A DNA stretch of 34,955 nt. Source: a bacterium (lineage in GTDB: Bacteria > Armatimonadota > UBA5829). The notes below the pieces were generated by a model that had not been told where the DNA came from, did not search any database, and saw nothing but the letters and a program-made list of their open reading frames with translations. Shown here piece after piece: positions 1 through 34,955 of this stretch; positions within the stretch are counted from its first letter, which is position 1, and the number at the start of each line of letters is the position of its first letter. The stretch lies in the NCBI GenBank assembly GCA_021373255.1, contig JAJFTD010000141.1, forward strand, positions 1-34,955, written 5' to 3'. Both the position numbers and the translations under genes were made by a program.

Positions 1-339
1 ACCGCAGCTGAGATCGGCGCTGGCAAGACTCTTGTTGCAGTGCCGACGGGATTGTCTTTCAGGTTGATCGACTGTAAGGCTATTGCATACGGTGGAGCCG
101 TAGCGACTACTACAACTGTTGACATATTAGACGGCTCGACCAAACTCGTCGCGTTCGCTCAGGCAAGTCTCACACAATCGACTGTTCTGACTGCGGGAGG
201 AACGGGTGCTGCAGTGCTCGCGGACGGGGCCTCGTATGTGAAACGAACTGCCGGCAATGACATTACGATTGGCAAGACCGGCGGAGCAGTGGAAACAGCA
301 ACGGGCGTGGATGTGATTCTGACTTATACGCTGGAATAG
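1..339 (+). CDS. phage virion protein, probable head decoration or spike (3' part)
   Basis: The reading frame is open from base 1, so the true start lies upstream of the window; a GTG at 40 is only an internal alternative. The visible 112 residues are rich in Ala, Gly, Thr and Val with alternating beta-type segments, have no catalytic motif, and end in a compact beta-like stretch. Small proteins of this composition commonly sit between the major capsid gene and the head-completion genes of phages, where they decorate or stabilise the shell. The next gene is a head-tail joining homologue, which supports that placement. The exact role is inferred from position and composition, not from a recognised domain. 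Confidence 0.5.
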   Translation, partial: TAAEIGAGKTLVAVPTGLSFRLIDCKAIAYGGAVATTTTVDILDGSTKLVAFAQASLTQSTVLTAGGTGAAVLADGASYVKRTAGNDITIGKTGGAVETATGVDVILTYTLE

Positions 340-410
340 GGACTGCTGTAAACCTATAAGTTGACACGGGCGGGGGCTCCGGCCTTCGCCCTCTTGCTTT
401 GGAGATCTCG

Positions 411-734
411 ATGAGCTTTAAGGACGACGTTGCAGCCGATCTGGATGTATTTCTCAACACTGCCGAATTCGGTGAGATGCACACCATTGATGGAAAGCCA
501 GTAGTATGCATTATCAAGAATAGTCTGGCGAGCGCAAATGATGATGAGATCGGGGCTTTGGCTTACTCGCAGGAACTGACTGTGCATGTGCGGGCTGTGG
601 ATCTAGCCAAGATGCCAAAAGCCGGCCTCGCGCTAGTATTAGATGGCACCCCCTACAAGGTGATTGATGTACCGGAAGCAGGTGGCATGCTGGCCATAAG
701 GCTGGATGCCAACAGGCCTTCGGAATGGGATTGA
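411..734 (+). CDS. phage head-tail joining protein (FII/YqbH-like)
   Basis: This 107-residue protein begins with a pattern (MSFKDDVAADLDVFLN, then EFGE, then IDGKPV) that I recognise from the small head-tail attachment proteins of many Gram-positive prophages, distant relatives of lambda gpFII. Such proteins form the ring that seals the neck after packaging and accepts the tail. I chose the ATG at 411 because a GGAG motif lies 6 bases upstream; the TTG at 399 would overlap that ribosome-binding site. The next gene is a tail-completion homologue, as expected for the neck module. Confidence 0.6.
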   Translation: MSFKDDVAADLDVFLNTAEFGEMHTIDGKPVVCIIKNSLASANDDEIGALAYSQELTVHVRAVDLAKMPKAGLALVLDGTPYKVIDVPEAGGMLAIRLDANRPSEWD

Positions 735-743
735 CGGCATACG

Positions 744-1388
744 ATGCAAGCATTCTTGACAATACAAACAGCAGGTAATAGCGAGAGCGTCCAGGACGTC
801 ATCGAGGATGTGCTCGCGATTCCTAAATCAGGTCCGCAGATTGTGCATCGCTCACTGATGTATGCCGGGCGTCGCATGAAAACAGCCGCAAAACGTGCTA
901 TTAAAGAAACCTATTTCGTCAAATCGAGCGAACTGCAACTTGGCCTAATTGAGCAGCACTCCCGTGTATCCAAAGACAAGGAGATGTGGTTTCAGGTCAA
1001 GGCGATTGGTGAACGCATCGATCTGTTTGATTTCAAAGTAAGCAGGCGAACACCTACCAAGAAACACGCTCCTCCCGGCGGCGTGAGAGTCCAGGTCCGC
1101 AAAGATGGAACTGTAACTACTTGGAGACATGGGTTTATAGCCCAAATGGACAGTGGTCATATAGGGCTATTTTTTAGAGATGTGAACAATAGCAAATATA
1201 AACAAAAGCCAAGAGACAACCAATTCGGTTTCACGTGGCTTCCTATATACGAAGGTGTCGGCGTTTCGATTGCTGAAATGCTGAAAACTGTTGATGCGGA
1301 GCAAGACATCGAAGAAAATGCGACACTCGATTTTCAGAAAGAGCTTGATAGGCAGATGTCGTTATTTTTAAGCAAGGGGAGTCTATGA
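744..1388 (+). CDS. prophage minor tail protein Z-like
   Basis: This 214-residue protein resembles the lambda gpZ / prophage minor tail protein Z family, which helps finish the head-proximal end of the tail. Features pointing that way are a basic N-terminal helical part with RRMKTAAKRAI, a middle beta-rich part, and a C-terminal signature in which a Leu-Pro-Ile segment is followed by a helix and a charged amphipathic tail (TWLPIYEGVGVSIAEML). It overlaps the next gene by four bases (ATGA), so the two are probably translationally coupled. The ribosome-binding site before the ATG is weak. Family membership is from pattern only. Confidence 0.6.
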   Translation: MQAFLTIQTAGNSESVQDVIEDVLAIPKSGPQIVHRSLMYAGRRMKTAAKRAIKETYFVKSSELQLGLIEQHSRVSKDKEMWFQVKAIGERIDLFDFKVSRRTPTKKHAPPGGVRVQVRKDGTVTTWRHGFIAQMDSGHIGLFFRDVNNSKYKQKPRDNQFGFTWLPIYEGVGVSIAEMLKTVDAEQDIEENATLDFQKELDRQMSLFLSKGSL

Positions 1389-1867
1389 GCAGAGGCAGCG
1401 CGAGATCGGCAATCCGCCGACGTATTGAGACAATAGTTGCAGGCCACAAGATGCCTAGCAGGGATTCCGTGAGTGCGACGGATGTGAAAGACATCCGGGT
1501 CTTTGAGCAATTCCCCAGCTTGGCGAATGACGGCACTCCGCGTATCCCCGGTGCCATTGTCGCGTTACACGACGATAGCGAAGACGATGATGTAGAGACA
1601 TATTTGGTGCCGGTGACTGTAGCTATTGCAACTTACGCAATAGACACAGAGAGCGGATTTGCCGATCCGGAAAACCTGGTAGAGGCAATCAAGATCGATC
1701 TGAAATCGAAGCCTTATTGTGAATCCTTTAAGCTCAAGGGGCCATGGCAGATCGGTGTGATGCGAGATGCTAAGGGGGTCGTATTTCAATCAACGTTATC
1801 ATTCAATGTGGAGCTGCTCGCGACTCAGGCCACGACGGGCCCCAATGGCGAGACCATGGGAGTATAA
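1385..1867 (+). CDS. phage tail terminator / tail completion-like protein
   Basis: This 160-residue protein starts inside the stop codon of the gpZ-like gene. It has a basic N-terminal helix, a long acidic loop (SEDDDVETYLV) and a C-terminal alpha/beta part that ends with a strand reading FQSTLSFNVELL. Position between a gpZ-like protein and the tail sheath, together with length, fits the tail terminator ring protein that stops tube polymerisation and docks on the neck. No strong family signature is visible, so the role is inferred from gene order. Confidence 0.45.
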   Translation: MSRGSARSAIRRRIETIVAGHKMPSRDSVSATDVKDIRVFEQFPSLANDGTPRIPGAIVALHDDSEDDDVETYLVPVTVAIATYAIDTESGFADPENLVEAIKIDLKSKPYCESFKLKGPWQIGVMRDAKGVVFQSTLSFNVELLATQATTGPNGETMGV

Positions 1868-1871
1868 ATAA

Positions 1872-2189
1872 ATGGGAAAAACGAAGCTGCAAGCAGCGCC
1901 GGAGCCACCGCCGGTACTGACAATATCAACTGCTATTGAGGGCCACCTGCTACGGGTGGCCTTGTTCATAAACGGTCAACCTGGCGCGGGTGAGCTTCAG
2001 TTATCACCAGCAACGGTTTTCCGCCCTACAAGCGCAACCGGAGAGTTCGTTATCGCGCTCGATGGCAAGTACAGAGTATTTCGCGCGGAATATCTACAGG
2101 AATTCGCCATAGTCGGGCGCGTAATGCACGACGGTCAGTATGTTCTTAGTGATCCGACTATCGTTAAAATCAGCGAGGTATCAAAATGA
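1872..2189 (+). CDS. hypothetical phage protein upstream of the tail sheath
   Basis: I do not recognise this 105-residue protein. It has a short Pro-rich N terminus (PEPPP near residue 10) followed by beta-type sequence. A GGGAG motif precedes the ATG, and the stop codon overlaps the sheath gene start (ATGA), so it belongs to the tail operon. Position suggests a small structural or assembly protein of the neck or tail, but nothing in the sequence decides this. Confidence 0.55.
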   Translation: MGKTKLQAAPEPPPVLTISTAIEGHLLRVALFINGQPGAGELQLSPATVFRPTSATGEFVIALDGKYRVFRAEYLQEFAIVGRVMHDGQYVLSDPTIVKISEVSK

Positions 2190-3640
2190 GACATGGAACG
2201 TATATGAGCGAGAATCCTACCGCGGTCCTCGCTGTAGCCCAGGCGGAATCCGCACTGCCGTTTATTGTGGGTTGTGCCCCAGTTCACGCCGTGCGGGGTG
2301 GTGGAAGCGTCGGAGAAGCGGTGCTGCTCACGAGTTGGGCGGAGGTCGAGACAAACTTCGGCTATGTCCACGACTGGCGCAGATACGGCCTCACGGAAGC
2401 ACTCTACGAGCGGTTCCGTAAATATGGCAAGGGGCCAGTGATCGCCGTAAACGTCTTTGACCCGACACAGCTTAACGGTGAAGCCACCACCAACGCTGCG
2501 ACGCTCGTTAATGGCACCATAACTCTGTCGTTAGCCGGAGCACTGGTGGAAAGTGTCAGTGCTGATGCACTGGGAGAGAGCAACTATATACAGGGCATTG
2601 ATTATAACCTGAGTTATACCGATGCGGGTTACCCGATTGTAACCAGGCTCACCGGCGGAGATATTCTCAGTGACACGGCTACGGTCTATGTTACATATCA
2701 AACCATCCCAACGCCTAACTGCGGAGTGGCCGCATCCGCTGTCATCAACGCATTGGATCTTATTGATTATTCCTGGGTGCGATTTGGAAAAACTCCAGCT
2801 CTGATCCAGTGTCCGGGCTATAGCCAGATTGCGACCGTGGCTGCAAAGATGGCTGCAAAAGGGGCGGGCTACGGTGGTGGTTGGGAAGCGTTCGCCCTGA
2901 TAGACGTGGACACAGCAGTTATAGGCGGGGCCAACGAGCATACTGAGGTCGCCGCACTGAAATCGGCAAACAACCTGGTCAGTCCATACATGGACGTTCT
3001 TTGGCCGATGTGCAAATACGGCGGTGACGTCGAAAACGCCTCTACCGTATGGTCCGGGGAACTTGCCGAATGCGACGCGGAGTTAGCTGGTATTCCGTAT
3101 GAGAGCGCATCGAACCGCTCGGTGATGATAACTGGAGTCTGTACTATCGACGGAACGGAGATCTTCCTTACCGATGAGCAGGCAACGGAGACGCTCAACT
3201 CGAACGGAGTGACTACATTCATCAACAACGGTCCACGCGGATGGATCGCCTGGGGCAACCGCACCGGAGCCTATCCGGGCAACACCGATCCGAAAGATAT
3301 GTGGCGGCCGTATCGCAGGATGTTGATATTTGCGAAGAACACTGTACGTCGATTGCTGTTGCAGATGGTGGACCGCCCCGGCAATGTCAGGCAAATTGAG
3401 GCGGTTATCAATACAATCAATATCTGGATCAACAGCCTGATATCCAAAGGCGCCGTGATGCCGGGGTCGCGAATAGAGTTCTTGCGGGAGAACAATGCGG
3501 AAACCGCTCTTGCAAACGGCGAATACAACTACACCATCACCCTGGCGTTCCCGACGCCAATGGAGGCGATCACGGTGACATTCCAAGTAGATACCAGCCT
3601 ACTCAACTCCATATTCGATCAGCTTGCGCAAGGAGCTTAA
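2186..3640 (+). CDS. phage contractile tail sheath protein
   Basis: At 484 residues, this is the sheath subunit that surrounds the tail tube and contracts to drive it through the envelope. The N terminus (HGTYMSENPTAV, then SALPFIVGCAPV) matches the conserved opening of P2 FI-type sheath proteins. The C-terminal third contains the usual conserved block (WRPYRRMLIFAKNTVRRLL, then a long helix with RQIEAVINTINIWINSL). I kept the ATG at 2186 because a GAGG motif lies 7 bases upstream and the family normally begins a few residues before HGTY; an ATG at 2204 is possible. The tail tube gene follows directly, the standard myophage order. This gene is strong evidence for a myovirus. Confidence 0.9.
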   Translation: MRHGTYMSENPTAVLAVAQAESALPFIVGCAPVHAVRGGGSVGEAVLLTSWAEVETNFGYVHDWRRYGLTEALYERFRKYGKGPVIAVNVFDPTQLNGEATTNAATLVNGTITLSLAGALVESVSADALGESNYIQGIDYNLSYTDAGYPIVTRLTGGDILSDTATVYVTYQTIPTPNCGVAASAVINALDLIDYSWVRFGKTPALIQCPGYSQIATVAAKMAAKGAGYGGGWEAFALIDVDTAVIGGANEHTEVAALKSANNLVSPYMDVLWPMCKYGGDVENASTVWSGELAECDAELAGIPYESASNRSVMITGVCTIDGTEIFLTDEQATETLNSNGVTTFINNGPRGWIAWGNRTGAYPGNTDPKDMWRPYRRMLIFAKNTVRRLLLQMVDRPGNVRQIEAVINTINIWINSLISKGAVMPGSRIEFLRENNAETALANGEYNYTITLAFPTPMEAITVTFQVDTSLLNSIFDQLAQGA

Positions 3641-3641
3641 T

Positions 3642-4157
3642 ATGCGTTTAACACAGGGACTGAATAACTTCAACGTTTACCTCGGAGTAAATCCCGATCC
3701 GCTCTCCGGGGTGAAATCCGTCGATCTGCCCGAGATCGCACATAAAAAGGTTGATCTCGATATGGCTGGCATGGGCGGCGCGGTGTCCATGCCAATACCA
3801 GGTCAAATAGACTCAATGCAGCTCAAGCTCAATGCCAGCGTGCAAACAATTGGCATGCTACGCTCAGCCGCTCCGGTTTCTAACGAAATCACTGTACGAG
3901 CGATCTTCGAGCAAATCGACACCGGCAGCGGAGGGCGTGTGACCGAAGCGCGCACATATGTCTGTAGAGGCTCATGTGGCACAAGCGGCGGCGGAAGCCT
4001 CGAAAGAGGCTCGGAGAACGCAGCGTCACTGGAGTTTGAGCTGTTCTACTATAAGGTGATGGTGGCTGGCTCCGTCGTCACCGAAATCGATAAATTCAAC
4101 AATATCTGCATAATCAACGGCGTCGATTATGCGGCCGAAGTGAGGGATGCGATATGA
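3642..4157 (+). CDS. phage major tail tube protein (FII family)
   Basis: This 171-residue subunit forms the rigid inner tube of the contractile tail. It belongs by pattern to the P2 FII family: it starts MRLTQGLNNFNVYLG, continues with a segment ending DLPEIAHKKVDLDMAGMGG, and has an IPGQIDSMQLKLN strand. The ATG at 3642 is preceded by AGGAG with a 6-base spacer that lies across the sheath stop codon; a TTG at 3624 is in frame but would consume that site. The last four bases overlap the next gene, consistent with coupled translation of tube and chaperone. Confidence 0.88.
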   Translation: MRLTQGLNNFNVYLGVNPDPLSGVKSVDLPEIAHKKVDLDMAGMGGAVSMPIPGQIDSMQLKLNASVQTIGMLRSAAPVSNEITVRAIFEQIDTGSGGRVTEARTYVCRGSCGTSGGGSLERGSENAASLEFELFYYKVMVAGSVVTEIDKFNNICIINGVDYAAEVRDAI

Positions 4158-4477
4158 TCAAAACAGTTACATTACGCGAGCCGGTAACATTCGAGGGCAA
4201 AGAGATAGAAGTTCTCTCCATTGATACCGGTAAGATCAACGGTCGGCTGATGCGCCGAGTTGAAGGTATACTTTCGGGCCAAGGCAGCTTCACAGTGAAT
4301 GGGCAGTTTTCAAATGCATACTGCGCTTACTGTGGCGTGATTGCAGCCGGACATCCACAAGAACTTCTGGATGAACTAAGCGGACCCGACTACATGGAGG
4401 TATCCACGCTGGTGCAGGGTTTTTTGCTCGGTGTGGATATGCCGGAGGAGACTCTTCTCTCCGAGACACCCAAGTAA
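4154..4477 (+). CDS. phage tail assembly chaperone, short form (gpE-like)
   Basis: This 107-residue protein sits between tube and tape measure, the invariant place of the tail assembly chaperone. It starts with TVTLREPVTFEGKEIEVLSID, a pattern typical of phage tail assembly chaperones of this group. Chaperones of this class bind the tape measure during tail assembly and are absent from the mature virion. The in-frame product ends at 4477. A slippery heptamer at 4420-4426 gives access to a second frame that continues to 4593 (see the separate entry), as for the gpE/gpE' pair of P2. Confidence 0.75.
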   Translation: MIKTVTLREPVTFEGKEIEVLSIDTGKINGRLMRRVEGILSGQGSFTVNGQFSNAYCAYCGVIAAGHPQELLDELSGPDYMEVSTLVQGFLLGVDMPEETLLSETPK

Positions 4478-4593
4478 TATGTATTAAGCTCGCGAGAGCA
4501 ACAAATACATCTGTCGAGTTCTACTGGAATCAACCTCTGGAGAGCTTAGGTGATTGGATCGATGCGGCCAATGAGGTATTGAGCGATGCGTAA
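4154..4593 (+). CDS. tail assembly chaperone, long form made by -1 frameshift (gpE+E'-like)
   Basis: Frame 1 is open from 4375 to the TAA at 4591-4593 and encodes a conserved-looking C-terminal segment with no start codon or ribosome-binding site of its own. The heptamer TTTTTTG at 4420-4426 is read in the zero frame as TTT-TTG after a final T, exactly the X-XXY-YYZ register needed for a -1 slip. The product would be 91 zero-frame residues plus 55 shifted residues, 146 in all. It ends with VEFYWNQPLESLGDWIDAAN, which resembles the second-half domain of other tail chaperones. The stop overlaps the tape measure start at 4586. That tail chaperones are made by frameshifting is established in lambda and P2; use of this site is inferred. 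Confidence 0.75.
4420..4426 (+). promoter_or_regulatory. -1 programmed frameshift slippery site
   Basis: TTTTTTG is positioned so that the zero-frame codons are TTT (4421-4423) and TTG (4424-4426). Slipping back one base keeps good pairing on U-rich codons and enters the frame that stays open to 4591. I saw no obvious strong downstream hairpin by eye, so the stimulator, if any, is not identified. Confidence 0.7.
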
Positions 4594-6775
4594 CGTTAAA
4601 GAAATGATGCTACTTTTGAATGCGAAGGTCGGCTCTGGAATGACCAGTGCGACCAGCAAGGTAGCCAAGCAACTTCAAGACGTTGAAAACCGCATAAAGA
4701 GCATTGGCCAAAAACAAACTGAGCTCAAAAAACTCGAGAATCAAATGAATAAGGCGGGACTCGCCACAGACGAGTTCCGCCAGGGATATAAGCGCCTTGA
4801 GCTCGAAATGCACGATGCACGCATTGAAGCGGTGCGCTACAGAATGGAACTCGATAAACAGCAGGCTGCCGAGAAGCGGCTGACTCGGATCCAAGGAGCT
4901 ATCTCCAAAAACAATAGCGCACTCTCCGACTCACGTAGTAAGTTGTTTGATGGGCTCGGTATGGCTGCAGCTATTGCTGCGCCTATGCAGAATGCAATGG
5001 AATTTGAGTCGGCAATGGCAGATGTGCGCAAAGTCGTTGATGATCTAGATGACCCCAAGCGATTCCAGGCTATGAGTCGTGCAATAGAAAGGCTCACCAC
5101 TAAAGACCGCATTCCAATGACGGCTGATCAGTTAGCTCAGATTGTCGCTGCTGGTGGCCAGGCTGGATACGCCGGCAAGGGACTGCTTTCGTTTGCTCGA
5201 GATGCCGCGAAAATGGGCATTGCGTTCGATATAACGGCAGAGGATGCTGGCGTATATATGTCGCGCTGGAGAAAGTCGTTTGATCTTACCCAGAAAGCAG
5301 CCGTCGTGCTGGCCGACAAGATTAACTACCTCGGAAACACTTCTGGTGCGAGCGCTCCCGCCATATCTGATGTTGTCACGCGGATCGGGCCGCTAGGTAG
5401 AATTGGTGGGTTTGCATCGGGAGAGATCGCAGCACTAGGCGCATCTATGGTAGCCATGGGCGTAGAACCCGAACGCGCAGCCACAGGGATAAAGAAACTC
5501 ATCGTTACATTAAACGCGGGCGGCGCTGCCACAAAAGAACAACAGTCCGCATTTGAAAAACTGGGCATTAATGCAAAGACGTTGGCCAAGCGAATGCAGA
5601 AGGACGCTGCCGGCGGCATCTTGGATGTGATCAAGGCAATCAAGCAGCTTCCACCCTACGAGCAAACTTCACTTCTAAAGCAACTATTCGGTGAGGAGGG
5701 ATTGGCAGCGGTCGGCAGTATAGTTTCCGGGATGGACACCGTTGAAAATAACCTTAAGCGCGTGGGTAACGCAGCGAAGTACAGCGGGTCCATGCAAAAG
5801 GAGTATGAAACCCGATCCAGGACATCCGCTAACAGCCTGCAACTATTAAACAACCAGGCTTCATCCGCTGCGCGGACATTCGGGTCAGCTCTGCTGCCCG
5901 AACTTGTGAAACTATCGGAGAGTATTGGGCCTCTCATCAGAAAGTTTGTAGAGTGGACTGAGAAGAACCCCAAGCTATGGAGCACAACCGTGAAGGTTGT
6001 CACCGGACTCATCGCTTTGCGTATAGCAATGATGGGTGCGCGATATGCTACTCTGGTCTTCAAAGGCGGGGTGTTGGAATTTGCATCCTCGCTGCTGAAA
6101 GTCGCAAAGTTCCTGCGGCTTGGAGCTGCTGCGCAGTGGTTGCTCAATACTTCTCTTTATGGTTGTCCTATCGTTTGGATTATTGCTGGCATAGCCGCTC
6201 TTGGAGTTGGAATATACCTGTTAATAAGGCACTGGAAAACAGTGCGCACTGCAATGGCCATCGCTTGGAAATGGTTCTTGAAATTCGCGACGGATGGGCC
6301 GGGACGTTTTATTCCAATCGTCGGACTGGTCGGTCAGATAGCGAAGCACTGGGACAGCGTCACTGACTCGGTAAAGCGGGCGTGGAACTGGATAAAGAGG
6401 ATTTGGGATATCGTCAAGAAGTTCGGCGTAAAAACCTGGGGCAAAATAACTTCGGTGCTGCCCGGCTCGGTTAAAGCGCACGCTACTGGCGGCATCATCA
6501 CCAGTCCGCACCTTGGGTTGGTGGGCGAAGCAGGGCCAGAGGCTATAATACCGTTATCCCAAAATCGGAACAAAGCCCGCTCACTGCTGGATTATACTAA
6601 CCAGCGGCTAGGGTTCGCCGGGGCTGGTAACACATTTAATATCACCATCCCGATCACCATGCCCGCCGGCACAACCCGTGACACCATTGATTACGCTGCA
6701 AAATCGATCAAAGAGCATGTGAGGCAAGCGCTCAGAGAGATCGCACGTGAGGATTCGCATAGGAGTATGGCATAA
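4586..6775 (+). CDS. phage tail tape measure protein (TP901 core type)
   Basis: This 729-residue protein sets tail length and is ejected with DNA. Residues about 10-110 are a charged heptad-like coiled coil. The core that follows (FESAMADVRKVVDDLDD and later EIAALGASMVAMGVEPERAATGIKKL) matches the TP901-type tape measure domain. Hydrophobic membrane-type segments occur near residues 471-490 and 530-548. The tail end carries GLVGEAGPEAIIPLS near 642-660, a motif common at tape measure C termini. The ATG at 4586 overlaps the stop of the frameshifted chaperone. By the usual rule of about 0.15 nm per residue the tail would be roughly 110 nm long. Confidence 0.9.
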   Translation: MRNVKEMMLLLNAKVGSGMTSATSKVAKQLQDVENRIKSIGQKQTELKKLENQMNKAGLATDEFRQGYKRLELEMHDARIEAVRYRMELDKQQAAEKRLTRIQGAISKNNSALSDSRSKLFDGLGMAAAIAAPMQNAMEFESAMADVRKVVDDLDDPKRFQAMSRAIERLTTKDRIPMTADQLAQIVAAGGQAGYAGKGLLSFARDAAKMGIAFDITAEDAGVYMSRWRKSFDLTQKAAVVLADKINYLGNTSGASAPAISDVVTRIGPLGRIGGFASGEIAALGASMVAMGVEPERAATGIKKLIVTLNAGGAATKEQQSAFEKLGINAKTLAKRMQKDAAGGILDVIKAIKQLPPYEQTSLLKQLFGEEGLAAVGSIVSGMDTVENNLKRVGNAAKYSGSMQKEYETRSRTSANSLQLLNNQASSAARTFGSALLPELVKLSESIGPLIRKFVEWTEKNPKLWSTTVKVVTGLIALRIAMMGARYATLVFKGGVLEFASSLLKVAKFLRLGAAAQWLLNTSLYGCPIVWIIAGIAALGVGIYLLIRHWKTVRTAMAIAWKWFLKFATDGPGRFIPIVGLVGQIAKHWDSVTDSVKRAWNWIKRIWDIVKKFGVKTWGKITSVLPGSVKAHATGGIITSPHLGLVGEAGPEAIIPLSQNRNKARSLLDYTNQRLGFAGAGNTFNITIPITMPAGTTRDTIDYAAKSIKEHVRQALREIAREDSHRSMA

Positions 6776-6978
6776 TGGCCGACACATATACCACAATCCA
6801 AGGTGATATGTGGGACTCTGTCGCTTATAAACTTTATGGCGATGAGCTCAAAATGACAGAACTTATTGCAGCTAATCCCCAGTATGCGACTACTGTGGTG
6901 TTTTCGGCTGGTGTTGTGCTTAAAGTGCCGCAGATCTCCGCGCTTACATCTGTGATTGTGCCACCATGGAAACAGTAA
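6775..6978 (+). CDS. phage tail protein X (P2 gpX-like, LysM-like)
   Basis: This is a small 67-residue protein with the pattern YTTIQGDMWDSVAYKLYGDE, then LIAANPQYA, then VLKVP. It is the classic tail protein X / LysM-like fold of P2-type phages, found in the tail tip region. It starts in the last base of the tape measure stop codon and overlaps the hub gene by 13 bases, so it sits inside a tightly coupled run. Length and position match the family. Confidence 0.85.
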   Translation: MADTYTTIQGDMWDSVAYKLYGDELKMTELIAANPQYATTVVFSAGVVLKVPQISALTSVIVPPWKQ

Positions 6979-7970
6979 ACGCACCGCGCACGGTCGTTAA
7001 TATCATATACAACGACCACAATATAACTACTAGCCTTGCGCCATATCTGATCAGCTTTGAGTATACCGATTTTGCCAGCGACCAGGTAGATGATATCTCT
7101 ATCAGCATCAACGATCCAGATGGGCGATGGTGTAATCGCGATTATCCAACGGCATCCACTCGGATCACGGCGAGCATCATCGATATCGGTGAAGCCAGCC
7201 AAAGCGAACTAAAATGCGGCTCATTTATTGTCGACTCCCCGAGCTATGCAGCGCCGGGAGTAATGACGATCAAAGCGACCAGCGCAAGTATTGTCACCAG
7301 CCTACGCAAGCAAGCTGAGGCGAAGCGTTGGGAGCATATAACTCTCAAGCAGCTCGCCCAGCAGCTCGCGGCGAAGCATGGCACGACAATCATCTTTGAA
7401 AGTGCAGACACTCCCCAGATAAGCAAAGCCGATCAGAAAGACGAGTCAGATCTGGCATTCCTTCTGCGGGTATGCAAGCGCGAGGGTTACGCGCTTAAAA
7501 CAGAATCAAACCGCCTGGTGATAGTGAAACGTTCGGAGTGGGATGCGCGGACCGCAAATCTCACACTCTACCGGGATGGCGGCATTGTAAGCGATTGGTC
7601 GTTCGAGGAGGATCGCGATGCCGTGTATTCATCTTGCATCGTTAGATACAAACCTCCAAAGGCAAAGAAAATGCTGGAGGCGGTCTATGCTCCGGAGAAT
7701 GCACCTGAAAATGGTCAAGTCCTCATTGTCCGGGAACATGTAGGTAGTCAGGCCGAGGCTGAGCGGGTCGCCAAGGCTAGATATGAGGCTGCAAACAGGG
7801 GCAGGTTCAAGGGAAATCTAATATGTGTCGGAAGCACAACTTTGTGTAGCGGTATGTCAATCAAATTGTCAGGCTGGGGAGTCTATGACGGCCGTTATGC
7901 AATTGATGAAGCGCGGCACTCGGTCAGTCCGGGATATACAACAACACTTGCTGTGGTAAAGCTATTATGA
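6966..7970 (+). CDS. phage late control protein D-like baseplate hub
   Basis: This 334-residue homologue of P2 gpD (gp27-like hub) forms the trimeric ring linking the tail tube to the spike. Visible family traits are the N-terminal strand pair (ISFEYTDFASDQVDDISISINDPDGRW), the central FLLRVCKREGYALK segment with a following RLVIVKRSEW strand, and a C-terminal SGMSIKLSGWGVYDGRYAIDEARHSVS block. The ATG at 6966 lies within the end of gene X. The next gene, the spike, overlaps by four bases, as expected of partners in one complex. Confidence 0.85.
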   Translation: METVNAPRTVVNIIYNDHNITTSLAPYLISFEYTDFASDQVDDISISINDPDGRWCNRDYPTASTRITASIIDIGEASQSELKCGSFIVDSPSYAAPGVMTIKATSASIVTSLRKQAEAKRWEHITLKQLAQQLAAKHGTTIIFESADTPQISKADQKDESDLAFLLRVCKREGYALKTESNRLVIVKRSEWDARTANLTLYRDGGIVSDWSFEEDRDAVYSSCIVRYKPPKAKKMLEAVYAPENAPENGQVLIVREHVGSQAEAERVAKARYEAANRGRFKGNLICVGSTTLCSGMSIKLSGWGVYDGRYAIDEARHSVSPGYTTTLAVVKLL

Positions 7971-8401
7971 GTGGAGAGACATGGAACCTGTTGAGACATG
8001 GCGAGGTTGTTGCTGTAGACACAACCACTTGCTGTGTGAAGGTGCATTTTGAGGAGTTAAATGATACCTCGGACTGGCTACCCGTGCTGCAGATTGGCGG
8101 CGGTGGCTTGGCGGCGTATTGGCTTCCGAGTATCGGTGCTGTGGTAGTGGCGGTGTTCTTTTCTGACGCCACGGAAGAAGGCGTGGTTTTAGGTTCGTTA
8201 TATACAGACGAAGACAATATTTCAGATGCCGGCAGCGGCGTCTACTATGTTAAGTTTCCGGATGGATCGAGCGTAAAGTGGGATAATGGTGCTCTTGAGA
8301 TTATCGCCAATTCGGTGGATATAACGGGCGGAACTACCATCACCGGCAACGTGATTGTTCATGGAACGGTGACGGCGCAACATTTCATCCAGGAGGGATA
8401 A
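7967..8401 (+). CDS. phage baseplate assembly protein V / tail spike
   Basis: This 144-residue protein is similar to P2 gpV. It has an N-terminal OB-type barrel (GEVVAVDTTTCCVKVHFEEL, then ASIG-like PSIGAVVVAVFFSDATEEGVVLGSLY), followed by a repetitive beta-helical C terminus (ITGGTTITGNVIVHGTVTAQHFIQEG) that would form the membrane-piercing needle. The phrase on volume change (GVVLGSLY) is typical of the family. It starts inside the hub stop codon. The needle is short compared with P2. Confidence 0.85.
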   Translation: MSGETWNLLRHGEVVAVDTTTCCVKVHFEELNDTSDWLPVLQIGGGGLAAYWLPSIGAVVVAVFFSDATEEGVVLGSLYTDEDNISDAGSGVYYVKFPDGSSVKWDNGALEIIANSVDITGGTTITGNVIVHGTVTAQHFIQEG

Positions 8402-8869
8402 ATGATAGTCGGTTCATACGGGGGAATCGTTTTTGAAACCTCCAGTGATATGCTGTTCAGTTTCGATTCCCTCCACTCCGAGGCTTCCGCAAGAATTGAA
8501 ACTACCGATATTATCGGCAGGCGACCAGCGTTAAAGTTCCTGGGACCGGGCGGCGAGACCGTGACATTCAACATGCGGCTCTGCTCGACTTACGTAGATA
8601 ACCCGCTAATTGAGTATAACCGATTGCGGGACATGCGTGACAGTGGCAAGGCCGCAACTCTGGTGATTGGATCCAAACCATTCCCCAGTGATCGCGCAGC
8701 CGTGAAATGGGTGATCGAATCTCTTTCGGCTGATCTGAACCACTTCAGTCGACATGGAGAGCCGAAGCTGATCGAGATTCAGGTAACACTCAAGGAGTAT
8801 TCCAGATCAGAGACACAGAGCAACATCTATTCAGGCTTGCCAGCATCGATTAGTTCAACTACCGCATAG
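8402..8869 (+). CDS. P2 gpU-like phage tail protein
   Basis: This is a 155-residue protein that opens with IVGSYGGIVFETSS and continues with GRRPALKFLGPGGETVTFNMRL, matching the P2 gpU family (phage tail protein U). The family is a tail assembly protein. The ATG follows the spike stop codon with no gap and is preceded by GGAGG. Its location between spike V and wedge W differs from P2, where U lies next to T and D, but this order is frequent in Gram-positive myophages. Confidence 0.78.
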   Translation: MIVGSYGGIVFETSSDMLFSFDSLHSEASARIETTDIIGRRPALKFLGPGGETVTFNMRLCSTYVDNPLIEYNRLRDMRDSGKAATLVIGSKPFPSDRAAVKWVIESLSADLNHFSRHGEPKLIEIQVTLKEYSRSETQSNIYSGLPASISSTTA

Positions 8870-8876
8870 GTGAAAC

Positions 8877-9158
8877 ATGTATAATCTCAATCCAGATTTA
8901 ACTACAGAGATAGATCAAAACGTTGAGCTGATTACAGCGACCCCGCGTGGGAGTGTTCCACTATCAAGAACCCTGGGCCTGGACGCTAGTTTGCTCGATT
9001 TGTCGGGAACGCGCGGCCAGGCTCTGTATACGGCCGCTGTCTATGATTCGCTACCCGAGCAAGAACCGCGCATACATGTAACTGATGTGTCATTTGCCGA
9101 AGGCAATAATCAGGGCGAAGTGAAACCAATAGTGAGGTATGAGGTGGTATCGGCATGA
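8877..9158 (+). CDS. phage baseplate wedge protein W (gp25-like)
   Basis: This 93-residue protein is of the gpW/T4 gp25 baseplate family. The signature is the helix VELITATPRGSVPLSRTLGLD, in which an Ile-x-Thr-x-Pro-Arg-Gly motif precedes a short Pro-Leu segment, and a C-terminal strand (VKPIVRYEVV). gp25-type proteins anchor the first sheath ring on the baseplate. The start has an AGGTG motif 4 bases upstream. It overlaps the J gene by four bases. Confidence 0.82.
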   Translation: MYNLNPDLTTEIDQNVELITATPRGSVPLSRTLGLDASLLDLSGTRGQALYTAAVYDSLPEQEPRIHVTDVSFAEGNNQGEVKPIVRYEVVSA

Positions 9159-10255
9159 AGTTCGTTGAGGACAACGTTGAAACCATACAGGCGAAGAACA
9201 TCACCCGTGCCGAGGCGGAACTCGGGCGCAAGTTATACCCTGGCGACCAGGAGCGTGTGCGGATCGGTCTCACTTCGTATATACAGTCACTGGTAGGTGC
9301 GGCCGTAAATTTCTCGGTTAATCAATGTAGACTGCGGGATGCAGAGGGTGAATCCCTCGATGCTCTCGCGGAGCTTCATGGCATTACCAGGAAACCCGCT
9401 GAACACGCTCGCACTACCCTGCGCTTTTCGCTGGCCGCACCGAGGCAGTCCGTGACCAGTATTCCAGAGGGGACGCGAGCTACGGTTATCGGCTCTGGTA
9501 TAGCTTTTGCCAGCATCGAATCCGCTGAGATCGCTATTGGAGACACGTATGTCGATGTTATAGCCGAGGCCGATATCGCGGGGCCTTCCGCAAACGGATA
9601 CCTGGCTGGCGAAATAGATCAACTTGTGGACATTGTTTCATTCATAGCCGAGGTTAGTAACCAGACCCCCAGTGCCGATGGTTCAGATCCGGAGACTGAT
9701 GAGCATTTCCGAGAACGCATTCGCGAAGCTCCGGAGGCCTACAGCACCGCCGGCAGTGAGGGTGCCTATAAGGCCATGGTTCGGGCCAGCCGAGCTGATG
9801 CAGACGGTATCAGTATACATAGTCCTGCGCCGCGCGAACTGGACATATATGTCACCCTCACCAATGGAGTGATTCCAGCGTCTGAGACATTGGCAGAGAT
9901 CGCGGACTATCTGAATGACGACTACCGTAGACCTATGAGTGATGTCGTGAGAATCAATGCGCCGACGCCGGTCCAATATACAGTCGCGTTTTCGTATTGG
10001 ATCAATCGGACTGACCAGGCGCGGGTGTCGGAGATTCAGGCAGCCATCGACGCGGCCGTTATCGATTACATCCTTTGGCAACGAAGCGAGATAGGCAGGG
10101 ATGTGAACCCATCCGAGCTGACAAGACGCCTTATGAATGCCGGCGCTCTACGCGTGGCCATTACGGCTCCCGTATATGCCGCTCTGGATTATTCGCAGCT
10201 TGCCGTGATAAATGGCGCTCCGGCTATCACATACGAAGGGCTGAGTGATCAGTAA
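9155..10255 (+). CDS. phage baseplate assembly protein J
   Basis: This 366-residue protein belongs to the baseplate J family (T4 gp6-like wedge). Family features seen are the N-terminal helical part with GESLDALAELHGITRKPAEHA, the beta sandwich IPEGTRATVIGSGIAFAS, the conserved PETDEHFRERIREAPEAYSTAGS helix (residues about 175-200), and the C-terminal DVNPSELTRRLMNAGA segment. It dimerises in the wedge and meets gpW and gpI, which flank it here with overlapping ends. Confidence 0.9.
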   Translation: MKFVEDNVETIQAKNITRAEAELGRKLYPGDQERVRIGLTSYIQSLVGAAVNFSVNQCRLRDAEGESLDALAELHGITRKPAEHARTTLRFSLAAPRQSVTSIPEGTRATVIGSGIAFASIESAEIAIGDTYVDVIAEADIAGPSANGYLAGEIDQLVDIVSFIAEVSNQTPSADGSDPETDEHFRERIREAPEAYSTAGSEGAYKAMVRASRADADGISIHSPAPRELDIYVTLTNGVIPASETLAEIADYLNDDYRRPMSDVVRINAPTPVQYTVAFSYWINRTDQARVSEIQAAIDAAVIDYILWQRSEIGRDVNPSELTRRLMNAGALRVAITAPVYAALDYSQLAVINGAPAITYEGLSDQ

Positions 10256-10827
10256 TGCCGAATATGGAGCTTGCCAATCTGGAGTCACGCAGGCTATTGC
10301 CGCAGAACCTGTCGACCGATGAGGTGCTGTCCGCGATTCTCAACGCTACAGACACATACTGGCAAGAGCTTGCTGTAGCTATACCAACCCTCGCGATACT
10401 CGCCACAATCGATCAGCAGCCGGAAAATGTTATAGATGATCTTGCGTGGCAGTTTCATGTTGATTACTGGAATGCAGGATGGGACTTGGCCACCAAACGC
10501 ACTGCAGTAAAAAACTCATTCAGATTGCACAAACTAGCGGGCACGCGAGGTGCAGTCAATGACCTGATACGGATAATATGGGGCGATGGTGCTATTGTCA
10601 GCGAATGGTGGCAGCACGGTGGAGAACCCGGTACATTCGATGTTACACTGACCAACGGAATCAGCCAAGCTGCAGTTAATGAATTTGTGGCGTCGATTCG
10701 CATGGTGAAACGTGCCACGGATCATATAAACGTTTCTATACCTACCATAGTACCAGACTCCGGCCTGCACATTGCGCCGGTGGTCCATATCATCACACCA
10801 ATGCGGTTTATTGTGCCGGAGGAATAA
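10255..10827 (+). CDS. phage tail protein I (baseplate wedge, fibre attachment)
   Basis: This 190-residue gpI homologue (TIGR01634-type pattern) has LLPQNLSTDEVLSAI at the N terminus, ENVIDDLAWQFHVDYWNAGW in the middle and KRTAVKNSFRLHKLAGTRGA thereafter. gpI sits at the baseplate edge and holds the tail fibres. It overlaps J by one base (TAATG) and the fibre gene by one base at its end, so J, I and fibre are translationally coupled. Confidence 0.88.
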   Translation: MPNMELANLESRRLLPQNLSTDEVLSAILNATDTYWQELAVAIPTLAILATIDQQPENVIDDLAWQFHVDYWNAGWDLATKRTAVKNSFRLHKLAGTRGAVNDLIRIIWGDGAIVSEWWQHGGEPGTFDVTLTNGISQAAVNEFVASIRMVKRATDHINVSIPTIVPDSGLHIAPVVHIITPMRFIVPEE

Positions 10828-12395
10828 TGAGCACTTACATTACTATCTTGACAACTGCCGGGAAACAGCTCCTACAAGATGTGCAAAACGGCACAGGGAA
10901 GCTCGATTATACGCTGTTCAAGTGCGGCTCGGGCGAGATCGGCGCGGGCGATCCGACAGCACTTAACGATCTTATTAGTACGCAGCAGGAATTCAGCGCC
11001 ATTGATATCAAGCGCGATGAGAACAATATACCATTTGTATGGTGCTGGTTCAGTAACGCCGGTGTTATTACTGGCTATTACCGTATGGAGATGGGGCTAT
11101 TCGGTAGGGAGCATGGCGGTAATACAGATACGTTGATCGCCTATTTCTACGCCGAGACGCAGGCCAACGCTGACTATATCCCCGTTCCCGATGGTGGCAT
11201 AGCAGTCAGCAGCCCGGTAGGGTTCCATGTAGCTGCGTCTGCCGATCTCGAATTGGCTGTTACGGTGGACGCCTCACTTTACGGGCTGAGTTTGGACCGA
11301 TGGGCCGCTCACCTCGCCGGAGCTGGTGGCGCTGATCAGCACCCTAATGCTACGGCGGCTATACCGGGATTAATGCCAGCTGCTGACAAAGCCAAGCTCG
11401 ATGGACACATCAACACTATTACACCCACTAAGGGCACATCCATTCACGGCAGTGCCACAACCACATCGTCTGGTTTTATGAGTGCGGTTGATAAGGCGAA
11501 CGTAGATGCCCACATAAACACCACCACACCTACTAAAGGTACAACTATCCATAGCAGTGCTACAACCACATCATCCGGCTTTATGGGTTCATCTGACAAG
11601 ATGAAGCTCGATGGCATAGCCGCCGGTGCGGAAGTCAATCAGAATGTATTCTCCAGCGTAAAAGTTGGCACTACAACCATAGCAGCAGACGCCAAAACCG
11701 ATGTGCTAGAACTCGCCGGTAGCACATATATAACTCTGACTCCGGATGCCGCGAACGATAAGGTTGTTATTGAAGGGCAGAACTTGACCCCGTCTTCGCA
11801 TATTGGCAGTAATGGCAATGCTCATGCTGTTGCTACACAAGCCGCAAACGGGTTTATGAGTGCAGCTGATAAAACCAAACTCGATGGCCTCAATTATGTG
11901 AATCTATCAACTTATCAGAATATCTATGGCGGCAAGACTTTCTATGATCCGATCTGCGCTTATGACGACAGTGCACCGCTCACTGGATTGCAATTCAAGA
12001 TAACTGCAGAGGGTGGATATGCGGTCAGATTGATCAATAAAACCGGCGCGGCCAGCATTAAAGGAATGGCCGTAAAAATTGCATCTACGATGGATGGTGC
12101 ATTTGCAGTCCATAATGTAGCCTATGACTGCGTAGCAGGTTTTGTGTATGAATCCGGTATTGCAGATGGATCTGCAACTTGGGTGGTTGTGGCAGGTATT
12201 GCTAAGGCTCTGATAAAAGCGGGTGAGGCATTGATCTCTGGTGACTGGCTCGAAGCATTAAGTAATGGCCGAATGCAGAAATATACGAACCCTAACCAAG
12301 CATACACATCCCTTGGGCCAATTGTCTTGCAGGCCTGCAGTAATACCGGAGCAGAGCAGTTGGTAAGCGTGCTTATGGCTCATAATGTCGGATAA
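10827..12395 (+). CDS. phage tail fibre protein with internal repeats
   Basis: This 522-residue protein is probably the receptor-binding protein. Residues 1-150 match the phage tail-collar fibre N-terminal domain (DUF3751 type), starting MSTYITILTTAGKQLLQD. The shaft contains four related 'G-[FL]-M-x(3)-DK-x-K/N-[LV]-D-G/A' motifs, two of them within a 35-residue tandem repeat (residues about 194-263). The C-terminal part from about 364 onward looks like the DUF2190 capsid-cement/decoration domain (AVRLINKTGAASIKGMAVKI), an unusual tip. No separate fibre chaperone gene follows; the next feature is a terminator. Confidence 0.82.
   Translation: MSTYITILTTAGKQLLQDVQNGTGKLDYTLFKCGSGEIGAGDPTALNDLISTQQEFSAIDIKRDENNIPFVWCWFSNAGVITGYYRMEMGLFGREHGGNTDTLIAYFYAETQANADYIPVPDGGIAVSSPVGFHVAASADLELAVTVDASLYGLSLDRWAAHLAGAGGADQHPNATAAIPGLMPAADKAKLDGHINTITPTKGTSIHGSATTTSSGFMSAVDKANVDAHINTTTPTKGTTIHSSATTTSSGFMGSSDKMKLDGIAAGAEVNQNVFSSVKVGTTTIAADAKTDVLELAGSTYITLTPDAANDKVVIEGQNLTPSSHIGSNGNAHAVATQAANGFMSAADKTKLDGLNYVNLSTYQNIYGGKTFYDPICAYDDSAPLTGLQFKITAEGGYAVRLINKTGAASIKGMAVKIASTMDGAFAVHNVAYDCVAGFVYESGIADGSATWVVVAGIAKALIKAGEALISGDWLEALSNGRMQKYTNPNQAYTSLGPIVLQACSNTGAEQLVSVLMAHNVG
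11406..11615 (+). repeat. two tandem 105-bp repeats in the tail fibre gene
   Basis: Copies run 11406-11510 and 11511-11615. Both encode a 35-residue unit beginning His-Ile-Asn-Thr, with shared phrases TPTKGT, SATTTSSGFM and DK. They differ at many third codon positions, so the duplication is old and kept for protein structure. Confidence 0.85.
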
Positions 12396-12423
12396 GTAGT
12401 TTGGACAATTCTATTGAGTAGTC

Positions 12424-12450
12424 GCCCCGGCGCTGACCGGGGCTATTTTT
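12424..12450 (+). terminator. Rho-independent terminator of the tail operon
   Basis: A perfect 7-bp GC-only stem (GCCCCGG at 12424-12430 and CCGGGGC at 12437-12443) with a 6-base loop is followed by TATTTTT. It lies 28 bases after the fibre stop codon, and separates the structural operon from the lysis genes. Confidence 0.9.
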
Positions 12451-12469
12451 GTAACTGGAGGACCTTACT

Positions 12470-12751
12470 ATGACAGCCGATGAACGCGAGCAGCTCGCCT
12501 CATTGAGATCACTGGTAACCAACGAGTTTGACCACATCACAAAACGACTAGACTCGCACTCAAATGACCTGCGAGCATTGGCGGTTAGTGTGAATAGAGT
12601 CGAATCGAAACTCGATACTCACGTTGCGGTCGAAACAGTGAGCGAGCCTGTTAAGGCGGAGGATCGGCGCTCGATGTGGGGTGTAGTCGTTGCAGTTATT
12701 GGCTTAATTGGTAGTGTTGTAGGCGGGTGGATCGCCGGTGGCCATCACTGA
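12470..12751 (+). CDS. XhlA-like haemolysin/holin accessory protein
   Basis: This 93-residue protein has an N-terminal acidic coiled coil (residues about 1-55, with heptads such as ITKRLDSHSNDLRALAVSVNRVESKLD) and one C-terminal membrane segment (MWGVVVAVIGLIGSVVGGWIAG). That is the layout of XhlA proteins, which act with a holin in release of phage or PBSX particles. GGAGG lies 8 bases before the ATG. Identity is by architecture and by the amidase two genes downstream. Confidence 0.65.
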   Translation: MTADEREQLASLRSLVTNEFDHITKRLDSHSNDLRALAVSVNRVESKLDTHVAVETVSEPVKAEDRRSMWGVVVAVIGLIGSVVGGWIAGGHH

Positions 12752-12780
12752 TATTCCATACGAAATACAAAGGTTTTTAT

Positions 12781-12811
12781 AGTCCGATCGCAATCAAGCG
12801 GCGGGCTTTTT
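12781..12811 (+). terminator. weak hairpin terminator between lysis genes
   Basis: AGTCCG (12781-12786) pairs with CGGGCT (12802-12807), with one G-U pair, and is followed by a T run. The 15-base loop makes it weak; it may only attenuate transcription into the holin and endolysin genes. Confidence 0.4.
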
Positions 12812-12836
12812 CATTCATCCAGAAAGGACAAATGAC

Positions 12837-13160
12837 ATGAATCTCAAAGGCATCTCACTGCAGGACTGGATCACGTTGATCGTAGGCATGCTCGGCTTCA
12901 TAAGCGCTTGCCTCTCACGCACAGACAGACTGCCGTCGTGGGCACGGAAGTGGCTGAAGAAGATAGGCGCTGCTCGCATTACAGACGCCATCGAGCGCGC
13001 TGCTGCTATTGCGGAGCTCACGCCAGACCAGCGGCAAAAGCAGGCTGTGGTCTATTTACAGAAGCTGTGCATCAAGGAGTTGGGATTCCCAGTTCCTACG
13101 AGTATAGCGAACCTACTGATCGAGCAAGTATATCAGCAGTGGAAGCGGAATCGGAGGTAG
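12837..13160 (+). CDS. phage holin, LLH-like
   Basis: This 107-residue protein has one N-terminal membrane helix (about residues 9-28, DWITLIVGMLGFISACLS) and a basic, helical C-terminal domain (AIERAAAIAELTPDQRQKQAVVYLQK and later SIANLLIEQVYQQWKRNRR). The layout and the terminal 'LIEQ.V' helix resemble holin superfamily 6 (LLH type). The gene is directly upstream of the amidase, and an AAAGGA motif precedes its ATG. A pore-forming role in lysis is inferred. Confidence 0.6.
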   Translation: MNLKGISLQDWITLIVGMLGFISACLSRTDRLPSWARKWLKKIGAARITDAIERAAAIAELTPDQRQKQAVVYLQKLCIKELGFPVPTSIANLLIEQVYQQWKRNRR

Positions 13161-13162
13161 AT

Positions 13163-13726
13163 ATGAGAGTCTGCTTAGATGCCGGCCACGGCCGGAAGAA
13201 TAACAAATCGACTGGGGCTCCTCCCGCCAACGGGATAGTGGAAGACGATTGGGCTTTGATGTTTGCTCAAAGACTTGGGCACTACCTTCGCGCCAGCGGA
13301 GCTGAAACAGTCTTTACCAGGACTGATAAGGCATTCGTCGCCTTGGCGAGTCGTGGGGCTCTGGCAAAAGCTAAATCCTGCGACTTCTTCCTGAGCATCC
13401 ACCTGAACTCAGCCGTATCGGACACTGCTCATGGATGTGAGGCGTTTGTGGCGTTGAATGACAAGCGTAGCCAAGCCATCGCTGCCAAGCTAGCATCTGT
13501 GGTATTCGCGGCTGGAATGCATGCCCGTGGGGTGAAGTGGGACAACCAAGGGCAGCACAAGAGTCTACGAGTGTTACGGGACACCTATGGGAGGATGCCA
13601 GCCGTGTTGATCGAGATGGGTTTCGTCACCAACATCTCAAATGCACGACGGCTTTCTGATAAGATTTGGTGCGAGAAAGCCGCGGAAGCCATGGCTAGAG
13701 CAATTATCAACAGCTACAGCTGCTAG
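13163..13726 (+). CDS. phage endolysin, N-acetylmuramoyl-L-alanine amidase (Amidase_3)
   Basis: This 187-residue zinc amidase cleaves the bond between muramic acid and L-alanine in peptidoglycan. The motifs are DAGHG with zinc ligand His9, Glu27, the SIHLNS strand with His80 and the LIEMGFVTN strand with catalytic Glu151. I chose the ATG at 13163, which has GGAGG 5 bases upstream and begins one residue before the first beta strand; the longer open frame back to 12908 only shadows the holin. The protein is just the catalytic domain, with no cell-wall-binding domain. It ends 2 bases before the convergent minus-strand nuclease gene. Confidence 0.92.
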   Translation: MRVCLDAGHGRKNNKSTGAPPANGIVEDDWALMFAQRLGHYLRASGAETVFTRTDKAFVALASRGALAKAKSCDFFLSIHLNSAVSDTAHGCEAFVALNDKRSQAIAAKLASVVFAAGMHARGVKWDNQGQHKSLRVLRDTYGRMPAVLIEMGFVTNISNARRLSDKIWCEKAAEAMARAIINSYSC

Positions 13727-13728
13727 AC

Positions 13729-14388
13729 CTAATAATGGTGACGAAGATCAATCCAGAGGTGACGTAGGTGAAAGCGGGTTACAGGAAACATACGCTCAAA
13801 AATATTGTCCAGCCGACTCACTCCATTTAAACACCAACCGTCCATTGAGAGCTTAATTACAGGGATCTTGTGGCTGCTGGCGCGCGTGTTGACCTGCGCC
13901 AGCACTCTCTCTGGCTCCGCATTCTGCAGGTAGCCAATCATCGCACCGGAGCAGCAGTCACGCCCATAACTATGACTGGGATCCAGAAACCGCTTAACAC
14001 CGTCATCTACGTAGTCATTGCTAAAGTGGCTATCTCCAAGGCGTTTGCACTCAACATTATAATAGACACTCAACTGTGCCACGTCATCAATAAGCTGGTG
14101 CTGAAAGTCAGGGCGTTTGAACACGGCTGAGACGCGCACTGGATCTGACACGCGCGGCTGAGTTGGCGCATTGAACACAGGTATCATGTCGAAACCACGA
14201 CCGACCTGCCTGAGCCTAAGGTTTGCAGTCTCTAGACACTGAGAAAGAGTCCTACTAATGTCGTCCTCGTCAGTCACAGTTTTTAGATCGCGATTCTGAA
14301 GTAATTCTATCGCTGCGAAAAACAGCTCAAGCAGTCTGCCCTCATACTTCGTCCATAGCCGCGTTCCAATTAGCTGTGGCCGCCTCAT
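13729..14388 (-). CDS. PD-(D/E)XK nuclease-like protein, probable restriction partner
   Basis: This 219-residue protein carries a clear PD-(D/E)XK arrangement: Pro93-Asp94, then 18 residues, then Glu113-Cys-Lys115 (VECKRLG). After it comes a YVDDGVKRFLD helix and a SYGRDCCSGAMIGYLQN segment, which resemble the helix-strand end of restriction-type nuclease folds. An N-terminal helical part (residues 15-60) may serve recognition or contact. It starts 4 bases inside the methyltransferase stop region (14385-14388 overlap), so the two genes are coupled and likely act together. I could not match it to a named family; the nuclease assignment rests on the motif and context. Confidence 0.7.
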   Translation of the reverse strand: MRRPQLIGTRLWTKYEGRLLELFFAAIELLQNRDLKTVTDEDDISRTLSQCLETANLRLRQVGRGFDMIPVFNAPTQPRVSDPVRVSAVFKRPDFQHQLIDDVAQLSVYYNVECKRLGDSHFSNDYVDDGVKRFLDPSHSYGRDCCSGAMIGYLQNAEPERVLAQVNTRASSHKIPVIKLSMDGWCLNGVSRLDNIFERMFPVTRFHLRHLWIDLRHHY

Positions 14389-17300
14389 AATTGCACATCC
14401 TCAAGCAGCATCGCTTGTGCTAGCGTTGCCTCAGCATCTTCCCGCGCCGCACTTCGCGTCCACAGTCGTCTCTCATCTCGCTTGATTATGACAATATCTG
14501 TTGCAGAAACCACTCGCAAGATACCATCGATCAAGACATTGCTGGCGCCATGGGTCTGCAGGCTGCTGATGGCGAGATCTTGTAGAAGCTGCTGCCATTT
14601 CTCTTCGTCTGAATCTTCGGGCGGCGGCAGGGGTTCTGAACGGAATTGACTGGAAAAGATAACTGCCAGCATTGAGGACCCTCGGTGCGGCTGCACAATA
14701 CGCCAACAAAACTCCTCGTCTGGTTCTAGTTGATAACTCCAAGACGATAGAAACGATTGTAGATACCCTTCGATTGGTATTTGCTCCGCGCAGCTGCTGT
14801 GTAGGTCATCAATGACCCCGTGGCGCTTTGATAGACCATCTAAAGAAACTGGTTTAACCGCTGATCCTCGCCATTTATTGAAGAAGAGGTCCAGCTCATA
14901 GTCAATCATATCGCACACTCGTTCCCGCTCTGGAACTGTCAGTTGATATAAGTCTAGGATAGCCTCATCCAGTTCCAGTTTCTTGTGATGGATCTTGCGA
15001 GAGTCATAAATATCCCTCGGATCAAGGGAAGATAGCTCATCTACCAGACGAACGATGCTTGTACGTGTGTATTCATCTTCGGGCAATCGTATCGGTATGT
15101 CCAATATTGAATGCTTGTGGATCGCATTGTGCCACGGTCCCCAAGAACCAACTGTCATCCAGAGGTAATATCTGGCCAAAGAAGACCAGCAGATGCCAAC
15201 AATGATCTTGGCCACATCAGGGAAGTCATTATTCAAGCGTATGCCGAATACCGAATGTTTGAAACAGTAAGGCTCGTTATCAAGCCGGATCTGCAGTTCC
15301 TTCTGCACGCCACGTCGTACAACAAGGCGCAGACCCTGATAAACGCTCTTGTTTCCCAATCTGGAGACATTCTTCGGAACATCGACAAGAGAGGCTTTTG
15401 GAAGTGGTCCATATCTCCAAACATGTTTGGTAGGTAGCACCTTGTATTCGGCAATATCCTTCGATGACACGGAAGAAGAGCTCTTCCGCTCATCCATGAA
15501 ACCGACCCCGCTATCGATGTATATGGACTTCCCGTCTATATCAAGCTGACAGATGTTGGGGTGTGCTCTCAATGCACGAACTAGCGCCCAGTCCATATGG
15601 CCACCCCACCAATAGATCTTCCATATTTCGTCGTGCGCCAAGGCGTCAGCCTGAGACACCGACTTCAAATCAGCACGACTGAGGACTACTGACCGAAGCT
15701 TTGCCGCCATAGACGTCTTCTTGGCTGACCAGTATTCAAAGCGATGGTTCGGATTCCATGTGGACAGATCAAATACAACGCAAGCAAACGGAGCCGCCGC
15801 TCCCGCGAAATAGGTATCTGCGAGATGCGCAAAGTTGGTAAGCTTGACTAACTTGGCTCGTGTGAGCCACTGCTCCCTAAATTGGCGACTCTTGTTCTCG
15901 TGCTTGAAAAACACACCAGTCGATACTAATAACCCAGCCCGTCCACCAGGAGCAAGAAGATCCATTGCCCGGTGGATAAAGAGTTGCGAGTACTCATCGT
16001 CTCCAGCCGTATAGCCACGGTCTTCACACCAGTCTTTAGCCACTTGCAGGGCTTTCTTGCCCTCCTTGTCATTTGATCGAGGACTGCCCCACGGTGGATT
16101 ACCAATGACAACGTCGAAACATCCGTCGCCAAACCCGTGACTCAATTCAGAGCTATTGGCTCCCTCTATATCAAAGGCATTGGAAACAAGAAGAGTATCA
16201 AAATACTGATCAGGGTCACGGATCACGTGTTCACTCTTGAGAAGATTCGGTAGCCGCGGGCTGTGTCGGATATCTTTCGGCTCCTGACAGTCAAGGAGGG
16301 CTAAATACAGACTGAATGCTGCAACGCGCACAGCCTCTGGATTGATGTCTATGCCTGCTAGTTGGTCGCGCATAATCTCGCGAAGTTCATTCCTATTCAG
16401 CTCTCTCTCAAGCCCTCGCATTTTATAACGCACAAGCCGCCTATATGCTTTGACCAAGAAGATACCGGATCCACATGATGGATCAATAATACGTGGCTTG
16501 CGTTGGAGAACGCTTTCATCTAGCACCTGAGACAACACATACTCTACCAGAGCATCTGGAGTGTAATGTGTACCATTGTCGGCCTCGTCTTCTTTGGCCT
16601 TATAGAACTCCTCGTAGATGCTGCTGATGAGCTCTATCGGGATCACATCAAACTTATAGGCATGGAAGAATAGCCTCAGTTGATTGTCCGCAGCCCCCAC
16701 TAGGAATCGTTGTAGCATGCGAAGGTGTTTTGACGTAACAACATCATTCTCGTCTGCGCTGGACGGGAACGCATCACCATTAAAATCCTTTGCAATCTGA
16801 GCGAAGAGTGCATACGTGAACTCCTTGCTGTTCAGTACTCGCGGATAGAGAAGCCTGTGCATCTCCTCATCCATTAGATTGAACGGCAATGGAGCTTCTA
16901 GAATGGCCTGCCATTCAGGGTGTCCATGGGCTACATTCAGAAAGTATTCTTCATCTATGATACCTCGATCTTCCAGATACCGTATGAAGATCGAGCGGCC
17001 TAACAATGCATGCACGTACGAAACGTCTAGGCTTTGCTGTAGCTGTTCTCGGATGGTACGCAAGTCGCGGATGAGCGCCTGATCGGCCCTATCGCAACTC
17101 TTCGGAAGACGATCCTCATTAAGTAGTCTTCCAGTCTCCAGTTCCTCTGCCCGAAACCGTGAAAGACAACGCTGCACGTCAGCGGCCGCCTTAACGCCTC
17201 CTAGCACGCGGTTGTGACTGTCGATCGACTCTCCTGGCCCAACTGGAGGCCTAGAAAGGTCCAGTACACGCAGATCACCCGGCATAGCTAGAAACAGGAA

Positions 17301-17585
17301 TCTTGGCCGTGACATACACCAGATCCTGTTGACAAACTGACGTAACTCATCTGGATCTGCGTTGTAGTGCTTAGCGAAAACGACAACGGGATTATCACCG
17401 ACAAAGAAGATCTTCTCCGCGCTCACGGTGTTCGCAAGTGAAAGCCACTCTCCTCTGTTTAGCCAGTTTTCCGGATCAGACGCACCTGGCGAGGAGACTG
17501 CGTCAAGAAGCGAGCCCTTCTCGAAATGCAGATCCTTGTAGGCTGCTTCGAGCATTGTCTGCGGGTCTTGGAGTACATACGGCAT
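14385..17585 (-). CDS. Eco57I-type N6-adenine DNA methyltransferase with recognition domain
   Basis: This 1066-residue protein transfers a methyl group from SAM to adenine in a DNA site. Motifs in order are HYTP at 340-343 (motif X region), DPSCGSGIF at 368-376 (motif I), GIDINP at 411-416 and NPPWG at 496-500 (motif IV, typical of N6-adenine enzymes). Residues 1-330 form a helical N-terminal region (IFIRYLEDRGII near 199-210) seen in Eco57I/type IIG proteins; I see no nuclease motif there. Residues about 600-950 resemble a target recognition domain. GGAGG lies 9 bases before the ATG. It lies between a MerR-like regulator and a separate PD-(D/E)XK protein, suggesting a split restriction-modification system rather than a one-chain type IIG enzyme. 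Confidence 0.88.
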   Translation of the reverse strand: MPYVLQDPQTMLEAAYKDLHFEKGSLLDAVSSPGASDPENWLNRGEWLSLANTVSAEKIFFVGDNPVVVFAKHYNADPDELRQFVNRIWCMSRPRFLFLAMPGDLRVLDLSRPPVGPGESIDSHNRVLGGVKAAADVQRCLSRFRAEELETGRLLNEDRLPKSCDRADQALIRDLRTIREQLQQSLDVSYVHALLGRSIFIRYLEDRGIIDEEYFLNVAHGHPEWQAILEAPLPFNLMDEEMHRLLYPRVLNSKEFTYALFAQIAKDFNGDAFPSSADENDVVTSKHLRMLQRFLVGAADNQLRLFFHAYKFDVIPIELISSIYEEFYKAKEDEADNGTHYTPDALVEYVLSQVLDESVLQRKPRIIDPSCGSGIFLVKAYRRLVRYKMRGLERELNRNELREIMRDQLAGIDINPEAVRVAAFSLYLALLDCQEPKDIRHSPRLPNLLKSEHVIRDPDQYFDTLLVSNAFDIEGANSSELSHGFGDGCFDVVIGNPPWGSPRSNDKEGKKALQVAKDWCEDRGYTAGDDEYSQLFIHRAMDLLAPGGRAGLLVSTGVFFKHENKSRQFREQWLTRAKLVKLTNFAHLADTYFAGAAAPFACVVFDLSTWNPNHRFEYWSAKKTSMAAKLRSVVLSRADLKSVSQADALAHDEIWKIYWWGGHMDWALVRALRAHPNICQLDIDGKSIYIDSGVGFMDERKSSSSVSSKDIAEYKVLPTKHVWRYGPLPKASLVDVPKNVSRLGNKSVYQGLRLVVRRGVQKELQIRLDNEPYCFKHSVFGIRLNNDFPDVAKIIVGICWSSLARYYLWMTVGSWGPWHNAIHKHSILDIPIRLPEDEYTRTSIVRLVDELSSLDPRDIYDSRKIHHKKLELDEAILDLYQLTVPERERVCDMIDYELDLFFNKWRGSAVKPVSLDGLSKRHGVIDDLHSSCAEQIPIEGYLQSFLSSWSYQLEPDEEFCWRIVQPHRGSSMLAVIFSSQFRSEPLPPPEDSDEEKWQQLLQDLAISSLQTHGASNVLIDGILRVVSATDIVIIKRDERRLWTRSAAREDAEATLAQAMLLEDVQL

Positions 17586-17616
17586 AATTGTCTTCCTCCA
17601 CGATCAGGCTTGAGGC

Positions 17617-18054
17617 TTACGCAGCCTTTCCGGCAACCAAGTCTTGTCCGAAGCTCTCCAGCAAAGCCGACCAAGTCGCCCCCACAGGGAACAACATGAG
17701 GCGCTGGCCGGGCTGTTGAAGAGCACTCACCATAGAGCTTAACACCTCATCACCATCGCGCCAAGCTATATCGTTTCCGCTGACAACCAGCACAAGACCA
17801 ACTAGTGGCCGTTCTTGGCCCGAGAGTCCTCGGAGGTTTTCAACGGCCTTACGAATCTCTTGCGTTGAGAATCCTGCATTCCTCAGGTTAATGACTGCCA
17901 GGGTCTCCATCAAACCAGATCCACCGATAAAATGCCCATGACGCCCACGCCCCAGCCGTTCCGGTGTTACAAGCCCTAACTTCACCCAACTAATAAGTGT
18001 TGTCACGGGCAGACCAAGGCGCCTACCTAGTTCTCTTGCAGTACATCCAGTCAC
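17617..18054 (-). CDS. MerR-like transcriptional regulator of the methyltransferase cassette
   Basis: This is a regulator with an N-terminal winged helix of MerR type (TARELGRRLGLPVTTLISWVKLGLV, then a GRGRHGHFIGG wing and NAGFSTQEIRKAVENLR). The remaining 80 residues do not match a metal-binding or drug-binding sensor that I know. It lies 31 bases upstream of the methyltransferase on the same strand, like the controller genes of restriction-modification systems. The start is uncertain: the frame is open to a GTG at 18111 and an ATG at 18084, but a near-consensus promoter lies at 18064-18092 and implies the GTG at 18054, with an almost leaderless mRNA. Confidence 0.7.
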   Translation of the reverse strand: MTGCTARELGRRLGLPVTTLISWVKLGLVTPERLGRGRHGHFIGGSGLMETLAVINLRNAGFSTQEIRKAVENLRGLSGQERPLVGLVLVVSGNDIAWRDGDEVLSSMVSALQQPGQRLMLFPVGATWSALLESFGQDLVAGKAA

Positions 18055-18063
18055 AATGTCGTT

Positions 18064-18092
18064 ATTGTACAATTGGTTGCACATTATGTCAA
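18064..18092 (-). promoter_or_regulatory. sigma70-type promoter for the MerR/methyltransferase/nuclease cassette
   Basis: Read on the minus strand, TTGACA (18087-18092), a 17-base spacer and TACAAT (18064-18069) match the consensus at 11 of 12 positions. Expected transcription start is near 18057, three bases from a GTG at 18054. The -10 overlaps a perfect 10-bp palindrome ATTGTACAAT (18064-18073), a possible operator for the regulator itself. Confidence 0.65.
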
Positions 18093-18122
18093 CGCCACCA
18101 TGATGTCTCACCAGATTCTCAC

Positions 18123-18152
18123 TTGACTATCTGCTCGCTTTCAGGTTATCAT
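18123..18152 (+). promoter_or_regulatory. sigma70-type promoter for the Dam-type gene
   Basis: TTGACT (18123-18128), an 18-base spacer and TATCAT (18147-18152) precede the methylase gene. It stands back to back with the cassette promoter, their -35 elements 30 bases apart. Confidence 0.65.
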
Positions 18153-18153
18153 A

Positions 18154-18167
18154 CGAACATTCGTTCG
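18154..18167 (+). promoter_or_regulatory. LexA-type (SOS) operator
   Basis: CGAACATTCGTTCG is a perfect palindrome with the GAAC-N4-GTTC core of the Gram-positive LexA box (consensus CGAAC-N4-GTTCG). It lies just after the -10 element, over the expected transcription start, where a bound repressor would block initiation of the Dam-type gene. No lexA or phage repressor is visible in the window. Confidence 0.75.
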
Positions 18168-18183
18168 GCAACAAGGAGGCATT

Positions 18184-19032
18184 ATGTCTACCAGACTCAG
18201 ATCCCCTATTCAGTGGTTTGGCGGCAAACAAGCGATGGCCGCGAAGCTACTTCCATTATTTCCCGATCATCGCACTTATGTTGAGCCGTTCGGCGGTGGT
18301 GGCTCACTACTCATCAGTAAGGAGCCGAGCCCGGTAGAGGTATATAATGACTTGAACGCGGACCTGGTGAACTTCTTTCGCGTATTGCGAGATCCAATCC
18401 TGTTCCCCAATTTCTACAATCGCGCCTGGCTGAGCCCATTTAGCCGGGAGGAATATCTATTCTGCAGGGACCACCTAAACGAGGATCCTAGTCCGGCGGA
18501 ACGCGCCAGGCGTTTCTTCGTGTTGGCGCGATTCAGCTTTAGCGGCCTGGTGGGGAAGTCGTTCGGGATCAACATAGCATCATCGAGCGGGGGAATGGTT
18601 GAGAAAGTCTCAGCCTACCGCAACATACTCTGCGTGCTCCCGCTGATCGCCGAGCGATTATCTCGAGCGGAGATAGAGTGTCGGGATTTCCGACAGATCA
18701 TAAAGATTTACGACCGGCCCGAGACGTTCTTCTATTTGGACCCGCCCTATGTACCATCCACCCGGAAGTGCGGCGGGTATGCGCACGAGATGACAGAGCA
18801 GGACCACCAGGAGCTCGTGGAGCTGCTGCGCGGGATCCAAGGCAAAGCGATGTTATCAGGATATCACAACGAGCTTTATGATAGCTTGGGTTGGCGGCGG
18901 ATGGAATGGCAGGTCAACTGCAGTGCAGTCGGCCGGACACGTGCTACGGGATTGCAAGGCGTTGGGGTTATGGGTGAAGCCCAGAAGAGGACCGAGTGTA
19001 TATGGATGAATTATGAAATTCCGAGTAATTGA
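18184..19032 (+). CDS. Dam-type (D12 class) N6-adenine DNA methyltransferase
   Basis: This 282-residue enzyme has the alpha-class order of motifs: WFGGK at 11-15 (motif X), VEPFGGGGS at 33-41 (motif I, SAM binding) and DPPY at 186-189 (motif IV, catalysis). It would methylate adenine, often in GATC, although the target cannot be read from sequence. AAGGAGG is 4 bases upstream of the ATG. It is transcribed away from the restriction-like cassette from a LexA-type controlled promoter, so it is probably an orphan phage methylase made during induction, which may protect replicating phage DNA or alter expression. Confidence 0.9.
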   Translation: MSTRLRSPIQWFGGKQAMAAKLLPLFPDHRTYVEPFGGGGSLLISKEPSPVEVYNDLNADLVNFFRVLRDPILFPNFYNRAWLSPFSREEYLFCRDHLNEDPSPAERARRFFVLARFSFSGLVGKSFGINIASSSGGMVEKVSAYRNILCVLPLIAERLSRAEIECRDFRQIIKIYDRPETFFYLDPPYVPSTRKCGGYAHEMTEQDHQELVELLRGIQGKAMLSGYHNELYDSLGWRRMEWQVNCSAVGRTRATGLQGVGVMGEAQKRTECIWMNYEIPSN

Positions 19033-19058
19033 CAACCGGCGGATCCTATCCGGGCCTT

Positions 19059-19085
19059 GTTAGGGCTGGCCCCGGGCGCCCTAAC
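19059..19085. repeat. 8-bp perfect inverted repeat after the Dam-type gene
   Basis: GTTAGGGC (19059-19066) pairs with GCCCTAAC (19078-19085) around an 11-base GC-rich loop. It lies 26 bases downstream of the methylase stop codon and may protect the mRNA 3' end or act with the next hairpin. Confidence 0.7.
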
Positions 19086-19086
19086 G

Positions 19087-19129
19087 GCAAAAGCGGGAGA
19101 ACCTCTGTATGTAGGTCTCCCGCTTTTGC
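19087..19129. terminator. long bidirectional hairpin terminator
   Basis: GCAAAAGCGGGAGA (19087-19100) and TCTCCCGCTTTTGC (19116-19129) are perfect complements over 14 bp, extended to about 17 bp with one bulged base. Stems flanked by an A-run and a T-run are typical of bidirectional terminators; this one ends the Dam-type transcript. Confidence 0.8.
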
Positions 19130-19290
19130 TCTGCATTTCCTATGTGTCCACTCACTAAAAAATGGACACATAGTGGACACGGCAATACTCAACCCATCCC
19201 GACCGAACCCATATACAAGGTTGAATCAAGCTCATATTTCAATCTCAAATTCCATGATTAACACAACCCCAAAAGCGGTAGGCTCATGTG

Positions 19291-19320
19291 GTCGTTTGGG
19301 TTCGAATCCCAGGCTACTCA
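19291..19320 (+). other. tRNA 3'-end-like fragment 1
   Basis: A T-arm with loop TTCGAAT closed by TTGGG/CCCAG is followed by a 7-base acceptor-like arm GCTACTC and a discriminator A. No 5' half is present. The preceding bases (CTCAT, GGTCG) recall an initiator tRNA 3' half with a deletion, but this is weak. Confidence 0.45.
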
Positions 19321-19472
19321 TTACTGTATCATTGCTAAGCTATGAGTACGCGCATCTGCTCCATTGGTGCGCCCAAAAATACTTTATACTACTGAAATTT
19401 TATGATTTTCAGCTTGATATCAGCCCGCATTCGTGCGTAAAACTGCCTGATATTTGCCGTCATTAGAGATGA

Positions 19473-19500
19473 TTCGGGAGTTCGAATCTCGCCGCCCCTA
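19473..19500 (+). other. tRNA-Trp-like 3' end, candidate right attachment site
   Basis: The sequence GGGAGTTCGAATCTCGC followed by CGCCCCTA closely matches the 3' end of bacterial tRNA-Trp, whose acceptor arm begins AGGGGCG and ends CGCCCCT. Only the 3' end is present, in plus orientation, directly after the phage accessory genes. That is the expected form of attR when a phage has integrated in a plus-strand tRNA-Trp gene left of the window. Confidence 0.55.
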
Positions 19501-19535
19501 GCCTGCCATTATTCCCATTCTGACGAGAGAACATG

Positions 19536-19544
19536 TGGTATACT
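19536..19544 (+). promoter_or_regulatory. extended -10 promoter for the Fe-S nuclease gene
   Basis: TGG followed by TATACT forms an extended -10 element (TGn-TATAAT type). No good -35 is visible at 17 bases; extended -10 promoters can do without one. It lies about 40 bases before the chosen ATG. Confidence 0.45.
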
Positions 19545-19582
19545 CATACCGACTATGCACACAGTTCTTCTGGAGGATGGGA

Positions 19583-20488
19583 ATGGGAGATCTTGAAAAC
19601 CGGTTAGTTTGGTCGCATTCCAGGCAGGCTACTTTTGACTCGTGCAAGCGCAAATACTACTACCACTACTACGGCTCTTGGGGAGGATGGAACTCGGATG
19701 CCCCAGGGCTTATTCGACAAGCATACCTGCTCAAGAATCTCGACGGATTAGATGCGTATGTGGGAAGCCTTGTGCATAAGCATATTAGTAGAGTCTGTGC
19801 CAACCTCTCTTACGGCAAAGCGCATAGCCTTGATCCCAACACCTTAGCGAAAGAGTTGGACCGGGCATTCATAGAGTCTACAGATGACGTTTGGTATAGA
19901 GACCCGAAGAGGCGCACCCGATTCTTTGAAGATCACTATAACGGCGGGATATCTGCTGAACTGAAAGAGAGCAAGAAGCAAAAAGCTGTAGCTTGCATTA
20001 AAGCATTCTTGGGCAGTCGCATGTTTGCACAGCTCCAACAATATGCAACGCAAATACATTGGCTGTGGATTGATCCTCCGAGGTTTTCGCCAAACAGTGA
20101 GTTCAGCCTGGGCGATTGTCATGCATTCGGGAAACTCGACCTTGCATTTAAGTCTGCCGGAAAAGTCTACTTAATTGATTTCAAGACGGGCAAGCAAGAT
20201 GCATCCGAACAAGAGCAGATTGGAGTCTACGCACTATTTGCTAAAGATAAATGGGCTTGCGAAACTGACGCAATCACCTGTGGCATGGTCGCCCTTTATC
20301 CCGAATATAGTGAAAGACGCTATGCGGTCACTGACCAATCATTAGCGGAGGTAGAAGAACGCATCAAGATCGGTTATTCAGAGATGGTAACTCTACATGA
20401 AGCCGGACTCAATTACCAGGATTCCTCATTTTCACCCAGCAAAAGAAAGTGCGAATGGTGCAACTTCAAAGAGATATGTAAAACATAA
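19583..20488 (+). CDS. RecB/Cas4-like PD-(D/E)XK nuclease with a probable Fe-S cluster
   Basis: This 301-residue protein has the RecB-family nuclease layout: N-terminal SHSRQATFDSCKRKYYYHYYG with Cys21, His65 in VGSLVHKH, Asp186 in GKLDLAF, Asp199 and Lys201 in LIDFKTGK, and the QxxxY motif at 212-216. Three cysteines at 290, 293 and 299 (CEWCNFKEIC) complete a four-cysteine set with Cys21, as in AddB and Cas4, where it holds a 4Fe-4S cluster. The ATG at 19583 has GGAGG 6 bases upstream. There is no helicase or Cas gene beside it, so it is an orphan whose role in DNA ends or defence is unknown. Terminator-like sequence follows. Confidence 0.82.
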   Translation: MGDLENRLVWSHSRQATFDSCKRKYYYHYYGSWGGWNSDAPGLIRQAYLLKNLDGLDAYVGSLVHKHISRVCANLSYGKAHSLDPNTLAKELDRAFIESTDDVWYRDPKRRTRFFEDHYNGGISAELKESKKQKAVACIKAFLGSRMFAQLQQYATQIHWLWIDPPRFSPNSEFSLGDCHAFGKLDLAFKSAGKVYLIDFKTGKQDASEQEQIGVYALFAKDKWACETDAITCGMVALYPEYSERRYAVTDQSLAEVEERIKIGYSEMVTLHEAGLNYQDSSFSPSKRKCEWCNFKEICKT

Positions 20489-20532
20489 TACCGATCATTC
20501 TTATCACTTATAATGAAACACTTATGGACGTT

Positions 20533-20560
20533 CTATACGATGCGTATAGAGGGCTTTTTT
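20533..20560 (+). terminator. terminator after the Fe-S nuclease gene
   Basis: CTATAC (20533-20538) and GTATAG (20544-20549) form a 6-bp stem with a 5-base loop, followed by AGGGC and six T residues. The stem is AT-rich, but the T-run is good and the location is right. Confidence 0.6.
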
Positions 20561-20650
20561 GTAGCATCTCGTCGACACCAGCTATACGGTTGGTAATCCA
20601 GTGCTAATCAGAAACTTCTGCGCAATATTCTAAGGATGGTGGCGATCAAA

Positions 20651-21679
20651 ATGAGACTTTCTACTTTTATCGTTTATGTTAGTGTTCTCGTCTGCCTAGC
20701 GAAACTACCAGCATCTGCTTCAAATTACTCCATAGAGCAGATTTATACTGTTCACGGTTCTTCGTCTATTGCGCTTGACATTAGTAACAACGGCCAGATT
20801 ATTGGTTCATCGGGTACAGGTTCTGGCAACACTGGCGCATTTTTTTGGAGCCGCGAGACTGGCTATGTCGATATATGGTCGTCGACGGGTGTTTCGTTTG
20901 ATCCTGTGGCAATTAATGATGCTGGTCAAATTATAGGCAGAATAACAAGTGAATGGACAACCCCTGCTGCACTATGGTATTCGGAAAATGGCGCGATTAG
21001 TCCTATGGATTTACACGACGTATATAGCATTAACTCGGCTGGAATAGTACTAGGTGTTTCCGACACCGGTAATACGGTGTTGCTGGACAACAATAAACAT
21101 AGCACCACCGAACTCACAGGCGCTTTCGAGGGAATAATCTCTTGCGGTAATCTAAACAATTCGGGACAGGCAGTCATTACGACAATATGGACGGACAGTG
21201 GTCCTGGCTGGGCTATTGCTGGTTGCACGGCATACAGATGGGATTCTGCCAACGGCATAGCGGTCCAGTTGGATTCACCATTCGATGAGAATAATGCCTA
21301 TGTCAATGCGATAAACGATCATGGCTATGCGGTCGGCATATCCGGAAACCACGCCGTGATGTGGAACCCCGACGGGTCGGTTGTGGACCTTGGCGAGGGC
21401 AGTGCCTGGGATATTAATAACCTTGGGCAGATAGTTGGAAGTAGTCGTGAATACGGCGCAGTGCTGTGGCAGTCTGACGGCACGATTGTTAACCTGCCCG
21501 ACACTACAGACAGTGATGATTCCTGGGCTTTGGCAATCAACGATGCAGGGTGGATTGTTGGTCAGGACGGCGCGAACGCCGTCCTCTGGCAACCAGTTCC
21601 CGAACCATCCGCCTTTGCAGCGTTAGCATGCGGCTTGGTTGGGATTTTCACCCGCACAAGAAAGCGTCGAAGCTCATAA
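20651..21679 (+). CDS. secreted HAF-repeat protein with a PEP-CTERM sorting signal
   Basis: This 342-residue exported protein has an N-terminal signal peptide (RLSTFIVYVSVLVCLAKLPASA). Its body is a series of about 40-50-residue beta repeats with recurring phrases such as AINDAGQIIG, SINSAGIVLG, AINDHGYAVG, DINNLGQIVG and AINDAGWIVGQ, each followed by an 'A.LW' strand. That is the HAF repeat. The C terminus has VPEPSAFAALACGLVGIF then basic residues, the PEP-CTERM signal cut by an exosortase; no exosortase is in the window. I chose the ATG at 20651, with GGTGG 8 bases upstream, over the ATG at 20636, which has no spacer. Probably a surface or biofilm protein; function unknown. Confidence 0.85.
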   Translation: MRLSTFIVYVSVLVCLAKLPASASNYSIEQIYTVHGSSSIALDISNNGQIIGSSGTGSGNTGAFFWSRETGYVDIWSSTGVSFDPVAINDAGQIIGRITSEWTTPAALWYSENGAISPMDLHDVYSINSAGIVLGVSDTGNTVLLDNNKHSTTELTGAFEGIISCGNLNNSGQAVITTIWTDSGPGWAIAGCTAYRWDSANGIAVQLDSPFDENNAYVNAINDHGYAVGISGNHAVMWNPDGSVVDLGEGSAWDINNLGQIVGSSREYGAVLWQSDGTIVNLPDTTDSDDSWALAINDAGWIVGQDGANAVLWQPVPEPSAFAALACGLVGIFTRTRKRRSS

Positions 21680-21881
21680 ACGGTCTTGGTTAGTTCACTG
21701 TACATTTACAGGGTTGTGTGCCGTAAACCTGCTGCATACAACCCTGGTCTCTATGCTTCTGCTAACATACCAACTAACATAATGCCAGTTCAATCCCTGT
21801 GCTAGTCCTAAAAGAAAGCCACTATTGAGCACGATTTGAGTATCAAAAAGACTCAACAATAGCTTTCTGTAGACCGCTAAG

Positions 21882-21905
21882 TCGGGTTCAAGCCCCGGCC
21901 TCTCG
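21882..21905 (+). other. tRNA 3'-end-like fragment 2
   Basis: A 6-bp stem with loop TTCAAGC (GTCGGG / CCCGGC) is followed by CTCTCG. This is a T-arm-like hairpin with a short acceptor-like tail. There is no 5' half. The tRNA of origin is not clear. Confidence 0.35.
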
Positions 21906-21906
21906 C

Positions 21907-21945
21907 GGCATTATCAGATAATGCCATAATGCCAATATAATGCCA
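21907..21945. repeat. inverted and direct ATAATGCC repeats
   Basis: GGCATTAT (21907-21914) and ATAATGCC (21918-21925) are a perfect 8-bp inverted repeat with a 3-base centre. ATAATGCCA is then repeated directly at 21926-21934 and 21937-21945, and another copy lies at 21779-21787. They adjoin a tRNA-like fragment, a layout that fits recombinase binding sites. Confidence 0.65.
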
Positions 21946-21955
21946 AACGCAAAAC

Positions 21956-21990
21956 AAAGGCCCTCCGAGATGCTCTCTCAGAGGGCCTTT
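21956..21990. terminator. terminator downstream of tRNA-Leu (bidirectional)
   Basis: AAAGGCCCTC (21956-21965) pairs perfectly with GAGGGCCTTT (21981-21990). A-run on one side and TTTT on the other allow function in both directions. On the minus strand it ends tRNA-Leu 10 bases after its 3' end. Confidence 0.8.
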
Positions 21991-21999
21991 TGATCTTGG

Positions 22000-22080
<81 letters not shown>

Positions 22081-22109
22081 AGTTTTTCGTGCAGGTATTT
22101 TATAGTGTC

Positions 22110-22138
22110 AGTTTATCAAAAGGAAGAGGGCATGTCAA
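22110..22138 (-). promoter_or_regulatory. promoter of tRNA-Leu
   Basis: On the minus strand TTGACA (22133-22138), a 17-base spacer and TAAACT (22110-22115) lie about 30 bases upstream of the tRNA 5' end. Confidence 0.6.
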
Positions 22139-22167
22139 ACTTGAAAAGCGCTTAACTATCTGAGCCG

Positions 22168-22196
22168 TTGTGCTTGGAGGGCGTGTGCAGTATAAT
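22168..22196 (+). promoter_or_regulatory. promoter of the lipoprotein gene
   Basis: TTGTGC (22168-22173), a 17-base spacer and a perfect TATAAT (22191-22196) precede the gene. Confidence 0.65.
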
Positions 22197-22238
22197 GGCT
22201 GTGGTTTTACTTATAAACTGCCATTTGGAGGAAACCAA

Positions 22239-22736
22239 GTGTTTGATATTCTACCTGTTGGAAAGAAATTTCGCGCAATTGCTGTTTCGGGAATGCTGCT
22301 GGGTGTGTTAATGGTGGCTGGCTGTGGGAATCAGTCGGCTGATACTAGTAGTTCTGCTATGCCTACGGGCACATCTAGTGCACCTAAGGTCCCTGCCGCA
22401 GGTCCTGCTATTTCCGATAAGTTAAAGTTCGACCAACTTATACTTGATTCACCGGTCAAGACAACGGGTGGAAATGGGAGTCCTCAATTTTTACAGTTTA
22501 CATACACCGACAGAGATGGCTCGGTTTACAAGTGTAGTCTCCCTAAGGCTATGTCTGAAGGTGAATATACTCCCGATGAATGGGTAAGGACGTTTAATCT
22601 GTACAGGCAGGCTAAACCTGTTAGCCATAAGGTTGTTCCTAAGAGCTCCGATGGGCAATCAGTCCAGGGATTCCCGTTTATCGCACCTCAGCCTCAAGCT
22701 CCGGCATCAAACACCACTCAGCCTGCAGGTCAATAG
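22239..22736 (+). CDS. small secreted lipoprotein, function unknown
   Basis: This 165-residue protein has a lipoprotein signal peptide: basic n-region KKFR, a hydrophobic core (AIAVSGMLLGVLMV), and lipobox VAGC, so it is anchored to a membrane through its Cys. A Ser/Thr/Pro-rich linker follows, then a short domain containing FLQFTYTDRDGSVYKCSL, and a Pro/Gln-rich tail. I do not recognise the domain. The start is a GTG at 22239, chosen because GGAGG lies 7 bases upstream and it falls just ahead of the signal peptide; an open frame back to 22170 overlaps the promoter. A strong terminator follows. Confidence 0.75.
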   Translation: MFDILPVGKKFRAIAVSGMLLGVLMVAGCGNQSADTSSSAMPTGTSSAPKVPAAGPAISDKLKFDQLILDSPVKTTGGNGSPQFLQFTYTDRDGSVYKCSLPKAMSEGEYTPDEWVRTFNLYRQAKPVSHKVVPKSSDGQSVQGFPFIAPQPQAPASNTTQPAGQ

Positions 22737-22764
22737 GCTTCTTAGTATAAAATTAATTACAGAA

Positions 22765-22794
22765 GGGCGCCGCACTGATGTGGGCGCCCTTTTT
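22765..22794 (+). terminator. Rho-independent terminator after the lipoprotein gene
   Basis: GGGCGCC (22765-22771) pairs with GGCGCCC (22783-22789), followed by five T residues. Confidence 0.9.
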
Positions 22795-22930
22795 CTTGTC
22801 TGATTGAAAGTATTATGCCCCTCGGCCATGACTATGGAATATTCTTGATGTAAACTGCGTAACCCGCTCGCGGGTTAACGGAGCAGCTCTCCAACACGGC
22901 TCAGAAATATTACACTGGGGTGCTCACTCT

Positions 22931-23791
22931 ATGTCACTATTTGAAACTTGTGCGAGGCTTGCTGCATACCTAACCTGCATTGGCCTGGCTTTAGAGCTAT
23001 CTCATCGGTTCTACTGGAAGCTAAACAGTAGAGTGACTCAGCTCCAAATATCGACGTCTTGGCGTTCGATCCTGGGAATAACGATCGCCACACTGCCTAT
23101 GGGCACGGCTGTCGTCATAACGGCTACATTCGTTACCGTATTGGACAATCAATCGTTGCTTACCCTCGGGCTTCGCTACGATGGTGATTCAATGGTACGT
23201 GTGGCTTACGGTGCGGGTATTGCCCTGGGCTGTGTCACTCTGGCATTTCTCACCGGCCTATTGCTCGGACATATAGATGTTAAGCCCTCTAAAATGTCGG
23301 ATGATTGCGTTGCCTGTCTGCCGTTGTTTCTTGGGGGACTCATTGACTTCATGAGCGCGGCAATTTTTGAAGAAGTTATCTTCCGAGGTTATGTATTTTA
23401 CATACTGCTAGAGTCTGCAGGGTTGATGCCGGCTGTTGTGGTGTCATCTGCGATCTTCTCACTCGCGCATCTTCTAAAACATCGCAATACACCGGTGTTC
23501 TTTACTATTAACGCGTTCATCTTCGGATTGATACTTGCTTTGTGCCGCTATCACACCGGGACGCTTTGGCTGCCTATCGGATTGCACTTCGGCTGGAATG
23601 TGGTTTCCGGGCCTATATTCGGGCTCCCTTACTCCGGTCGGTCCTACGAACGCGGTGTAGTGGTAAGCGATGTTTCAGGTCCATTGTGGCTCACTGGTGG
23701 GTCTTATTCACTTGATGCCGGCGCTCTTGGGACGATAGCTTTGGCAGTCGCTGCAGTTGGTTTGCTGACCGTGGCTCCCATGCCATGGTAA
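22931..23791 (+). CDS. CPBP (Abi) family intramembrane glutamic protease
   Basis: This 286-residue multi-spanning membrane protein has the three CPBP motifs: EEVIFR at 147-152, a FxxxH at about 176-180 (FSLAH) and HxxxN at 219-223 (HFGWN). Members cleave substrates within the membrane (Rce1-like) or act in bacteriocin self-immunity. About eight hydrophobic segments are visible. It is convergent with ribF; the two genes are 15 bases apart, with a GTAATTC/GAATTAC inverted repeat across both stop codons. Substrate is unknown. Confidence 0.88.
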   Translation: MSLFETCARLAAYLTCIGLALELSHRFYWKLNSRVTQLQISTSWRSILGITIATLPMGTAVVITATFVTVLDNQSLLTLGLRYDGDSMVRVAYGAGIALGCVTLAFLTGLLLGHIDVKPSKMSDDCVACLPLFLGGLIDFMSAAIFEEVIFRGYVFYILLESAGLMPAVVVSSAIFSLAHLLKHRNTPVFFTINAFIFGLILALCRYHTGTLWLPIGLHFGWNVVSGPIFGLPYSGRSYERGVVVSDVSGPLWLTGGSYSLDAGALGTIALAVAAVGLLTVAPMPW

Positions 23792-23806
23792 TTCACAAAT
23801 TATGAA

Positions 23807-24727
23807 TTACTGAGTCTCTACAGCTCGCTCCAAATCCTTTCGGATCTGATCTGCCAGCATGTCTGGGGATTCAAAGGTCATCTCGTCCCTTAGGCGACGA
23901 AGGAATGTAACATCTAACGTGTGGCCATAGATGTCACCCTGAAAGCCTGAGAAATGGACTTCGATGGTCTGGGCGTGCCCGCCGAAAGTGGGCCGCCGTC
24001 CAATATTGCATACTCCTGTATAAGATGTGTGGTCAATCTTGGACTCTACTACATAGACCCCACGCGCCGGGATGATCTGTCTCGTACCTGGTTGGATATT
24101 AGCGGTTGGATAGCCGATAGTCCGGCCTATCTGCTCGCCGCGCACGACTGTCCCTCTCAGGGCAAACCGTCGCCCAAGGAGCTTATTAGCCTCAATGATA
24201 TCGCCTTTGCTCAGCAGCGCTCTCACTCTGGTGCTGCTCACGGGTCCGCCTGCCACGATAACTGCCGGGACCACATTCACTCCTATCCCCAGAAGAGGCG
24301 CATTGCTCATTAGGTAGCGCGTGTCACCTTCGCGATCCCTACCAAATCTAAAGTTTGAGCCAACCACTATGTGCCTGGCACGAAGGAATCCGCGTAAGAC
24401 TATACTCATAAAATCTTCACGTGAGAGTGAGGCGAGTTCTTGATTGAACTCCGCAACGATCACCTCGTCCACTCCAGCAGCTTGAATAAGCTCAATCCTT
24501 TGTTCAAGGGTGCTTATATACTCGGGGGCTCTGGAAGGAGCGAGGAGTTCGGTGGGGTGCTTGTCAAATGTGAGAGCCGCGCTTTTGATTCCACGCGAAG
24601 TAGCCACTCCGACCAATTCGTCGAAGATGGCGCGGTGCCCCCAATGGACGCCATCAAAGACTCCTATGGCAACTGCGCACCCGCGCGCCTCATGGGGGAT
24701 ATTTTCAAGTCCGAATGTAACGCTCAT
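23807..24727 (-). CDS. ribF: bifunctional riboflavin kinase / FAD synthetase RibF
   Basis: This 306-residue enzyme makes FMN from riboflavin and then FAD. The N-terminal nucleotidyltransferase has GVFDGVHWGH at 22-31 and SSTRVR at 164-169. The C-terminal kinase domain has GRTIGYPTAN at 201-210 and ends with a long helix. Length equals the usual 305-315. It is the last gene of the nusA-infB-truB operon; 114 bases separate it from truB, and the ribosome-binding site is weak. Confidence 0.95.
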   Translation of the reverse strand: MSVTFGLENIPHEARGCAVAIGVFDGVHWGHRAIFDELVGVATSRGIKSAALTFDKHPTELLAPSRAPEYISTLEQRIELIQAAGVDEVIVAEFNQELASLSREDFMSIVLRGFLRARHIVVGSNFRFGRDREGDTRYLMSNAPLLGIGVNVVPAVIVAGGPVSSTRVRALLSKGDIIEANKLLGRRFALRGTVVRGEQIGRTIGYPTANIQPGTRQIIPARGVYVVESKIDHTSYTGVCNIGRRPTFGGHAQTIEVHFSGFQGDIYGHTLDVTFLRRLRDEMTFESPDMLADQIRKDLERAVETQ

Positions 24728-24841
24728 AAAATACTCGTCGCTGCTATCATCAATCCGGGCATTGGCATTGTATGACTTGATAGCCTTGTCTTCCTACGAA
24801 GACGAGTGCTGGGCGTAAGCTCACATCAGGTAAATATCAAG

Positions 24842-25765
24842 TTATGAACGTCCAGCACCACAGTCCGGGTTATCTAAAATCTTCTTCGGCTTTGCTACCC
24901 GGAGCCCCTCTTTCTCGGCTACAATTCCGAGCCCGACCAGTCTACCATCAGGTGCTAGCATTCTAATTGTATCACCATCAGGCCAGTCGCCGTCTATCGG
25001 TATTACTAATCCGTGCAGAGCATCTAGCGAGGCGCTCTCAGATATCTCAGCGTAGGGCATATCACATAGGGCATCATTTATGCTCATCACAAAGTCTTCC
25101 AGCCGACCGTCTATCCTCGCTTGCTCTAGCTGTTCAGGTGTGGCTGCGTCTTCGATTGAGAAGCGCCCTACCCTCGTTCGTTGAAGCATGGACATATTCG
25201 CTCCGCACCCGAGCCGATCACCGATATCTGAGCATAACGTGCGGATGTATGTTCCACTGGAGCACCTCACCATTATCTCAGCCTCTGCACACACGCCCGG
25301 CACAAAATCCAACACATCAATCGATTGCACAGTTACTCTTCGCGCCTGTCGCTCTACAGATTTCCCTTCACGCGCAAGTTTGTATAGTGGCTTGCCATCG
25401 AGTTTAATAGCCGATACCATTGGCGGTATCTGATCGATCTCGCCTATAAAAGCCCTCGTAGCTTCCTCAAATGCTTCTTTTGTGACAGCCGAGGCATCCG
25501 TTTCTCGCAGCACAACTCCTGTAGAGTCCTCTGTATCTGTGGACTGCCCCAATATCATCTTTGCGCGGTATTCCTTCGGCGCACCCATGAGATATTCTAC
25601 TATTCTTGTCCCTTTGCCGAGGCAGACTACCAGGACACCTGTCGCCATTGGGTCCAAAGTCCCTGCGTGGCCGATCTTTTTCTGACCAAAGATGCGCCGC
25701 ATCGTGTAGATGATGTCGTGTGAGGTTGGGCCGAGGGGCTTGTGGACGTTTACTACTCCATCCAC
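24842..25765 (-). CDS. truB: tRNA pseudouridine-55 synthase TruB
   Basis: This 307-residue enzyme converts U55 of tRNA T-arms to pseudouridine. The catalytic Asp38 is in GHAGTLDPMATGVL. The N terminus GVVNVHKPLGPTSHD is typical. The C-terminal PUA-like part is about 60 residues long. The start is a GTG at 25765 with GAGG 7 bases upstream, overlapping the end of the nrnA-like gene by 13 bases. Confidence 0.95.
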   Translation of the reverse strand: MDGVVNVHKPLGPTSHDIIYTMRRIFGQKKIGHAGTLDPMATGVLVVCLGKGTRIVEYLMGAPKEYRAKMILGQSTDTEDSTGVVLRETDASAVTKEAFEEATRAFIGEIDQIPPMVSAIKLDGKPLYKLAREGKSVERQARRVTVQSIDVLDFVPGVCAEAEIMVRCSSGTYIRTLCSDIGDRLGCGANMSMLQRTRVGRFSIEDAATPEQLEQARIDGRLEDFVMSINDALCDMPYAEISESASLDALHGLVIPIDGDWPDGDTIRMLAPDGRLVGLGIVAEKEGLRVAKPKKILDNPDCGAGRS

Positions 25766-26721
25766 TTAAGTACCTCGTTCACAACCACATCCACTGCATG
25801 ATCCAATGAACCCTCGACATGGCACCCTGCCGCAGCCTTATGACCGCCGCCGCCGAATGCTCGCGCCACTCGATCTACATCAACTCCGTCTCGGGAACGT
25901 AGACTAATCCTGATGGAGCCAGGCTTTGATTCCCTGAAGAGTATAGCAACTTTTGGGCCCTTAACTGTAGTCACGTGGTTAACGATGCTGTCGGTGTCTG
26001 CATCGGTCGCACCCAACTCATCTAAATCATGTTTGCTAATGGTTGCCCATACCACACGACCTGACTCGTCTATCTGAAGTGAGCCCAGTGCCCGGCCCAG
26101 GAGTTTCATAGAACGGATCGGCCTGCTCTCATAAACTTCTCGTGCAATCATCGCCGGGTCCGCCCCATGTGCTTGTAATTTGGAGGCTATCTCAAAGGTT
26201 CGGGGCTTGGTATTGGAGAATTTGAAACCTCCTGTGTCGGAGATGATGCCGGTGAGGAGATGAGTTGCTGCAACGGCGTCAAAAATTACATCGTTAGCTT
26301 CTAGGAGTTCATATACCACTTCAGCCGTCGAACTGCGATGGTAATCAACTACTCTGATCTCGCCGAACCCACCGCTGGGCAGGTGATGGTCCACACATGC
26401 GTGCACTTTGGAACTTGTAACTGCATCCGCAGCGGAGCCTATGCGCTTGGTTCCTTCGCTATCTATGAGAACTCCAATGTCGAAGTCACGGCGATCGGTC
26501 GATGTTACAACGGTATCTGATTCGGGGAGGAATGTATAATTATCTGGAATGCCATCCTCTGAGATAACTACTACATCCTTGCCGGCCAGCCTTAACACGT
26601 GCGCCAGGCCAAGTGCGCTGCCCAGTGTGTCACCATCCGGTCGCTGGTGGCAAGCCAAAACAAAGGAGCGCGCCTCCATGAAGCGCGCCCACGCGTCCTT
26701 AAGCAGATCAATCTTCATCAT
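25753..26721 (-). CDS. nrnA: DHH/DHHA1 phosphoesterase, NrnA-like oligoribonuclease
   Basis: This 322-residue phosphoesterase degrades short RNA oligonucleotides (nanoRNA) and probably pAp. It has RPDGDTLGS at 27-35 (DxD metal site), DSEG near 87-90, DHH at 111-113 and the C-terminal DHHA1 signature GGGGHKAAAG. It is the usual partner of rbfA and truB. It overlaps both neighbours: rbfA by 14 bases and truB by 13. The start may be either of two consecutive ATG codons. Confidence 0.92.
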   Translation of the reverse strand: MMKIDLLKDAWARFMEARSFVLACHQRPDGDTLGSALGLAHVLRLAGKDVVVISEDGIPDNYTFLPESDTVVTSTDRRDFDIGVLIDSEGTKRIGSAADAVTSSKVHACVDHHLPSGGFGEIRVVDYHRSSTAEVVYELLEANDVIFDAVAATHLLTGIISDTGGFKFSNTKPRTFEIASKLQAHGADPAMIAREVYESRPIRSMKLLGRALGSLQIDESGRVVWATISKHDLDELGATDADTDSIVNHVTTVKGPKVAILFRESKPGSIRISLRSRDGVDVDRVARAFGGGGHKAAAGCHVEGSLDHAVDVVVNEVLKWME

Positions 26722-27055
26722 GCTTTATCTGCTCCAACAACTCCTGTATGCGTATCCCCTTATCGGCGGATGTATCTAGCCTAAAGTCGATCTCAGGAAG
26801 CGTTTTCATGTGTATTCTTCGACCCAACGCTGCCCGCACGAAGTGCTCGCCTTTTTTCAATATGGCTATATTCTCTTCGCGCTGCTGTTCCGTGCCAAGA
26901 ACGCTCACGAAAACTTTTGCGTGCCTCAGATCGGACGTCACTTCCGCGCCTGTTATAGTGATAAACCCAAGCCGAGGATCTTTGAACTCCCGGCGCAATA
27001 TATCGCTAATCTCTTCCCTGAGGAGTTCCTGGATCTTCTCCTGTCGTGTAGTCAT
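26708..27055 (-). CDS. rbfA: 30S ribosome-binding factor RbfA
   Basis: This 115-residue KH-type protein helps mature the 5' end of 16S rRNA and is needed for cold adaptation. The pattern RQEKIQELLREEISDILRREFKDPRLGFITITGAEVTSDLRHAKVFVSV is typical of the family, and the C-terminal LPEIDFRLDTSADKGIRIQELL matches too. The ATG at 27055 has a strong AAGGAGG 6 bases upstream. Confidence 0.95.
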   Translation of the reverse strand: MTTRQEKIQELLREEISDILRREFKDPRLGFITITGAEVTSDLRHAKVFVSVLGTEQQREENIAILKKGEHFVRAALGRRIHMKTLPEIDFRLDTSADKGIRIQELLEQIKHDED

Positions 27056-27099
27056 TGTAAGGCCTCCTTAATAATAGTAAACAAGGCCGTTTCTGTATA

Positions 27100-27381
27100 T
27101 TATAGAAACTGCAGTTCAGAGTCGACAACCTCGCAGAGCGGGTTGGATTCTATCTGGCTCATAATGAGATCCAAAATCCTGTTTACCAGCGCCTGCTCAT
27201 TGCTCACGCATGCAAATGCCAGCCCAGCGCGTCTGTGCGAGTCAAGATGATCGACCTCTGCCGCAGACACATTGAACTTGTTTCGGATTGTGTCCAACTG
27301 GCTCTTGATCACCTGCCGCTTGTCCTTCAGCGTATTGCTTCCGGGTATGCTCACGTCCACTGTCAGTATACCTATAATCAT
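27100..27381 (-). CDS. ylxP: YlxP-like DUF503 protein
   Basis: This is a 93-residue DUF503 protein (TLKDKRQVIKSQLDTIRNKFNVSAAEVD, then the DSHRRAGLAFACVSNE segment). It nearly always sits between infB and rbfA, and is thought to aid ribosome maturation or RbfA, though its exact function is not established. I chose the ATG at 27381, which has AGGTGG 8 bases upstream; a GTG at 27393 has no good ribosome-binding site. Confidence 0.85.
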   Translation of the reverse strand: MIIGILTVDVSIPGSNTLKDKRQVIKSQLDTIRNKFNVSAAEVDHLDSHRRAGLAFACVSNEQALVNRILDLIMSQIESNPLCEVVDSELQFL

Positions 27382-27457
27382 ATGCCTCGCCACCTATCAA
27401 AAGCGCCCGACGCCACCGCGGCCGCCGAGCGCCATCTTTTCAGAATCACGAGCAAAG

Positions 27458-29407
27458 TTATATCGCTCTGGCAATCTGCTTTTTGGTGTAGACTTCTATG
27501 ATATCGCCGACTTGATAATCGCTGAATGCATCTGTCCTGATTCCGCACTCGTAGCCCTGAGCCATTTCTTTGACTTCGTCCTTGATGTGCCTCAGGGAAT
27601 CGAGCTTGCCTTCATAGACCACTTGACTATCTCGGTGGACTCGCACAAGCTCGTTGCGAACCACACGGCCTTCTGTAACATAACATCCGGCGACAAGTCC
27701 GTGGTTTGGAATACGGAATGTAGCCCGAACTTCCGCCTCACCAAGTTTCTGCTCTTCGTAGACAGGCTCCAGAAGACCTGCCATAGCACCCCGGACGTCC
27801 TTGGTCAATTCATAGATGACATTATAAGTTCTGATCTCAACATGCTCGGCTTCAGCCATCTTCGCGGACTGTGGATCTACCTTGACATTGAATCCGATAA
27901 CAATAGCGTTGGAAGCTGATGCCAGCAGAATATCGGACTCATTCACGTTACCGACGCTGGAGTGGATGATATCCACCTTCACTTCTTCATGCTCGATCTT
28001 TAGCAACGACTGTCTAACAGCCTCTTCCGATCCCTGCACGTCAGCTTTCAAAACGATACCCAGCTTCTTTACGTTGCCCTCACGAATCTGCTTGTAGAGA
28101 TCCTCAAGGGTGATCTTCGTGTTGACTTCCATCCGCTCTTGCCGTGCTTCAGCGGCACGCTTATCGGCTATATTTCTGGCCTCACGCTCGTCCTTTGCAG
28201 ACTCGAGTATATCTCCGGCCTGTGGCGCAGTAGACAAGCCCAAAATCTCCACAGGAGTGGATGGGGTCGCCTTGGTAATGCGCTCACCCTTGTCGTTATA
28301 CATCGCTTTGATCTTACCGTGTGCTTCACCAGCAACGATTGGAGCACCGATCTTGAGAGTTCCGCGCTGCACGAGAACTGTCGCGACAGGTCCCCTTCTC
28401 GGGTCGACCTGCGCCTCAACCACGCTTCCGGCAACCTTGCTGGTCGAAACTTCTGCATGCAAGTCGGCCATTTCAGCAACAAGCAGGATCATCTCAAGGA
28501 GTTCATCAACGCCCTCACCGGTCTTGGCGGCGGTCTTCACCATAATGGTGTCTCCACCCCACTCCTCAGCCATCAGGCCATGCTCCATAAGTTGCTGTTG
28601 CGTGCGCTCAACGTTGGCGCCCGGCTTATCAATCTTGTTGATCGCGATTATGATGGGCACATTGGCCGCGCGAGCATGGTTAATAGCTTCAACAGTCTGC
28701 GGCATAACCGCATCGTCTGCCGCAACTACGAGAACCGCGATATCCGTAATACTGGCTCCCCTGGCTCGCATAGCAGTAAAAGCAGCGTGGCCTGGAGTGT
28801 CCAGGAACGTGATTTTTTTGCCTTTCCAGTCAACCTGATAAGCACCGATGTGCTGCGTGATTCCACCAAACTCCTGCTCGGTAACGTTTGTGCGCCTGAT
28901 GGTATCAAGCAATGTGGTCTTGCCGTGGTCGACGTGGCCCATAACAGTAATTACAGGTGGTCTCGGCATCAGCTTACCGGCATGCTTGGATTTCGGCTGC
29001 GGGGCCAGCTTAGCCGCCTTAGCTTCTCTAGCCTCTTTCTTAGCGACAACTTTGACCGAGTATCCCCACTTTTCAGCAACTTTTCCGGCTACATCAGCCC
29101 CAATTGCCTGATTAACGCTCGCTAAAATGCCCATCTCTACAAGCCGCTTCTGTACATCCGCGGATTGAACTCCCAGCGCTTCAGCCAACTCTCTTACTGA
29201 GAGCGCCTGCGGGACTTCGATGGTCTTAGCCGCGCTGATGACCCCCTTGTCCTGCGATATCATTTCCCGGACAGTATCGGCGGTAGAGGCGTCCAGCACG
29301 CTGGAACCACTTGTAACCGACATACCCAGGTCCCTGAGGACGGCAAGCAGGTCACTGTTGGTGATTCCCAGGTCCTTTGCGAGCTCGTAAACTTTAACCT
29401 CGCTCAT
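27458..29407 (-). CDS. infB: translation initiation factor IF-2
   Basis: This 649-residue GTPase brings initiator tRNA to the ribosome. The N-terminal IF2_N repeats (VYELAKDLGITNSDLLAVL) and a short linker precede the G domain: GHVDHGKTT at 157-165, DTPGH at 203-207 and NKID at 257-260. Two beta-barrels and a C-terminal domain follow. The N-terminal linker is short compared with E. coli IF-2. GAGGTGG precedes the ATG. Confidence 0.97.
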   Translation of the reverse strand: MSEVKVYELAKDLGITNSDLLAVLRDLGMSVTSGSSVLDASTADTVREMISQDKGVISAAKTIEVPQALSVRELAEALGVQSADVQKRLVEMGILASVNQAIGADVAGKVAEKWGYSVKVVAKKEAREAKAAKLAPQPKSKHAGKLMPRPPVITVMGHVDHGKTTLLDTIRRTNVTEQEFGGITQHIGAYQVDWKGKKITFLDTPGHAAFTAMRARGASITDIAVLVVAADDAVMPQTVEAINHARAANVPIIIAINKIDKPGANVERTQQQLMEHGLMAEEWGGDTIMVKTAAKTGEGVDELLEMILLVAEMADLHAEVSTSKVAGSVVEAQVDPRRGPVATVLVQRGTLKIGAPIVAGEAHGKIKAMYNDKGERITKATPSTPVEILGLSTAPQAGDILESAKDEREARNIADKRAAEARQERMEVNTKITLEDLYKQIREGNVKKLGIVLKADVQGSEEAVRQSLLKIEHEEVKVDIIHSSVGNVNESDILLASASNAIVIGFNVKVDPQSAKMAEAEHVEIRTYNVIYELTKDVRGAMAGLLEPVYEEQKLGEAEVRATFRIPNHGLVAGCYVTEGRVVRNELVRVHRDSQVVYEGKLDSLRHIKDEVKEMAQGYECGIRTDAFSDYQVGDIIEVYTKKQIARAI

Positions 29408-29586
29408 ATTTTATGTCCACCTCTTCCTTGGTTTCTCGTAATGCAATGATAGTAAATGATAGTAATAGTGGTAGCGTGAAATGTGGCACACGTAAGGGGA
29501 GCGCCGTGGGGATGGTTCCGAGGGATGATTGCGGAATACACGAACCTGCCAGTGTTATTCAGCTTTCATAAGACCTGTCCCCATCA

Positions 29587-29868
29587 TCACGACGTTCTAT
29601 CCTCTACCACGAGATTTTCCAGCTCCAGTTTGATGCTCTCAGGAACTTCGCACCTGAGAGCTCTGCTCAATTTGTTACCTTTAAATGCGCGTACAAGGCA
29701 TTCCCTTGCGCCACACAAGTACGCACCCCTGCCCGGCATCTTGCCGGTGGGGTCAATCCGCACATCGCCATCAGCCGTGCGAACAATGCGAATAAGTTCT
29801 TTCTTAGCCGATGAATCGCGACATGAAACGCAAGTCCTGATCGTAATCTTCTGCTCTTTATCCGCCAT
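29587..29868 (-). CDS. ylxR: YlxR-like DUF448 RNA-binding protein
   Basis: This 93-residue protein has RTCVSCRD near residue 10 and the conserved GRGAYLCGARECLVRAFKGNKL segment. The family binds RNA and lies between nusA and infB in many bacteria; its role is probably regulatory or in ribosome maturation. The ATG at 29868 has GAGG 7 bases upstream and is preferred over the adjacent GTG. About 120 bases without a gene separate it from nusA. Confidence 0.88.
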   Translation of the reverse strand: MADKEQKITIRTCVSCRDSSAKKELIRIVRTADGDVRIDPTGKMPGRGAYLCGARECLVRAFKGNKLSRALRCEVPESIKLELENLVVEDRTS

Positions 29869-29994
29869 CACAGGACCTCATGTCGACACTTAGAGTGCAT
29901 CCTGAAATCCGCAACGTTTGTGCACCCGGCGATTTCGGTTGCAGACAACCGAAGCAACTTGGATTAAGCTCTTCGGCAGTTCTTTTACACACTC

Positions 29995-31158
29995 TTACTC
30001 TTCCGCGCCACCGGATTCAACAGTTTGAGCTGCTTCCGGCTCAACTGCTGCCGGCTCTACTACGTCAGGTTCAGCAATGGCTGCACTCTCTACGGCTTCG
30101 AGTTCATCGCCACCGAGTGCTGCACGAGCGAGTTGAGTCTCGCTGCGGATGTCAATTCTCCATCCGGTAAGTCTCGCCGCAAGCCGCACATTCTGCCCGG
30201 ATTTGCCAATGGCAAGTGAAAGCTGGCTATCTGGCATCACCACGAGTGCAGTCTTTGCCTCTTCATCACACTTTACAGAAACAGCCTTCGCGGGAGAAAG
30301 TGCCTCGCCTATAAACTTCTCAATATTCTCGTTCCAACGAACAATGTCGATTTTCTCGCCATAGAGCTCGTTAACAACAGACTGCACTCTCGTGCCTCTG
30401 TGTCCAACGCATGCTCCCATTGCATCGACTTTGTCATCGTTGGAGAACACAGCAACTTTAGTGCGAGCGCCGGGCTCGCGAGCCACTGATTTAATCTCAA
30501 CGATACCGTCCGCGATCTCAGGAACTTCAAGTTCGAAGAGTCTGCGGATAAGGCTCGGGTGAGTACGCGATACTACTACCTGCGGCCCCTTAGGCGTTCG
30601 CCTTACTTCAAGAACATATACCTTGAGCCTATCGTTAAATCTGTAGGGCTCTGTCGGCACCTGTTCTGCAGGTGGCAGCAATGCTTCTATCTTGCCTAGG
30701 TTTACGAATACATTGCGCTGCTCACGTCTCTGCACGGTACAAGTCAGGACTTCTCCGACTCGTTCGCCGTACTCTTCGTAAACGCGCTCACGTTCCGCTT
30801 CGCGAATCCTTTGGACAACAACTTGCTTAGCGGTCTGAGCGGCAATACGGCCGAAGTTCTCGGGGGTGACTTCCAACTCAATAGTTTCACCCACCCGGAT
30901 GTCGGGATCGTGCTTTCGCGCTTCATCTATAGCGATCTCAGTGTGCGAGTTCTCGACGGTTTCAACCACATCTTTTTCACAATAGACATGGAAGCCACCT
31001 TTTGACGAACTGACGCGCACGCGTATGTCCCCAGTGGCCGCGAAATTTTTCTTATACGCGGTTTCCAATGCGGACTCTATCGCCGAGAGCAGTACCTCAA
31101 GCGGTATTTCTTTTTCTCTCTCTATCTGACGAAGAGCATCCAGGAAATCAGCATTCAT
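29995..31158 (-). CDS. nusA: transcription termination/antitermination factor NusA
   Basis: This 387-residue protein has the expected order: N-terminal RNA polymerase-binding domain (residues 1-125), S1 domain (about 133-200), KH1 with GACVGHRGTRVQSVVNEL at about 248-265, and KH2 with SLAIGKSGQNVRLAARLTG near 315. A 35-residue Ala/Glu/Pro-rich tail ends the protein. It binds nascent RNA and polymerase to tune pausing and termination. I chose the ATG at 31158 (MNADFLDALRQ), which has GGGAG 8 bases upstream; an open frame upstream to 31209 covers the leader hairpin and is not coding. Confidence 0.95.
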   Translation of the reverse strand: MNADFLDALRQIEREKEIPLEVLLSAIESALETAYKKNFAATGDIRVRVSSSKGGFHVYCEKDVVETVENSHTEIAIDEARKHDPDIRVGETIELEVTPENFGRIAAQTAKQVVVQRIREAERERVYEEYGERVGEVLTCTVQRREQRNVFVNLGKIEALLPPAEQVPTEPYRFNDRLKVYVLEVRRTPKGPQVVVSRTHPSLIRRLFELEVPEIADGIVEIKSVAREPGARTKVAVFSNDDKVDAMGACVGHRGTRVQSVVNELYGEKIDIVRWNENIEKFIGEALSPAKAVSVKCDEEAKTALVVMPDSQLSLAIGKSGQNVRLAARLTGWRIDIRSETQLARAALGGDELEAVESAAIAEPDVVEPAAVEPEAAQTVESGGAEE

Positions 31159-31186
31159 CAATTGTCTCCCGATACCAGGCAAATTC

Positions 31187-31212
31187 AAAAGAGTGGGCGT
31201 GAGACCCACTCT
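31187..31212 (-). terminator. leader hairpin upstream of nusA (rimP-leader-like attenuator)
   Basis: On the minus strand AGAGTGGG (complement of 31205-31212) pairs with CCCACTCT (complement of 31190-31197) and is followed by four U residues. A GTGGG/CCCAC hairpin of this kind is common in front of rimP-nusA operons, where it is thought to work as an attenuator. Here nusA follows directly with no rimP. Confidence 0.6.
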
Positions 31213-31239
31213 CTCGACGTCGCCAACAAGTTCTAATTA

Positions 31240-31268
31240 AGTATATCAGAAGCCCCCATCGTTTGCAA
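31240..31268 (-). promoter_or_regulatory. promoter of the nusA operon
   Basis: On the minus strand TTGCAA (31263-31268), a 17-base spacer and TATACT (31240-31245) give a transcript starting near 31233, with a leader of about 75 bases holding the hairpin. Confidence 0.65.
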
Positions 31269-31298
31269 GCGCTGCAGCGGTTGGCTTCTTTTTGACCA

Positions 31299-31880
31299 TC
31301 AACATTCACAGTCAGTTAAAATAATATCGTCCAATGCTCGCTTCGGCACATGGTGAACGCCATCCGCGTCACGATGATATTTTATGCTCCCATCAGGCCC
31401 AACGTTTTCCAGGACAACTTTCTCAGCCGGTTTACCCAGGGCTATTATCAACAGGATTTCGAATGTCTCAGGAATACCTAGATTTTGCCGTAGAAGGTCC
31501 CGGTTAATCGACCCAATCATGCATCCACCAAGTCCCTTTTCCGCCGCACCGAGGAGAATGCTCTGCGCTGCGATACCGTGGTCGCAGAAGAAATTCTTAC
31601 TAACCGATGTATCGCCCAAAATCACTATATATGCGGACGGTCTCTCTCCCTGGTCCGGCCCAGGCCATTCGGTGAAATAGCTGGCCCATGATGTCGCCGG
31701 GAATACAAGATCGTTTTTCTCTGGTGTGCAGCTTAGAATATACTTCAGCGACTGCAGATTTCCGCCGGATGCCGAACACCGCGCGAGGTCTACAAGCTCC
31801 CGCAATGTCGACTTATCTATATGCTCACTCTCAACAAACCTTCTGTAACTGCGGTTCGCTAGAACTATGTCCTTCAGCAT
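31299..31880 (-). CDS. nitroreductase-family FMN oxidoreductase
   Basis: This 193-residue protein is of the nitroreductase fold. It has RSYRRFVESEHIDKSTLRELVDLARCSASGGNLQSLKY at the N terminus, the usual FMN-binding Arg and Asn region, and GLGGCMIGSINRDLLRQNLGIPETFEILLIIALGKPAE in the second half, matching the family's 'G.g.c.ig...' and 'iglG.p' patterns. It would reduce a nitro compound or other substrate with NAD(P)H. GGAGG is 8 bases upstream. It lies 13 bases downstream of the TIM-barrel isomerase gene on the same strand, so the two are probably co-transcribed. Confidence 0.85.
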   Translation of the reverse strand: MLKDIVLANRSYRRFVESEHIDKSTLRELVDLARCSASGGNLQSLKYILSCTPEKNDLVFPATSWASYFTEWPGPDQGERPSAYIVILGDTSVSKNFFCDHGIAAQSILLGAAEKGLGGCMIGSINRDLLRQNLGIPETFEILLIIALGKPAEKVVLENVGPDGSIKYHRDADGVHHVPKRALDDIILTDCEC

Positions 31881-31893
31881 TGCTTATCTCCTC

Positions 31894-32664
31894 CTAACGT
31901 AAACCCATAGACACAAGATATTTGTAGCTCATCTCCACCGATTCGAACGGGTCGCGGCCGTAGTGGTCGTCTTGTTCAACCAAAACATACTCCACACCGG
32001 ACTCCTCAGCGGCCTTGAGGATTTCAGCCCAGTTAAGGTTGCCCTCACCAACAGCCAGAGTGCGGACCTCACCGGACAGCGTAGGGCCCCAGTCTTTGAC
32101 ATGAAGCAGCGGTTCACGGCCAGCCATCTTGCGTACCCACCATACAGGGTCTCCGCCACCGTGTTGAATCCAGCATGTATCTATTTCTGCGTTCAGGTGT
32201 GAGGGATTTGAATTATCATAAAGAGTCTCCAGCCACGTCTTCTCACCGATCTTTGCCAACTCGAAATGATGATTGTGGTATGAGAACGTCAGACCTGCCG
32301 TTGTAAGTTTCTCTGCCGGGCTGGGTAGTTCGCGAATGAATCTCTCGACTCCTGACCGACCTTGGAAATATTCCTTTGGAAGGCTGCCGATAGCAACGTG
32401 CTTGCAGTTATACATTTTGTGGATATCGATGATTCGCTGAGTCTCATCACGGACCATTGGCCAGGCAACATGAGTGGCTACGCAACTGACACCACTTTGA
32501 TTCAGCGCTTCGGCAATCACCTCAGGGTCAAGCGCAACTCCTGACACCTGGACGGCTGTGTAGCCCATGTCCTTCAAGCGGGACAAAGTGTACTTGAAGC
32601 CGGGAAGGTCAGTGCACTGCTCGCGCAAAGTGTAAAGGTTTACTCCAATGGTCATCTTACTCAT
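31894..32664 (-). CDS. sugar phosphate isomerase/epimerase-like TIM barrel protein
   Basis: This 256-residue protein is of the xylose isomerase-like TIM barrel superfamily (AP endonuclease family 2). Typical features are the opening MTIGVNLYTLRE strand, GYTAVQVSGV, the metal-site segments TFSYHNHHFEL and LNAEIDTCWIQHGGGDP, and LLHVKDWGP and EYVLVEQDD near the end. Members isomerise sugars or inositol derivatives; the substrate here cannot be read. GGAG lies a few bases upstream. Confidence 0.87.
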   Translation of the reverse strand: MSKMTIGVNLYTLREQCTDLPGFKYTLSRLKDMGYTAVQVSGVALDPEVIAEALNQSGVSCVATHVAWPMVRDETQRIIDIHKMYNCKHVAIGSLPKEYFQGRSGVERFIRELPSPAEKLTTAGLTFSYHNHHFELAKIGEKTWLETLYDNSNPSHLNAEIDTCWIQHGGGDPVWWVRKMAGREPLLHVKDWGPTLSGEVRTLAVGEGNLNWAEILKAAEESGVEYVLVEQDDHYGRDPFESVEMSYKYLVSMGLR

Positions 32665-32825
32665 TACGAATCTCCTGCAGAGAGTGTATCTCTGATTTTC
32701 TTAGCCATTCCAATGTCTGCCTCCTTCCGAATGTAAGGATTATGCTTGTTACAGTCTGAAATCCTGGAGCTCAGAAGCCAATAATTAATACTGGCACATA
32801 TTAAAAAAGCAACTGGGATATCTCT

Positions 32826-33740
32826 ATGTCACAACCATTACTTACGGAGAACCTTACCAAGACCTACCAACTCGGCAAGAAGAAACTCCCCAAGACTGCA
32901 CTCGACTCATTGAATATTGAAGTCCCTGAAGGAATCATATTTGGATTCCTCGGACCCAACGGCGCTGGGAAAACTACGACAATCAAGCTGATGCTCGATT
33001 TCGTTCAGCCTACAAGTGGCAGTGCGACTATCTTTGGCCACCCAACGACCGCATCGTCTGCGAGGAGTTTGATCGGCTATTTACCCGAACAGCCTTACTT
33101 CCACAAGTTTCTCAAGCCGATTGAAGTGCTTTCGATGCACGCGGTTCTCGCTGGAGTTGACCGTCGCGAAATACGTAAACGCGCAATAAGCTGCCTGGAA
33201 CGGGCTGGACTTTCAGATTATATTGAAACGCCAATAGCTAAGCTTTCAAAGGGACTCACGCAAAGGGTTGGAATCGCACAGGCAATTGTCGGAGATCCAA
33301 AACTGCTTATACTCGATGAGCCAGCCTCGGGACTCGACCCTATTGGTAGACATCAGATGCGTGACCTGCTGCTGGACCTGAAGAACGAGGGCAAGACAAT
33401 CTTCTTGAGCTCTCACCTGCTTAGTGAGGTCGAAAGCATCTGCGATAAGGTGGCAGTACTCAAGAAAGGCAAAATGGTCGCAATGGGAGCTCCGGACTCT
33501 GTGCGCAGCAGCAGTTCACACGTCGTAATACATACATCTCCAATAGATCAAGACATGCTGGAGCGCCTGCGGTTCTTGAACGTTTCAATCAACAGGCAGA
33601 GCGACTGTACTGTCCTCACCATAGACCCCAAGGCCATCTATGAAGTGATGCGGGCAATGGAGGAGATACATCTGCCCGTTTACAAGATCGATACACAACG
33701 GGAATCGCTGGAAGAGGCATTCCTGAGACTTGCGGCGTGA
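32826..33740 (+). CDS. ABC transporter ATP-binding protein
   Basis: This 304-residue ATPase has Walker A GPNGAGKTT at 43-51, ABC signature LSKGLTQ at 140-146, Walker B LLILDEP at 160-166 and an H-loop His197. A C-terminal extension of about 90 residues is typical of the CcmA-like or NatA-like exporter subgroup. The permease gene follows 12 bases downstream. The ribosome-binding site before the ATG is weak (GGGATA). Confidence 0.94.
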   Translation: MSQPLLTENLTKTYQLGKKKLPKTALDSLNIEVPEGIIFGFLGPNGAGKTTTIKLMLDFVQPTSGSATIFGHPTTASSARSLIGYLPEQPYFHKFLKPIEVLSMHAVLAGVDRREIRKRAISCLERAGLSDYIETPIAKLSKGLTQRVGIAQAIVGDPKLLILDEPASGLDPIGRHQMRDLLLDLKNEGKTIFLSSHLLSEVESICDKVAVLKKGKMVAMGAPDSVRSSSSHVVIHTSPIDQDMLERLRFLNVSINRQSDCTVLTIDPKAIYEVMRAMEEIHLPVYKIDTQRESLEEAFLRLAA

Positions 33741-33752
33741 GGTAATCCCGAA

Positions 33753-34520
33753 ATGACTAAAATTTGGACCATCGCAAAGATGTCACTACTGGAGAACAGC
33801 CGGAAGCAGGTATTTCACGTCTTGTGCCTGCTGATGTTAACTGTAATAGCCGGTTCAGTTCTCCTGTCGATATTTACTGACGGCACCAAGCTCAAAATAC
33901 TCAAGGACCTATGCATGACGTGCATTCTCTTTGGTGGAGCTGTGCTGGCTATAGCTTTGGGCTCTACCGGTATCCCTAACGATGTGGAGCAGAGGACGCT
34001 TTACCCGATTATTGCAAGGCCGGTTGGCAGGGCACAATATGTAGTGGGTAAGTTCCTCGGAACACTTCTCACCGTATCCATGGGTGTGCTGGTGATGGCG
34101 ACTGTGTTTGGAGTGCTGGTATATTCATTCCAGCATGGATTTGATAAGTTCCTGCCGCTCGCAACGCTGTTCGCTCTTATGGAAGTAGCAGTGATCGCAG
34201 CACTGGCAACAGCTATCTCTACAATCGCAACACCTGCTGTATCGGCTGTGGTGACATTCCTCGTCTATATCTGTGGAACAATCAAGATTGGCTACTTCGG
34301 TGGTCTCATTGAGCAGGCGACAAGTGGCGCTGCAAAGGCTGTCTACAGTGTCGTTTACCACGCTCTGCCGAACCTGGAATGCTTTAATCTCAAGACTGCA
34401 CTGGTGCACAGCGACAAAGTGCCGATAGCCTATCTGGTGCAAGTGGCGCTGTATGGGCTGTGCTACGCAGCATTCGTTCTTTTCCTGGGTTCATTGAACT
34501 TCGCACGTAAGGAGGTTTAG
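33753..34520 (+). CDS. ABC transporter permease (NatB/CcmB-like)
   Basis: This 255-residue integral membrane protein with about six helices is the membrane half of the exporter encoded upstream. It has the 'DVEQRTLYPIIARPVGRAQYVVGKF' segment characteristic of ABC-2 permeases (an E-x-x-x-x-x-L-x-x-x-I-x-x-R coupling region near residue 80). A GAGG motif lies 10 bases upstream of the ATG. The next small gene starts 2 bases after its stop codon. Substrate unknown. Confidence 0.9.
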   Translation: MTKIWTIAKMSLLENSRKQVFHVLCLLMLTVIAGSVLLSIFTDGTKLKILKDLCMTCILFGGAVLAIALGSTGIPNDVEQRTLYPIIARPVGRAQYVVGKFLGTLLTVSMGVLVMATVFGVLVYSFQHGFDKFLPLATLFALMEVAVIAALATAISTIATPAVSAVVTFLVYICGTIKIGYFGGLIEQATSGAAKAVYSVVYHALPNLECFNLKTALVHSDKVPIAYLVQVALYGLCYAAFVLFLGSLNFARKEV

Positions 34521-34522
34521 TG

Positions 34523-34741
34523 ATGAAGAGAATTTGCTGCTTGATCACGATGATAACCGCCGCACTCGCTTGTCCCGCGTGGGCACATGATGAGACTGAA
34601 GAACTTGGCCATCATTGGGCGGATGCTGTATATACCCACGAGATAAGGTTGCAGATCGTGGCTATGGCCGTGGCTGTATTCGTCCTGCTGCTTGGCTCGA
34701 TGATTGTGCGACGTTTGAAATCGGGGAGAACGACGCAATGA
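34523..34741 (+). CDS. small membrane protein of the ABC operon
   Basis: This 72-residue protein has a signal peptide (KRICCLITMITAALACPAWA) and a second hydrophobic helix near residues 45-65, then a basic C terminus. I do not recognise the family. The ATG at 34523 has GGAGG 7 bases upstream; an adjacent GTG at 34520 overlaps the permease stop codon. It overlaps the next gene by four bases, so it probably belongs with the exporter. Confidence 0.6.
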   Translation: MKRICCLITMITAALACPAWAHDETEELGHHWADAVYTHEIRLQIVAMAVAVFVLLLGSMIVRRLKSGRTTQ

Positions 34742-34955
34742 AAGATAAAGCTGTTATGCTCTGCTTGCTGGCGATGCTGGTCGGTGGAATTTGTATACTT
34801 GAGAGCAACATTGTAAAAATGCGGCCGAGTGCACCCGATAGCAATAGCGACTCATCAGTCTACATGCTCGCAGGGGAGTTCAGGACGGTGTTCGCCAACC
34901 TGCTCTGGGTAAAGGCAGAGCAATATCACCACGAGTATATAGCCAATCACCCTGA
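34738..34955 (+). CDS. membrane or secreted protein of the ABC operon (5' part only)
   Basis: An ATGA overlap links this gene to the previous one. The 72 visible codons start with a hydrophobic segment (VMLCLLAMLVGGICIL) and then reach GEFRTVFANLLWVKAEQYHHE, a pattern I associate with TPR-like proteins fixed by an N-terminal anchor. The reading frame is still open at the end of the window. Confidence 0.6.
   Translation, partial: MKDKAVMLCLLAMLVGGICILESNIVKMRPSAPDSNSDSSVYMLAGEFRTVFANLLWVKAEQYHHEYIANHP

What the first reader, a model, noticed from the sequence alone, without database searches (positions are those of the whole stretch)
13729..18054. Three-gene minus-strand cassette: MerR-like regulator, large adenine methyltransferase, small PD-(D/E)XK nuclease
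Within a prophage accessory region there is one operon of regulator, Eco57I-type methyltransferase (1066 aa, with DPSCGSGIF and NPPWG) and a 219-aa protein with PD-x18-ECK. The methyltransferase and nuclease genes overlap by four bases. The methyltransferase shows no N-terminal nuclease, unlike single-chain type IIG enzymes, so cleavage may be assigned to the separate small protein. A MerR-type regulator, in place of the more usual XRE-type controller, is unusual. This may be a split restriction-modification or phage-exclusion system not yet described.
Basis: partly seen in the sequence, partly recalled or inferred. Interest (0 to 1): 0.85.

Follow-up and report, generated by a model that had tools for sequence, protein, structure and literature searches.

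The report
Two-part restriction system in a prophage
A resident virus in a bacterial genome carries a DNA-marking enzyme and a separate small DNA-cutting enzyme that occur side by side across bacteria and archaea, which suggests that a widespread defence system now filed as a one-piece enzyme is really a two-piece one with an unrecognised cutter.

Summary
On the minus strand lie a MerR-type HTH gene, a 1066-aa m6A methyltransferase (MTase) and a 219-aa protein with an intact E-D-ExK nuclease motif. The last two overlap by ATGA. The conserved unit is the last two genes. Of 106 loci with this MTase family, from many bacterial phyla and two archaeal lineages, 99 have the nuclease next to it; five others end at a contig edge and two viral copies truly lack it. 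In reverse, all 11 nuclease genes found in 291 genomes follow the MTase. AlphaFold gives a restriction-endonuclease-like fold for the small protein (pLDDT 90). Its motif residues are 99-100% conserved, yet no Pfam, NCBIfam or PADLOC model describes it. PADLOC labels the MTase 'type IIG', but its N-terminal domain has no conserved catalytic residues. In close relatives the target-recognition region is replaced while the nuclease stays up to 90% identical, so specificity probably sits in the MTase. Best reading: a restriction-modification system with a type-IIG-like modification/specificity chain and a detached nuclease. The regulator is optional and varies in type. It is a new variant of a known kind. 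Cleavage and phage defence are untested.

The parts
17617..18111 (-). MerR-type HTH regulator (164 aa from GTG 18111, or 145 aa from GTG 18054); optional, variable part of the cassette
   Evidence: Pfam MerR_1 28.4 bits; other regulator types or none in relatives
14385..17585 (-). 1066-aa modification/specificity protein: gamma-class m6A DNA methyltransferase
   Evidence: Eco57I, N6_Mtase; AlphaFold pLDDT 88.9, pTM 0.91; VIA Z 26 to CamA, 25 to BrxX
17193..17564 (-). MTase N-terminal alpha/beta domain, residues 8-131, without conserved D/E/K triad
   Evidence: model secondary structure; column statistics over 107 MTases; no Pfam or PDB sequence match
16464..16484 (-). MTase motif I, DPSCGSG (res 368-374), AdoMet binding
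   Evidence: D368, G372, S373, G374 invariant over 107 MTases
16089..16100 (-). MTase motif IV, NPPW (res 496-499), catalysis
   Evidence: N496 and P498 invariant over 107 MTases
15081..15638 (-). Target-recognition region (res ~650-835), replaced between close relatives
   Evidence: TaqI_C weak match 737-832; block replacement with the nuclease retained
14388..14873 (-). MTase C-terminal alpha/beta domain (res ~905-1066), also a free-standing protein in cyanophages
   Evidence: conserved in the family; free-standing in Microcystis phages and 61 IMG/VR contigs
13729..14388 (-). 219-aa PD-(D/E)XK nuclease subunit; E41, D94, E113, K115
   Evidence: motif 99-100% conserved in 100 sequences; AlphaFold pLDDT 89.8; nearest folds OkrAI, BglII, BamHI, BstYI
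14385..14388 (-). ATGA overlap of the MTase stop and nuclease start (probable translational coupling)
   Evidence: sequence; gap -4 or within a few nt in most relatives
18064..18092 (-). Promoter-like TTGACA-17-TACAAT in front of the cassette
   Evidence: consensus scan, 11 of 12 positions; the scan as a whole is close to chance

Best explanation
A two-subunit restriction-modification (R-M) system. The 1066-aa protein recognises a DNA site through its target-recognition region and methylates an adenine there. The 219-aa PD-(D/E)XK protein is the restriction subunit, directed by the MTase to DNA whose site is unmethylated, where it cuts. The MTase's N- and/or C-terminal domains are the probable docking surface for the nuclease. 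A promoter-proximal regulator (here MerR-type, elsewhere other HTH types or none) tunes expression. Carried by a prophage, it would protect the lysogen against other phages or plasmids. Shown: gene order, near-obligate pairing, intact catalytic residues in both subunits, restriction-nuclease-like predicted fold, purifying selection, exchange of the recognition region with the nuclease retained. Inferred: cleavage, methylation dependence, physical complex, defence phenotype, role of the regulator.
For: Pairing: 99 of 106 family MTases have the nuclease immediately downstream on the same strand; five exceptions end at a contig edge and two (L108, L111) are viral copies without it. Generic MTases in the same scan (under 150 bits) never have it. 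Reverse search: 11 of 11 nuclease genes in 291 genomes sit behind the MTase. Nuclease: E41/D94/E113/K115 at 99-100%, fold model with restriction enzymes as best matches, dN/dS 0.06-0.41 in six close pairs. MTase: gamma-class motifs invariant; best folds CamA, BrxX, LlaGI, DrdV, MmeI, BsaXI. No catalytic triad in the N-domain. Specificity in the MTase: L042/L050 are 80-100% identical over most of the MTase but 37-64% across residues 601-800, with the nuclease 90% identical; the same pattern appears in L041/L052, L034/L039 and L039/L063 (nuclease 68-71%). In 32 disjoint pairs nuclease identity tracks the N, catalytic and C domains (rho 0.81-0.88) better than the recognition region (0.62). Neighbours of some relatives match Gabija, Septu, PARIS, SoFic and Dol models, or are annotated TIR/SIR2 or Shedu genes.
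Against: No biochemistry. Partial correlations over all close pairs do not separate the recognition region from the N domain, so coupling of nuclease and specificity is not excluded in general. Fold matches of the nuclease are moderate (Z 7.5 at best; Foldseek E > 0.1), so homology beyond the superfamily is not shown. Complex formation could not be modelled. Two viral copies lack the nuclease, so the MTase may work alone in some settings.
Confidence: 0.72

Rival explanations
1. Orthodox type II R-M: the small protein is an independent, sequence-specific restriction endonuclease that recognises the same site on its own; the MTase merely protects.
For: Separate R and M genes; best fold matches are orthodox enzymes of the same size (OkrAI, BglII, BamHI, BstYI).
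Against: The MTase recognition region is replaced while the nuclease stays up to 90% identical, which would uncouple an independent enzyme from its protector. All R proteins belong to one homologous family tied to one MTase family across many phyla, unlike the usually unrelated R proteins of orthodox systems (general knowledge).
Confidence: 0.13
2. The nuclease is a cell-suicide or general DNA-damage effector that the MTase holds in check while host DNA is methylated, rather than a site-directed restriction subunit.
For: Six upstream regulators in relatives carry an S24 (LexA/CI-type) peptidase, suggesting damage- or phage-sensing control.
Against: Near-universal tight gene coupling and the restriction-nuclease-like fold fit a stoichiometric R subunit; many relatives have no regulator at all.
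Confidence: 0.1
3. The MTase is mainly an epigenetic or self-protection enzyme of the phage (like orphan phage MTases) and the nuclease has a phage function such as host-DNA breakdown.
For: Location in a prophage; two viral copies lack the nuclease.
Against: Most relatives found are on genome contigs and plasmids; catalytic residues and pairing are kept in hosts from many phyla.
Confidence: 0.05

Closest known systems
Type IIG / type IIL R-M enzymes (MmeI, DrdV, BpuSI; PADLOC PDLC03623 'REase_MTase_IIG')
   Same: One chain with helical region, gamma-class m6A MTase and target-recognition region; PDLC03623 spans almost the full length of a relative (L007); fold matches to DrdV, MmeI, BpuSI.
   Different: No conserved nuclease residues in the N-terminal domain; the cleavage motif is on a separate protein encoded by the next gene; extra C-terminal domain.
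BREX PglX/BrxX methyltransferase
   Same: Related MTase fold (Z 25.4, residues 166-907), probably one-strand modification of an asymmetric site.
   Different: No PglZ, BrxC, BrxA or BrxB genes in the cassette; a two-gene unit with a dedicated nuclease; far below the NCBIfam cut-off (63.5 of 400 bits).
CamA (Clostridioides difficile orphan m6A MTase)
   Same: Best fold match of the catalytic and recognition part (Z 26.6, residues 313-882).
   Different: CamA is a solitary, shorter MTase; here a nuclease gene is fixed next to it.
MADS (MAD1/MAD2)
   Same: Small HTH gene plus N6 MTase; weak mad1 (20 bits) and mad2 (59 bits) matches.
   Different: The MAD2 match is far below the NCBIfam cut-off (54 of 720 bits) and no further mad genes are in the cassette.
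Type IIB BcgI/BsaXI
   Same: Related MTase chain (BsaXI Z 23); two-subunit enzymes.
   Different: There the second subunit is specificity (S) and the nuclease is fused to M; here the second subunit is the nuclease and specificity is fused to M.

Membership tests
Type IIG R-M enzyme | Nuclease and MTase in one polypeptide | tested here: not met
   No conserved D/E/K triad in residues 1-165 over 107 MTases; E-D-ExK is on the separate 219-aa protein
Type IIG R-M enzyme | m6A MTase and target recognition in one chain | tested here: met
   Motifs I and IV invariant; fold match to CamA, DrdV, MmeI through residue ~880; exchangeable recognition region
Orthodox type II R-M (separate R and M) | Separate, adjacent R and M genes | tested here: met
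Orthodox type II R-M (separate R and M) | R recognises and cuts the site independently of M | tested here: inconclusive
   Recognition-region exchange with nuclease retained argues against it; needs enzyme assay
PD-(D/E)XK nuclease superfamily | E-D-ExK active-site signature | tested here: met
   E41 100%, D94 99%, E113 100%, K115 100% in 100 sequences
PD-(D/E)XK nuclease superfamily | alpha-beta restriction-endonuclease core fold | tested here: met
   AlphaFold pLDDT 89.8; restriction enzymes dominate the best rows (Z 7.5-5.2) with three Rep15 rows among them; Foldseek alone gave nothing significant
BREX | PglZ and BrxC partners | tested here: not met
   Cassette 13729-18111 holds only three genes; PglX equivalog cut-offs missed
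MADS | MAD2-type MTase within an eight-gene locus | tested here: not met
   54 bits against a cut-off of 720; three genes only
Type IIB (BcgI-like) | Separate S subunit | tested here: not met
   No S gene in the cassette; the second subunit has a nuclease motif and fold
MerR regulators | MerR winged-HTH domain above curated cut-off | tested here: met
   MerR_1 28.4 bits against a cut-off of 21.6

The most novel reading that the evidence does not exclude
A widespread class of R-M systems in which a type-IIG-like modification/specificity chain recruits a detached nuclease through its C-terminal domain, and in which freshwater cyanophages carry a free-standing copy of that C-terminal domain as a decoy that blocks recruitment (an anti-restriction protein).
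Probability: 0.15. Interest if true: 0.78.

Novelty: new variant of a known kind. Interest (0 to 1): 0.6.

Why it matters
If right, a set of MTases that PADLOC calls complete one-protein type IIG systems are really half of a two-protein system, and their cutter belongs to a protein family that Pfam, NCBIfam and PADLOC do not model. The detached nuclease gives a natural test of how a methyltransferase licenses cleavage, with recognition region, methylation and cutting separable by gene. The interchangeable regulators (MerR, XRE, LexA-type) offer a comparison of how one toxic enzyme pair is controlled in different hosts.

Tried and rejected
tblastn of the 219-aa protein against phage and plasmid records found nothing, because most relatives are under 25% identical; plasmid relatives were found through the MTase and gene position. 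Single-protein scans of IMG/VR found nothing. The idea that the N-terminal domain is a remnant nuclease could not be settled: the topology in the model (a-b-a-b-b-a-b-b) fits, and the DrdV alignment starts at residue 29, but sequence profiles gave nothing. The neighbouring D12 MTase (18184-19032) was considered as a partner for the second strand and set aside: only 2 of 106 relatives have a D12 gene there, and a second copy in the same genome, near the end of the short contig C126, shows none of the cassette in the 122 bases held before it. Sibling prophages in G015 and G017 show no homologue of the cassette, but their contigs do not give a clean empty site. The papers search found no description of the pair; the library is open-access only and REBASE could not be searched, so prior notice there is possible. 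Cyanobacterial genomes could not be searched for a host copy of the cyanophage domain.

Full report
Observation. The window is a whole contig (G000:C68) with a partial contractile-tail prophage: neck, sheath, tape measure, baseplate and tail fibre at 744-12395 and an Amidase_3 endolysin ending at 13726. All coordinates, motifs and the ATGA overlap are correct.

What is conserved. The 219-aa protein matches no Pfam, NCBIfam or PADLOC model. Scans of 82 members found only two weak PDDEXK_9 hits and no NCBIfam hit that fits. Relatives were collected through the MTase: plasmid records, 80 loci from bacterial and archaeal genomes and 45 viral contigs. Of 106 loci with a family MTase (over 400 bits), 99 have a homologue of the small protein next to it on the same strand, mostly with a 1-4 nt overlap or a gap of a few bases. 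L025, L056, L070, L085 and L104 end at a contig edge (L025 shows the start of the nuclease). L108 and L111, both viral, truly lack it. Generic MTases below 150 bits in the same scan never have it. Searching 291 genomes of the window's phylum with the nuclease profile alone gave 11 hits, and all 11 lie directly behind the MTase. The pairing is therefore close to obligate in both directions. Record titles include Chloroflexota, Bacillota, Bacteroidota, Cyanobacteria, Planctomycetota, Actinomycetota, several Pseudomonadota groups, Methanophagales and Methanobrevibacter.

The first gene is not part of the core. Upstream ORFs in relatives include MerR-type (window plus three of 42 scanned), XRE/HTH_3, six with an S24 LexA/CI-type peptidase domain, and MazE-like or MarR-like singletons. 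L011, L019 and L021 carry a small protein that looks like a ribbon-helix-helix regulator by eye. Many loci, including the close relatives L023-L025, have no such gene.

The nuclease. Across 100 sequences E41 is 100%, D94 99%, E113 100%, K115 100%, Y126 98% and H210 99% conserved. AlphaFold gives pLDDT 89.8 and pTM 0.88, with E41 at the start of a helix and D94 and E113-x-K115 at neighbouring strands. Foldseek alone gave no significant match. The structural re-alignment ranks OkrAI, BglII, BamHI, BstYI, McrC, SwaI, PspGI, PaqCI and EcoRV high (Z 7.5 to 4.4). These Z values are moderate and three Rep15 rows fall among them, but the dominance of restriction enzymes together with the signature makes the PD-(D/E)XK assignment secure in my view.

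The modification protein. AlphaFold gives pLDDT 88.9 and pTM 0.91. Residues 313-882 match CamA (Z 26.6), 166-907 match BrxX (25.4), and LlaGI, BsaXI, DrdV, MmeI and BpuSI follow. PADLOC PDLC03623 'REase_MTase_IIG' covers residues 36-1018 of the 1035-aa relative in L007, so this family is what PADLOC calls type IIG. Its N-terminal domain (8-131) has an alpha/beta topology compatible with a decayed nuclease, but over 107 MTases no acidic or lysine column is conserved enough for catalysis. Whether it is a pseudo-nuclease is open.

Where specificity lies. Close pairs show block replacement of the recognition region while everything else, including the nuclease, stays similar. L042/L050: 80-100% identity over most of the MTase, 37-64% over residues 601-800, nuclease 90%. 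L041/L052, L034/L039 and L039/L063: mostly 15-53% over residues 651-900, nuclease 68-71%. The converse also occurs (L041/L063: recognition region 67%, nuclease 41%). In 32 disjoint pairs nuclease identity follows the catalytic, N and C domains (rho 0.88, 0.81, 0.81) more than the recognition region (0.62), but partial correlations on all close pairs do not separate them. The simplest reading is that the MTase chooses the site for both activities and the nuclease follows.

C-terminal domain. Residues 905-1066 form a separate module. It is a gene of its own in plasmid pRSB223 (L020) and apparently split in L018, and it is free-standing in Microcystis phages (33-36% identical to the window) and in 61 IMG/VR contigs, with 45 intact ORFs at a median dN/dS of 0.42. 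It may be the nuclease dock and the phage copies may be decoys; this is inference.

Context. Of 129 flanking ORFs from 34 loci, several match Gabija, Septu, PARIS (AriA), SoFic and Dol models; plasmid neighbours include TIR/SIR2 and Shedu genes. No background rate was computed. Placement behind the endolysin on the opposite strand is typical of lysogenic-conversion genes (general knowledge).

Verdict. A two-subunit R-M system with a type-IIG-like modification/specificity chain and a detached, unmodelled PD-(D/E)XK nuclease: a new variant of a known kind. It is a finding about a family, of which the window is one member.

Noticed in passing
18184-19032 (+) and G000:C126:153-992: A D12/Dam-type MTase divergent from the cassette has a perfect CGAAC-N4-GTTCG dyad (18154-18167) 30 nt before its ATG; an 85% identical second copy on contig C126 has the same dyad at the same distance. 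It resembles a Gram-positive-type LexA box, but genome-wide counts (7) do not exceed the control (12).
   Followed up: partly
19297-19320 and 19475-19498: Two stretches match the 3' parts of tRNA-Lys (88%) and tRNA-Pro (96%) genes elsewhere in the genome, likely att scars at the prophage right end.
   Followed up: partly
19535-20488 (+): A second, unrelated PD-(D/E)XK protein (PDDEXK_1, exonuclease-like) lies outside the cassette, just right of the tRNA-like scars.
   Followed up: no
20636-21679 (+): Secreted-type protein with a C-terminal PEP-CTERM-like motif next to the prophage end (19.2 bits, just under the cut-off of 20.7).
   Followed up: no
L009:4947-5483 and L173-L233: Free-standing homologue of the MTase C-terminal domain, conserved in Microcystis phages and 61 viral contigs; a candidate anti-restriction protein.
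   Followed up: partly
L108:5560-8394, L111:5500-8577: Two viral copies of the MTase without the nuclease; L108 also lacks a normal C-terminal domain and L111 has a D12 MTase directly upstream.
   Followed up: no
L020 (plasmid pRSB223) 3941-7635: The MTase is naturally split: the C-terminal domain is a separate gene between MTase and nuclease.
   Followed up: partly
L042:3029-5482, L050:2974-5481, L048:2214-4841, L051:1406-4204: A large same-strand ORF (about 820-930 aa) upstream of the MTase in several loci; not identified.
   Followed up: no
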